Source: Hexactinellida sp. DTS-2022
Lineage: Eukaryota > Porifera > Hexactinellida
DNA: 64,000 nucleotides
Assembly (NCBI GenBank): GCA_028753945.1
Contig: JAPNXP010000003.1
Location: 5,890,001-5,954,000 of the forward strand
Direction: 5' to 3'
Below the pieces are notes generated by a model. That model was not told where the DNA came from. It saw nothing but the letters and a program-made list of their open reading frames with translations, and searched no databases. Shown one piece after another: positions 1 through 64,000 of this stretch; position 1 is the stretch's first letter, and every line of letters starts with the position of its first letter. The translations under genes were made by a program, and so were the position numbers.

Positions 1-1380
1 TATTTACTGATACATCATACGTAGATATGATTTCAACTGTGTTTGTGTGTGTGTGTGTATTTGGTCTACGATTTGATCCAAATCGTGACTGGTACAATTA
101 ATTAATTTCATAAAGGAATATGTGTTGTCGAAAATATTTTGAAATTTCTAAGTTTAAATTACATGCTCTGTACATAAATTTGTCCAAGAGAAAAATAAAT
201 TCTAAAGAAATTATTCCCTAAGTTATTTCTCTGATAAAACTAAATTGTGTAAGTGTGCATCTAATTAAACATTGTTGGATTGGAAGTAAGCATTTAATAA
301 TGTATCGATATTCCATTTATATTCAGTGTTTAATCTATTAAAAATAAAGGAATCAACATTTTACAAATGGAGACAAAACAATATTAAATTATTTTGCTAT
401 TTATTACCAATAGAAATAAAATCTGTGTTGTTGATTAAAAAATTATTTTCCAAACAATTCTATAATTATAAGTTATAACTAAATTACGGTATTTCTGAAA
501 CTTATACAAGCACAACACAATTATTGAGTAAGAAATGGCACCAATTTTTATCAACGAATATTAAGTAATTAATTCAGGAATAATGTAAGAATCATATGAA
601 ATCCAATCTAGCTCTGTACAATATTCTGTCCAATTACACTTTCTCAATTCTATCCAATTACACTGAAAGCATTGTGAGATGTTGGATAAGATCTTTGCCA
701 CCCACAGTCTGTTGTTGTTGTTGTTGTCCCATCGTTCTATTCAGAATTATTTGATGAACTATTCCCATTATTTAAAAGTTGTATAATTATCACGCATATC
801 ATACATATTATACGTATAATACGTTATACGTTAAATCACAATCAAATGACTAGCATGTATGGCGATAACAATGTACAATAATTGGTTTATTGTGAAAGCA
901 AACATATTTACTGTTAAATATTATTTTCTCCCGTCATGCAATAAAAAATTTCACTGTGTAAATAGCTTAATTTTTGCGTTGTTCGATTTAACACGTGCTA
1001 TAAGCTATAAGTGAGGGATAATTCACGTATTGTACAACTTTGCATCAAGATTATTAGATTAACAATTAAGTTCCCCAAAGATATTGAATTAATCGATTCT
1101 CTAATGTCTATTACCGAACAAATTAGGAAAATGCAACTTTTTAATAAGTAATTTAAGTGGTTTAATAGGAAGAGGTGTATCAAGGTATTACGCAGGATAG
1201 ATAGACACAACATGGATCACAAAAGATATACAGAATATTTGGGAATAACTTGTAAGATATTTCCCATCATACACAAGTTGATTAAAGTGTAGCTGTAGGC
1301 ATTCTTGAGTCAAATGGATTTTATAACCAAAGTTGTAATAAACCTTAGCGTTTAACTATTAGCCATTAAAAATATACTTA

Positions 1381-1565
1381 CAGTCGACTCCGCTTAATAG
1401 AACCACCGGTTAATAGATTTCTCCGCTTAATCGGGTCAAAATTTCACAGGATTTATAGGACGGAAATACATTTTGGCTTAAAATATTTTCGGTTAATAGA
1501 TTTCTCCGTTTAATCGGGTCAAAGTAACCTGGTCCCGAGGTGACTCTATTAAGTGGAGTCGACTG
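1381..1565. repeat. Pogo/Tigger-like MITE, family E
   Basis: Starts CAGTCGACTCCGCTTAATAG and ends with the near-exact inverse, flanked by TA on both sides (1379-1380 and 1566-1567). The motif CTCCGCTTAATCGGGTCAAA occurs twice inside. No coding capacity. Diverged relatives lie near 29233-29334, 44030-44180, 47240, 48990 and 50525. Confidence 0.8.
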
Positions 1566-3363
1566 TATTTTCTAGTTGGGACAAATTGATAGCTAAAATC
1601 CTTGTATAATCCAGATTGAATAACTGTATTGAATATCAAATTTCCAAAGTATGACAGTGATCAATAGACTCCCGGATTTGAGGTTGTAATTTGAATCTTA
1701 GGGAAGCTCAATTGATATCTCACCATAAGATAATATAAGAACACACCTTAAATTTGATTAGATTAGAATCATTAGATCAACATGTAATATATACTATTTA
1801 TCTCAATCAGAATATTTGGTCCAAACTTACTTACTTCCTTCTCGAGGCAAAAGTACAAACTTGAGATAATATACTGTCAGTAATATCAACTAGCAAGGTT
1901 GTATTATGGCACTGAACTTTCTCATTAGTGATCTTTTTTACATGATACACTCACAATAGAGTAGCTATAATGCACATGAATCATATTACATTTAAAGTGT
2001 GTGTGGGTATACGTTGGTGACAATTGTCTTAATGATGTTACAATGATGATGTGAGTACTTATTATTTATATAATGAATATAAGGTAAGACTCCCAATTAA
2101 AAGGTGTATAGTGATGAAAAAGTGCAGCCGAACTTGAGGGTTGCGAATTGTATAATTAAACTTTCTACGAATTTGTTATTGCGATTATTCTATTCTTAAT
2201 TTCTTATTATTTCTCGAATTCTTATTTACGCTTTAGACCGTTGTTTCGCATTAAGTCTATGAGAAGTAATAAAGCAGTTACTATGAATGTATTATACAGC
2301 CATTTGTAAATACACTCCTAATCCTGGTATGATCAATTTTCATACGCCTAAATTACAAATTAAGTTACGGTATAGGAGTGGTTCAATATTACGCGCTCCT
2401 AGTTAAAATTTTTCCTAATCATACTCCAAAAGGAGCGTCTCGCGCTCCTGGATAATTCCCTGACTCTATTATAGAGTATGTGCCAAGGGATCCACCAGTT
2501 TATATAATGGTAAATTAGTTTATAAAAGTATAAGTAATTGATTATCTAACAAAGTTTCAGTGGGCTGGGATATAAAATGCTCTGAGGTCCTCTTGGCGAA
2601 TCAGTTTGTAAGTATTTAACATTCTTCACTCATAAATAAACACATATGTAACTCATCATGTCGCCTCTTCAAAAGTAGAGTAAAACTCGGTTATAACGTA
2701 CTTCGGGTTAGTACGTACTATGCTACTTTTTAACCAAGTTTATAAAGCAGTATGTATTACTACGTAGGGTAAATTCTCGAGGGGTACGCTATAATCAAGT
2801 TCTACCGTAATTTAAACTAAATATAAATTAGCTTTGTCGAAACTCCTTTATTCTCCCTTAAGTATTACTAATTAATTTATTATTTGTGTAGAAAAATTGA
2901 CTGTTACAAAATAAAATTTAAAATTTATTCGTATCACTTGGTATCACTTGTAATTAAGTCTCATATATATTCACTCTGTGGACCAAATAATGCTAACTAA
3001 GAATACCATGGTTTGTACTATACTATATTAACTACATAATATTATGGTTTATCTATCCTTGGGTAAGAATAATATTATACACTAAGTGACTTGAATATTC
3101 ATTTTTATATACCTTTATGTATGAACAACAAAATTTTCTCCTTTATGCCATTGGTATTTGGCACGAAAGGAGACATTTGGAAACAAGTTTTTGCTTAATT
3201 AAGTTGAGTCGGCTATTATTATGTTCATAATACTCCATTATTGTTAATTTGTAACTAGAGCAATTGTTCTTACAATTGTAACAAATTTTTTACATTTTGT
3301 TATAAACTAGGGTGAATGGTTGACTTACTCATATTTGATTTATTGGATATCAATAAGAGATAT

Positions 3364-3532
3364 CTTATATGTAGACCGTCTATTTCTAGACCAGGTTTTA
3401 TTCCATATACATTAGTATTACCCATAAAAAGCAGGGCAAGTGGTCTACAGAATTTATAGACGGTCTACAAATTTTTGGCTTATTTGTATGGGCTTTTATA
3501 TACGGTCTAGAAATAGACGTTCTACATATAAG
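3364..3532. repeat. Inverted-repeat element (TAGACCGTC type)
   Basis: Ends are inverted repeats: CTTATATGTAGACCGTCTAT at the left and its near complement at the right. TAGACCGTC motifs recur inside in both orientations. A second copy with the same ends lies at 55035-55190. Non-coding; family not recognised. Confidence 0.7.
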
Positions 3533-4077
3533 GATGCTCTATTATAAATAATCATCAAATAAGTATACAGAGACAATAATAAGTTTTACTTATCCAGAGT
3601 TCAAAGGTTACAAATTACAAGGTACCATATCCACATTTACCTTATAATCTGACGATAAATTTAATAATAGTTAATTATTGCTATCATAAGTTTTATCGTC
3701 ATTTAAGTTTTGATATAGAAGGTACTTTAATGTTATCAATAAAATTGTATCATTATTGAAAGCACTCTTTAACGCAATCATTTTGTAAATTCGATTTGTG
3801 ATCTATCTTCTAAGCTCTAGACTTCACTGGAGTGTGCGAAATGGAGTTGATTCAATCTGTGTATTTATTGTATTCAAGCAATTTATGGGGCCAGTATATC
3901 ATTCTGTGTTGTCTATATGTTGGTTACTTTTTCAGGTATTTTTGGGTCTTAATCGATTTTCTTAGTAAAACTTGTATTATGTTTACCAATATGTTCAAAT
4001 AAATTGTCTCGTATAATTGGCTCATTAGAATCTGAAAATATTTGCACTAATTACATATTTGAACTAATTACATATTA

Positions 4078-4250
4078 CAGTAAAACCTCCAAAAGTGAAC
4101 ACCTTCAAGAAATGAACTACTCCAAAATATGAACCCAAATTTCCCCATTGCTTTAGACACACGTTATAATAAATCATGAAAAGCGAACATCTCTCAAAAG
4201 TGAACGTTTTGGCTGGTCCCCAGAGTGTTCACTTTCTAAAAGTTTTACTG
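4078..4250. repeat. Pogo/Tigger-like MITE, family F
   Basis: Begins CAGTAAAACCTCCAAAAGTG and ends with the inverse (AAAGTTTTACTG), flanked by TA on both sides. AAAGTGAAC motifs recur inside. A second complete copy is at 53800-53969, also TA-flanked. Confidence 0.8.
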
Positions 4251-7200
4251 TACATATTTTAAACTGTTACTCTAGTAAATATTTAAAAAGTGTGTTCTTG
4301 TAAGTATTAGGAACTGTCTAATATGTAATTCCTGACTGATTATCTGAAAAGTGTCGAATTGTAAAATAATTAAACTTACTAGAATGTCGAATAAACTGAT
4401 TTATAATTAATTTGACTATTCATCAACAGACATTTGTGATTGGTTGGCAGATTAGTCATAAGCTTGTACTTCTATAAATAATTTATTTGGATTATATTTC
4501 CAAATGTTTTTAGTTCAATTTCATAATTATAAAAAAATACACTTTCTGATTAATAGCCTGAACTAGTTTGTAATATTAATAATCAGTTATTTACAAGTTA
4601 AACAATGATAAATATATTTTCTAAATATATATAAATTAACTAGAGCTCGCAATATTAATGACTATACTATAGAATAATAAGTTCATGGTTTGAGATGAGT
4701 TTGACATATTTGCACTGAACTTATTATGAAGTGTAATTATATGCTACTAAGTAATGGCCCTTGTGTTTTGCTTATTTTACAATAACATAGCGATACCCTA
4801 TTATTACACTAATAATTGGGGAGTTATTAATTAAGTTTGTAGGTTGAAAATGCGTTCTCCCACAGTTCATTGAACTTTATATAATAATTTCCCCCTTAAA
4901 TAATCCATACTTCACAAGAACTACTTCACAAGAAATTAGAGTATTATTGATAGCCTGATAATCAGACAATAATGATATCTTAACTCTAAGTGTAAAGTTA
5001 TTGAGATTGTCATCAGTTGGTCAAACGTAGAGTTTTCAAATAGATACTAGTGGAAATTATATTGTAAATAGAATAATGAACTTAAATCCAATTCACTTAC
5101 TCTTTACAATAAACGAGCCTTTCGATCTCAGTCGCTTTGTGACGGATAACTAAAATTATACAATTATTGCTTTACTATTAAAACCTCTCGTTATTCTAGT
5201 TAATTTTGTTTAACAACGACGACAACAACAAACTTTAATCGTAAGTAGACGATATTAAATTATAATCAAGTTAATCAACATATTCGTTTACCTATAATAT
5301 CCTTAAATACTAGTCACTAACTTGATTTTAGATTTTATCTTTTATCGATTTGTTTCCCTCTTTGCACAAACAATTACTAGTTATATTTATTTAGAATAAG
5401 TATGTATTAAAGTGTAAATATGTTTGCTATCACTAATACTGGTCAGTTTGGTCTATAATTAAATATAATAATTTATTCCAAGAAACTTAATTAATTGATT
5501 TCCTATCTGTACATAATGGCGCCTAATATATTAGTTAAACCTAAATTAAATAACCTGCTATAGACAATACATGTTTATCTACAAATTCCCTACAAAACAA
5601 CAACCACAATACTACATAGACATATTGGAATAGTGACCATTCAATAATTACGTAAACTCATACTAGTGTAGCCATAAAATAATGTCTCTATACAACCATA
5701 TGCTATTAATATTTGATTATGTATTATAATTGGATTAATAACTTAATAGTTCTTTCAAAAACACAATTATATACCTTTGATATTTCTTACACCTGTTACA
5801 TAATATATTTTAACCAATGAATAACTAGTCTAAACACCCTTTGAAAAAACATGAGGGAATTTATTTCAAACGGCGTAAAGATATTTTAATTTAAACTGCA
5901 GTAAAATATCGTTAGGTAACTTAGGTTAATACGAAATTACAGTTAATACGAACATTATTTCAGTCCCCTTCAAAGCCTTTTCAATACAAATGATATTGGT
6001 TAATAGTAATTCTGGATAAGGTGAACACATTTGGTGTTCTCCTGGTGTTCGTACTAACAATATACTCACAAATAATGTAGATCCCTGTTAATATAATAAA
6101 GAATTAGAGTAAACTTAAATGATAGAAACACAAAACATGATTTTCCCATTAGAAGTATTGAGTAATACAAGTGATATTTTATTGCGATATAAAGAGCAAT
6201 CTTCTTATTAGGGAAATAGCAATTAGGCGATTTATTTACTTTAATTTAACAGAACAGATTGAATATAATTGCATGAATACCCAACCTTTATTCAGATTGT
6301 AATATCTATGTAATAACCCACGTTAATGTTTGTGTGGGCAACCTTTCGTACTTAAAAGGAAATTTGTATCAATTGGTGCCAATTAATCAATAATTGTCGA
6401 ATAGTTATATCATTATTTGTCTATATTAAATGATATAATTAAACTTTAGAAGGACATATTCTTGAATATGTATATAGTAACGCATTAAATGTCATAGTAG
6501 GATTTAATAGATTTATCTAAAATTTTGTTGATTGATCTAATGAATATATTAATTTAAGAAATATTCTTATAATGCTCAATACAAATTATTCAACAAAATA
6601 CTAATTATTAAGTTTGGTGTTATAACTCAATTAAATTATTCAATTTGATCCTTTAAGTAAGTGCTATTGAAAATTGAAATAATTTTTGCACCAAAAGCAT
6701 TATTAGTTCTGATTTTATTGCACATTTCAGCAATTTAGGTTCTATATTTTTGATGAAAGTAAATTATTTTTATAAAGTTCTTTAAATGGATATTTGTAGA
6801 AAATCTAATCCATAATTGATTACTAAATATATACAGGAATTTCCAAAATTTGATGAATGAATTATTTTTTTGCACAATCGCATGATAATTTAATCTTAAT
6901 TTTAACAATATTCCAGTTCATTAATTATTACGAACTAATATACGTACTTTCTACAAGTATTCCTTTGTATTAAAAGTACCATAGATTACTCCAAAATTCT
7001 CGAAATTTAAAGTTTGTTTATTTTTAGCTCAATTTCTCAGTTTCGAAATAAATATACTCAAAATAAATCTGTTTTAGTATTTAATTATATTAAATAATCA
7101 AGTTGTTTTAATTGCATTGTAAGATTATAACATACAATTACGTATATACACTCCATTTATTGAAATATAAATGTTTGAATAATTATAAATGTTTTTTCTA

Positions 7201-8217
7201 CTTCTAATATAACTAGTTAAAAGACTAAAATCTCTTTATAACGAACACCAGGGGACAGTCAAAATACGTTCGGCTTATCCGGAATTCGTATTAACCAATA
7301 TTTGTATTGAAAGGCTTTATGGGGTCTTAGGGGGTGGTGTTCGTATAACTGGAGTTTTGGTATTAACCGTGTTCGTACTAACGAGGTTACTGTACGCTTA
7401 TTTGAATCTGCTTATAATTAATGCGTTTTAATCGTACCGAGCTACGCGTGATCTCATTCTCTTATCTTTTCTACAAATATATGTGATATATGAAATGAAT
7501 CTTTGTTCAAATAATCGATTAATGTGAAATATTTTATTATTACACAACCATAGCAAGTATACTGGCAAGTGGTCCATGGCCAAATGATTATTCCTGCTCA
7601 TTTAATCCTCATTTAGTCGTTTTTCGATATTTAGGATCAAGATTTAAACCGGCGATCATTTTTAAGGATAGACCGGGATTTTTTGTGATCGACTTTGACT
7701 CTATTTACAACAACATGTACAATACAATAATTTTGTTGTTGTTTGAACAGCCAGTAAATTTCCAATTCGCCCGACCGGTTAAAATGTCGAAGCTCTTATC
7801 TAAAAATATTAATAATTAAATTAATTAAAGATATTTAGTAATTAGTTTAAATATCTTCTAGAAGGAATGTTTCTCTCAAATTTGTGCCAAAATTACTAAT
7901 AAGTTTACAAAAATGTCACTATTATGGCTAATTTTTAATATGAATCAACCTGACTAATAATTAGGAGAATAATCTTTAGAGGAAGTTATTCAATGACAAT
8001 TATTTTTTATAATTATAGAACTACAAAAACTGGAAATTGTATTATTAGCCCGAAAAAAATGCTAATTATTAGTTCAAATAATTTTGATTAAGAATAAACT
8101 GTTTATCCACTAATGAAATAATTTAATCAACAAATTGAAACATGTTATGCAATAAATATTATTTACGAGTTGTACTAGACAAAAGATCAAAAGAAATGAA
8201 CACCAACAATATTCCAA

Positions 8218-10662
8218 TTAGTTGTAGATACAAATATCTCCCTTTTCAGACATAATGTATACGTAACCGAGACTATTAACATTAATGGAAACGGGATCGA
8301 ATGCAGGACCTATTTTTGATGCTGTGCTAAACCGATGCTGAGGGTCGAACATTATCATCCAGTTTTTCTGAAAAACATAAATGTTGTCAAGCGAGTCGAT
8401 TGTTAATAGAGTCCTTGAAGCACTTTGTACTGTAGTAGGGCTAATTGTTTCAACCCTGTTAGTTGGCTTAACTGTAGTTGATCTCTTTGGAGTCACGTTT
8501 TGTAATGCCTTGCTTGGTGTTGTTGTTGTTGTTGTTGTTATTGTTGTTTGTTTCCGGGTTAGTGTCTTATCTTTAACATTCGATTCCAAATCAGGATTAT
8601 TTGATTTCTGCTCATGCTGCCATTGTTCTTCAACAAGCTTCAAACGTTCCTGAAAATTAATTTCCCCAACCTCTTTTCCTTCCAAACTGTACACAGTAAT
8701 CAGAGCCTTGTCTTCGCTAGCTACGTAAATTCTATCTTTGGAATTTATTGCGATTGTAATGGAGCCTGTAACAACTTGATCTCTATTCGGACTCTTAACC
8801 CCTTCCTTATCGGGCACACTCAATTTCGCCTTTCCCTTAGTTGAAATCCTCTGTATGCTATCTGTTCGCGCCAGGGAATTCAACGGAGATTCCTTCCTCT
8901 TCAGGGCAAGAACTTTCAATGGAATTCGCTTTCGAACAGTGAATTCCTCCGTGTCTAGCATTACCAGTTCATTCGAGGCTCTATTATGGACAACAAGGTT
9001 GTGCTGTGACGTAAGCGCTATGCTCGATGGATCTGAGATATTGTTAATATCATCAGCTGAAATGTTTCTAACGGTTCGAAGAAAAGTATCGTCTCGAATT
9101 ATAATGTGTTTGAGGTCCCTCTCCAGGATATATATCAAGTTATCCTGACCAATTAGAATCTGAGTTGGGTTCTTAAGTATCGACGGACAGACTACGGTAT
9201 CAACGATATTGCATTGCGAATCTAGGATTTGCATTCTGTCCTTTTCATACCTATGAGTGGCCTCTTTGTCGGCATAGTTGGAAGTGAATACGTAGAGCCT
9301 ATTTTGGAAGCCTTGCGCCATTCCCTGGATATCATGCATTGTCTCTGACCCGGTGTTTTCAAGGTTGAAAACACATTTTGATACGAAGTCTTCTTTTGTT
9401 AGTTGCTTTATAGGCGTTGAGAAATTGGTTTTATCGATATGCTTTATCCAGCCAAAGTTGTCCATTTGGTTCTCAATTTCGCTCTCAACTCCTCTTTCGT
9501 ATTCAACTGCCTTTATATCAAGTGGAATCTTTGGGATGAAATTCGATATGCAAGTAAAGCGTTTCGTTATTATTGACGCAAACTCGACTTTGTAATTGTT
9601 CGGATATTCCCTATAGTCAGTCATGAAATCGGCAAGTGCGATTATTCTCTTTACCAAGTCGTTCTGTTTCTCTTTAAGTGTGTACAACTGTGTTCGAAGG
9701 TTTGAGTACCATGCATTTATATTCATTATCATTGAATCCCTTCGTAGCTCAAGGTTATTTATCAGCTCAGTGAAATGTTTCTTCATCCTCTCGACTGTTT
9801 CCCCTTGTCTACTGGCCATCTCTTTAACATACTCCTCGTAATGATTGACATCTTTAACCATTTCAACGCCAGGATTTCGAAGTTCGTCCATTTTATGATC
9901 CACACTATCTGCGAATAGATTAAGTGCTGCTTTTAAAAACGTTTTCTTGTGCGTGTTATGATCACCGAAACCGCAGTCGTCACATATCTGCTCTTCACAT
10001 TCAACGCAGTAATACTTAATGTCTTGTTTAGGATGCTTTTTGCATTTTATCGTCGCGATGTCGGATAGAAATTTCTCTAGGTGTTTTTCTTCCTTTAATT
10101 CTTCTATTGTGATTGAGCGGTGCGATGTTTTGTATTTGTCGTGCGCTACTTTGTCATGTCGACACATTATTTCTTTACAATCACAACAGTAAGTGGTTCC
10201 CTTTGTGTTCCCGTTTCCGAACGAACAGTTGAAGCAGTAAATATCGTTTGGACGGTTTAAGATTTGATCTCGCATTTTGTTTAACTGGATTAAATCAACG
10301 AGTGGATAGTGCGTCATTAGTTCGCTTATTTTGGTTGTACAAGGTGTTTCTTCTTGACACGTATAGCAAGTCAATCGTTTGTTGCTAATCATTGAATTCT
10401 CGATACAATCCTGGCAGAAATAATGGAGACATGGTAGAATTTTTGGATTTTGGTAGGATTTATTACATTTGCGACATTTCAGGTTTTGCGTGATAAAATG
10501 TGTTCTTTCTAGAGAAAGCCTTTTAAGGAATTCTCCAGAATCAATTGGCGACTGAGGTTCTTTTTGTTCTATTGGTGTTTCTGAATCTCTTTGATTTATC
10601 GGTTTTTTCAATTCCTGAGGGTCAAATGATGGTTGTGAATCAAAACTTATATCTGCAGCCAT
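8218..10662 (-). CDS. TRIM-like RING/B-box/coiled-coil protein with C-terminal propeller-like region
   Basis: Intronless 814-residue frame. Domains in order: a disordered acidic start; a C3HC4-type RING at about 62-103 (CRKC...CLHYFCQDC...CYTC); a first B-box at about 142-185 (CFNC...CCDC...C-H); a second at about 206-245 (CKKH...CVEC...CDDC...H-H); a coiled coil at about 250-370; then a region of repeated beta-strand-like blocks ending in SLGYVYIMSE, which looks like a diverged NHL-type propeller. RBCC proteins with this layout are usually cytosolic E3 ubiquitin ligases, with the propeller binding the target. A poly-Thr run near residue 705 comes from a GTT microsatellite. Same strand and layout as the gene at 13667-15685, so the two are probably old tandem duplicates. 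Target unknown. Confidence 0.88.
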   Translation of the reverse strand: MAADISFDSQPSFDPQELKKPINQRDSETPIEQKEPQSPIDSGEFLKRLSLERTHFITQNLKCRKCNKSYQNPKILPCLHYFCQDCIENSMISNKRLTCYTCQEETPCTTKISELMTHYPLVDLIQLNKMRDQILNRPNDIYCFNCSFGNGNTKGTTYCCDCKEIMCRHDKVAHDKYKTSHRSITIEELKEEKHLEKFLSDIATIKCKKHPKQDIKYYCVECEEQICDDCGFGDHNTHKKTFLKAALNLFADSVDHKMDELRNPGVEMVKDVNHYEEYVKEMASRQGETVERMKKHFTELINNLELRRDSMIMNINAWYSNLRTQLYTLKEKQNDLVKRIIALADFMTDYREYPNNYKVEFASIITKRFTCISNFIPKIPLDIKAVEYERGVESEIENQMDNFGWIKHIDKTNFSTPIKQLTKEDFVSKCVFNLENTGSETMHDIQGMAQGFQNRLYVFTSNYADKEATHRYEKDRMQILDSQCNIVDTVVCPSILKNPTQILIGQDNLIYILERDLKHIIIRDDTFLRTVRNISADDINNISDPSSIALTSQHNLVVHNRASNELVMLDTEEFTVRKRIPLKVLALKRKESPLNSLARTDSIQRISTKGKAKLSVPDKEGVKSPNRDQVVTGSITIAINSKDRIYVASEDKALITVYSLEGKEVGEINFQERLKLVEEQWQHEQKSNNPDLESNVKDKTLTRKQTTITTTTTTTPSKALQNVTPKRSTTVKPTNRVETISPTTVQSASRTLLTIDSLDNIYVFQKNWMIMFDPQHRFSTASKIGPAFDPVSINVNSLGYVYIMSEKGDICIYN

Positions 10663-11640
10663 TTTATTTTAATATTATTTTGATCTAAAAATTTTTTAAC
10701 CTATTTATACTTAAAATACTAATTTTACAATTCTTCTACTATAAATGCTATGTGATACTGAGAAATACAATCAGTAGCTATACTATGCAGTGACTAATGA
10801 AATAGTAATTGGATTATACTCTATGAAATGTATCTACGTGCTACTACATAGCAATTAAATGGTAATATGAACTTGTTATTCAAAGGTTTGCAATGTTTGT
10901 TAACATTTATGATAATGTTACAATGCGGTTGTTCACAATTGCTTTCGAATCGGAAATAATTTAACATCTATATTTATATTAAATTGATTTGCTAATCTTA
11001 CACATAAATAACAGCATAGCAATAAGGAAATGGTCATAAATGGAATTTGAGACGACAACTGGAATTGTATTTTAATTAGATACGTATTTATGATGCAACT
11101 ATTTAGCATATCATCACACACACAAGTGTGTAGGGGGCAATTCAATCGTTGCGTAACACTTCCAAGGGAGGAAAAGTTTTCAATTTGTGACAGACCATTC
11201 TTTTTGTTTACAAAATGGCCAAAATAGGGCGACATAGGGAAGGTTGCCAAATTGTTAGTTAAAAGTAACGTTTGAATGACAACGACCTAATTATATCCCT
11301 AATTTAATATACAGTGCAGTGAACTCTTGTTGTAACGAAGTCGGATATAACGAAATACCCCCTTATAACGAAATGCCCAGAGCATTAAATTCATTAATTA
11401 TTATCCGCTTATAACGAATATCCGGATATAACGAAGGGATTTACAGGTCCCAAGCACTTCGTTATAACGAGAGTTCACTGTAGTAATTGGTGTTTGGTTT
11501 TGTGTTGAGATCTTATGTAAACATATGCAAATAAATAATGTGGCTAGGGATATTAATTAATTGATTTAAATGAATTTAAGAATTGGGGATACTCAAAAGT
11601 AAAATTAGTAATAGCAAAGTCTCAGCGAAATAAACTCAAA
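10663..11640. other. Intergenic, repeats only
   Basis: AT-rich, with no gene seen. It contains a family A MITE (11317-11480) and, at about 11146-11270, an inverted copy of a dispersed repeat (ACGTTACTTCCAAGAGG, then GTGTGACAGACCATTC) also found near 21365, 34502 and 56905. Confidence 0.6.
11317..11480. repeat. Pogo/Tigger-like MITE, family A
   Basis: Terminal inverted repeats CAGTGAACTCTTGTTGTAAC and CGTTATAACGAGAGTTCACTG. Inside are mirrored ATAACGAA / TTCGTTAT motifs and a central TTCATTAATTATTATCC block. Relatives lie at 33060, 33806, 36485 and 54040. Confidence 0.8.
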
Positions 11641-12846
11641 TTAATAAATTTGAAGACAGTTAGGGGAAGAATCACATATTGACACGATTCTATTGATTCT
11701 ATCTATCGCTATTCCCTGTGGTATAGTTAGGTATCCATTTCCTAATGAGTCTACGTATCGACCTGTGGAGAGAATACCTTCAAGCAACCTTTAGCTCTGT
11801 AACTAATAACGTAGTTTCCGTTAAGGTCTATAGCGAAGAAGAATGCATTGGAGATACTAGTGTAATTAGGTCCAGTGAGAGGAATAGAGCAGATTAACCG
11901 ATGTTGTGTGTTGAATGTATGAATAGAGTTATCCATTTGAGTTAATACAAATATTGTATTTTTATGGGTCTTGGTATCTTCTGGATAACGAAGCGTGGAT
12001 TCTCCGAAACTTCTAATGAATAATAAATCAAAATTAAACAACGCAAATTCTGTGGTTTCTTCTATCACAGACATAGACCGATTTATTCAGTACACACAAG
12101 CTGGAAGGACTATCTAGTTGCTTATCTTTGTTTTGAGACTTTGAGGCACACACAAAGTCACCGGATCTCAAGAACTTAACAACAGAATTACTACTTCTTT
12201 CAGTCACAAACAAAAACTCTTCAAATAGACAGATACCATAAGGAGATCCCAGATTTTCCTTTCCAAAGCTCTTAATGAAGTCTCCTTCCATTGAATAGAT
12301 GGAAATCAAATGTTTGTAGAAATCAGCTACAAAACAAACACTATATCAATTTCCCTGTCAACAGCTATACCGTATGCTAGATATATTTCCCCCTCTCTTG
12401 CCCGTCATAACAAGAGGCTCTCTTCTCCTGCTGAACTCAACGTCTCCACAATCCCTCAAATGGATTCTGTCAATGCAAGCAGACACCTCGACAGAATTAG
12501 ACACAAACCTCAGTTCACAAACAGTGTCTAAGTTCGCTTTCTCCCTCCTCAAATCCCTAATCTTATCCGTCCAGAATCCAACAGCCTGTTCCTTACACGC
12601 CGCTATTAAGTTCTCAGTATTATCATCGCTCGTAGCTCTCATGGCAGCTTCCATCTGCTCTATTGACCTGTCTATGTGTCTGCGTTTCTGGCAGAGCTCC
12701 TTCATCTCCCTTACTCTGTCCAGCAACCGAACTCTCCCTGTTTCCAACAGAGAGTGTAGCTCTTGGAATCTCGTTTCTATTTCCTGTGAGAGAGCATCGA
12801 ATCTCTCAAAACCTCCCAAACCCAAACCGACCTCAACAGCTGCCAT
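11641..12846 (-). pseudogene. Broken coiled-coil/NHL-repeat gene (TRIM-NHL relative), four frameshifts
   Basis: Read from 12846 downwards, the first 155 or so codons give a coiled-coil region (SQEIETRFQELHSLLETGRV) with no RING or B-box before it. NHL-type repeats follow, but in shifting frames: IYLAYGIAVDREIDIVFV near 12360; VADFYKHLISIYSMEGDF to VYVCDRRNHRICVV (12310-12055); FNFDLLFIRSFGES onward (12045-11755); and TGRYVDSLGNGYLTIPQG to a stop at 11641. Crossing them needs four single-step frame changes, near 12385, 12325, 12045 and 11755; the first three lie in or beside G or T runs. Protein similarity continues across every break, so either the gene decayed recently or the assembly has homopolymer errors. 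If intact it would be a propeller protein related to its neighbours. Confidence 0.75.
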
Positions 12847-13666
12847 TCTCTCAACTAACAGATTATTACTTAACTTTTTTCTAAACTAACTTAGCAAGGA
12901 CTATTTCGGATATCATATCTTATTATAGTCTGTTAACCACTCAATATTATTCTGACACTAAGGATAATCGACTTAGGGGCTCTTTAGCTCTATCACTCTA
13001 TTATTATGAAAGTCAATAAGCAAAGCAATTATCTAACCAAACATATGCTAATATGTTTGTAGGAACACCATTTAGTAGGAACCGGTATCTGTATACAAGG
13101 AAAGCCGTTATAAAGTGGTTAGGCCATGACTTGACCGGCCTGACCGCCCGCCGACCTTGGTATATTACAAGTAGATACTACTACTATTTAATTGTTAACT
13201 TTTTAGTACACAATTGGTGACTTTCCATGATTCCAGAGCTTAAGCACTAGGTATAAATATTAGGCGCTTTTAGGTAGGGAACAAAGGAAGTCAGTTGTTT
13301 GCCTTCTGCCATGTATTTACTCCATTTGTTTACAGTACTTAAGTTTGTCTTTTTAATTGGCTTTACTTTAGTTGATAGTACTTAAACCTATTTTGTGTTC
13401 AGTCTTGCCATATTTCGAGGATTATTTGAACTAAGTTAGCAAGAATTCGGTTAGAAAAAGAGAATACTCTCATAATATCCGATGGAAATTATGCCGTATT
13501 AACGACTAGAATTAAAACTTGAAAATTAAATTGAAATTTAGTATCAGGGTTTGTTAATGTTTAACATGTTACTAGTGACTTTGACTGAGAGTTTATTTAT
13601 CATCATCAAATATCAAACAGAGCATACATCTAATCATGCACCATCTACAACAAACAGTCGCTATAC
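12847..13666. other. Intergenic, nothing recognised
   Basis: About 820 bases of AT-rich sequence between two - strand genes. I see no exon, RNA gene or clear repeat. Confidence 0.5.
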
Positions 13667-15685
13667 CTAAATAGTCCCATATACCAATGCGTTATGAGAG
13701 GCAGTACAGAAATACACATTACTCAGATTATCGCAAGCCATACAAATAGGCTCTTCAATGTCAGTAGCGGGATAAGTGCTACTTTCTTTGTAGTGGTTGT
13801 TGTACACAGCAAACATTGACTTGTAATAGAGATACACATTATCCGAACTGTCAACGTAAATCAACGCTTTTTCTCTCAATAGTGGTGTGTCGTAACGATT
13901 GTAGATTTTCCGCATTTTCGATTTTGGTTTGTAGATTTCGTCAACTACATCACGTAGTACTTGGTATTCGGAAACTGGGATTTCTGTACCTTGGAAGTCA
14001 CAAATCATAAACCATGGGTCATAGTGCAAAAGTAGAAAAATGTGACCCAACGAGTTGACAGCCATGTTGACGATAGGATTAGATCTGCTACTCACATTTG
14101 GATTCAAATCAATGTCGTTTTGTTCCACACAGAATGAATAGTCGATTCGTCTCGATTTAATGTCTGTGTTGAAAATAATAACAGAGGAGTTATAGCCTGA
14201 GGCTACTATAAGTTGTTCCTTGCTCGAGAAAGTAATATTTATAGGTTCGATCGTGTTTAAACTTCCGCCACTGCCTCTCACCACCGTAATGAAAGCAAAA
14301 TCTATATTAAAAACGTATATACTTGACTCCGATATATCTGCTATAGCGATTTTCCCAAGTTTCGACAAAGCCATGGTGCATTGGCCTGAAAACGTTACAC
14401 AATCTGTATGAGCATCCTTGTATGTTTGTTTCCTCAAAAGTTTATTGCCCAGATTATAAGAGAATAAGGAATCCAGACAGTACTTTGAAGTTGTGCCTAT
14501 TGGTGTCTTTAGTATGAAGGCTTGGCCCTTTTCATTAACGCCAATGCATCTCGGTTTCAATTGATCATCAGTTGACGGATCAAACAATTGTCTGGGCGGA
14601 CGCTGAAATGAAAGGGAGGATTGACCGATAAGATTAATGCAACCGTACTCCTCTGGGTTTAACGTTATTTCTCCTAACTTTCCGAATGCAAATTGAATCT
14701 TTTTCGGTTCAGTCGCTTCATCAGGGTGTAGTTCTCTCTCAAGTTGCTTTATTCTATCTCGAATAGGTACGGATACTTCTAGCAAATATGTAACCGGATA
14801 CTCGTAGAGATAGGGCCTAGTTATGACCTTGAAATCGTTAAGTTTATCAATTAGGCTTTCTTGTCTAACCATTAGTTCCTTCATGAAATCTCTATGTTGT
14901 TTCGATAGGTTTTTAACCTGCTCCAATAGGTTATCACGATGCTTTTCTAGGGCTTCTATCTTAGAATCAAACTCCTCTTTAATTCTTGTCAGCAACGTAC
15001 TCTCTTCTTCTGTCATTTCAACTAATTTCTGTTGGTAATATTTTTGAATTTCCATTTCGTTTTCTTTCCCACGAGTCATTTTACCGATATCTTTGATAAG
15101 TTCATCTTTCACATCGCCCGCAAAATAATCCAAATCCCGTATGTTATGGCCTTTATGCTCTTCTTTCAGACATTTTTTGCAGATATATTGTCCGTCCGCT
15201 TTACACAAATAAATACATTCTGAATTATGGAGTTTACACATGAAAATAGGTGGAGTAGGCTTTATAACTAAATCCTCCAAATGTTCTCCATCTTGTAATC
15301 TGACTTGACTATGCTTTTTGCCACGTAACATTGCTCTGTTATGCGATTCATAATCACTCCTGCACATTAATTCCTTACAATCGAGACAGAAAAATACCGC
15401 GTTCTTCGGTGGATCATCTAAACAGTCTTTACATTTCAATTCCGAGTCTGAATTTTGTGCTAAATTGAGAATAAGATTGTACGATTCAACCATATTTGCG
15501 CAAATCGGATTTTCAGGAATTCCAGCTTTGTCATTCGGTACGCGCTCCGGGCATATTTTATTCGGACAGTTGCTATGGTTACTCACACAGGAGCGACAGA
15601 ATGTGTGTAGACAGGGGAGAATTATCGGATCTTGCAAAACATCTTTACAAACTCTGCAGTAATAATCTTGTAGTTGCTGTGCCAT
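13667..15685 (-). CDS. TRIM-like RING/B-box/coiled-coil protein with C-terminal propeller-like region
   Basis: Intronless 672-residue frame starting MAQQLQDYYCRVC. RING at about 9-50 (CRVC...CLHTFCRSC...CPNKIC); first B-box at about 83-128 (CKDC...CLDC...C...H-H); second at about 144-183 (CKLH...C...C...CKKC...H-H); long charged coiled coil at about 190-315; the rest forms strand-rich repeats such as NSLGHIFLLL, SDNVYLYY and LSNVYFC, typical of a diverged NHL/beta-propeller. Probable role: RING E3 ligase whose propeller recruits a target (family knowledge; target not inferable). The RING has its Cys/His ligands, so activity is plausible. It begins almost with the RING, unlike the gene at 8218, which has a 60-residue leader. 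Confidence 0.88.
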   Translation of the reverse strand: MAQQLQDYYCRVCKDVLQDPIILPCLHTFCRSCVSNHSNCPNKICPERVPNDKAGIPENPICANMVESYNLILNLAQNSDSELKCKDCLDDPPKNAVFFCLDCKELMCRSDYESHNRAMLRGKKHSQVRLQDGEHLEDLVIKPTPPIFMCKLHNSECIYLCKADGQYICKKCLKEEHKGHNIRDLDYFAGDVKDELIKDIGKMTRGKENEMEIQKYYQQKLVEMTEEESTLLTRIKEEFDSKIEALEKHRDNLLEQVKNLSKQHRDFMKELMVRQESLIDKLNDFKVITRPYLYEYPVTYLLEVSVPIRDRIKQLERELHPDEATEPKKIQFAFGKLGEITLNPEEYGCINLIGQSSLSFQRPPRQLFDPSTDDQLKPRCIGVNEKGQAFILKTPIGTTSKYCLDSLFSYNLGNKLLRKQTYKDAHTDCVTFSGQCTMALSKLGKIAIADISESSIYVFNIDFAFITVVRGSGGSLNTIEPINITFSSKEQLIVASGYNSSVIIFNTDIKSRRIDYSFCVEQNDIDLNPNVSSRSNPIVNMAVNSLGHIFLLLHYDPWFMICDFQGTEIPVSEYQVLRDVVDEIYKPKSKMRKIYNRYDTPLLREKALIYVDSSDNVYLYYKSMFAVYNNHYKESSTYPATDIEEPICMACDNLSNVYFCTASHNALVYGTI

Positions 15686-16266
15686 AGTTTGTAACTGTGT
15701 TTAAGTTTACTGATTTATACATAGTTATTGAACAGAACCAAAGTGGTTTGTGGTATAACAAGCATGTTTCTATTAGATTCTAATTGTAGTTATTTATTTA
15801 ATAGTAGACACAGTAGGTTAAAGGACAACTTGATAGACTATACACAAGCATTAATTAGACCATGATATAACTGAATTATTGTTTTGATATATATTTACAA
15901 TGGTGTTTGTATAAAAATACAGGTGACCTTTGTTCCTCATATTTGATTTTCATCTTTGTTTACTGTTAAATAAATCCGACTCCAATTTGTAATTTGATTT
16001 CATTCAAAACAAGTTTTAGAAGATAATTAGATAATCAGATTAAATTGCACCATAACATTAGTTTTGTTCATAACAAGATAGCAAAATTATTCTTTTAGGG
16101 ATAATATATTAGTCAACCGCTTTCAATATAATCCCGGCTTTGCAAGGTTATTTTCTCATTTTACAATATGACTTTGCCAGTGCCTTAAATTCATTAGAAA
16201 AGGTGTTTTTGGCCGCTAATATTTGATTAATTAAACGACAGTATTAGAATTGAATAGGATCTATCA
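15686..16266. other. Divergent intergenic region
   Basis: Separates the - strand TRIM-like gene from the + strand TTC33-like gene, so both 5' regions must lie here. AT-rich, with no obvious repeat or RNA gene. Confidence 0.5.
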
Positions 16267-16878
16267 ATGAAGTTTTCGCTCAAGGGTTTGGCTAATTACA
16301 GTAAAAGTAATATTTCACCAATCTTTGGAGAATCAAATGAATCAAAAGAAAATGAATATTGCAAACCGAAAAGACCGAATAATTCCACTGAAACAACATT
16401 GATTGAGAAATACAAAACAGAAGGTACGAACCAAGCTGGAATAGGAAATCTAGAATTAGCAATTTCCAGTTTTGAAGAGGCAATAAAGCTTTCTACACAA
16501 GACAGTGAAATATACGAAATGAAGTCTCAGATACATTTAACACTAAATCAGATATTTCCGGCAATAACAGAAGCCCATAGAAGCATAGAACTTTCCCCAA
16601 ATTGGGGCGCGGCTTATCAAACGTTAGCCAGAGCACAATTGGGGATGGGAGAAGTGGAATTAGCGCTTAAAAACTTCCAAAAATGTTTACATTTGGAACC
16701 GGACAATAACGAAGCAAGAAAAGAAGATCTCCCTTGGTGTTTGGAGCTTGTGAGACAGAAAAAGATTTTGGATGCAAGAATTAAGTTTTGTTCTGAAATG
16801 GCATTGGAAATGGGAGCAGAAATCGGAGAGACGGAAAGCAAAGAATTGGAGGCTGAAATAAAAAGTGAAATATTGTAA
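16267..16878 (+). CDS. TTC33: TTC33-like tetratricopeptide repeat protein
   Basis: Intronless 203-residue protein. After a 45-residue variable leader come about three TPR helices-pairs at about 48-150. The stretch YEMKSQIHLTLNQIFPAI, the following AAYQTLARAQLGMGEVELAL, and KEDLPW follow the order and wording of vertebrate TTC33 (YEMKSQ, FPA, W/YQTLGRAQLGLGE, KEDLSW), from memory. The C-terminus is short and acidic; the vertebrate protein has a longer tail. Function is poorly known; TPRs bind partner proteins. The start at 16267 is the first ATG and gives a basic N-terminus. It runs away from the TRIM-like genes and towards the small-RNA array. Confidence 0.85.
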   Translation: MKFSLKGLANYSKSNISPIFGESNESKENEYCKPKRPNNSTETTLIEKYKTEGTNQAGIGNLELAISSFEEAIKLSTQDSEIYEMKSQIHLTLNQIFPAITEAHRSIELSPNWGAAYQTLARAQLGMGEVELALKNFQKCLHLEPDNNEARKEDLPWCLELVRQKKILDARIKFCSEMALEMGAEIGETESKELEAEIKSEIL

Positions 16879-17015
16879 TAACTATTATATAAATAATTAT
16901 AAATTTTTCTATGATACTAAATTGCCTTGATAATAACTTCCTCCATTAAAACGGGAATTAAATTCATGGTGAATTTATCTACTGGCCAAAAACTTTATAG
17001 ATAACGAACAGGGGT

Positions 17016-17194
17016 TTATCTAGGTGCCAGCCAGGCATCGGTTGAGGTGCAAACGTGCTTGCAATGTGATTCCATTTAGGTGCCGGGTTGGCACTTAATT
17101 TGGTGCCAGGTCTTTGGCAAGATTTCTGCACCTAAATGGAATCACACTGCAAGCACTTTTGCACCTCAACCGATGCCTGGCTGACACCTAAATA
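17016..17194. repeat. Long palindromic element (about 66-bp arms)
   Basis: Arms 17016-17084 and 17128-17194 are near-perfect inverse copies. Arm motifs include GGCATCGGTTGAGGTGC and its complement, and CATTTAGGTGCC with its complement. The loop is about 43 bp and holds further GGTGCC copies. No protein; a foldback MITE or hairpin-forming locus. A family D MITE remnant follows directly (17205-17310). Confidence 0.75.
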
Positions 17195-17509
17195 ACATTC
17201 TATTGGAAACGGTTGGCATATACCCCTATTGCCCTATATATTTACGCCGGTTATAAGTACAGTATATGCAGTTCCCGATTGTGTTCTTATAACCGGCATC
17301 CACTAATATTTTCTTGTTAATTAGTAACTGCATTATTGGTTAAATTAATACATAATTAACTTCGGTTGATCTAGGGTCCGGATTCGTATTTATTTGTTTG
17401 AGATGTGGAAGTAGTATCCAATTATTTATAAATTAATTTCTTAAAAACCCATATAGTAAATTCTTAAGTAAATCGGAGTATAAATTGTTCTCGTTTGATT
17501 GTAATATTT

Positions 17510-17612
17510 AGGAGGCTAAGCATTACGTTACTTCGTTCAAAAATTATCTTCAAAATTACAAAATTCGTGAAAAAATTTATAACAAATCAACGGAATGTGC
17601 GATCCTCCTTTT
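17510..17612 (+). ncRNA. Small structured RNA gene, array copy 1 (probable Pol III)
   Basis: The upstream block ACCCATATAGTAAATTC lies at about -64 to -45, the usual place of a PSE. TATAAATT begins at 17479, 31 nt before the predicted first base. The RNA opens AGGAGGCTAAGCATTACGTT and closes AACGGAATGTGCGATCCTCC followed by T5. The ends pair AGGAGG with CCTCCT, then CATT with AATG and CGTT with AACG around one A-G mismatch. Predicted length is about 103 nt. The class is not certain; size and terminal stem recall Y and vault RNAs. Confidence 0.72.
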
Positions 17613-17704
17613 TGAAAAATTGGTAAATTAATTTCTTAGAAACCCATATAGTAAGTTCTTGAGTAAATCGGAGTATAAATTGTTCTGGTTTGATTATATT
17701 AATT

Positions 17705-17799
17705 AGGAGGCTAAGCATTACGTTACTTCGTTCAAAAATTGCCTACAAAATGAGTGAAAACACTTACAACAATTCAACGGAATGTGCCATCCTCCTTTT
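17705..17799 (+). ncRNA. Small structured RNA gene, array copy 2
   Basis: Same layout: PSE-like block from 17641, TATAAATT at 17674 (again 31 nt upstream), AGGAGG start, CCTCCT plus T5 end. The middle is shorter than in copy 1, giving about 95 nt, while the promoter and both stem arms are nearly unchanged. Confidence 0.72.
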
Positions 17800-17891
17800 T
17801 GAAAAATTGGTAAATTAATTTTTTATAAACCCATATAGTAAATTCTTGAGTAAATCGGAGTATAAATTGTTCTGGTTTGATTGTAATAATT

Positions 17892-17997
17892 AGGAGGCTA
17901 AGCATTACGTTACTTCGTTCAAAAATTGCCTTCAAAATTTCTACAAAATAAGTGAAAACATTTACAACAATTCAACTGAATCTGCCATCCTCCTTTT
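17892..17997 (+). ncRNA. Small structured RNA gene, array copy 3
   Basis: TATAAATT at 17861, start at 17892 (31 nt), T5 terminator. The 3' stem arm reads AACTGAATCTGCC instead of AACGGAATGTGCG, which weakens the inner helix; the outer AGGAGG/CCTCCT helix is intact. Almost identical to copy 4, so the pair duplicated recently. May be a decaying copy. Confidence 0.65.
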
Positions 17998-18089
17998 TGA
18001 AAAATTGGTAAATTAATTTCTTATAAACCCATATAGTAAATTCTTGAGTAAATCGGAGTATAAATTGTTCTGGTTTGATTGTAATAATT

Positions 18090-18195
18090 AGGAGGCTAAG
18101 CATTACGTTACTTCGTTCAAAAATTGCCTTCAAAATTTCTACAAAATAAGTGAAAACATTTACAACAATTCAACTGAATCTGCCATCCTCCTTTT
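18090..18195 (+). ncRNA. Small structured RNA gene, array copy 4
   Basis: TATAAATT at 18059, start at 18090 (31 nt), T5 end. Nearly base-for-base the same as copy 3, 198 bp upstream, and it shares the weakened 3' arm. Confidence 0.65.
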
Positions 18196-18287
18196 TGAAA
18201 AATTGGTAAATTAATTTCTTATAAACCCATATAGTAAAATCTTAAGTAAATTGGAGTATAAATTGTTCTGGTTTGATTGTATTAATT

Positions 18288-18390
18288 AGGAGGCTAAGCA
18301 TTTCGTTACTTCGTTCAAAATTTACCTTCAAAATTTCTCTAATTTGTGAAAACATTTCAACAATACAACGGAATGTGCCATCCTCCTTTT
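18288..18390 (+). ncRNA. Small structured RNA gene, array copy 5
   Basis: TATAAATT at 18257, start at 18288 (31 nt), T5 end. The 5' arm has CATTTCGTT where most copies have CATTACGTT. Opposite AACGGAATG this replaces the A-G mismatch by a U-G wobble, which supports a real helix. The loop differs from copies 1-4. Confidence 0.72.
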
Positions 18391-18482
18391 TGAAAAATTG
18401 GTAAATTAATTTTTTATAAACCCATATAGTAAATTCTTAAGTAAATCGGAGTATAAATTGTTCTGGTTTGATTGTAATAATT

Positions 18483-18578
18483 AGGAGGCTAAGCATTACG
18501 TTACTTCGTTCAAAAATTATCTTCAATCTTGGTGAAACAAATTTCCAACTAATAAACGGAATGTGCAATCCTCCTTTT
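18483..18578 (+). ncRNA. Small structured RNA gene, array copy 6
   Basis: TATAAATT at 18452, start at 18483 (31 nt), T5 end, about 96 nt. Standard stem arms (CATTACGTT / AACGGAATG); short diverged loop. Last unit of the contiguous head-to-tail array, whose spacing is about 190-200 bp. Confidence 0.72.
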
Positions 18579-18717
18579 TGAAAATTGTTTAATTAATTTA
18601 GTGCTGGACGAATATACGTACCGAATATTCCAATATTCGTTTGAAATGATTGAACGAATATTCGTTTGAGGAAATATAAGATTCAAACAAATATTCCTTT
18701 ATTTATTTTGGATAACA

Positions 18718-18994
18718 CAGAGGCGTCGGAAGCAAAATGAAAGTGAGGCGGCCATAATTTTATTTTAACATAGTTAGTGAGCGACCAAAACGGGCCTGGC
18801 AATGGGTGACCGCTCGACCGCTCCACTATTCGTCATAAGTATATTATTTGTTAATAGGAAGTGGTTCGACGAAGAGTAGAAATTGATCTAAGGTGGCCGA
18901 GGACATCCTCAGCCAATATGCTGCATTTTTTTAATTTCAACAAAAAAGTGGGGCGGCCATGGCCGCCCCAGCCGCTGCAGTTCCTACGCCTATG
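18718..18994. repeat. hAT-like MITE
   Basis: Ends CAGAGGCGTCGGAAGC and, inverted, CCTACGCCTATG, with GGCGGCC motifs near both ends. Resembles the element at 44694 in its CAGAGGCGT terminus. No clean 8-bp duplication is visible, so it is probably old. It separates array copies 6 and 7. Confidence 0.55.
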
Positions 18995-19384
18995 TAACAT
19001 CATTACTTTTGTTTAGATTGGAGATCCTAAATATAAATTCCTACCTAAATTAGTTGAATAATAGCTAACTTGTATATAATACACTTTGTCACTATGATTA
19101 AACTAGTGTAACATTAACACAAATAACTATTTTCCACTTTATTTTGACTTTTAAATTTGATTTAATGCTTAGTCATCAAAACGATCGAATATTTGAATAT
19201 TCGTTCGTTTAGAAAAATGTTCGTTCGTTACATTTCGAATAGTATTCAGCCCTAATTTATTTGTTGTAATGTGGAAATACCCAATAAAATAATTTTATGT
19301 GTAGAAATTAACTTCTTATAAACCCATACAGTAAATTCTCAAGTAAATTGGAGTATAAATTGTTCTCGTTTGATTGTAATAATT

Positions 19385-19481
19385 AGGAGGCTAAGCATTA
19401 CGTTACTTCGTTCAAAAATTATCTTCAAATGGTGTGAAAACAAGTTTACAACAAATCAACGGAATGTGCGATCCTCCTTTT
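19385..19481 (+). ncRNA. Small structured RNA gene, copy 7
   Basis: About 800 bp beyond the contiguous array. PSE-like block ACCCATACAGTAAATTCTC, TATAAATT at 19354, start at 19385 (31 nt), T5 end, about 97 nt. Both arms match copies 1 and 8; the loop is its own. Confidence 0.72.
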
Positions 19482-19789
19482 TGAAAAATTGTTAAATTAA
19501 ATAATTACATCTATAATAAATTAATAGTTTAAAATACAACCAACAAATGCAATTATTAAGTTGAGACCGCTTATTATGAAATCTCTATTATGTTTACAAT
19601 TTTGGTATTCATAATAAAAGAACCTGGCTGTATTTGTTTCTGTTCCAATAAGGAAGGCTGCGTGCTACGTTATTTGTATAATCCTTTTCACCAGGTTGAA
19701 AAAAATCAAAAATTGCAACTGTGCCGACAGTGTGTTCCTTTGGAGCCACTATCTTTGGAGGGTACCAAAAGATAGCTGATTAATTGATA

Positions 19790-19976
19790 CAGTCGAAACC
19801 GGTTTTTTCTAACCAATTCTTTGCATGGAAATAAAGTAAGAAAAATCCGATAGTTAGAATAAACCGATTCAATATAACACAAAATTGGAATTTCTTACAC
19901 GTTTAAAATAAATAGTTAGTTAGAAAAAACCGATTAGTTAGAAATAACCGGTGTTAGAATAAACCGGTTTCGACTG
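19790..19976. repeat. Pogo/Tigger-like MITE, family G
   Basis: Terminal inverted repeats CAGTCGAAACCGGTTTTTTC and TAAACCGGTTTCGACTG, flanked by TA on both sides (19788-19789, 19977-19978). GTTAGAA(A)AAACCG motifs repeat inside. A partial relative lies at about 63135-63230. Confidence 0.85.
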
Positions 19977-20402
19977 TAGTGCCTCCCAAGGAAAATGATG
20001 TCGGCCCAGCTACTTTTTTTAGATTTTTCGCTATGACATCAACGCCTCAAGGTGTTAAGACCCATTTGTCAAGTGATCACGAGCCAAAAGGAACGATTCT
20101 ACTTGAAAACGGTTGGCATATACCCCAATATATTTTATGTCGGTTAAAAGGACAAATATGCAGTTCCCGACGATGTTCTCATAATCGGCATCCACTGTAA
20201 TATTTTTCTTATCAATTAAACTACATTGGTTAAATTAATACATAAATAGCATAGGTTGATAGTAAACTTGATACCAATAAGGGTGCCCGGATTATTTATT
20301 TGTTGAGATGTAGACTATTTAGAAATTAATTTCTTAGAAACCCATATAGTAAGTTCTTAAGTAAATTGGAGTATAAATTGTTCTGGTTTGATTATATTAA
20401 TT

Positions 20403-20501
20403 AGGAGGCTAAGCATTACGTTACTTCGTTCAAAAATTATCCTTCAAACTATGTGAAAACAAATTTATAACTAAACCAACGGAATGTGCGATCCTCCTTT
20501 T
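20403..20501 (+). ncRNA. Small structured RNA gene, copy 8
   Basis: PSE-like block from 20341, TATAAATT at 20372, start at 20403 (31 nt), T5 end, about 99 nt. Standard AGGAGG...CCTCCT terminal helix and CATTACGTT/AACGGAATG inner helix. Confidence 0.72.
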
Positions 20502-20865
20502 TGAAAAATTGTTGAATAATAATTAAATCTATAATAAATTAAATAGTTTAGATACAACCAACAAAGGTAATTACTTATTGGAACTAAACTAAAATACTAG
20601 TGTATCCACTTTAATTCAGATTTAGGGTCTTAATATCGAATCAAAGAATAGTCGGGTCTGCTTATTGTGAAGAATTTTTCGCCTAATAAATATGGGAAAC
20701 TTTTTATTCTGAACAAGCCCTATGATTCCAATTTAACAACTTTCATATTATGGTTTGTTTGTACTAAGTTGAGATCGCATATTATGAAGTGCTCTATTAT
20801 CAACACAATTTTTAGTCCCTTGAATGTTCATAATAAAAGAACCTGATTGTAGTTTCTGTTCCAAT

Positions 20866-20955
20866 AAGGAAGGTTGCGTGTTACGTTATTTGTATGATAT
20901 TCCTTCAGGCTGAAACATGTTTTTGTAACGAAGTAACGTGAACACTAAGCCTCCT
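20866..20955 (-). ncRNA. Diverged antisense relative of the small RNA gene
   Basis: On the - strand TATAAATT begins at 20986 and AGGAGGCTTAGTG at 20955, again 31 nt apart; GTTACTTCGTT follows as in the other copies. The inner arm is now GTGTT(C)ACGTT, and the far arm is AACGTAACAC. Both sides changed and pairing is kept. The 3' end is CCTTCCTTATT with no long T run, so it may be a pseudogene. A matching 3' half lies near 19630-19690. Confidence 0.55.
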
Positions 20956-21628
20956 TATTATACTAAGCGATAAGAAATAATTTATACTTGCACTTTAACT
21001 GTCTTTTGAAGGAATGGGTGTATTAGAATACAATATTTAGTTTACTATGTTGTATGTTGGTGTTCGAGCTCAATTCATGATCAAAATCAGTGTGCTGTTT
21101 ATAAATTTTCCTATGAAATAAATTGAAAGTTTGCACGAAACATTGTAGAGCGATTAGTAGAACTTGAAAAAATGGTATTAGTATAGTATTTTAACTTGAC
21201 GTTGTTAAATATTCATCATCCTGATTCTATTAATTTTTTTATCAATTATATTAATTAAACAGCCGTAAATAGTAAATACAAAACGAACAATTAGCTATAT
21301 ACAATCATATGATGTATTATTGTCCTTGTGACAAATATTTATTGTATAATAATGGACCGTTTAAACGTTAAGTACCGCTTCCAAGAGGGGAGGGTTAATT
21401 AACCAATGTGACCATCCTATTTGTATTACGGGATGATCGAAAAGCAGTGGTCTTATATTCGAGAATTTGTGTTACTTACTTAATTAACGTTTGAATTAAT
21501 TGCATTATTAATATTTATTTTGTAAGGTTTAACTTTAAACTAATTGCTCTAATAGAATACATACTGATTAGTTCAATAAACAGTTTCAAAGGGGAATAGT
21601 ACAACTTAGTTAATCAATAAAAATACAC
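20956..21628. other. Intergenic between RNA genes and the SorCS-like gene
   Basis: Includes the 3' flank of the SorCS-like gene. A fragment of the dispersed CTTCCAAGAGG repeat is at about 21365-21440; otherwise AT-rich with nothing recognised. Confidence 0.5.
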
Positions 21629-23252
21629 TCAGTTATCCGGAGCATCATTAACACTTGTTTGTTGTCCGTTACTCTCTAAAGGCAACAAATGTTCGTCGTC
21701 GGAATCGACCGTCAAAGGTGCCATTTCATCATCATCATCCGCTGTATTTATTCCTACGTACATATTCCTGTTTCTACCGTATGTAGTTTGGGGATTCCCT
21801 TTCCTGCTTATTCGAATGATTAGGATTACAATAACAACCGTAAGGACCAGAAGGAATGCAAGAGTTAGCACGATTAATACAAGGAACACAATAGCTGCAA
21901 TATACCCCCTATAATTCCCTTCTTCTACTTGTATTAAGTCGGTCACCTCGCGAATTGAACTTATATAGCCGTGATAAGAAGCAATACTAATTCCAAATGT
22001 TCCTTGTTCAGCATGAGATTCCAATTTGGTTTGTAAACCTTGGAAATCGAGAGGACTGTTTACGGCGTTAAATGAAATATAAACTAATTTAGAGTTTGGT
22101 TGTATGTTAATTTCAGGTGAGTAGTCTGATGGGATTATTTTCAGTTCGATTAGTTTAGTCATTATTGCTGTTCTTAATTGTATGATCCATTGTTGAGGGG
22201 ATTCGGTTAAGTTTATGTTGAATGTTTGTGTGAAAGTAAGCTCCAACACAAATACCTTGTCGAATACATTGATTGGGAATGTTTTGGTTAAGGAGTTGAC
22301 TGGACCTGGAAATAGTAAACAAGTTAAATTCTATAATTATGTAAGAATGTTGTGGAAAATTGAATCTGGTGACAATTTACTCAAAAACTTTGTAAAATAT
22401 TTTTTTTGAAAGAGGGTGAGAAATTCCCTTTGCCCTAAATTGTTTCTCTAAAGCTTTATTTTACAAATTTCCTAGAGCTTTAATAACCGTCAGTATATCT
22501 GTTAATACGTACATTATGCACCGACAAAATGGTCTCTAAATTCGTATTAACTGGTGTCATTTGTATTGAAAAGGCTTTGAAGGGTACTGAAATAATGTAC
22601 ATATTAACCGTCTACATACATATTAACCATGTACGTATTAACAATGTAAGTATTAACCGTGTATGTATTAACCGTGTATGTATTAACCGTGTATGTATTA
22701 ACCGTGTACATACTAACCGTGTACTTACTAACGAGGTTCTACTGTAGCATAAACATGACAACTTACCCGATACCTCTACGCGCATCATATAGACCCCGCC
22801 CTTAGGGAACACGTGCTGAAATGAGAAGTCCTGCGTTAGCGTATCGCTGTTTCCGACACTCCCAGTAGCATCGTACCAAACGGAGAAGTGTATGTGCCCA
22901 AATACCCCGGGAGCCTCGCTAGAGCTGTTTATAACCGCAGCGCCAGTCGTGAGGTAGGAGTTGAATACGGTACGAGCTCCCGCCTATAGTATACGTATAG
23001 TCTATGTAGTGTCTGTTAGTCTGTTAGTTAGTTAGTTAGTATATTTTTGTTTGTTAGTTAGTTTGTTAGTTAGTTAGTTTGTTGGTTAGTTAGTTAGTTA
23101 GTTAGTTTGTTTGTTTGTTTGTTTGTTTGTTTGTTTGTTTGTTTGTTTGTTTGTTTGTTTGTTTGTTCGTTTGTTTGTTTGTTTGTTTGTTTGTTTGTTT
23201 GTTTGTTTGTTCGTTTGTTCGTTAGTATGTTAGTTAGTCTGTTTGTTATTTT

Positions 23253-23289
<37 letters not shown>

Positions 23290-26200
23290 CAGTTAGTTAG
23301 TTAGTTTGTTTGTTAGTTTGTTAGTTAGTTTGTTCGTTTGTTCGTTTGTTGTTTGTTTGTTTGTTCTTATAATGTATTACCTGTGCCCCATAGAGATGAG
23401 AGAACACTGCATCCTTTATCAGATACACCACACCAATAGTTTGTTCATAAGAATACGCGTAGTCTGCTGTGGACACTTTAACTGTGTGAGCTCCAATTCT
23501 CGTAAATATGTGGACAGCAATATTTCCAGTCACAATCTGCCTGGAATCACTTTCCCCGAAGTCCCAAATAAATCGGTCATACATTTTAGAGGTAGTCTCT
23601 GTTACCTAGGCAACAGAACAGGAATGTAATAATCCGGTATTTTATGATAATACAATGTCTGTTATATTTTGCTGCAATTTATATAATAAATTTAATGGCT
23701 TACTTTATATCGGCCAAAACATTTTACATGTAAAACATTTTGTTTCGTAAAGGTGAAATTTTGATGAATTAATTACCTTGCCAGTGGCTGAAAATTGCAA
23801 TAGAAAAGGTGTTGCAATTGGCCTAAATATTATCTAGTTACCATTCTGTACCATAGGTATGTTATTAGAAATGAGAACTCACATTAAACACTATTTTCTG
23901 TCCAAGCACGGCCCACTGTCCCTCCAAATCAACCGATGAGAACACGATATCCATGGTTATATTGCAGCTAACTACAGTCGGCTCGTAAAGAAGGGAATCC
24001 CCTCCGAAACAGACATCTCCTGCTATCTTTCTAAATCCCTTCGTTAGGTTATAGCTAGCTACACCAGACACACACGATTGAGCGTATGGATTAGCCGCTT
24101 GGTTTAGGTCTATGACGCATGATTGGCTTGTTTGTTGCGGGTGTTTGTATCCCCAATCGCACTCGTAATCTACTATAGAACATTTGCAGAGAGTTATGTT
24201 CTTAGTTCGCTCGTAATCCAATCCGTTGTAGCATAGGGAGGTGGGCTTCTTCCGCTCCCAACTCACGGAGGAACCTAGTCAGATAATAGGTTAAGCCGTA
24301 TGATATATAACGTGTTATAGTATAAATGTTATGGAGTGTATGGTTATTGTATTTATAATTGTTAATAAAATGTGATGAAAAGTTTGTTTATACAAGTATT
24401 CATTTGAATTTTGGACTTACTTATATATTGACCCATGGCCTACTTAATATACGGCTATATATGTTCCCGAGAAGGCCAAGAAAGAAGAAGGCCAGTTTCT
24501 AATTTTCATTTTAGGATAAACTATGCCTCCTATTGTTGTTATTTGGGTTGTATATGGGGTAATCACCCATTGCGAGTCCAATGGAACCACTTTTGAGAAT
24601 CTCAGATTTGTGGTTAAGCTGTTTAGGCGCAATTTAATGATGACACCACAAATATACAAAAATATAAAATTTGAGTATAAAGAACTGCGAGAAAATGAAA
24701 ATAATTTGCTAATATACTTCGAATACATTTTCCGGATATATATTGATAATGAATATATATAAGTCAGCAATTATATACGTTTTATGTACGAAAAGAGTAA
24801 GTTTTAATTCGGATACTACTTGTATTTTAGCATGTGGTTGCTTAATAATTTTTAATTTTTTTTAAAATGTCGCCATTTTGTGATTTAGTAGTCTTTGGGG
24901 TATGAAATATATCCCTATATTAGTATTCCTATTATAAAATTATTAGAAAGTAGGAAGAAACTGAAATTTATGATATTTGAAAAAAATTCCTTTTACCATA
25001 AATTGTTACCGTCATCATTAAATTGCGCCTAAACAGCTTAACCACAAATCTCATATTCTCAAAAGTGGTTCCATTGGACTCGCAATGGTTTATTACTCCA
25101 TATACAACCCAAATAACAACAATAGGAGGCATAGTTTATCCTAAAATGAAAATTAGAAACTGGCCTTCTTCTTTCTTGGCCTTCTCGGGAACATATATAG
25201 CCGTATATTAAGTAGGCCATGATTGACCACACCTTTTCTAATGTAATTTTCGGGCACTAGTAAAGTCATTTATAAATATAACAAAATAAACATCAAAATT
25301 AATCCTTTTTACCTTGGCGTTGGCCAAGCCGAGTTTCTATATTGATGGCCGATATATAAGTTAGCACAAATGAACACTTGTAAATATATACATAAACAAA
25401 CTTTCCCTCACATAGCTAACTAACCCAGTAGACAGTCTCTGCCTACTCTATCGTTGTAAGGCGACCAATAGAAATAGTCCTGTCCCTCTAAGCAGGGGTT
25501 GGCTAGAATCTTAGAATAGTTAACCGTAACTATCTGCCAGTCGGGGCTCTCAGCTGTATTATCGTAAGCGAACAGCAAATCTACCAGCGTAGCCTCTCCG
25601 GGCTCTGTTACCAGCCCGCCGATAGTAACCTATAGGGTAGCGAGCTGTTATGCATTGTAACCTATAGTGACCTACAGGGTTATATGCAGTTATGCATTGT
25701 AACCTATAGTGACCTACAGGGTTATATGCAGTTATGCATTGTAACCTATAGTGACCTACAGGGTTATATGCAGTTATGCATTGTAACCTATAGTGACCTA
25801 CAGGGTTATATGCAGTTATGCATTGTAACCTATAGTAACCTATAGGGTTATATGCAGTTATACATTGTAACCGATAGTAACCTACAGGGATATACGCAGT
25901 TATGCATTGTAACCGATAGTGACCTACAGGGTTAGCGAGCTGTTATGCAATCAAATATAGTAAACATTTGATTTAACGACATCAATGGACCGTAGCAGTA
26001 TTGAAGCTACATCGGATTTAGTGACATATCGGATATACTTTTTAACCTGCCCAAACGAGTGTCATTAAACTCGTTATTAAGAACACGGATAAGGCATACA
26101 AGGTTTAATTCCTCTAGTTTAAACAAATGCATATAAATGACTGGTTAATACGAACAAATCTCGGCGACTGTATCCAGGTTGTATCTACAGTGGACTCTGG

Positions 26201-29200
26201 TTAATAGGAAATAGGAATTGGTTAATAGGAATCGCTTGCATTCTTTAATATTTATTTAGGCTAGGAGAATTAAACCTTTTCCGATATTTCACATTATCCG
26301 TGTTCGTATAACGAGAGTCTACTGTACTTTAAATGTGATCTAATTACTAGTCTACTCTATGATCAATAGTTGTCTACATTCCTATATACAATAATAACAA
26401 TGTTGTTGTTGTTGTTGTTGTTTACAATTTAGATATAGAATGGAAGAGAAGAGCGCAACAGAATACTTGGAATCCTCCGGCGTTTGTGGAATCGTAGAGG
26501 ACGCCCTGAAAGAGATGCTAACAACCGCGATTAACAATCCTTATCAAGTCCGGTTCAACCCTCTGGACTTCATTGTAGTGTATCTCTACAAAAACAATCC
26601 TAACTTTGTCGTTAAGCGGAGCGAAATAGATACTCTATGGGAGATTCCGTTCGTGCAGGAGAAATGGAAGGAAACGCCGAGAAGTGATTTGCCGCTATCA
26701 GCAAGGTAGATGCTATATAATGCTATATGCTATGGGTATATAGTACAGTAGAACCTCGTTAGTAGGAACACGGTTAATACGAATTTCCGGATAAGACGAA
26801 CAGATATTTATACAAAATCAGGTCCCTACAATGGTTATTCAATTGGTATTACTCCGGTTAGAATGCTATAGAATGCTATATGGCATATGCTATAGGGCAG
26901 TGGTTCCAAACTGGGGTCCGTATAGGGTAATAGGTGGTCCATAAATCTCAAATTTGTATTACGGTCAATGGGAGGGGGTCCATAGAACGTTTGAAAATTG
27001 CTATAAGGATTAATTAAACGGGTGAAAATGGTTGGGAATCATTGACGATATTCTACTGTATATCCTATACAGTGTATAACAGTGTATATATGTACAGTCA
27101 TATACAGTCAGGTCTGCTTAATATGAACAATATTTCGTCTGCTTAATATGAAGATTTTTTATTGTGAACAAGCCCTATGGTCCCAATTTAACAAATTACA
27201 TAGGGTTTGTATTAAGTTGAGTTCGCTTATTATGAAGTTTCTCTATTATGAACACAATTTTTGGTCCCTTGAATGTTCATAATAAAAGAACCTAATTCAT
27301 TATTGTATATATATATTCCTATACAGAAATATATATACGTATGTATACAATATATATTTCTTCCCCCAAACCAACTTAATGCATCAATTATTACTGTATA
27401 TATCCCAATACAGACTGACCAAGCACTCGGCAGCTACGATCCTACAGTCGGCCTGGAGAGGGTACGTGGCCCGAAAGGACGAAATAGTACAGGACTTCAG
27501 AGTCTGGCAGAGAGAAGTGAGGGAGGAGAAGAGAGCAGCCGGGGTTCTCATAAAGTGTCTCAAGGACTGGACCGACAGAAAGAGGAATAGCATAGCAGAG
27601 TATAACGGAGATACAGTATAGTATACTCATCATATGTCGTATCAACCTACTCACTTGTTATACTAGTGTAGTTATAATATCAGATTATACTGTTATGTTA
27701 TAGGGAATTAGATATAAATGCAGGTGACACACTTAAGCTAAATAATATGTCTACCAGAATTAATTGGACATAGTTCTAATATTGTTCGTATGTCTCAGAG
27801 AGATTAATGAAGGTTCTTATTTGCTACAATTTATGAATTTACTTTCTTGAACCCAGATTAAACCAAAACTTCATTCACACCAATATTTACTTTCATGCAA
27901 ATGCCATAATATATTTTGGATTGTGTTCGGAATAGCGACAAATGGTCAAATAATTGAACTTCCCTTAACAGAATAATGAACTCTACAATACCCTGATACT
28001 AACAATTAACTGTGTACAATACAGTATAATCAGGGTTGCCGTGGGTATGGGAATCCTGTGGGAATTCCCACAGGATTCCCATATGGGATGGGAATGGGAA
28101 ATTTTTTTAGCCTATGGGAATTCCCACATGTGGGAATCCTGTGGGAATCCTATGGGAATTCCCACATGTGGGAATCCTGTGGGAAACCTATGGGAATTCC
28201 CACATGTGGGAATCCTGTGGGAATTCCCATAGGATTATCAATAGAATTTCCACACATTCATATACGTAGATCATATTACCAATAAAGCATAGTGTACATT
28301 ATGGTTGTAGACAAACCATAATGATTCATGAACACTATATAGGCGAATTCCCATACGTAGGAATCCTGTGTATATTTGTAAATGCTATGGGATTTCCCAC
28401 ATGTGGGAATCCTGTGGGAATTCCCACATGTGGGAAATCCTATGGGAATTCCCACATGTGGGAATCCTATGGGAATCCTGTGGGAATCCTATGGGAAATC
28501 CTATGGGAGATCCTGTGGGAATCCTATGGGAATTCCCACAGAAATCCTGTGGGAATGGGATGGGAATGGGAATGAAAATTCCCTTCCCACGGCAACCCTG
28601 AGTATAATACACTGATACTAATATTAACTGCATACAGATAGCCTACTACTAACCTGGTCGCTGGAGAATGTGTACGAATACCAGCTGTCTCCCTCATTCA
28701 GTGAGTACTGCAGTTCTCTGGTCTGCTCGGACATATAATCCCGTACAGCCGTTATAACCCCTGCGTGGTCTGCGAAGGCGACTAGCCAGCTACCCGAGTG
28801 AGTGCGTGCCCAGGTTACGCCTCCGTCAGTGCTGACGTAGAGACCTATCTCCTGAGGAGAGGTCTCTATCGGGATGTTGGGGCCCTCTCGTCCCAGCGCA
28901 AGGATTATGCCAACAGCAGATGATCTGTATACAAGGAGGAAAGTATTATAATGTTATAGACAAATAGATACAGTACAGTAGATGTCGGTTATAAGAAGAT
29001 TATATGCAGTTCCAGACGATGTTCTTATAACCGGTATACACTGTATATTGGTATAACCTCGTTAGTAGGTACACAGCTAATACGAACATTATTTAGTCCC
29101 CTTCAAAGCCGTTTCAATATACATACATTTTGTAGTTGTATTGAAAAGGCTTTGAAGGGGACTGAAATAATGTTCATATAAGCGGAATTTCGTATTAACC

Positions 29201-32200
29201 GCGTTCGTACTAACGAGGTTCTACTGTAGTATATACTATATCCGCTTAATAGATCCATCGGTTAATAGATTTCTCCGCTTAATCGGGTCAAAGTAACATG
29301 GTCCCGAGATTACTCTATTAAGCGGAGTCCACTGTATATACTATAGGCAATATAGTGACTTATAACTTATATACTATAAGTAATACTTCGGTTATAACGG
29401 TATTATTCACTGTATTATAGCAATTGCTATTAGGAGATTATACTGTAGTATATAGCCATTACTTACTTTGAGAACAGAGTTGTCTGCAGGGAGTTAACAA
29501 TAGCGGTCAGAGAGAGCAGGAAGTTAAGCGAGCATTGCGGAAAGTAGCAACCGCTACTGCCGCTAGGAATGCGGCTCCACTCAGCTCCACTATCGTACGT
29601 TATCAGGGTGTTAGCCAGATATGTAGGCACATACACATTGGCTATTATAGTACCATTCATACCGCTGACCACGTGAATATCTGCGTATGTGACCCCTGAT
29701 GAGGTGTAGGTTAACACCTCGGTTAGAGAGAGGGTGTAGAAGGTACCCGTCTCGTCAGACAGGAACAGATCTCCCAGGGAGTCTTCTGAACCAGCTAGAT
29801 ACACAGTTATGTATTATAATATATAGTAATAATAGTAGGTATAATAACAATATACAGTAGTAGCTAGATACACAGTTATAATAATATTTACAGTAGCAGC
29901 TAGATATATTAACACAGTAGGTTAATAATGTACAGGTAGTAGTTAGGTGTAATAACAGATAATAATATAGACAGTAATAGCTCCTAGCTCGTTAGTAGGA
30001 ACACGATTAATATGAAATTCCGGTTATACGAACACTATTTCAGTCCCCTTCAAAGCCTTTTCAATACAAATTATATTGGTTAATACAAATTGCAGATAAG
30101 GATAATATATATTTATAGTAGAGTCTCGTTGAAACGAATAAAAGGGGACCGTCGAATTTTGTTCGTATTAACCAGAATCACTTGCATGTATGTGTATAGG
30201 CTAGGGGAATTAAACCTTGTACTCTTTTACCTACATTTTTCCTAATAACGAGAGTCTACTGTAGGGTATATATATAGAGTGACAACTAAGGGGTAATGAC
30301 TAATGAACTAGTACTACTGTATATTAATAACTTTCAAAATTAGTAAGCCTAAAACCCAAATTTATACCTCTATTAGCAAGTTCACATATAAGCAAGCAAA
30401 TTTAATGCATTATATGTGACTTGCTATTAGGCTAACACCACTGTATATAAATAAGTTCCAGATATACTAATTGTGTCTCCTAACTAATTACAGATAATAA
30501 CTCACAGTTTGATAGCAGGACTAGCAGTTGTCTGTTGTGTACAGAAATGACGTAATAGACCTGATTAGTGACGTAGGTAGCGGAGGGGAATAGTGCCTTT
30601 CTGAAGACACTCCCCAAGTGAGAGACCCAGAGTTCCACTGTATTACCAGTTCCCTTCTTCTGTACGAATGTGTAGTCGCCGGCCTTTGTGAGATATGATG
30701 TAATTAGTAAACCGAGACCCGAGTCAAACTCTGTTTTCATTTGGTTTGTAGGATTTATGTTTATTGTATATAGCTTTTTGTCATCTGTTATGATGTACAT
30801 TGAGTTGGTGCCTACATACAATAATAGTGTATTTCATCGGTTAATATATGGGAACGTTCAAACGTTACATACAGTATTTCAATGGCCAAATTTACTCACC
30901 AATTATTTTGAAAAATCCAGAAAATAATATTGGTGTAATTCTAATGGTTTTCAGTGAACAGTAAACTTACTGAAATTGCATAAATTAATGTATTTACACT
31001 TCAGTTGTCAACTAAAGGGTATTCATTTTTATCATACAAATGCTATTTTTATTGATCAGACGCTTATTCGGGGAAATACAGTAACTCAAAATTCCTGAAA
31101 AATTATACACCCCCTCCCTATATCACGTTTTTTTTATCATTCTTAATACAAAAATGATTTTCACACATTGACTAATTAGCCCCTTGAAAGCACGTTTTTT
31201 AAATGCTTTTCCTAAAACAAAAAGAATGGTCTGTTACAAATTGGCTAACCCATTAGAACCATTACATAACGTTTTAACATCCCTAACATTCCAACAACCC
31301 ACCTTGGTCTCTAAACTCATACGTCACTACTCCATAGCACATACTATACCAACTCATGCCCCCATCGCTTGACCCCCAAATAGAGCCATTATCCTTGCTA
31401 TAAGCAGCCATAGACATATCACTGCCTGGATAGAAATCAAACCAGTAGAACCCTTGTTCGGTCGTGACCTTGCTATAGCTATTCCCCTCGTCTCTACTAA
31501 CGTAAATAACTCCGTTAGTGGAGTCGCCAAGCACTAGGTTAGTGTGGTCCGTGTCTGGTATAGCGAAGTAGTCTAGTATAGCGGCAGAGGCAAACTTGCT
31601 AGTTTGTATAGAGAAAGTTTTGCCGTAGTCATCGCTACGCCATAGAGTGCTCTCGCTTATTCCCTACATACAGTGTAGTACAGTATAACCTCGTTTGTAC
31701 GGATACGGTAATAAGTAATATAGCATAGTATACAGTATAATACAGTCAAGGAAATATCCAGGAGCGCAAGACGCTCCTTTTGGAGCATGATTTTTCGAAA
31801 TTTGGATTTAGGAGGGCGAGAATTTGTAATCCTCTCCTATACCGCAACAATAATTTGTGATTAGGAGTATGAAAATCGTTAGCACGAACATGGTAATACG
31901 AACACTTTTTCAGTCCAATTCACAGCCTTTCAATACAAATGATATTGGTTAATATGAATTCCGGATAAGGCGAACGCATTTTGTCAATCCCCTGGTGTTC
32001 CTACTAACGAGGTTCTACTATATATTGAATTATCTTTGTAATATAACTAAACTTACGTAGTCGGATAAATCTGAGAAATCAAATGTCAGAATGAACACCA
32101 CATGGCTCCGCTTGAGGCCTGACCAATGAATGACTGCGTAATTGTGACTATCTCCCTCTAGCGTAGTTACTGTGTGCAGCAACTCCGAGCTAATGTTAGC

Positions 32201-33446
32201 GCCTCTCTTAGCGCGAGGAGACTCAAACTAAGGAATATATAACCAGTGTATAATACTGTATGCCATATTGTATAATTACAGGAATGGAGTTAACATTACA
32301 GTCAGGTTCTTATATTATGAACTTTCAAGGGACCAAAAAATGTGCTCATAATATACGAGTGTGAAGTTAGCAGCGAATTCCAGCAGCGAAATTTGAGCAC
32401 AACTTCGCCCTTAATAAAGTACTCATTTCCCATCCGATTCATCTGAAATTTGGCAGCTCCCTTCAGTCAGTATGGTGCTTTTCAATTATTCAATTGTTAA
32501 CACATATCACACCTACTATTCCCACAATGACGTTGCAAAATTTCTAATACAAATTCCCCATAGGCAATATTGAGCACAACTTCGCACTTAATAAACTACT
32601 CATTTCTTATCCAATTCATCTGAAATTAATATAGACTTCATAATAAGCGAACTCAACTTGATACAAACCCTATGTAAGTTGTTAAATTGGGACCATAGGG
32701 CTTGTTCACATTAAAAGTTCTTCATAATAAGCAGACGAAATTTGTTCATAATAAGCAGACTGAATGTATGCCAAATTGTATAATTACAGGAATGGAATTA
32801 ACATTAACTACTATGGATTTACAACTAATAAGTCTCTATAAGTAATAATTTATACTAGAATACACTAGATGTTTTGTTCGGATTATCGAGGTTCTCATTT
32901 TATAGATGCTTATAGAAAATGTATGAAATACAGTGGATGCCGGTTATAATAACATCGTCGGGAACGGCATATAATGTTCTTATAACCGGCATAAATTATA
33001 TAGGGTATATGGCAACCATTTTCCAGTACAATGTTCTTAAATCCGGTATGTTCTTATTACAGTGAACTCTCGTTATAACGAAGTGCTTTGGACCTGTATA
33101 TTCCTTCGTTATATCCGGATATTCGTTATAAGCGGATAATAATTAATGCATTTAGTGCTCTGGGGGGAAATATCCATTTCGTTCGATATAACGGGAATTA
33201 GTGCGAATTTTTCGGATTAGCGAGGAATTACTGTAATGAGTTGAGCTACAATAGAAACCTATTAATTTAATTAAATTATAATTATACATTTTCTACAATA
33301 TAACTTACATTGTTCGTGTAAGTAGTTACTTTCTTAATTCTGTGTATTACATGGGGCTGTCCAGGTGATAGGGAAATAACTCGTGATGAAATGTTGGTAG
33401 TAAACAAACCAATTAGAAGTATAGTAAACAAACACTTGAACAACAT
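21629..33446 (-). CDS. SorCS-like VPS10-domain sorting receptor, 11 exons
   Basis: Exons, from 5': 33309-33446, 32057-32227, 31303-31663, 30506-30811, 29467-29794, 28654-28924, 25425-25629, 23883-24274, 23381-23605, 22767-22983, 21629-22305. All junctions are GT-AG with matching phases, giving 1096 residues. Order: signal peptide (MLFKCLFTILLIGLF); propeptide ending in a furin-type RAKR; VPS10 propeller with Asp-box-like strands (SDDYGKTF, SRDEGNSY, SSDGGMSW, STDGGVTW); the Cys-rich 10CC module (CLLG...CYNG...CKCSIVDYECDWGY...CFGG); two PKD-like domains (FIWDFGES, HFSVWYD); a membrane-proximal domain; one membrane span; and a tail with an acidic DDEHLL, a DxxLL-type sorting signal. Probable role: trafficking receptor between Golgi, surface and endosomes. 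PKD after 10CC favours the SorCS branch over sortilin. One intron holds IQCK antisense. Confidence 0.9.
22610..22740. repeat. 15-bp tandem repeat grown from a MITE end
   Basis: The unit GTATTAACCGTGTAT (variants CATATTAACC, TACTAACCGTGTAC) is repeated about eight times and ends GAGGTTCTACTGTA, the family B terminus. The parent MITE starts near 22490. Lies in the last intron of the SorCS-like gene. Confidence 0.75.
23010..23370. repeat. GTTT/GTTA tetranucleotide microsatellite
   Basis: About 350 bp of GTTT, GTTA and GTTC tetramers in an intron of the SorCS-like gene, ending about 10 bp from the donor of exon 23381-23605. No coding content. Confidence 0.95.
24434..25221. mobile_element. Foldback element with about 210-bp inverted arms and 7-bp duplication
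   Basis: Arms about 24434-24645 and 25008-25221 are near-identical inverse copies starting CATGGCCTACTTAATATACG. ATTGACC flanks both ends (24427-24433 and 25222-25228). The centre is about 360 bp of AT-rich DNA. It sits in the intron between the 10CC exons of the SorCS-like gene. The arms contain open frames, which I treat as chance. Confidence 0.8.
25630..25945. repeat. 42-bp minisatellite next to a splice acceptor
   Basis: About seven units of 42 bp (GTAACCTATAGTGACCTACA then GGGTTATATGCAGTTATGCA), repeating at about 25657, 25699, 25741, 25783, 25825, 25867 and 25909. It lies directly upstream (on the - strand) of the SorCS-like exon that starts at 25629. Each unit carries CACTATAG/GTTAC on the - strand, very like the true junction CCTATAG/GTTACT. 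Confidence 0.9.
26440..27621 (+). CDS. IQCK: IQCK-like IQ-domain protein (two exons, nested antisense)
   Basis: Exon 26440-26705 joins 27414-27621 (AAG/GTAGAT...AATACAG/ACTG), giving 157 residues. The first exon has EYLESSGVCGIVEDALKEML, then FNPLDFIVVYLYKNNPN, then IPFVQEKW...PRSDLPLS. The second has an IQ motif, AATILQSAWRGYVARKDE, then FRVWQREVREEK. This order matches vertebrate IQCK as I remember it (EYLE, CDFLTEWLYNQNP, IPFVEERLKQHPRPPIPLS, IQSFWR, LRQWQKKLREAK). IQ motifs bind calmodulin-like proteins; IQCK itself is poorly characterised, with cilia-linked expression suggested in animals. A 5' non-coding exon is possible, because TTTACAATTTAG precedes the ATG. The whole gene lies in the 25630-28653 intron of the SorCS-like gene on the opposite strand. 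Its own intron contains MITEs. Confidence 0.88.
27105..27295. repeat. Pogo/Tigger-like MITE, family C, in the IQCK intron
   Basis: Begins TA/CAGTCAGGTCTGCTTAATAT and contains the family C centre (CCTATGGTCCCAATTTAACA, GTTGAGTTCGCTTATTATGA). The right end is eroded (AATAAAAGAACCTAATT). A complete relative is at 49191-49384. Confidence 0.7.
28031..28600. mobile_element. hAT-like MITE with internal TGTGGGAATTCCCACA repeats
   Basis: Ends CAGGGTTGCCGTGGG and CCCACGGCAACCCTG, with a perfect 8-bp duplication AGTATAAT at 28023-28030 and 28601-28608. The interior is many short palindromes (GGGAATTCCCACATGTGGGA) in two clusters around a central unique stretch. It makes open frames in several phases that are artefacts of the repeat. 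Located in the SorCS-like intron, downstream of IQCK. Confidence 0.92.
33060..33233. repeat. Pogo/Tigger-like MITE, family A
   Basis: Starts CAGTGAACTCTCGTTATAAC; the right end is degraded (GCGAGGAATTACTG). Shares the TCCGGATATTCGTTATAAGC centre with the copies at 36485 and 54040. Confidence 0.75.
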
Positions 33447-34949
33447 CTAGTATAAACAAATCGAATTTTGGAAAAGTATTATATTTATAATTTTATATAC
33501 ATAATTGAAAACTAACAATACAGTCTTGCAGTAAAACAAGGTTTCTGATGAATCACATAAAAGTGGAATTTTCATAAAACTATTTAGGATTAGATTGTCA
33601 CTCCGATATAATTAAATGTATAATTGTTTATCGATCAAGTTGAACATAATCACAAACATATTTTAGCTAAGCCATGTAGAAATACTTCATCATCAACAGA
33701 TTAAACATAAGTAATAAAGATTTATATAAATTTGATAAAGAGAGATTTTGTCTCTAGTATTATTATACTGTTCAGTCTGTTCATATAATAGAAAAGGGCT
33801 TACTACAAGTGAACTCCCGTTATAACGAAGTCGGATATAACGAAATACAATACATAATAGATACGATATATTGATATAGTGATTGATATGTTGTATGTAG
33901 TGATAATTTGGCCAAAAATACCATGTCCCCACCACTATTAGCACTAATATCCATTATGTAACCGCTTATAACGAAATGGCTATTTTTTCCCCCAGAGCAC
34001 TAAATGCATAATTATTATCCGCTTATAACGAATATCCGGATATTACTAAGGAATCTACAGGGTCCAAGCACTTCGTTATAACGAGAGTTCACCGTATATA
34101 TATAGCATGCAACACCTTTTCAATATAAAACCAGGCTTAGCAAAATGAATTATAAAAAAAATTAGAAAAAGTGTTGGCCGATATAATAAATAAATAAATA
34201 CAAATGATATGGATAATCATAATATGATTTCCGGGTAAAGCGAACGCATTTTGACGGTCACCTGGTGTTCGTACTAACGAGGTTCTACTGTACCTACTTA
34301 TATACATTCTTTTCGTATATATTTTTAGTGTGTGATTACTACGAATGCTTCAGTGTATAATTTCATAGACTATAATATTACCCTTGGCTCAATACACTCA
34401 GTACTTGAAGCTAATTATAATAATCAATTGATTAACGCCAATGCAATGTAGAGTTGATTGAATCATTCTTTATCAAAACGGATAAATTTCTAGGGCCAGT
34501 TAAAAGGGCTGTACAAACGTTACTTCCAAGAGGAAGGGGTTAACCATTGTGTGACAGACCATTCTTTTGAATTAATTACAAAATGGACTAAAAAGTGTGA
34601 CATAGGAGGAAAGTAGAAATTTCTTTTATAATTTTCTTATTACAGAATGTTCAAAAAGCTTGATATAGGGGGGTGCCACGGTTATAAGATTATATCGTCA
34701 TATAGGGTTAGGAAATACCGTATAACTCGGTTATAATATTCCGGGATTCGTATTAACCGGTGTCATTTGTATTGAAAAGCTTTGAATGGGACTGAAATAC
34801 TGTTCGTATTAACCGAGTTTCATACTAACCGTGTTGGTACTAACGAGGTTCTACTGTACTAATATTTTTAACCAAGTTTATCAAGCAGTATGTATTTTAT
34901 TTGTAGGGTAAACTCGGTTAGTATACACTGCATAATACGTACTTAATCC

Positions 34950-35120
34950 CAGGGCTGAATTTAGGGGGGGGCGGGGGGGGGCTTTCGCCCCCCCTGGGTT
35001 TCCTTTTGCCCCCCCCCTGGGCTGCCCCCGGACCCCCTTAGTTGGATGGGCTTCGCCCCCCTTATTTCTTTAACCAACCCCATTTGCCCCCCCTGACCTA
35101 AAAACCTGTATGGAACCCTG
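34950..35120. repeat. C/G-run-rich hAT-like element nested in another repeat
   Basis: Ends CAGGGCTGAATTTAGG and, inverted, CCTAAAAACCTGTATGGAACCCTG-type sequence, with long G and C runs that stand out from the local AT richness. It interrupts a repeat (34852-35166) whose uninterrupted counterpart is at 2675-2815. The flanking AATCC repeats are too imperfect to call a clean duplication. Confidence 0.55.
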
Positions 35121-35433
35121 AATCCCATTCCCGAGGGGTACGTTATAACTGAGTTCTACTGTATTCCTATTAATTGGAACTACTCTTAATTAATTGGGAG
35201 TGTATTTAGAATCTCTGGACAGTCAACACGAGTTGACTGTCCAGTCAGGAGATTGTAAACTCGGGATTCTATAAAAGTGTTAATTATAATCTTAATTAAT
35301 TAATACACATATATATTACTATGGATTTAATAAGTCTGATAAATAGTAATTATAGTACACTAGATGTTTTGTTTGGATTATCGAGGTTCTCACTTTCTAG
35401 ATGCTTATAGAAAATGTATGTATTACAGTGGAT

Positions 35434-35549
35434 CCGGTGTAAGCGCGTTATGGGGACCCAAGCGTTTTTGGGGCCCCTGGGCTTTAAAACGCTAGTGATT
35501 TAGGGATAGGGTCCTAAAACGCTGGGGTCCCAAAGTGCGCTTACACCGG
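35434..35549. repeat. Small palindromic element inside a family D MITE
   Basis: Inverse ends CCGGTGTAAGCGC and GCGCTTACACCGG, with inner GGGGACCCAAGCGTTTT facing AAAACGCTGGGGTCCC. It lies within sequence beginning CAGTGGATCCGG, the start of a family D MITE. Confidence 0.7.
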
Positions 35550-35710
35550 TATCAAAATTCCTTGGAAAACTTTTTTTCGGGACCAATTTTCCAGTGACAG
35601 GTACCTGATTTAGTTTAAATATTTGTTCGTCTTATCATGAAATTCGTACTAACGAGGTTCCACTGTATTCACATCATCTAATTCGTTAGTTACAACCTAT
35701 GTGATTAGGA

Positions 35711-36139
35711 ATGTCTATTGAGATCCCAGAGTATTTCTCTAGACTGGCAATGTTCCTACAAGCCAATGCAATGCTGCTTATAGTCGCTATCTGCATAATA
35801 TACTTTGTATGGAGTCGCAGGCCCAAGAGAAGTCCGGCTGCCAACAGTACTGACACAGGTTTGTACGAAAATAATAATTCTAAACTAACCACAATACACG
35901 AAGCAATGCTAGCACAAAGAGAGCGACTACAAAATAACTACAAACAAGTAGCTGGTGATTTCGTAGCGAAACAAACCGTAAATGATAAGGAAATTGAAGT
36001 CAAACGGAAAGAAAATAAAGTGAAGACGAAATCACAACGAAATGAATACACGGTCCCGGATGCATATTTCCCGTTGGCAAGGGCCGGAGGGGGGGCATCT
36101 TATCACCCGGCTAAGAAAGGTAAGAGCAACTGAGGCTAG
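35711..36139 (+). CDS. SELENOS: Selenoprotein S (TGA at 36131 read as selenocysteine)
   Basis: The 140-codon frame from ATG 35711 runs to TGA at 36131-36133, but this is followed in frame by GGC TAG, giving ...KGKSN-Sec-Gly-stop. Vertebrate SELENOS also ends Sec-Gly (known family feature). Other matches: one N-terminal membrane span at about 19-37 (MLLIVAICIIYFVW); the VCP-binding-like helix at about 60-80 (HEAMLAQRERLQ); a basic coiled stretch; and the C-terminal YFPLARAGGGASYHP, like YNPLSGEGGGACSWRP in the human protein. SELENOS is an ER-membrane protein of the ERAD machinery that binds VCP/p97 and Derlins. Human SELENOS has Cys in GGGAC; here that position is Ser. The TGA reading is backed by the SECIS at 36175-36234. 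Single coding exon. Confidence 0.92.
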
Positions 36140-36174
36140 ATTAAAAGTCGGACTTTTGTGTGTTTTAATGAATA

Positions 36175-36234
36175 GCATATGTTGTGACGTGTAGGCTCTA
36201 ATCCTATTGGCGGGCTTACACCGATTTGGTATGC
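36175..36234 (+). promoter_or_regulatory. SECIS element of SELENOS
   Basis: Lower helix GCATAT (36175-36180) with GTATGC (36229-36234). Internal loop. Quartet strand TGAC (36185-36188) faces CGAT (36222-36225), giving the tandem U-G-A/G-A core. Upper helix GTGTAGGCTC (36189-36198) pairs over 10 bp, with G-U pairs, to GGGCTTACAC (36212-36221). The apical loop is 13 nt with AA at 36200-36201, 11-12 nt after the quartet, as SECIS elements require. It begins 36 nt after the TAG stop. Confidence 0.88.
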
Positions 36235-36484
36235 ATACTATTTATAGGTTTATACTGTCATTCATTCATTCTTGTGCTTATTGTTTGTATTTGATTCATT
36301 TTGGATGCGATATTGGTGCTTATACTAAATTGGGACCTTTATATGAATATTGTCATGAATTGAACTGAATTACTGTGGTGTTCGCATAATTTGCTTGCTA
36401 ATAGGCGAACTTGCTATCATTGTACTCCTTTAACCGATTTTTCGCCTTATCTGTGTTCATAATAACTAACAAGAATTTATTATA

Positions 36485-36626
36485 CAGTGAACTCTCGTTA
36501 TAACGAAGTGCTTGGGACCTGTAAATTCCTTCGTTATATCCGGATATTCGTTATAAGGGGATAATAATTAATGCATTTAGTGCTTTGGGGGAAAATATCA
36601 ATTTCGTTATAACGGGAGTTTACTTT
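36485..36626. repeat. Pogo/Tigger-like MITE, family A
   Basis: Starts TA/CAGTGAACTCTCGTTATAAC and ends CGTTATAACGGGAGTTTACTTTA. Compact copy with the family's central TTAATGCATTTAGTGCT. Confidence 0.8.
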
Positions 36627-36935
36627 ACAAATATTTTTGGCTATTAACAAGTCCATAAGTCGCAATAGAATCCCCATCTCAGTTTATAAATGCTCTATGG
36701 ACCATGTATTCAAATGAGTCAGTCTTAATATCGCCTGATTTTATAAGTTATTATTTAGTATCCTAACTCGAGTATTTGAACAACCGAAAATTTGTGGCAC
36801 AAGTGGCTCTTGAGTCTTGACTGAGACACACTACGACTTCAAATATAACCTCGACATAACCTGACTGAAATCACTAGGTTTTCAAGTTATAACGATAGTG
36901 TGTTATTTTAAGGCATTTCAGATTATACCAGTGTA

Positions 36936-37077
36936 CAGTAGATGCCGATTATAAGAACATCGTCGGGAACTGCATATATAATGTTCTTATAAGCGACATA
37001 AATTATATAGGATATATGGCAACCGTTTTCCAGTAGAATGTTCTTATAACCGGTGTTCTTATATCCGATATCTAATG
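36936..37077. repeat. Pogo/Tigger-like MITE, family D
   Basis: Starts TA/CAGTAGATGCCGATTATAAG and contains the family's CGTCGGGAACTGCATATA and GGCAACCGTTTTCCAGTA blocks. Other copies: 17205-17310, 20103-20196, 28978-29041, 32934-33055 and 53119-53292. Confidence 0.75.
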
Positions 37078-37269
37078 TATTCTAAATAGCTATTTATTTG
37101 ATGAAAATCGCCTAGGTGCAACTTCATGCATAAAGTTAATCGACATTTGACGAAAATACAATTTTACCACGACATTAACTCTGGACTAATTTGAACAGTT
37201 TATTACTTTGTTTGAATTCTATTTGTTTGTTATTAGATTAGCTTCGAATTAGATTAGATTATAATATTT

Positions 37270-40200
37270 ATGTCAGAGCTCATCGATATGAGTGACGTCA
37301 CTTCAACAGACACGGGAGATAATGCGGGTAAGTTGTGTGTCTTTGTTAAACTCTATTGTGTGTGATTGTTTACTCTATTGTTTGTGTTTGTTAACTTTTT
37401 ATCTTGCCCAGAGGTCCGTAGCATTATTTGAAGCTATCCGGGTACTTTGGCATGGAGGGTGCCCGTAACTCGGAATTTGCCCGGATCTGAGAAATACAAT
37501 AGCTAGTACACTTACAATTCCAAAGTGTCTAATCCATATTTCTAAATTCATTAAAAATTTGAAAGTAATGTTTTTAACGAATTGTGGATAATTTATGATA
37601 TGAATCTGGTATATAATTTTGTAATTAAACTCATTATTGATTAAATGAATACATATTTAGTTTGTCTTTACACCAAAAGTTAAATTCAGTATTTTCTATA
37701 CAACCTGACCATTTAATATTGTCAGTACTATTCAAAACTGACCAATTATACGTGAGTCTATAGACCTGTTCTATTATAGGCACATACCCCTTAGTTCCGC
37801 ATTCAGACATGACTGACATCGACACAACCACGATACAGGTTATAGTCAAAGACGAGACAGATCTTAAGAACCAGCAGAGACAGATTATTAACCTGTCCGT
37901 ATCGTACACTGTACACGATCTGCATTGTTTGATAGGACAGAAGGTTAAGTATAAGATGGGGACATTCACACTGGTCTGGGATAAACAGGTCAGTAGTTGC
38001 TGTATGTTTATTGTATTAGGTGTATTAGATGTTAGTAATTACATTCATTTAATCACTTATCTTGATTGTATTATTATTTGCATCTGTTCGTCGCGTTACG
38101 GGCGTTATCACATCTTGCACTAATACTTACCTCCCTAGCTTATATTTCTAACATATTACTTATTTAGGTATATTGGAAATATACGAATTTATGTTTAATG
38201 AATAAATTACTTATGTACCATGGATATGAGTATAAGACCAATTATGATTAGAGTTTAATTAATTTACTGAGACATTAATACTCTTATCATACATTGTACA
38301 TTGTTAGGACAAACCTTGGTTTGATTTATGACAAATGGAATGTTGAAGGCATGTTGTTTATACCAGTTTATATAATATTATAATGGCCACTGTCGCTCCA
38401 ATAAGAGCATCGGATGCTCGTATGAGTTGATGTTATTGTATACAGAATTCATACTATAACTAAAATTTATTATAACTAAAATGGTGAAACATCGTTTTAA
38501 TTATACTTAATATATTTTATATGATAAATCAAATGTAAATTCTTCCAATGTATGGATATTAACTGTCGCACTAATTTCATGGTTACTAATACATTTCGAA
38601 GAAAACATTTGTACAATAACACTGTTATTATGAAATTTCGGTGAAATACTGAAATAGTGTTCGTCACTATTTCAGTCAAAGCCTTTCAAAGCCATAATTA
38701 TCGATATACAATGATACTAATCCCGGATTAAGAGAACGCATTTTGTCCCATGGATTTTGTCATTTTGTCCATCTACTGTATTTGAGTTATGAAATAATTT
38801 CTTTTCATTATAATAGCAGAGATATACAGTCAGGTCAGCTTATTGTGAACACTTTTTCGTCTGCTTAGTATGAAGATTTTGTATTATGAACAAGCCTATG
38901 AGCCCAGTTTAACTTCTTACATAGGGTTTGTATTAAGTTGAGTTCGTTCGCTTATTATGAAGTCTCTCTATTATAAACACAATTTATGGTCCCCTGAATG
39001 TTCGTAATAAAAGAACCTGAATGTAATGTGTTTATCGCAGAATTTGATATCCTTGTAAGAGATAAACCGATTGACGTACATTGAACTTAGGGGGTAGTAC
39101 AAGTAATTTTATATCGATTATTTGACTGTCTCTTATATGCTCAAAAAACATGCTATGTCACTAATATATATAATCTATTAGCCCTTGAATCTATATTAAT
39201 TTGTACGGGGTTGAATCGTCTAATTTATTGTTTGAAATGGTGGATCTATTTACTGAGTTATTCATCACTGGGCTTGACGGCACTCATTTTTGTGTGAAGT
39301 TTTTAGCGGAAGATTTCCCACAAACCACAGTATACTCACTTAAATTTCAAGTCGAGTTTAAGACTGAAGTTACTATGAAAGATCAGTTTTTGATATTTGA
39401 AGGGAAAAGGCTCGACGAATTGAAGGGTGGCATTGTGATGAGTTTTGAGGACTATGGGATTCTGCCAGGCGCAACCGTTTCTATGAATAATAGGCTTTTA
39501 GGCGGCGATTTAGAACCAGTCGACTTTGTGAATATTAATAAAAAGAAGAAATTAAAAAAAACAAAATTGGATACCGTACCCATTACACACCCAAAATTAG
39601 GTTGGAGGACGGTTAAACCTGGGTTATGTTTCACTGGGATGTGTTTAAATGGTAGCTGCAAAGCAAAGAATGATATTGTTGTTGTAAACAAAGGTTTTTA
39701 TGAAAAGAGTGGAGGTGTTTGCAATGTGAATATAGAAGTGCATCGTTTGAATTGCCCGATGTGTGATCAGGAAATTGATACTAAAATCCTTCAAGGCATT
39801 GGTTTGAATGAATGCAAAGTAACAATTGAAGCTATGCGTAAGACAGAATCTGGCAAGAAGAAGAAGCATCGTTACGATATTGAGGCAAAGGAATTCTTCT
39901 ATGCATATAGCTTGAATGAGAAAGGAAAAGTTCGGTATATGTACATTGAAATAACCGTAAAACCATTGAAGTGATTCGAGCTAGATACGCTCATTATTTT
40001 GTACTGTTCTTAAAATTAGAGAGCCTTAGGCTTGACCGAGTCATCCTATATCTAGACTCCTTATTAGTCGTGTTTTTCTAGTTTTATTTGTTATATAATC
40101 TATCTATTCTCTATATTAAACACAATTGTTCTTTGTGTGTGTGTGTTTGTGTGTTTGTCCAGAATTAATTGGAAAGACTACGAGTCCCAGAAAGCTGAAA

Positions 40201-43200
40201 TTTGTATACAGGGGTAACTTTGTACTGCGACAACCATCTATTGGTTTTCAAAGAGAAATTTTGAGATTATGACGTAATAAGATTGGTATTTTTGACATAA
40301 CTCCTTCAATTTCGATCGGATTGACTCTAGATTTCATTGAACAGGTTAACCCAATGTGAAACACCTGTTACACATTGTGGTTATATGACGTCACCAAATA
40401 ACAAATTAATTAATAACTCCAACAGTTTACACTCAATCTCCAAAATTTATAACTTTCAAGAACTAACTGTGTTACACCTTTGGCCAATTTTCTATATTTG
40501 CATTGTAATTTTGCGTTTGGTAATACGTAATAAAAATGTAGACCTAATTTTGATTAACACATGTGGTTTGTCGATTACATTCTAGGAATATAGGAATTAT
40601 ATTTCCCATTCAATTATAATGTACTATTAGGCGGTTATCACATATATTGAATCAGGTGGAAATGCTCGTGTTAAGATATCCATAAGTGTTCATATAAAAT
40701 ATTATTTCAAGTAGGCTATATCTATATACTGTTTCCACCTTGATGAATTTGATTAAAATGTTTGATTTATTATGAGAATTTTAATTTCCCAAACGAATAA
40801 CATTGTGTAACATATTTATTTATTATGAATTTATGAATGATATTTTGAGGAGGGTAAGGCCGCGAAGCGACCGAGACCGAAAGGCTGTTTCCCTATTTTG
40901 TAAACAACAACAATAAATATTCATTTAAACAATTTCTACATGCGAAATTCGTAATCAGCATACTTGTTTACCTATTATAATATTTGAAAGTTAGTTTATA
41001 TCTCATATATAATGCGGTTTATATTCCCCCATCACTTTAATACAATCCGGTCAAACAAACATTTGTAAGGATATTAATTGTTTCACTGTTATATGCCCTG
41101 TAAATATATGTAAATACAAAAATTCCATAATTTCTAACTCGTTTGGACGGAAATATTTATACAGTAATAACAATTAATAATATTATTCATAAAGATAAGT
41201 ATTGTATAAGAAATGGAATTTGATGATTGAAAAGTTAGGAATAAGAAGCTCGCTAGCACTAATGTGATCACTGAATACTTATTTAATTATTAATAATCAA
41301 TCATGGAATCAGTCAGTATATTAGATAGGAACAGGTTTTGGATTATAAATGGTTTGTGAAATGTCTAACTTGAATATCCTAATCGATGAAGACAACATTC
41401 TTATTATTGCCTTCCCAAAAGAGACCTTTTCTAAAACTACGATTCTACAGTTGAAAACACAAATTTTACTTGAGACCGGTTACGAAATTGAGAGTCAAAC
41501 ATTGTTATATAACCACACAGTATTAGAGAATAATAACACTTTCATAGAATATGGTATCACAAGTGATTCTTACGTTTTGTTAACTAAAGATTCTATTTAT
41601 TTGTTTGTTAGTATAAATGGGTTTGAGAAAATAATAACATTTACTTTTCCAAATTTCGTATTTTCTCAATTAACCGTTTCAAAATTGAAATCTGACATCA
41701 AAAATCGGGAAAATATTCATGAAAACCTCAATCACTTGTGTTTTAATGGAAATGTGTTAGAAGGAAATAAAACAATGGGAGAATATGGAATTGTGAATAA
41801 CTCCACTCTTACGTTAGTTACAGACTTTGTTGAATTTATTTTTGTTAAGACATTCACCGGAAAAACAATAACAATAACACTCACAAACGAAATATTTTCA
41901 CAAACAACAGTTTTGGAATTAAAGAATAAAATAGAACGAAGTGAGTTAATTCCAATAGATAGACAACGTTTGATATTTTCTGGCAAAGAACTGAAAAACG
42001 AATATATCTTAGGAAAATACGGAATTAAACCTAATTATATACTAAATCTAATCGTATTAGATCCTATACAGATACAAACTTGTTGTTTGTTTCTTAACAC
42101 TTCTAATGGCAATAAAATTGAAATTGAAATTCCAGTTAATTCATTTCCAAGCACAACTGTTGAAGAATTAATTTCACAAATTGAACACGAACAAGGAATA
42201 CCTTTTCATAGCCAATCACTTTATTTCGCGGGGGAAAAGCTGGAAATTAACAACTTTCTATTTCATTACAATATTTTTAACAAATCCATTATTGACCTAA
42301 AATTGAATATTTGCGAGAAAGGAAACTATAGCAACCACACTGGACCATTGGAATTCTCAGAAATACCATTTGTAGAGAGGCTTGATCAAATTGATCAACG
42401 TACAAAGGGGTTTTATAATAATAATAATAATAATAATAATATTTAGCTAGTGTTCAATGCAAGTATATTATATGTTAATTTTGTACACCATTGCTAATGG
42501 TTATAACGCGAGTTCACTATATATCCTTTTACTATTTATCAAGGATAAAAAAATTATAAGGACTGTCAATAAGCTCTTTAATACTGTAAAATTAATTAAC
42601 TCTGTATTTGTTATTTATATTTTGTTATATTCCTTATCTTATGAATGATTTGATGTTTACTAGATATACATTTTATTTATTTCTCTGATTTAATTAGATT
42701 TGTGAATGTTATATTTATATTATGATTGAATTAACTAATTAATTATTAACATCCTAAACATTCGAATAATTGCATTCATTTAGTCATAGTTTGTATCGTT
42801 CGTGTTCAGTGCCATTTTGATATGTTTGTTATCGATTTTGTGGATTCGACATTTGTTTGTTCTCAAACAGATGTGTGTTATTATTGCATAACGTTAGACT
42901 AATCTTACTTCCCAACATCCCACTATTTACATAGGGTAAACATATTATAGGCTTTATAACATAATCAAATACTCTGTATTTCATCAAGTTATATTGAAAA
43001 AATATTGTAAAATATTCTTAATTAAAATGGCTTATAAAGTGTCAAATGTATTTCTCATCGGTTTAACGCACGATTTGCATACAATTCGATTTCCCGAACC
43101 AACTTTCAACAAAACTAAAATTTCGGAATTTAAAGTTCAAATTGAATCAAGGACAGGTGTTGGTAGATTCCATCAAAACTTGATTTATAATGGGAGATGC

Positions 43201-46200
43201 ATGCAAGATAGCCAGTATGGTGTAGAGTTAACTTTCGAGGATTATCAAGTCCGTCAAAACGCGACTATTATGCTAGCTACAAAGCTTCCTGGGGGAATCG
43301 GCAACTTTATGTCTCTAAAATTCGCTGATTTAACTTCTATAGATAAATTCCTTCCGATCAGTTTTGCAACCACGGCCCCTAATTGGAGAAAAATTGATGC
43401 CGGACTTAATTTCGAAGCTACCTGTTATAACCCGGCTTGTGTCGCTAATAACAAAGACGTTTATGTACAAAAAGGATTTTATGAATCTTCCGCTGGCGTT
43501 TGTCGACTCAGTTTAGAAATAAATCAATTGTTTTGTCCAATGTGTGATGAAAAGTTGGATACGGATAATATCCATGGTTTGGGTATATACAGATGTGGAC
43601 TGCTTGTTCGAGCTAAGATTATAGGGAAACAGGAAATCCGATTTTCTGTAGAATCAAGAGATACTTTCAAGTTGGCACATTCTTTCAGTGATGATAAACT
43701 CAATTACGAGTATATTGTACTTGTAGTTACACCCATTTAGATAGAAAATACTTTGCACTGATTAGAATTTGTGTGTTGTACTGTATTATGTTGTTGCATG
43801 TTCTGCAACTGATATGATTAATTAGTTTGTATATTAAATTATTAGTTGTTAGAAATGTAATACAAAAGGGTTGCACAATTGCAAATTGTATTTATACAAA
43901 TACATTATTATAAGAAATCAACTATGAAAGAAATTAATACAATTGGACCTAATTAATTACGTTAATAGTATGCAACGTTAATTTCCTATAATAATGACCG
44001 AATTATCTAATAGACTGAATTAAACACTTGCTCTTAAAGCAGACTGGTTAATTGGGTTCTCTGCTTAATTGGGTCATCATTTCACAACAGGATTTACGGA
44101 ACGCAATTACAGTTTGGCTTGTAATATTTTTGGTTAATTAGGTCAAACTACCTCCGTACCAAAGTGACTCAATTACTGTATTGCTATTAGGGGAGTAACA
44201 CACAATACTTCATCTGTTTGATGATAATATGAATATATATCAAATTGTGTTTGTTTCTATAAATAATATCTGGATATTAATGTGAACTCATCTAGGCTAG
44301 TATTCTCAGAATTTATACTGATTTGGTGTGAGCATGTTAATCGATCATATTGCTATATAAGCACTATTTATTCACATTTCTTTATTTGTTCAAATTGTTT
44401 GTATTGTAAGAAGGTTCATCCTATTTGTTGTTTCGTATGGCTACTGGCATGGTAACAATGTTTATAGTCGGTTTAGGCGCGACTAAATCTCTTCATTTTC
44501 CAGTTGCGACTTTCAATCAAACGAAAATATCAGAACTCAAAGATAAAATAAAAGAAAGAACGGGGGTTCCTAGTGACGTTCAGATGTTGACATATGCTGG
44601 CAAAAAACTGGAATCTGATAGGACGTTTTTGGATTATTATTTGTGTAATAATGTAGATATCTTCGTAGATATAAAGTTGCCAGGGGGTGGTAACAGAGGC
44701 GTAGCTAGGCCTGCATGAAGGTGCGGCACTGGTAGATTATGGTTGCGGCATTTCCGCACTATAGTATTATACTAATGGGCATTTTTGTGGGCACAAATTT
44801 TTAGGGTGCGGCCTGTGCCCCAAGTGCCGCACCCTGGCTACGCCTCTGGGTGGTAACACTTTTGGCTCGCTTCGTCATATTTTCACTTTTAAACCGATGG
44901 ATTTCGCTACTACTGCTCCTCAATGGAGAAATATACAGGAAGGTTTGAGCTTTCAAGGTACTTGTAAGAATATGACTTGTGTAGCAAATAACGATTCTGT
45001 TTTGATACCCAAAGGCTTTTACGACGATTCTAACGGCTATTGTTTTCTTAACTACGAGATTAATCAATTGGAATGTCCGATGTGTCATACCAAACTGGAT
45101 AAAAGGAATATCAGTGGTGTAGACATATACAGGTGTAAGCTAGAAGTCAAATCTACAATAATAGGTCAAGATGAAACTCGCTACAATATTGAGTCAACTG
45201 ATAAATACAAACATGCCCAATCTCTTTTTGAGAATGATGAGTCTATCATTATGATAGTTAGGCGTCTCTAATAACACACAAGTAGTATAGTAGTGTGTGT
45301 AGCCTAGGTCCCTATCTCATTATAGTACTTACATGTATTATAATCTAACTGTGTATTCAATTTGCTTCCCCCATTAGTTTGTGTGTGATTTTTTGTGATA
45401 TCTCATTATAGCTATCTTATTAATCTTATGCAGTCAGGCATGGACACGAATAGTTTATTAAATATACACAAATATGGTAGTTACCCTACATGCATCAAAA
45501 AGTGGAATTACGTATATGGGCATAGCTGATACGTCTAAACAGCTAAACAGTGTCTCAATTAAAAGCTGTTATAAACTTATAATTACCAATGTAATACAAA
45601 TAATTTGCATAATTGCGAATTGTATTTGCACAAATTCTTATTATAGGAAATCAACTTTGGAAAAATTAATGCAATTTATTAACATGCAACGTCAATTTCT
45701 TATAAATAGGCTATATATAATAAATTACTTGTTTATCATCCCGCCCGTCCCAATTTTTATCCTCCTTCCGGACAATATATATTACGTATTATTTTATTAG
45801 GCACCCATAATGTTTAAATATACAATCGGATCATATTGCTATAGCACTATTTATTCGCAATTCTTTGCTTACATAAATTGTTTCATCCTGTTTGTTGTTC
45901 ATATGGCTACTGATATGGCAAGTGTGTATTTAACGGAGTTGGTCGGTAAGGTTACAACTTATGATTTTCCTGTTGCGACTTTCAGTCAAACGACAATATC
46001 AGAACTCCAATACCAAATAGAGCTAAAAACGAGAGTTAATATTGAGCATCAGTGGTTGTTTCAAAAGAAACATTTGGAATCTCGACTGGATGATGTTGAT
46101 CTTACATTTGGGGATTATGATATATGTCCTGGTTCGAATATTAGGCTAGCTTTAAGGTTTTCAGGGGGAGGAGGTGGTAACTTTATTCCTTTAAGTTTCG

Positions 46201-49200
46201 CAGACATAACATCTGAAGATAAATTTAAAACTATCGATTTCGATCCTACTGGTCCTCAATGGAGAATGGTAAAAGGAGGTTTGAATTTTCAAGGAATTTG
46301 TAAGAATTTGACTTGTGAAGCAAAAAACAAATCTGTTATGGTGCCAAAAGGATTTTACGATGCTACTAGTGGTCAGTGTATGCTTAACTACGAAATTGAT
46401 CAATTGGAATGTCCGATGTGTCGTAACAAACTGGATAAGAGGAATGTCAATGGTGTAGGCATATACAGGTGTAAGCTGGAAGTTAAGGCTAAGAGGGAAC
46501 GTCAAGATGAGATTAGCTTTAAGATGGAGTCAACTGATAAATTCAGATTGTCCCAATCTCTTTGTGAGAATGATAATATCCAGTATGAATATATTATGCT
46601 AGTTGTTAAGCGTCTATAATAACATTGTAACATAGTAGTATGTTTAGGTCCCTATATCATAACAAATATACATTCTAATCAAATTTTGTAAGAACGATAT
46701 TTCTCCATTAGTTTGTGTGTGATTTTTGTGTGATATCTCATTATAGCTATCTTATTAATCTTACAATAAGGAACATAGACAAAAAGTCTAAAATTACAGC
46801 TGTGCCGACAGCTTATTCCTTTGGAGGCACTATATTTTGGTGGTTGGTCTTTTGATAGTGCCTCCAAAAGAACATGCTATCGGCATAGCTGTAATTTTAG
46901 ACTTTTTGTAACTTCATCGTCACTAAACCATTTCAGAAAGGTGTTTCAGACGGAAACGATCCTTATTGAGTTGGAAGTTTCCTTTTTGCTCAATTCATTT
47001 CAGAGATATTCTAGTTTAAGTGGATTATAATTGATGATGAGACAGCATTTTTTAATGCGCATGTTGGGTGCTTGCCCAACCTGCCTAATCCGACACTCGT
47101 TGGGACAGAAAAATATGTCGGATTAAGGAGAAGTATATTATAGGGGGTCGGATTACGCAGGTCTACTGTATTCTGTCAATCACCAAATTAGCTGTTAGAT
47201 TGAATTAAACATTTGCTCTTAAAGGTCTTTACTAACATATAGTATACTCCGCTTAATAGAGCTACTGGTTAATTGGATTCTCCGCTTAAACATTTTACAG
47301 AATTACGGAATGGAATTACAGTTTGGCTTTGTTAATTATGTCAAACTACCCTCTCACCAAAGTGACCCAATTTGTATTGCTATTAGGGGAGTAACATAAT
47401 ACTTCACTGTTTGCTGATATTATTAATACACATCAAACTGTGTTATATGTTTCTATAAATAATATCTGGTTATTAATGTGAACTCATCTAGGCAGCATTC
47501 TCAGAATATAGTTTCTACTGATTTGGTCTGAGCATATTAATCGGATCATATTGCTATATAGGCACTATTTATTCACAATTCTTTTACTTACACAAATTGT
47601 TTGTATTGTAAAAAAGTTGATCCTATTTGTTGTTTCATATGGCCATTGGTATGAAAACAGTGTATTTATCGGGTTTGGATGGCAAGACTAGATCTATTGA
47701 TTTTCCAGTTGCGACTTTCAGTCAAACGATAATATCAGAACTCAAATATCAAGTAGAGCTAAAAACGGGAGTTGAGATTGAGAATCAGAGGTTGATATAT
47801 GTAAGCAAAGAATTGGAATCTCGAGTGGATGGTGTTGATCGTACATTTTCGGATTATGGTATACATGTAGGTTCGAATATTATGCTAGTTGTAAGTGTGC
47901 CAGGGGGAGGTGGTAACTTTATTCCTTTAAGTTTCGCAGACATAACAGCTGAAGATAAATTTAAATCGATCGATTTCGCCCCAACTGCTCCTCAATGGAG
48001 AATGGTAAAAGAAGGTTTGAATTTTGAAGGAATTTGTAAGAAATGGACTTGTGATGCAAAAAACAAAAGTGTTTTGGTGCCCAAAGGATTTTACGATGGT
48101 ACTAGAGGCCAGTGTATGCTTAACTACGAGATTAGTCAATTGGAATGTCCGATGTGTGATACCAAACTGGATAAGAGGAATGTCAGTGGTGTAGGCATAT
48201 ACAAGTGTAAGCTGGAAGTTAAGGCTAAGAGGGCACATCAAGATGAGATTAGCTTTAACATGAAGTCAACTCATAAATTCAAATTTGCCCAATCTCTTTG
48301 TGAGGATGATAAGATCAAGTATGAATATATTATGCTGATAGTTAAGCCTCTATAAGAACATTGTAGCATAGTAGTTAGTAGTGTGTGCTAGGTCCCTATC
48401 TCATAACAATTTTTTACATTCTAATTAAATTTTGTAAAACCTTATTTCCCCATTAGTTTGTGTGTGATTTTTGGGATGTCTCATTATAGCTATCTTATTA
48501 TTCTTGCACTCAGAAACATAGACACAAATCTAAAAATCTAAAATTACAGCTGTGCCGACAGCATGTTCCTTTGGAGGCACTAAATTTTGGATGGTCTTTT
48601 GATAGTGCCTCCAAAAGAACATGCTACCGGTATCGGCACAGCTGTAATTTTAGACTTTTTGTAACTTCATCGTCACTAAACCATTTCAGAAAGGTGTTTC
48701 GGACGGAAACGACCCTTAGTGTGTTAGAAGTTTCCTTTTTACTCAATTCATTTCAGAGATATTCTAGTTTAAGTGGATTATAATTGATGATGAGTCAGCA
48801 TTTTTTAATGTGCATGTTGGGTGTTCACCAACCTGCCTAATCCGACACTCGTTGGGACAGAAAGATGTGTCGGATTAAGGAGAAGTATATTATAGGGGGT
48901 CGGATACGCTGGTTCTACTGTATTTTGTCAATTACCGAATTAACTATTATACCGAATAAACAGTTGCTCTTAAAGGTCTTTACTAACATATTGTAGACTC
49001 CGCTTAATAGAGCACTGGTTAATTTGGATTCTCCGCTTAAACATTGCACATGATTACGGGACGGAATTACAGTTTGGCTTACTTAATTATGTCAAACTAC
49101 CCTCTCACCAAAGTGACCCAATTATTGTGTCTATTGTATTGTTATTAGGGGAGTGCATAACACAATACTTCACTGTTTGCAATATATATACAGTCAGGTT

Positions 49201-52200
49201 TTTTTATTATGAACATTCAAGGGACAAAAAATTGTGTTCATAATAGAGAGACTTCATAATAAGCGAACCCAGATTAATACAAACCCTATGTAAGTTGTTA
49301 AATTGGGATCGTAGGGTTTGTTCATAATAAAAAATCTTCATATTAAGCAGACGAAATCTTGTTCATAATAAGCAGACCTGACTGTATTACGTATTATTTT
49401 ATTAGGCACCCATAATGTTTACATAAACAATCGGATCATATTGCTATATAGCACTATTTATTCGCAATTATTTGCTTACACAAATTGTTTGTATTGTAAA
49501 AAGTTTCATCCTATTTGTTGTTTCATATGGCTACTGGTATGGCAACGGTATCTGTATTGGGTTTTGAGGGCAAGGTTGTATTTATTGATTTTCCTGTTAC
49601 GACTTTCAGTCAAACGACAATATCAGAACTCAAATATCAAATAGAGTTAAAAACGGGAGTTGAGATTGAGAATCAGCGGTTGTTATTTCAAAGCAAAGAA
49701 TTGGAATCTCGAGTGGATGATGTTGATCGTACATTTTCGAATTATGGTATATGTAATGGTTCGAATATTATGCTAGTTGTAAGGTTACCAGGGGGAAGAG
49801 ATGGTAACCTTTAACATGAAGTCAACTGATAAATTCAGATTTGCCCGAACTCTTTGTAAGAAAGATAAGATCCAGTATGTGCTAGTTGTTAAGCGTCTAT
49901 AATAACATTGTAGTATAGTAGTGTGTGTCTAGGTCCCTATATCATGACAATTTACATTCTAATCTAATTTTGTAAAAACCTTATTTACCCATTAGTTTGT
50001 GTGTGATTGCTCTGATATATCTCATTATAGCTATCTTATAGCTTATACCAGGAACATAGTCACAAATCTAAAAATCTAAAATTACAGCTGTGCCGACAGC
50101 ATGTTCCTTTGGAGGCACTATCTTTTGGTGGTTGGTCGTTTGATAGTGCCTCCAAAAGAACATGCTATCGGCAAAGCTGTAATTTTAGACTTTTTGTAAC
50201 TTCAAAAGTGTAAACCATTTCAGAAAGGTGTTTCAGACGGAAACGAACCTTAGTGTGTTGAAAGTTTCCTTTTTGCTCAATTCATTTCAGATATATTCTA
50301 GTTTCAGTGGACATAATAGGTGATGAGATAGCATATTTTCCTCGCATGTTGGGTGCCAACCAACCTGTCTATTCCGACACTCGTTGGGACAGAAAAATGT
50401 GTCGGATTAAGGAGAAGTATATTGTAGGGGGTCGGATTACGCAGGTCTACTGTATTCTGTCAATGACCGAATTAACTGTTAGATTGAATTAAACAGTTGC
50501 TCTTAAAGGTACAGTATCTACTTACATATACTATACTCCGCTTAATAGAGCCACGGTTAATTGGATTCTCCGCTTAACATTTCACAGGATTTACGGAATG
50601 GAATTACAGTTTGGCTTAGTTAATTATGTCAAACTACCCTCTCACCAAAGTGACCCAATTTGTATTGTTATTAGGGGAGTCAACAATACTTCACTGTTTG
50701 CTGATATTATTAATACACATCAAATTGTGTACGTTTGTTTCTATAAATAACATCTGGTTATTAATGTGAACTCATCTAGGCTAGTTTTCTCAGAATATAG
50801 TTTCTACTGATTTGGTCTGAGCATATTAATCGGATCATATTGCTATATAGGCACTATTATTCACAATTTCTTTTGCTTACACAAATTGTTTGTTTTTCAT
50901 CCTATTTGTTGTTTCATATGGCTACTCGTATGGAAACAGTGTATGTATGGGGTTTGGACGGCAAGGTTATAACTCTAAATATTCCTGTTGCGACTTTCAG
51001 TAAAACGACAATATCAGAACTCAAATATCAAGTAGAACTAAAAACGGGAGTTGAGATTGAGAATCAGCGGTTGTTATTTCAAAGCAAAGAATTGGAATCT
51101 CGAGTGGATGATGTTGATCGTACATTTGCAGATTATGGTATACATGTAGGTTCGTATATTATGCTAGTTAAAAGGTTACTAGGGGGAGGAGATGGTAACT
51201 TTATACCTTTAAGTTTCACAGACATAACAGCTGAAGATAAATTTAAAACGATCGATTTCGCCTCTACTGCTCCTCAATGGAGAATGGTATTAGAAGGTTT
51301 GAATTTTGAAGGAATTTGTAAGAAACGGACTTGTAATGCAAAAAACAAATCTGTTTTGATACCCAAAGGATTTTACGACGCTACTAGCGGTCAGTGTGTG
51401 CTTAACTACGAGATTAATCAATTGGAATGTCCGATGTGTCATACCAAACTGGATAAGAGGAATATCAGTGGTGTAGGCATATACAGGTGTAAGCTGGAAG
51501 TGAAGGCTAAGAAGGCACGTCAAAAAGAGATTAGCTTTAAGATGGAGTCAACTGATAAATTCAGATTTGCCCAATCTCTTTGTGAGAAAGATAAGTTCAA
51601 GTATGAATATATTATGCTGATAGTTAAGCCTCTATAAGAACATTGTAGCATAGTAGTTAGTAGTGTGTGCTAGGTCCCTATCTCATAACAATTTTTTACA
51701 TTCTAATTAAATTTTGTAAAAACCTTATTTCCCCATTAGTTTGTGTGTGATTGCTCTGATATATCTCATTATAGCAATTTTATTATTCTTACACTCAGAA
51801 ACATAGACACAAATCTAAAAATCTAAAATTGCAGCTGTGCCGACAGCATGTTCCTTTGGAGGCACTATATTTTTGGTGGTTGGTCGTTTGATAGTGCCTC
51901 CAAAAGAACATGCTATCGGCACAGCTGTAATTTTAGACTTTTTGTAATTTCAAAAGTGTTAAACCATTTCAGAAAGGTGTTTCGGACGGAAACGACCCTT
52001 AGTGCGTTGGAAGTTTCCTTTTTGCTCACTTCATTTCAGAGATATTCTAGTTTCAGTGGAACATATTTGGTGATGAGACAGCATTTTAATGTGCATGTTG
52101 GGTGTTCACAAAATTGTTTTAAAACACATTTATTGACGATGTCATCACCACCTTAATTAAGTAAGGTGTCCAGACCCATTTGTAGACGTGTTATGTGGCA

Positions 52201-55200
52201 TAAGGATCAAATTGATGAATTACATGCAACACAAGTTTAATTATAAGGAATAAGCTGATACGTCATTCTAACAGTGTCTCAATTATTAAAAGCTGTTATA
52301 AACGTATAGTTTTCATTATAAATTATTCCTTAGTTGGTCAGCAATATTTGGTCAACATTAGATCTCTGTAACAAGTTAAATTCTACTTCAACGTTTTACT
52401 ATGCGTACTAAAAAATTCAAAAAGGAGGATCGCACATTCCGTTATTTAAATAAAGTTGATTACACAATGCAATATCATGAGGTTTAATTTTATTAGTTTT
52501 TGAACGAAGTAACGGAATGCTTAGCCTCCTAATTAATATAATCAATCCAGAACAATTTATAATCCAATTTACTTTAGAATTTACTATATGGGTTTATAAT
52601 AAATTAATATCTTACAACATAATTAAATATTTGGTTACTAAACTTCCACATCTATACTATTAAACACAAGGCTGTATATATATGTGTGTATATATTTGAT
52701 GTATGTTCGAATTGATTGAAGAAACTGCACGGTTTCCAAATCTGATTTTTGGCATATAGGTGTAAATTTTGGCCCCCGACAACAAGTTGAGGTTTGTGCT
52801 AAAATATTTTCACACCTAGCCAAGTTATGACGTCATTATCACATTTCGAGAATTATGAGAATTCACTTAATCGCACATAATTCGCGCACTCTAATAGATA
52901 AAATCTGAAAATTAATAGAACATGTACATTAATGATGCGGACACTTGGTCACACCAGATTGCCAATATGCTTGCTCATTATTGCATGATACCTGTGCATT
53001 TAACTTAACTTTTTAAACTAGCTTCAACTGATTTCTGACGTGCTTTAGGCCTTTTATTAGGCAGAACACATAACTGTCTACTTTTATTACCATGCACTAA
53101 TAATAATAATAATAATTACAGTAGATGTCGGATATAAGCACACCAGTTATAAGAACATATCGGATATAAGAACACTATGTTGGAAAACGGTTGCCATCTA
53201 CCCTATATAATTTATTTCGGTTATAAGAACATGCCGGTTATAAGCACATCAAGTGCAGTTCCCTACGATGTGCTTATAACCGACATCCACTGTGTCTGTA
53301 ATAGTCCATATTCTCTAATAGGGCCAATTGCCCACTGGTGGACTATTAGAGAACAGTGTGTACTACTATTTAACACACTGCATATTGTGTAGGATAGCAC
53401 AGTTAAGGAGAATGAGATCGAGCTGGATGAAGATAGCAAATCGACGCTTTATGATTTCGGTTTTAAAGGAAAGAGAGAGACCGTTTGTATTCGGGATAAG
53501 AATGATAGGCAACCTCAGGCTGTCACATCCGATGTTAGTACTATAAGTATAGTATAGCAGTCAGGGGTTTATCCAGGAGCGCGCCATACGCCTAGAGGCG
53601 TATAAATTGGGATATGTTTTCGTTTGGGAGCGCGAAAACTGCCGAAAATCCCCATAGATTAATACAAAACTAACCTTTAAGAGTACAAAATTCATACTCT
53701 AGTGACCTTAGGACAGTTAGGAGTGTTCAATTCTACTCCTGTATAATACCCTGATAGCAGTTATGACGCTCCATTAATTTCCCTTAGACATACGTACTAC
53801 AGTAGAACCTTTAGAAAGTGAATACCCTGGGGACCAGCCAAAACGTTCACTTTTGAGAGGTGTTCACTTTTCATGATATTTTATAGCGTATGTCTAAAGC
53901 AATGGGGAATATTTGGGACCGAGAAAAAGTGTCATATTTTGGAGTTGTTCACTTTTGGAGGTTTTACTGTATAAGTATAGTATACTTTAAAGCAATTATT
54001 AACTTAAAATAACTTGCTAGTAGAGCAATATAATTGCTACAGTAAACTCTCGTTATACCTAAGTGCTTGGGACCTGTTAATTCCTTCGTTATATCCAAAT
54101 ATTCGTTATAAGCGCATAATAACTTACTTCCTTTAAAACCAAATCAGATATAACGAAATGGATATTTCCCACAGAGCACTAAATGCATGAATTATTATCC
54201 GCTTATAACGAATATCCGGATATAACGAAGGAATTCACAGGTCCCAAGCACTTCGTTATAACAGAGTTCCCTGTACGTTATATTCCTATTGCTAGGATGA
54301 AGATCAGAAGAACGTTAAGCTGACTAACGTGACCTGGCATTCTGGCTATAGCACGCCTAGCGTCGGTTATAACGGACAGCGACCCATTAACTACACAACC
54401 ACCTCAAGTTGGTATCCGTCATACCACATGCAGCAATCTGAAACAGGTAGATAGATAATGGGAATATATACTATAGGAATATTATACCATAGAAGGATAT
54501 GTATGTATTCACTCAGTATTTGGTTGTTATTTGGGAAATTATTTGTTTGTTTATTACTTCTTTGTTTTATTAATTTGTTGTTAATTTGTTTGTTGTTTGT
54601 TTGTTTGTTGCATGTTTTTAATTTGTTGTTAATTGTTTGTTTGTTCTTTCGTTGATTTATTGATTTGCTATTTGTTTGTTTGGTGTTTGTTTGTTTGTTT
54701 GTTTGTTTGTTTGTCGTTTGTTTGTTGCTTGTTTGTTTATTTGTTTATTTATTACTTCGTTGTTTTGTTAACTTGTTATTATTTGGCTTGTACTATATTA
54801 TTATCGTTGTATAGGATTTGTTGGATTGGTGAATCAAGCGATGACGTGCTATCTCAACAGTCTGCTACAATCTCTGTACATGTCTCCGGAGTTTAGAAAT
54901 GCTATTTACAGGTAGATTGTAAATAACGAAAATAACTAATAACCGCTTAGAACGAACTACATTAAACTATGGTTACAATTAAAACTTTGTTCACTTCGTT
55001 ATAAGCAGAGAAAACCAATTACTTAATGAGCATCCTTATATGTAGACGGTCTAGAAAAAGCCCATACAAATAAGCCAAAAATTTTGTAGACCGTCTTTAA
55101 ATTCTGTAGACCAAAAGCCCTGCCGTCTATGGATAATATTAATGTATACGTAAGAAAACCTGGTCTAGAAATAGACGTTCTACATATAAGTTATTTCTTA

Positions 55201-57168
55201 CTTTATCGTTTGAGAATACAGTATACAATTATGACTTTATTATAAGCGCTTTGAGTTTATGACTCCTAAATTCCTAATGCAATTTATGTTAGGTGGAAGT
55301 TCTCAAAAAATGAGAGCGATAAGGAGAGATGCATTCCTTATCAGTTGCAGCGACTCTTCATACAACTACAGGTTACAACGTACATATATATATACATACA
55401 TACATATAGTATACAGTACATAATGTTTATAGTGATATGCTATACATGGTACTGTATACTATATACTGTAGAATCTCGTTAGCAGGAACACGGTTATTAT
55501 GAATTTCCCGATAAGAGGAACACCAAGTGGCCATCAAAATGCGTTCGCCTTATGCAAAATTCGTATTAACCATTGTTATTTGTACTGAAAAGGCTTTGAT
55601 GAGGCTTAAATAATGTTCATATTTACTCGAAATTCATATTAATTGTGTTCGTACTAACTAGGTTCTACTGTATATCAGGCATATTCAATTGTACCAATAA
55701 TTATTGTTGTAATTTTAGATTTTATAGCTATTTATTGTTATTTATTATTTATTACTGTTTATTGTTGTTAGACGTCTGATAAGAGAGCTGTTGAGACAAC
55801 TGATGTCACAAAGAGCTTTGGTTGGGATACGAATGAAGGTAGCATTCCTATTGAGCTATGCTGTTGTCCGGATTGTATTTAGTATCTATTGTTTAGCTTG
55901 GCAGCAACATGATGTACAGGAACTGTGTAGAGTAATGTTTGATGCTCTGGAGATAAACTTTAAGAAGACAGAACAGGTTTGTTGTTGTTGTTGTTGTTGT
56001 TAGTGATATATATTAATGTTTTGTTTTTGTTTGTATTTTTATTTTTTATTTTATTCCTCTTAATTTTAATTTTGTTGTTGTTGTTGCCGTTTGATTTTGC
56101 TATTGCTGTTAGTGATATTAGTGTTTTGTTTTGTTTATTTATTATTTTTTATTATTTTTATTAAAATTATTTTTTTATTATTTATTTTTATATTTTGTTG
56201 TTGTTGTTGTTGTTATTGTTACAATTGTTATTCCCCCACTAGTCCAGTCTAATTAACCAGCTGTATCAAGGGGAGATGAAGGACTACGTTAAGTGTCTGG
56301 AGTGCGGTCTCGAGTCTGCGAGACACGACACATACCTAGACATTCCTCTCGTCATTAAACCGTTCGGTTCTAACGTAGCATATGTGTCTGTGGTAGGTTT
56401 ATAATCACTGTATTTACAAACATTTGTAAATACATGTAATGATGTACAGTCTGATCCAATTTTCATACGATTAAGTCACAAGTTAATGTTACGATATAGG
56501 AGAAGATTCCAAATTTCCCGATCTTAATAATATTTTTCCAAAAATCATTCTTCGAAAGGAGCGTCTTGCTCAAAACCGAGCTCCTATATAATTTATTTCT
56601 TTAATATTTTATATTTCTTAGGAAGAAGCTTTGGAAGCATTTATTGAGCCTGAAACGTTAGAAGGAGACAATCAAGTAAGTTTCGAGTCAATAAATACAC
56701 TTCGAATGTTAAAAGTACAATTCACCTTTAGGGATCGTTAAAATATTCCGTAACGCTTACACTGGTGCAAGTCGAATTTTCCTTGAAATTTACTTGCTAA
56801 TAGGCGAACTTGCTATTAGAGGAACAGAATTAACATTAAATGCTCGCTTGGGGACTGAAAATAACTTGCTAATAGCGCAATTTTGCTTTTAAAGGAACAC
56901 TACTGTACAGGGGAGGGGGGTTAACCAATGTGTGACATAAATCCTTTTTGGATTACAAAATGGTTAAAAAGCGTGACAAAAATATTGTTTTTCAAACTCA
57001 ATTAGCCGATATATTAGTACGACCTATATTTGAATTATTGATTATTAATGTAATTGTATCTTAGTTGATTGATATACTTGTTTACTATTAGAGAACTGAA
57101 TATCTTATTATTATGTATTCCTATAGTACCAGTGTGAAAACTGTGGCAAGAAATGTGACGCCCATAAG
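37270..57168 (+). CDS. USP47: USP47 deubiquitinase, 5' part (11 exons, incomplete)
   Basis: Exons: 37270-37327 (tentative), 37807-37988, 53393-53533, 54296-54446, 54815-54911, 55293-55371, 55772-55838, 55897-55976, 56243-56392, 56622-56675, 57127-57168; phases agree at all junctions (367 codons). The second exon carries the N-terminal ubiquitin-like region (IQVIVKD...[10 protein letters not shown]). The catalytic domain starts [20 protein letters not shown], with the Cys-box cysteine. [18 protein letters not shown] and DYVKCLECG...CENCGKKC (Zn-binding CxxC pairs) follow, all matching vertebrate USP47. USP47 removes ubiquitin, for example from DNA polymerase beta and beta-catenin regulators in vertebrates. 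I could not find the next expected exon (after CDAHK) or the His box before 64000. Intron 37989-53392 contains the eight Ubl genes. Confidence 0.85.
37989..39236 (+). other. Start of the 15.4-kb USP47 intron
   Basis: The donor CAG/GTCAGT is at 37989. No coding sequence before the first Ubl gene. Family B (about 38640-38775) and family C (about 38829-39025) MITEs are present; the rest is AT-rich. Confidence 0.6.
39237..39974 (+). CDS. Ubl-GG-Cys-rich protein, gene 1 of the array (most diverged)
   Basis: Intronless, 245 residues from the ATG at 39237; codons upstream are open but lack ATG. Residues 1-90 form a ubiquitin-like fold by pattern ([41 protein letters not shown]) and end RLLGG at 86-90, the place of ubiquitin's LRLRGG. 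A Lys-rich linker follows, then a domain of about 120 residues with Cys in the pattern GxCFTGMC-x4-C...C...CPMC...C, probably a zinc fold. The domain resembles uncharacterised Ubl-fusion proteins in protists and invertebrates (memory, unverified). It could be processed after the GG, like ubiquitin-ribosomal protein fusions; that is inference. Confidence 0.8.
   Translation: MVDLFTELFITGLDGTHFCVKFLAEDFPQTTVYSLKFQVEFKTEVTMKDQFLIFEGKRLDELKGGIVMSFEDYGILPGATVSMNNRLLGGDLEPVDFVNINKKKKLKKTKLDTVPITHPKLGWRTVKPGLCFTGMCLNGSCKAKNDIVVVNKGFYEKSGGVCNVNIEVHRLNCPMCDQEIDTKILQGIGLNECKVTIEAMRKTESGKKKKHRYDIEAKEFFYAYSLNEKGKVRYMYIEITVKPLK
41349..42446 (+). CDS. Tetra-ubiquitin-like protein, gene 2 of the array
   Basis: Intronless, 365 residues with four Ubl repeats at about 6-80, 81-155, 156-233 and 239-315. 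The third is closest to ubiquitin: [18 protein letters not shown], then [13 protein letters not shown], then [14 protein letters not shown], where ubiquitin has FVKTLTGKTITLEV, QQRLIFAGKQL and DYNIQKESTLHLVL. None of the repeats ends in GG, so it is not a classical polyubiquitin precursor that would be cut to monomers. The tail ends in a run of eight or so Asn from an AAT microsatellite. It may act as a fixed ubiquitin-chain mimic. Sits between Ubl-Cys genes 1 and 3. Confidence 0.85.
   Translation: MVCEMSNLNILIDEDNILIIAFPKETFSKTTILQLKTQILLETGYEIESQTLLYNHTVLENNNTFIEYGITSDSYVLLTKDSIYLFVSINGFEKIITFTFPNFVFSQLTVSKLKSDIKNRENIHENLNHLCFNGNVLEGNKTMGEYGIVNNSTLTLVTDFVEFIFVKTFTGKTITITLTNEIFSQTTVLELKNKIERSELIPIDRQRLIFSGKELKNEYILGKYGIKPNYILNLIVLDPIQIQTCCLFLNTSNGNKIEIEIPVNSFPSTTVEELISQIEHEQGIPFHSQSLYFAGEKLEINNFLFHYNIFNKSIIDLKLNICEKGNYSNHTGPLEFSEIPFVERLDQIDQRTKGFYNNNNNNNNI
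43027..43740 (+). CDS. Ubl-GG-Cys-rich protein, gene 3 of the array
   Basis: Intronless, 237 residues from ATG 43027 ([13 protein letters not shown]). Ubl region ends KLPGG at 86-90. The C-terminal domain keeps C-x4-C ([10 protein letters not shown]), [21 protein letters not shown] and YRC. Intermediate between gene 1 and the tight cluster of genes 4-8. Promoter not recognised. Confidence 0.82.
   Translation: MAYKVSNVFLIGLTHDLHTIRFPEPTFNKTKISEFKVQIESRTGVGRFHQNLIYNGRCMQDSQYGVELTFEDYQVRQNATIMLATKLPGGIGNFMSLKFADLTSIDKFLPISFATTAPNWRKIDAGLNFEATCYNPACVANNKDVYVQKGFYESSAGVCRLSLEINQLFCPMCDEKLDTDNIHGLGIYRCGLLVRAKIIGKQEIRFSVESRDTFKLAHSFSDDKLNYEYIVLVVTPI
44437..45271 (+). pseudogene. Ubl-GG-Cys gene 4, split by a hAT MITE after the GG
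   Basis: The Ubl frame from ATG 44437 ends ...[14 protein letters not shown] at a TGA inside the MITE (44694-44848). Removing the element and one copy of its duplication restores a continuous frame through [13 protein letters not shown] and the Cys-rich domain ([34 protein letters not shown]) to the stop at 45271. As it stands the gene would encode a 93-residue Ubl ending shortly after GG. The downstream domain is orphaned (in-frame ATG at 44897). The insertion looks young: both duplications are perfect and the downstream frame is still open. Confidence 0.85.
44694..44848. mobile_element. hAT-like MITE inserted in Ubl gene 4
   Basis: 155 bp with ends CAGAGGCGTAGCTAGGC and GGCTACGCCTCTG, flanked by a perfect 8-bp duplication GGTGGTAA (44686-44693 and 44849-44856). 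GTGCGGC motifs lie near both ends. No coding capacity; it needs a hAT transposase in trans. CAGAGGCGTAGC-type ends are common among hAT MITEs in animals. Confidence 0.93.
45903..46619 (+). CDS. Ubl-GG-Cys-rich protein, gene 5 of the array
   Basis: Intronless, 238 residues from ATG 45903. An earlier in-frame ATG at 45810 lies in sequence that is non-coding 5' leader in the sister copies, so I prefer the later start. Ubl with RFSGG at 85-89, then [31 protein letters not shown] and YRC. First of the recent duplicates; a conserved leader of about 100 bp precedes it and a long hairpin follows at 46780. Confidence 0.85.
   Translation: MATDMASVYLTELVGKVTTYDFPVATFSQTTISELQYQIELKTRVNIEHQWLFQKKHLESRLDDVDLTFGDYDICPGSNIRLALRFSGGGGGNFIPLSFADITSEDKFKTIDFDPTGPQWRMVKGGLNFQGICKNLTCEAKNKSVMVPKGFYDATSGQCMLNYEIDQLECPMCRNKLDKRNVNGVGIYRCKLEVKAKRERQDEISFKMESTDKFRLSQSLCENDNIQYEYIMLVVKRL
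46780..46909. repeat. Long hairpin downstream of Ubl gene 5
   Basis: Arms of about 53 bp (46780-46832 and 46855-46909) read TCTAAAATTACAGCTGTGCC onwards and its inverse, with a loop of about 22 bp. Same element as at 48533, 50071 and 51817. Arm motif TTCCTTTGGAGGCACTAT pairs with ATAGTGCCTCC. A half-copy is at about 19718-19755. Confidence 0.85.
47639..48355 (+). CDS. Ubl-GG-Cys-rich protein, gene 6 of the array
   Basis: Intronless, 238 residues from ATG 47639. Ubl with SVPGG at 86-90; then [31 protein letters not shown] and YKC. Very close to genes 5 and 8 along its whole length, including the leader and the 3' hairpin, so it is a recent segmental duplicate (spacing between gene 5 and 6 starts: 1736 bp). 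Confidence 0.86.
   Translation: MAIGMKTVYLSGLDGKTRSIDFPVATFSQTIISELKYQVELKTGVEIENQRLIYVSKELESRVDGVDRTFSDYGIHVGSNIMLVVSVPGGGGNFIPLSFADITAEDKFKSIDFAPTAPQWRMVKEGLNFEGICKKWTCDAKNKSVLVPKGFYDGTRGQCMLNYEISQLECPMCDTKLDKRNVSGVGIYKCKLEVKAKRAHQDEISFNMKSTHKFKFAQSLCEDDKIKYEYIMLIVKPL
48533..48662. repeat. Long hairpin downstream of Ubl gene 6
   Basis: Arms about 48534-48585 and 48602-48662, loop about 17 bp. The right arm carries a small insertion (ACCGGT), leaving a bulge. Homologous to the hairpins after genes 5, 7 and 8. Confidence 0.85.
49191..49384. repeat. Pogo/Tigger-like MITE, family C (complete)
   Basis: Starts CAGTCAGGTTTTTTTATTAT and ends AATAAGCAGACCTGACTG, flanked by TA on both sides. Inside, TTCATAATA-type motifs recur in both orientations. 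It replaces part of the duplicated unit just upstream of gene 7. Confidence 0.85.
49527..49814 (+). CDS. Truncated Ubl gene 7: Ubl ending GG + RDGNL
   Basis: 95 residues from ATG 49527, nearly identical to gene 8 through RLPGG (86-90), then RDGNL and TAA. Beyond the stop the sequence continues AACATGAAGTCAACTGATAA, which in gene 6 lies about 330 bp further down. The middle of the Cys-rich domain is therefore deleted, with CTTTA-like microhomology at the junction. The remnant tail stays readable to about 49900. The product, if made, is a free Ubl with a short tail after GG, the layout of SUMO or NEDD8 precursors. Could also be a pseudogene. Confidence 0.75.
   Translation: MATGMATVSVLGFEGKVVFIDFPVTTFSQTTISELKYQIELKTGVEIENQRLLFQSKELESRVDDVDRTFSNYGICNGSNIMLVVRLPGGRDGNL
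50071..50198. repeat. Long hairpin downstream of Ubl gene 7
   Basis: Arms about 50071-50122 and 50141-50198. Retained although the gene upstream lost most of its second domain. Confidence 0.85.
50918..51637 (+). CDS. Ubl-GG-Cys-rich protein, gene 8 of the array
   Basis: Intronless, 239 residues from ATG 50918; the open codons upstream are the conserved leader and lack ATG. Ubl residues 1-90 end KRLLGG. Linker [14 protein letters not shown], then Cys at 134, 139, 160, 171, 174 and 191 (CKKRTC, GQC, CPMC, YRC), with another at 222. Best intact representative of the family. The Ubl lacks lysines at most of the usual ubiquitin chain positions by eye. Conjugation, if it happens, would need release at Gly90 by a protease; USP47-type enzymes are one candidate class (inference). 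Confidence 0.87.
   Translation: MATRMETVYVWGLDGKVITLNIPVATFSKTTISELKYQVELKTGVEIENQRLLFQSKELESRVDDVDRTFADYGIHVGSYIMLVKRLLGGGDGNFIPLSFTDITAEDKFKTIDFASTAPQWRMVLEGLNFEGICKKRTCNAKNKSVLIPKGFYDATSGQCVLNYEINQLECPMCHTKLDKRNISGVGIYRCKLEVKAKKARQKEISFKMESTDKFRFAQSLCEKDKFKYEYIMLIVKPL
51817..51945. repeat. Long hairpin downstream of Ubl gene 8
   Basis: Arms about 51818-51868 and 51889-51945 with a loop of about 20 bp. Fourth copy of the co-duplicated hairpin. Confidence 0.85.
51946..53118. other. 3' part of the large USP47 intron
   Basis: Tail of the duplicated unit to about 52130, then AT-rich DNA with the antisense small-RNA gene at 52420-52530. A stretch near 52640-52860 resembles the diverged repeat at 40110-40300. 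No other gene seen. Confidence 0.5.
52420..52530 (-). ncRNA. Small structured RNA gene, copy 9 (antisense, isolated)
   Basis: On the - strand: PSE-like ACCCATATAGTAAATTCT near 52594-52577, TATAAATT beginning 52561, AGGAGG at 52530 (31 nt), and CCTCCT plus T5 ending at about 52420. The inner 5' arm is CATTCCGTT, which pairs perfectly with AACGGAATG, where array copies have an A-G mismatch. The loop is unrelated to the array copies. Promoter and stem conserved 32 kb away from the array argue for a functional gene. Confidence 0.72.
53119..53292. repeat. Pogo/Tigger-like MITE, family D
   Basis: Starts TA/CAGTAGATGTCGGATATAAG and ends TATAACCGACATCCACTG. GTTATAAGAACAT motifs repeat inside. Lies about 100 bp upstream of USP47 exon 53393. 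Confidence 0.8.
53562..53753. mobile_element. hAT-like MITE with perfect 8-bp duplication
   Basis: Ends CAGGGGTTTATCCAGGAGCG and, inverted, TCCTGTATAATACCCTG, flanked by ATAGCAGT at 53554-53561 and 53754-53761. In a USP47 intron. Relatives of this GGAGCG family are near 2310, 31745, 56441 and 57890. Confidence 0.9.
53800..53969. repeat. Pogo/Tigger-like MITE, family F
   Basis: TA/CAGTAGAACCTTTAGAAAG to TTTGGAGGTTTTACTG/TA. Same family as 4078-4250. Confidence 0.8.
54040..54273. repeat. Pogo/Tigger-like MITE, family A
   Basis: Starts CAGTAAACTCTCGTTATACC and ends CTTCGTTATAACAGAGTTCC. Ends about 20 bp before USP47 exon 54296, so it forms most of the sequence just upstream of that splice acceptor. 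Confidence 0.75.
55035..55190. repeat. Inverted-repeat element (TAGACCGTC type)
   Basis: CTTATATGTAGACGGTCTAG to AATAGACGTTCTACATATAAG. Same family as 3364-3532; in a USP47 intron. Confidence 0.7.
55467..55670. repeat. Pogo/Tigger-like MITE, family B
   Basis: TGTAGAATCTCGTTAGCAGG at the left, TACTAACTAGGTTCTACTG at the right. Contains the family B motifs ATGCGTTCGCCTTATGC and AAAAGGCTTTGA. Other family B copies: 7225-7392, 29050-29226, 30117-30263, 31862-32028. Confidence 0.75.
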
Positions 57169-57329
57169 GTACAATATTATATTTTATAATTTAATATCTT
57201 TACTGGTAAAGTAATGTTAGAAAAACAAATTTATTTACGAGATTTTTTAAATTTACAGTTTAGTCTACTAACAATAAACTCATTAGTTGAATTAATTGAT
57301 GAAAATAGTTTACTACATTCTGGTTTAGT

Positions 57330-57600
57330 AAGTTTGTAATAGTTTAATAGAAGATGTTCATTTTGAATTTTAGCCAATTTGTTTACCTCTTTTGTAAACA
57401 TAAATAAATATTCATATTAGAAATTGTAAATGCGAAATTCGTGTTCAACATACTTGTTTATCTATAATAACATTTTAAGTTAGTCTCTATCTCAATTTTA
57501 AACGCAGTTTCTATTCCCTTATCTCTTTTCTACAATCCAGACAAACAAACAAACAAACAAACACACAACAATCGAGTTTCGAACCTTTTATTGTTTACCA
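57330..57600. repeat. CAAA-tailed dispersed repeat
   Basis: GTTTACCTCTTTTGTAAACA, GCGAAATTCGTGTTCAACAT, and a (CAAA)n run ending ACAACAATCGAG. Near-identical sequence at 61588-61900; relatives at 40850-41060, 61000-61540 and, inverted, 62955-63110. Several are preceded by a short GC-rich palindrome (CTTCGGTCTCGGTCGCTTTG). Confidence 0.75.
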
Positions 57601-57815
57601 AAATGCCTACTTACGTATCGCATTGCGCCAAAGTAAATAAAATTATGATTTAGGCTTTAAATTCAAAATAGGTTTGCGTAAGCTCACATCACAAACTTTT
57701 TTCTAATTCGATACTTACTTTTAATATTGGGATATAGTAATAAGGAATTTACAGATCCCAAGCACTTCATTATAACTAGAGTATTCCTATCCCAACAGTA
57801 TAAGTTACACACAAA

Positions 57816-58190
57816 TCAGAAGCTATCTACTAACTGTTCATCCTCCGGTTGTGTGTCATCATATTTCTCCCATATCCTAACCCTCCGTCCAGGGTGTTAT
57901 CCAGGCGTATTGGGCGCTCCTAAAGGAGCGTAATTTGGATGGATTTTAATCTAGGCGTACAAAAATCGTGTTTAGGCGCGTAGAATATCAAGAGATACTC
58001 CCTTAGACTTAATACAATATGTGCAAACTAGGCGTATATAATTAAAAATGAAAGAGCTCAAACTTAATCTAGGCGCGCAGAAATTTTTGTCTGGATGAAA
58101 TCCTGTCTCCGTCTCTTGGCCTCCCTCTCGGTCCCATCCAGCATCTCGTACAGAGCTTCGTAAGAGCCCGTATGGGTCCCTTGGTGTTCC
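57816..58190 (-). pseudogene. Orphan last exon split by a hAT MITE
   Basis: Reading - strand from about 58190: GTHTGSYEALYEMLDGTERE, then AKRRR, at which point the MITE 57890-58105 begins. Beyond it the same frame resumes as VRIWEKYDDTQPEDEQLVDSF and stops at 57816-57818. Removing the MITE and one duplication copy gives one continuous exon. With the MITE in place the frame ends QDFIQTKISARLD. A splice-acceptor-like TATTAG precedes the first codons at about 58190, inside a family B MITE end. No upstream exons are recognised before the TRAF-like gene, and I do not recognise the protein. Confidence 0.6.
57890..58105. mobile_element. hAT-like MITE inserted in a coding exon
   Basis: 216 bp. Ends CAGGGTGTTATCCAGGCG and CTGGATGAAATCCTG (inverse), flanked by CCTCCGTC (57882-57889) and TCTCCGTC (58106-58113): an 8-bp duplication with one change. 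AGGCGCG and GGAGCG motifs are repeated inside. Confidence 0.85.
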
Positions 58191-58282
58191 TAATATCGAG
58201 AGTCTACTGTAGTTAGTACTAACTACTTATATAATTAAAGTTCATCCAAGGCAACCAGATTTCACACATGGAATGTGTCATA

Positions 58283-58457
58283 CAGTGTAGAAGCTGTCTA
58301 ATCCGCGGCACCCGTTGGGATAGGGAAAAAATTTAGGATTGCCAATTGTCGAATTATGCATGCTCTAATGCATAGTCCGACGCTCATTGGGATAAGAAAA
58401 AGTGTCGGTTCTGCTGAATTCCGGATTATAGAGGGTCCGATTATGCAGGTTGTACTG
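58283..58457. repeat. Pogo/Tigger-like MITE, family H
   Basis: CAGTGTAGAAGCTGTCTAAT to GATTATGCAGGTTGTACTG, then TA. GTCCGACGCTCATTGGGATA motif inside. Shorter relatives follow the Ubl hairpins at 47086-47169, 48836-48920 and 50376-50453. Confidence 0.7.
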
Positions 58458-59190
58458 TAATATGTATGAATAATGAATATTTAGTCAACCGAAAAACTAG
58501 AACGAATGAGATACACCCATCCTGAAAATGTGAACTATTAAACTTGAAATATTATCTTATTTATCGTTTTGAAACTCAGCAAGTTAGTGAGAACCTGGTC
58601 ATATGACCAGGTTAAATGACCAGGTCAACCTGGTTAGAACCAGGTCTGGAAAAATTCTGCCCAGGTTTGACCTGGTCAGTTTGTATTAGTGGCACAACCC
58701 TGAATCAATTCTCCATTTTATTAACGGTTTTTACATAATCAGACATCTCCATACTGTAATAGTATACTATAAGCAATACATGATGTATTTGTATTTCAAA
58801 CATACATTTCATATACAAGGTACAAGGTAATGAAAACATCATTTTATCAACTGTGTTCAATATATATAGATAGACTTTATTTATTGAGGATAACCTATTC
58901 AGTAAAAGTGATACCATAGGGTCCTCCAGGATCTCTCATAAATTTCATTTATGAATAAATTACTTTGTAACTATTCTCGTCCTGCATCCAGGAAGTATTA
59001 ACAAATGATTTGACTCAAGTCTCATTGATGTAATATTTACAGAACTAATACACTCAGTAATATATTACTATTTAATTTACTAATATTACTTATTATCCCT
59101 AGAGGCCTAACTAACCTATAGAACTATTAGCAAACTAGAATGTTGTAGACACTGGTTCCACTTCTCTCTCATAGGAACTCTCTATCTCTC
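58458..59190. other. 3' flank of the TRAF-like gene
   Basis: About 730 bp. A short cluster of ACCAGGT/ACCTGGT palindromes is at about 58590-58680; otherwise AT-rich with no exon seen on either strand. Confidence 0.5.
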
Positions 59191-60387
59191 TCAAAGAAGA
59201 GCTTTTATGTCGAAATAGAATCTGAATAGAGGATTCTTCTCCGATATTGGAACGATTGTTGTCCCGAAATATTTACTTATTGTTCCAAACCTCAGTTCGA
59301 AATCGAGAGGACAGGAGTTTATTTCCGAATTTCTAGGCTGGTCTTTATCGATCAGTACTACCCTACATTCCGTAATGATAGCTCTTCCAAGCCTATTGTC
59401 ATTGCATCCTGTTAGCCTTGAAAACGCAAATGATATATTCCTAGTTCGTTTAATCTGCGCGTGCATTCTTAGTTTGTAGCCGCATACAAAGAATTCTGGA
59501 CCTACCCTGTTTTCAGTATCGACACAAAATATATTGTTCAGTTGCCATTCGCATCCATCGAGAGTTTTCTGGCATTTAATTTTCAGTTCCATTTCAGTTA
59601 ACCTATCCTCTAGGCGCATAACTTTATCGTGCAGCATGTCCAGGTGTAATACATGCTTTCGTTTGTTGTGTTTCGGAATATCTTCTCGGTTAATTGGGTA
59701 GTCACTGCATTGTGCTAGGCCTTCAAATGGACATGCAAGTGCCAACTTGGGGCATGTATGATTGTGCTCTGCTAACTCTCCTCTGGTTAATTTATCTTTA
59801 CATTCGTTCGGGCACAAAATAGGATATTTATTACACTCTTTGTGGTGTCTCTCTAGATCTCTAGCTGCTCCGGTTTCTTGGCAGTATTCACAGGATACGA
59901 TGCGCATCAAACACAGTGTGTCAGTATGAGTTAGTACTTCTGATCGCACCAATACCTGCCCACACTTTAGGGGGCATGCTACGTTAAGATATTCGCATGC
60001 GTCTAGGTGTGTCTCAGCCTGTGAGAGGGCTCCTTTCCAGTCGCATTCCCTCTGCAGTGGGCATCGTATCTGCAGACTCGATATGGAGTCCCTCACTTTA
60101 ACAAACGGCTTTGCTTCTAAGAACTCAGTGCACAGTTTACAAGTTACGCTGGATTGGAATAATACTGCCTCTCTCATTATTCCTCTACACTTGTGACAGA
60201 TCACATAACTATCTTCCAGTTCTGTTAGGTTCTTTAGGAGATAGTCTTTCCTATACCCGAGATACTCTAGGGATATTGAACCAGCTATGCTAAGTGAATA
60301 TTCTTTATCGCGTAGTATGTAAAGTAACGCGTTTTTATTGTCAGGAAATTTAGTTAGCGGAAAATATGACTGAACTAGCGAAATCAT
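59191..60387 (-). CDS. TRAF-like protein: RING-like, TRAF zinc fingers, MATH domain
   Basis: Intronless, 398 residues. Residues 1-60 are a leader. A reduced RING-like motif follows at about 64-86 (CHKC...CKLC), with too few ligands for a full RING. TRAF-type zinc fingers run from about 109 to 240 (CPLQRECDWKG, CPLKCGQVL, CEYC, CPNECKDKLTR, CPFEGLAQC). A short coiled coil at about 245-270 leads into a MATH/TRAF-C domain at about 275-398 (EWQLNNIF, FFVCGYKLRMHA, LDFELRFGTI). TRAFs trimerise through the coiled coil and MATH domain and link receptors to ubiquitin-dependent signalling in the cytosol. The weak RING suggests an adaptor rather than an active E3 ligase. Lies antisense downstream of the known USP47 exons. 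Confidence 0.87.
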   Translation of the reverse strand: MISLVQSYFPLTKFPDNKNALLYILRDKEYSLSIAGSISLEYLGYRKDYLLKNLTELEDSYVICHKCRGIMREAVLFQSSVTCKLCTEFLEAKPFVKVRDSISSLQIRCPLQRECDWKGALSQAETHLDACEYLNVACPLKCGQVLVRSEVLTHTDTLCLMRIVSCEYCQETGAARDLERHHKECNKYPILCPNECKDKLTRGELAEHNHTCPKLALACPFEGLAQCSDYPINREDIPKHNKRKHVLHLDMLHDKVMRLEDRLTEMELKIKCQKTLDGCEWQLNNIFCVDTENRVGPEFFVCGYKLRMHAQIKRTRNISFAFSRLTGCNDNRLGRAIITECRVVLIDKDQPRNSEINSCPLDFELRFGTISKYFGTTIVPISEKNPLFRFYFDIKALL

Positions 60388-60810
60388 TTCTGGATTGATA
60401 CTCCGATATTTCTCTTTGGTTATTCTAGAGTTTAGAGCATATTCTCAATATATGTGAAAGTTGATCCCTTGTTATTGCTAAGTGTATTATGTTTCAATGT
60501 TATAATCAACTGTGCCGACTACTACGTATGGGTAAGTCACTGCCTGGTTTGTTTATACTAGTTTGTAGATTGGTTAAACTAGTATACTTTTCTAGCGAAA
60601 ACTCAAATAAAGGAAACCATGATATCAAGATTATAAGAAGTTAATAATGATTTTTTTACAATGGGTAGCAATGATGCTTACTCTAGTTAGGTTTGACCTG
60701 GGATTGATTAGCGACCTATTCATTTTAATTGATATATAGAAAGAACATCCTTAGCGAATTTTCAATGGTAATTCGAATTATAAATGAGTCACTAGACCAG
60801 AACCCAAATT

Positions 60811-60877
60811 TCAATTTCCCCAGTTCTTATCCGCTTTATTTTACCGATAATAATAATAATTCATTTTTAATATTTAC
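60811..60877 (+). pseudogene. Fragment of the 62335 membrane-protein gene
   Basis: TTTCCCCAGTTCTTATCCGC and the following 45 bp copy 62446-62513 (the start of the membrane span of that gene) almost exactly, apart from small indels including an AAT expansion. It breaks off into the GC-rich head of the CAAA-tailed repeat. A partial duplicate, not a gene. Confidence 0.75.
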
Positions 60878-60999
60878 GAGCCCTTCGGTCTCGGTCGCTT
60901 TGCGACAGATCGGTGCTACGCACCTCAAGTTAACGGCTGCTGTGCGGCCTTACTCCTCACATTTTCTACCATGGAAATGGTAGATAGGGACGTTATGAT

Positions 61000-61540
61000 T
61001 TTGATTTTCATTAATTTGTTTACCTATTTGTGCAAACAACAACAACAACAAATACTCATATTAGAATTTTATAAATGCGAAATTCGTGTTCAGCATACTT
61101 GTTTACCTACAATACCCGTTGAAAGCTAACTTCTAGGTTGATTTTGAATTTTCATTAATTTGTTTACCTATTTTGTGTAAACAAAACAACAAATATTCAT
61201 ATTATAAAATTTAAACGCGAAATTCGTGTTCAGCATACTACTTTACCTATAATACCCGTTGGAAGCTAACTTCTAGGTTGATTTTGAATTTTCATTAATT
61301 TGTTTACCTATTTTGTGTAAACAACAACAACAAATATTAATATGAGAAATTTATAAACGCGAAATTCGTGTTCAGCATACTTGTTTACCTATTATAACCT
61401 TTGTTTACCTATTATAACATTTGAAAGTTAGTTTATATCCCAATATTAATTGCGGTTTCTATTCCCCCATCACTTTAATACAATCCGGACAAACAAACAC
61501 ACACACAACACACACAAACAAACAAACAACAATCGAGATT
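61000..61540. repeat. Tandem CAAA-tailed repeat units
   Basis: About three head-to-tail units of about 137 bp (TTTTCATTAATTTGTTTACC; CGAAATTCGTGTTCAGCATA), followed by a final segment with a CA/CAAA tail ending ACAACAATCGAG at about 61540. Another near-complete repeat follows at 61588-61900, with a long (CAAA)n tract at 61797-61860. Confidence 0.8.
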
Positions 61541-62334
61541 TAATAATATAGATATATTTTATTTAAAAAATAAAAAAATAAAATATAAAGTTTGTAATAG
61601 TTTAATAGAAGATGTTCATTTTGAATTTTAGCCAATTTGTTTACCTCTTTTTGTAAACATAAATAATTATTCATATTAGAAATTGTAAATGCGAAATTCG
61701 TGTTCAACATACTTGTTTACCTAAATAACATTTAAAGTTTATCTCTATCTCAATTTTAAATGCAGTTTCTGTTCCCTTATCTCTTTACTACAATCCAGAC
61801 AAACAAACAAACAAACAAACAAACAAACAAACAAACAAACAAACAAACAAACAAACAAACACACAACAATCGAGTTTAGAACGTTTATTGTTTACCAAAA
61901 TATCCTACTTACGTAACGCATTGCGCCAAAGTTAAAAAATTAATATGTTTTTAACTTATGAATATAAACCGTTTTCCATAAGCTAACATCACATACTATT
62001 CTATAGTTCGATACCTACTTATTAGATTTGTTATACAGATAATTTATGTATAGATATGTAATTTGTACTAACTGGAAATAACTGGTATTATCTGGAAAGT
62101 AGTACAATCAGTTAATATTTTCTAAATTTGTCATTAAGAACTATTTTGTGGCCCACAATCAGCTATAATTGCTGACTTTGCTATTTTGAATACAGTTGCT
62201 ATAATATTTTTCATTACTGTAATGTGAAATACATGTATGAAATACAATAGTAGGCTTTTGTGATATTTTCACTAGAAGAAGCACACTCAAACTAAATACA
62301 TTTGACATAAACTAATAATTTCTAATCCTTATCA

Positions 62335-62814
62335 ATGAAAGTTTTCATACAAACTTTGATTTTATTCTCAATTTGTATTTCAATGTCAACTGAACCTACT
62401 TACTCTACAAATAAATGCAACGAACAAAAGTGCTTTCCAACAGAATCCAATTTCCCAGTTCTTATCCGCTTTATTTTACCGATAATATTCATAATTGCAT
62501 TTTTAATATTTATCTGCTCAGTCGTTTGCTTTCTCTGCTATACGCTCGACTGTAGCAACGGGTTTGTACCATCGGTATGCAATAAAACAACCTTTTTCTT
62601 CCCGAAACTCAATCCAATGCATCGAAATGCCAAACAAAACTCTGAATTTACAAACAGTGACAATACAGAGAAACCGTATATCGATAAATCCAACACAAAC
62701 CCTCCCTCTTATACACACACTGTTAAGTATCGAGACGAGTTATTTAATTCTTGTGCTATAGCAGATCTTTGTAGTAGCAATAATATCTGTTCTCTAACTA
62801 ATTATAACTTATAA
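62335..62814 (+). CDS. Small single-pass membrane protein with PPSY motif
   Basis: 159 residues, intronless. N-terminal hydrophobic stretch 1-17 (MKVFIQTLILFSICISM) reads as a signal peptide. A short ectodomain with CNEQKC follows, then a membrane span at about 44-66 (LIRFILPIIFIIAFLIFICS), then Cys residues just inside (CFLC, DCSNGFVPSVC). The cytosolic tail of about 85 residues is polar and contains NPPSYTH, a PPxY motif for WW domains, as in Nedd4-family ubiquitin ligases. Short size, membrane-adjacent cysteines and a PPxY tail recall Shisa-like or NDFIP-like adaptors, but there is no clear homology. Some degree of doubt remains whether it has further exons. Confidence 0.65.
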   Translation: MKVFIQTLILFSICISMSTEPTYSTNKCNEQKCFPTESNFPVLIRFILPIIFIIAFLIFICSVVCFLCYTLDCSNGFVPSVCNKTTFFFPKLNPMHRNAKQNSEFTNSDNTEKPYIDKSNTNPPSYTHTVKYRDELFNSCAIADLCSSNNICSLTNYNL

Positions 62815-63254
62815 GTTGATAACAAGTAAGATGATTAATCCTTTTGAGATACCTTGTATTGTACTAATAACTATTTGTTCTAACTGTATATTCGTGTGCT
62901 TATATTGTGTGATGCTTTTTCTACCTGTTTGCTTATATTTGCATTATTTAACTAGATTGTTTGTGTTTGTTTGTTTGTCTGGATTGTAATATAGTGATGG
63001 GGGAATAGAAACCGCATTTATATTTGAGATATAAACTAACTTTCAAATGTTATAATTGGTAACAACTTACAAGTATGCTAAAACGATTTCGTATTTACAA
63101 ATTTATAATATGGATTTTCATAGTTATTTACAAAATACAGTTAAAACCGGTTTTTTCTAACTAACTATTTATTCCAAATGAATAAGAAATTCAAATTTTG
63201 TTTACTTTCAATCGGTTTATTTTAACTATCTTATTGGTGGTGTATTCTCTGTGT
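62815..63254. other. Intergenic with inverted CAAA repeat
   Basis: An inverted copy of the CAAA-tailed repeat at about 62955-63110 and a partial family G MITE at 63135-63230. No gene seen. Confidence 0.55.
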
Positions 63255-63494
63255 TTACGTGTACGTATTATTAAAGGCAATTATTCTGTTTAGGGTTTGA
63301 AGTTCACCAAATTCCCGTATCTCCTCACTTTGCAGCTCAAAAGATTCGATTTCGATTATACTACAATGCATAGAATCAAACTTAACGACAAGTAGGGCGA
63401 ATGGAATGTCTAATAGTTTAATGTCAGTTTGTTTATTTATTATTTTCTTTCTTAGAATGACGTTCCCATTCTTTCTCGATTTAAATGGATTCAT
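63255..63494 (-). pseudogene. Short coding-like fragment cut by a repeat
   Basis: Open frame of 79 codons from ATG 63494 (MNPFKSRKNGNVILRKKIIN, ending NRIIAFNNTYT). It has mixed, protein-like composition with [20 protein letters not shown]. Upstream it meets AGGGGCGGATACAGGAATTA followed by a G run, which looks like a hAT-type MITE end, so the N-terminal part is missing. Not recognised. Could be a last exon or a relic. Confidence 0.35.
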
Positions 63495-63875
63495 TGAAAA
63501 GGTATTATCCAATATAGGGGCGGATACAGGAATTATTTAATGGGGGGGTTGATTTTTATAATAAAAAAAAACACGATAAAGAGCTATTGGCCCATTTTCA
63601 CTTTCAATTGAATTCAATAAAACTTTCACATTCTGAGTAACCGCGGGTTTTAATTAATTAATTAAATACCGCGCATTTTCAGAAATATTAAATCAAACCT
63701 GAAAACTAATTGAAGATGAAAATTTCTATTTATACCTTTGAACCCCAAGATTTAAGCGAGGTCTACTCTAAAATATGCTATTATAACAAACTAGCTATTA
63801 TATTATAATATAACATAACTCTGCGCTTATAACATAACATACTACTAACATAACAATATAATGCTATTGCATAGG

Positions 63876-64000
63876 AAGGGAAGCCTGACCCGGCGAAGAG
63901 ACAGAAGAGCTCAGACTCATTCGCAGACTCTGAGAGACCCAGCAGCAAACAGTCCACCTCCTCTGAGACCGGGTCCTCTAGTGCTAACACACTCGAGCCA
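63876..64000 (+). CDS. Ser-rich exon running off the window
   Basis: Acceptor TATTGCATAG/GAAGGG, then an open frame EGKPDPAKRQKSSDSFADSE and a Ser-rich continuation (SSETGSSSANTLEP) to the last base. GC-rich and coding-like against AT-rich surroundings. It could be a later USP47 exon (vertebrate USP47 has acidic/Ser-rich spacers) or the exon of another gene. The phase is compatible with exon 57127-57168, but no homology was recognised. Confidence 0.5.

Follow-up and report, generated by a model that had tools for sequence, protein, structure and literature searches.

A run of short, similar units in the genome of the glass sponge Hexactinellida sp. DTS-2022 raises the question of whether a repeat or a family of RNA genes is present and, if the latter, to which class the RNA belongs. 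The window analysed here is a stretch of 64,000 nt of contig JAPNXP010000003.1, in which an earlier note, made from the letters alone, had described an array of small RNA polymerase III (Pol III) genes with a covarying stem.

The units and their promoters

The eight direct units of the earlier note were confirmed, all on the same strand, with TATAAATT lying 31 nt 5' of AGGAGG in 8/8 and CCTCCTTTTT forming the end in 8/8. Starting from AGGAGG, the RNAs cover 17510..17613 (104 nt), 17705..17800 (96 nt), 17892..17998 (107 nt), 18090..18196 (107 nt, the same RNA sequence as at 17892), 18288..18391 (104 nt), 18483..18579 (97 nt), 19385..19482 (98 nt) and 20403..20502 (100 nt), and the RNA length in the array is thus 96-107 nt. 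The corresponding promoters, comprising a PSE block (CCCATA...) and TATAAATT at -31, lie on the plus strand at 17448..17486, 17643..17681, 17830..17868, 18028..18066, 18226..18264, 18421..18459, 19323..19361 and 20341..20379. The fixed spacing that had been claimed holds for the distance from promoter to start and fails for the distance from unit to unit, where the steps are 195, 187, 198, 198, 195, 902 and 1018 nt.

Two further copies are found on the minus strand. The ninth full copy (52419..52530, 112 nt), hereafter 52530(-), has another loop and a promoter at 52554..52592 with the variant GGATTATAAATT, while a diverged copy (20863..20955), hereafter 20955(-), is convergent to the eighth unit and has TATAAATT at 20979..20986, again 31 nt upstream. 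A T5 terminator is present in 9/10 window copies, the diverged copy having the weak terminator TTATT instead. A duplicate at 19608..19682 (minus strand; 89% over 72 query nt) covers the 3' portion of this copy together with its flank.

The sponge's own U6 snRNA genes, whose RNA product is unrelated, share the upstream block. Rfam located U6 genes on C12 and C15, and their promoters (CCCATA...TATAAAT) are identical to those of the nine array-type window units at 25-28 of 38 nt (26/38 between the first unit and the C15 gene), with a CCCATA-to-start distance of 61 nt, compared with 62 nt to AGGAGG in 8/8 array units. The U6 genes have an additional upstream element, ATACTCCAnAACnTATTGA, which the array units lack. 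Two U2 genes carry the PSE-like AACCATATCATA at -57 without a TATA box, and in this genome a TATA box marks the snRNA genes of Pol III as against those of Pol II, as far as U2, the one Pol II case examined and the one TATA-less control, represents the latter. The units are assigned to the type-3 Pol III genes because both block and spacing recur in the U6 genes, while the U2 genes are PSE-like without TATA.

Across the whole genome, the exact promoter pattern gives 11 matches, namely nine array-type and two U6-type, and the reversed control gives 0. The relaxed pattern gives 19 matches against 1 in the control, and these comprise 10 array-type, four U6-type, two hairpin genes and three unexplained sites (C3:3544856, C6:567865 and C10:1370196), at which a recognisable RNA was looked for and none was found.

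Fold and conservation of the RNA

The ends of the RNA pair into a terminal helix of 6 bp, followed by a 4-nt 5' internal loop (CUAA) and about 9 bp with a 3' bulge and an A/G mismatch; after this come UUACUUCG and a freely drifting loop, and the RNA ends in a U-tail. Conservation follows these segments. Among the eight array copies the difference is 0 in TATA, the lower arms, CUAA, ACUUCGUUC and T5, and ACTTCGTTC likewise shows zero variation, whereas the difference is 0.056 in the PSE and 0.282 in both the central loop and the 40 nt downstream, in agreement with the earlier description of conserved promoter and stem arms around a drifting loop. The 16-pair fold has 94.4% of its cells paired, which was equalled in 3/500 shuffles and in 0 slid versions.

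The inner-stem position opposite G was counted as had been described, with A in seven array copies, T (U in the RNA) in the fifth unit at 18288 and C in 52530(-). This A/G position is unpaired in 6/9 distinct copies, and a U.G (which replaces the mismatch at 18288), a C-G (in 52530(-)) or an A-U pair is found in the remaining ones. In the 20955(-) copy, GTGTT/AACAC replaces CATT/AATG with pairing preserved, as previously noted, and 16/16 pairs are kept despite 10 arm substitutions. Random placement of 10 substitutions keeps 16/16 pairs in 5.5e-5 to 2.7e-3 of draws, depending on the null, and wobble pairing preserves 14-15/16 pairs even when just one arm is exchanged.

Of the compensatory changes proposed earlier, true double changes occur at two pairs, both in 20955(-), and within the eight array copies there are 0 pairs with changes on both sides; a third pair counted by the tool is the A/G position, and the RNAalifold covariation term is -0.03. 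The identical RNAs at 17892 and 18090 carry two changes that break main-fold pairs in the upper stem, so that 2/10 copies count against the structure under the rule, set beforehand, that uncompensated stem changes speak against it. Covariation support comes mainly from a single paralog, 20955(-). Taken with the U6 promoters, the TATA-less U2 genes and the segment-wise conservation, pairing in the diverged copy supports the original reading, and the units are very probably a family of structured type-3 (PSE + TATA) Pol III RNA genes, as predicted from their sequence.

Likeness to vault RNAs

Five of the ten units (18288, 52530(-), 19385, 17892 and the diverged copy) were scanned singly against Rfam. 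In all three intact units among them, Vault (RF00006) was the best of 4227 families, aligned over model positions 1-99, with 26.0 bits (E 0.0004) at 18287-18392, 24.8 bits (E 0.00094) at 52418-52531(-) and 21.9 bits (E 0.0054) at 19384-19483; the unit at 17892 and the diverged copy gave no Vault match up to E 10 in these scans. The gathering score of RF00006 is 34 bits, so even the best unit is below the cut-off, and its E-value scaled linearly to the whole genome is about 0.09. The three matches are not three independent tests, because the units are paralogs. At gathering score, no family matched anywhere in the window, and a permissive scan of the 3.8-kb region with coarser filters gave five matches, none relevant, with Vault not listed to E 10. 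Genome-wide, RF00006 gave 0 matches with 48 of 6088 candidates scored.

The vault resemblance seen earlier is supported by this sub-threshold first rank in 3/3 intact units and by the helix layout. The array layout is 6bp [CUAA/GAU] 3bp [/UG] 2bp [A/G] 4bp, and that of human vtRNA1-2 is 7bp [CUUU/UU] 3bp [/U] 2bp [A/G] 4bp, according to the sequences and SHAPE-guided folds in PMC10087102, in which vtRNA1-1 and vtRNA1-3 are drawn differently; the units can pair in two alternative ways, one of them vtRNA1-2-like. A 9-mer that is common to a unit and human vtRNA at the same offset is matched by 17/4776 overlapping control windows, and a model built from the human vtRNAs aligned 7/10 units end to end, with low scores. 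In common with vault RNA (RF00006; human vtRNA1-1/1-2/1-3), the RNAs fall in the same length class, have paired ends with a U-tail, show an A/G mismatch and a 5' internal loop of 4 nt in a bulged terminal helix, carry GUUACUUCG at the vault position downstream of the 5' arm, and come from a local gene cluster. Moreover, as in vault systems, the same genome encodes the major vault protein (MVP), with the MVP shoulder domain at two loci, and a locus with TROVE and DUF5920, a domain combination from which the protein would be TEP1-like.

Some features depart from vault RNA. The central loop of the units is AU-rich and, unlike mammalian vault genes, the units have an external U6-type promoter, at most a partial core of box A and no preserved box B. 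Scored against the consensus sequences, box A reaches at best 6/9 positions in each of the ten units, compared with 8/9 in human genes, and box B 5-6/10 positions, compared with 8-9/10 in human genes. The partial box A core (6/9) lies at positions 4-15 in the eight array units. The AAGC... segment, likened earlier to the box A region, is not box A: GTTACTTCG lies behind box A in human genes. A reading of CGTTCAAAA as box B was dropped, because its distance from the start is too short and the diverged copy does not retain it.

It is also conceivable that the units encode a structured type-3 Pol III RNA specific to glass sponges and homologous to neither vault nor Y RNA, the vault likeness being a convergent short bulged helix. 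Every Vault match is under the gathering score, and the promoter may have been borrowed, given the local expansion close to a U6 gene. Similarity to human vtRNA at the sequence level is not significant: local alignment of 5/10 units with the three human vtRNAs gave a best p of 0.01 and 0.057-0.29 in the other 14/15 tests. With the model built from the human vtRNAs, the best unit ranks eighth of 28 matches in the whole window (E 1.9), and over the array stretch the units score below a GC hairpin and 18288 is matched out of register. Such a lineage-specific RNA is nevertheless unlikely, as Vault stands first among 4227 families, end to end, in 3/3 intact units, the helix layout and GUUACUUCG fall at the vault position, and MVP and a TEP1-like protein are encoded.

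Because Vault ranks best in the three intact units scanned singly, the reading of the array RNA as a candidate glass-sponge vault RNA under a U6-type promoter was raised from an even chance to probable. The terminal helix would be bound by the TEP1-like TROVE protein and the U-tail by La, and the resulting RNP would be recruited to a vault shell built from two MVP paralogs, while the variable loop would be the free, copy-specific part of the RNA. The vault RNA of Trypanosoma brucei (TBsRNA-10) was likewise assigned on secondary structure and on short 5' and 3' stretches within a terminal helix that is bulged, and is a Pol III product bound by TEP1, as outlined in a review (PMC9326685); the units are likened to it by that published description.

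Vault RNAs have been reported from deuterostomes, two lophotrochozoan lineages and trypanosomatids, according to PMC2770079 and PMC9326685. In the open-access literature, the scope searched, no sponge vault or Y RNA was among the matches listed, and two papers on glass-sponge genomes use neither the word vault nor the term Y RNA in their main text. If the vault reading is true, a glass-sponge RNA joins these groups and vault RNA would date from the base of animal phylogeny. We consider it likely that a vault-class RNA existed there, in which case UUACUUCG and the terminal helix would be an ancient TEP1-bound core, with promoter type and central loop free to change. Because the candidate is multicopy, with a well-defined promoter and boundaries, and the genome encodes MVP, TEP1-like and Ro60 proteins, the questions of how old vault RNA is and what forms its core can be tested directly.

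Other readings and copies elsewhere in the genome

A Y RNA or stem-bulge RNA (sbRNA) would be bound by Ro60 on the lower stem and leave other roles to the upper stem and loop. Y genes have a purely external type-3 promoter, the promoter class of the units, and the genome encodes Ro60 at a locus on C13 (PDB 1yvp, E 2.6e-18). The two-part stem, drifting loop and U-tail fit the descriptions in PMC4450293 and PMC4726728; however, the 7-bp lower helix with a single bulged C and an opposite 3-nt bulge, as the latter describes it, is absent. UUAC at the loop start recalls Y RNA and nematode sbRNA (RF00019), but the loop start is UUACU in 10/10 copies, in which four of five letters fit and the fifth is U, not C. 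GUG/CAC occurs in the upper stem of the diverged copy and is missing from the array copies. The five single-unit Rfam scans gave no Y_RNA match, and when aligned with a Y3-type RNA, five units did not score above shuffled sequences. Genome-wide, RF00019 gave three matches (E 0.56-7; 50 of 18680 candidates scored), none at the array, and these are attributed to chance, because 8/14 control genomes give matches too. The Y-like reading of the earlier note fits less well than vault, and a Y-type RNA is quite improbable.

The units might also be a satellite, or scattered pseudogenes that bear a U6 promoter and have no RNA function. Six copies stand in tandem, some 40 kb from the array there are truncated copies of U6 type, pairs are broken at 17892 and 18090, and a copy at C12:6156 kb stops after the first 34 nt. 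On the other hand, TATA, lower stem, motif and terminator are invariant against 28% difference in loop and flank, on which ground a satellite or SINE reading is rejected; pairing is preserved in the diverged copy; and the copies found are few, as lower-bound counts, and lie on one chromosome. Non-functional repeats are very improbable. A search with GGCTnnGCnnnnCGTTACTTCGTTC at <=3 mismatches gave 10 perfect matches genome-wide, all on C12, and one 3-mismatch match on C18 (control 2), which together with the exact promoter pattern exceeds what chance would give. TATAAAT with GTTACTTCG at 40-60 nt found one unrelated site besides the 11 known copies, against 8 in the control. A spliced-leader RNA array is scarcely credible, even if small multicopy genes share a conserved 5' segment and a trans-spliced leader is reported for the glass sponge Aphrocallistes vastus in PMC10282587, since the RNA ends pair mutually with a T5 stop directly after the closing stem, the promoter is U6-type with TATA, and no internal Sm-type site is conserved.

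A tRNA-like identity was set aside, as ARAGORN finds no tRNA in the window. The pattern was also sought in viral contigs and in prokaryote contigs, with 0 and 0 matches, as expected of a eukaryotic nuclear RNA. A search of the genome with the diverged copy (40 of 162 candidates scored) returned the copy itself, its duplicate at 19608-19682 and 38 short matches to the flank repeat.

Copies of the unit and sequence constraint

The genome, 112.4 Mb in 18 contigs, was searched by protein, family, DNA and pattern, and the window corresponds to C12:5890001-5954000. Eight direct units in the window form the array at 17510-20502(+); a ninth copy lies at 52530-52419(-) and a diverged one at 20955-20863(-). 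A covariance model made from these ten copies and run over the window recovered all of them on their own strands, the diverged copy being the weakest (E 1.1e-14). Matches 11-20 of the model repeat these ten places in opposite orientation, with E from 7e-7 to 0.02, which is expected because the helix is near-palindromic, and are followed by 45602-45688 at E 0.041 and then by weaker ones. Elsewhere on the same contig, a copy at C12:6156 kb(-) has the promoter and first 34 nt intact and then gives way to a palindromic element, long and AT-rich, which suggests that the copy was interrupted or truncated.

Constraint was measured as pairwise difference, segment by segment, among the eight array copies. 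The difference is 0 for the TATA box, CTAA, ACTTCGTTC, T5 and each of the lower stem arms. The upper arms differ at 0.025 and 0.086, the PSE at 0.056, the promoter spacers at 0.07-0.08 and the 3' internal loop at 0.136; the central loop and 40 nt of downstream sequence both reach 0.282, and sequence further upstream differs at 0.200. Among four chosen copies (17510, 19385, 20403 and 52530), the loop differs at 0.375 and the downstream sequence at 0.521, while stems, motif and terminator remain at 0-0.05. This pattern looks like that of an RNA gene under selection and agrees with the structured RNA proposed in the earlier note; a satellite is rejected, since stems, motif and terminator are conserved while loop and flanks vary.

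A larger duplicated block with a direct unit and a convergent diverged copy occupies 19500-19682 and 20518-20898, the first block holding just the 3' part of the diverged copy. Beside the array, an inverted repeat at 17016-17195, with 68-nt arms that are 94% complementary and 44 nt apart, looks like a small palindromic element.

Promoter type

Rfam searches of the genome found two intact U6 genes, one on C15 and one on C12 at a distance of 38 kb from the array, plus three truncated matches. The U6 upstream regions carry AACCCATA...GGAGTATAAATA or a close variant, and in gapless comparison they are identical to the promoters of the nine array-type window units at 25-28 of 38 nt and to that of the diverged copy at 14-17 of 38. 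The exact pattern CCCATA-20..34-GGAGTATAAAT has 11 matches in the genome (nine array-type copies and two U6-type genes), and its reversed control has 0 genome-wide. When three mismatches were allowed in a fixed-length promoter pattern, 19 matches were obtained vs 1 in the control. Of these, ten belong to array-type copies, four to U6-type genes and two to hairpin genes, and three have no explanation. The array is the largest type-3 RNA family shown by the promoter search.

In other animals, PSE plus TATA marks Pol III genes, and U2 is a Pol II gene. Here, the two U2 genes examined have AACCATATCATA at -57 and lack a TATA box upstream; together with the PSE and TATA at U6 and the array, this indicates that PSE plus TATA is, judged by sequence, the mark of Pol III genes in this genome as well.

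In the two hairpin genes, C3:4986210 and C12:5872619, a near-perfect hairpin, GTTACCTG...CAGGTAAC, sits at about +1 behind a U6-type PSE and TATA; its loop is not the same in the two, and neither gene has an Rfam match at gathering score or an adjacent T-run. Truncated U6-like copies with PSE/TATA occur at C12:5864566, C12:5865443 and C3:3269944, the first running on into tandemly repeated copies of part of U6 (TTGGAACATTATAGAGAAGATTAG...). The stretch C12:5864-5943 kb, about 80 kb long, is a local cluster of type-3 Pol III genes: it contains U6 and truncated U6, one hairpin gene, and both the array and the ninth copy.

Fold and likeness to vault RNA

The RNA ends pair over 6 bp, followed by CUAA and a second helix of 9-10 bp, the lower part of which can pair as GCAUU/AAUGU, as in the earlier note, or as GCA/UGC, the three pairs favoured by RNAalifold. 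Of the ten copies, nine are distinct. Across them, the first pairing has 94.4% of cells paired and three pairs with changes in both partners, matched in 3 of 500 shuffles, and its number of pair types is reached by 343 of 500. The second has 95.1% of cells paired and two pairs changed on both sides (52 of 500 shuffles), and one slid version of it scores higher for covariation; the RNAalifold covariation term is just -0.03. In the diverged copy, C-G became U-A, A-U became G-C, an A/G mismatch was closed as A-U and G.U became G-C, so that 16 of 16 pairs are kept despite ten arm substitutions (an inserted C left out). When as many substitutions were placed at random, all 16 pairs survived in a fraction of 5.5e-5 of draws under a uniform model and 5.2e-4 under a transition bias; fixing the 5' arm in its observed state gave 5.6e-4 to 2.7e-3. 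Owing to wobble, exchange of one arm alone would leave 14 or 15. The covariation evidence rests chiefly on this one paralog. The covarying stem claimed earlier holds in the diverged copy, but units 17892 and 18090 carry two uncompensated changes that break first-fold pairs, one of them falling in a bulge of the second fold.

At gathering scores, Rfam gave no match in the window. Single-unit scans covered five of the ten copies, and in all three intact units scanned, Vault RNA (RF00006) was the best of 4227 families: 18287-18392(+) at 26.0 bits (E 0.0004; runner-up family E 2.2), 52418-52531(-) at 24.8 bits (E 0.00094; runner-up 1.1) and 19384-19483(+) at 21.9 bits (E 0.0054; runner-up 0.51). 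These matches span the whole model and end at the unit's own boundaries, and they are one finding seen three times because the units are paralogs. None reaches the RF00006 gathering score of 34, and the best E becomes about 0.09 when scaled linearly to the genome for this one family. Neither Vault nor Y RNA was found in unit 17892 (one of the two pair-broken copies), in the diverged copy or, at a permissive threshold, in a 3.8-kb stretch, where Vault matches were presumably lost to coarser filters; a genome-wide RF00006 search gave no match among the 48 of 6088 candidates that it scored. The vault likeness suggested earlier is borne out as best family in the three intact units scanned, but at sub-gathering scores.

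Independently of Rfam, the array was compared with three human vtRNAs, by the sequences and SHAPE-guided folds given in PMC10087102. With the second pairing, the array reads 6bp [CUAA/GAU] 3bp [/UG] 2bp [A/G] 4bp and vtRNA1-2 is drawn there as 7bp [CUUU/UU] 3bp [/U] 2bp [A/G] 4bp, both with UUACUUCG closing the 5' arm, whereas the drawings of vtRNA1-1 and 1-3 show 4bp [A/] 4bp in its place. The array has a 9-mer in common with a human vtRNA at the same offset, as do 17 of 4776 overlapping control windows; 191 of these windows share one at any offset. With a model built on the human vtRNAs, seven of the ten units aligned over their full length, the best of them at 11.2 bits (E 0.0046 in 151 bases); over the whole window, its best unit ranks eighth of 28 matches (E 1.9), and in the array stretch a GC hairpin scores above the units and unit 18288 is matched out of register. 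Five units aligned locally with the human vtRNAs did not reach significance (lowest p 0.01 among 15 tests). Against the consensus, box A agrees at no more than 6 of 9 positions vs 8 of 9 in human, and box B at 5-6 of 10 vs 8-9 of 10.

Candidate protein partners and neighbouring genes

MVP shoulder domains were found at two loci, on C1 and C5, TROVE plus DUF5920 at one locus, C18:6430576-6432232, which is taken as TEP1-like, and Ro60 at C13:5168 kb (PDB 1yvp, E 2.6e-18). Given these loci, one would expect this species to have a vault RNA. A Y-type RNA would fit the promoter and general form, but the units lack the bulged-C Ro60 site, and GUG-CAC is absent in nine of ten copies. For Trypanosoma brucei, PMC9326685 describes a vault RNA proposed from a bulged terminal helix and short 5' and 3' stretches; that it co-immunoprecipitated with a candidate TEP1 supported the proposal.

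As a vault RNA, the unit might work as follows: TATA and PSE would recruit Pol III, transcription would start at AGGAGG and stop at T5, the RNA might be protected by its U-tail and terminal helix, a TEP1-like TROVE protein could grip the bulged helix and UUACUUCG, and the RNP would join the vault shell. The case draws on the DNA of one sponge genome and one diverged paralog, from which we infer all steps beyond the promoter.

Among the neighbouring genes, a TRIM-type protein at 13667-15700(-) has 64% identity to a protein of the glass sponge Oopsacas minuta and up to 88% to other records; on the evidence of this one protein, the host is a glass sponge or closely related to one. Tandem open frames at 39189-51637 share a conserved cysteine-rich C-terminal part (CPMCxxKLDKRN-like), and the first frame, the one scanned, has a ubiquitin domain in Pfam. 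The open frame at 25559-25942(-) is built of a repeated unit, YRLQCITAYNPVGH, i.e., a minisatellite.
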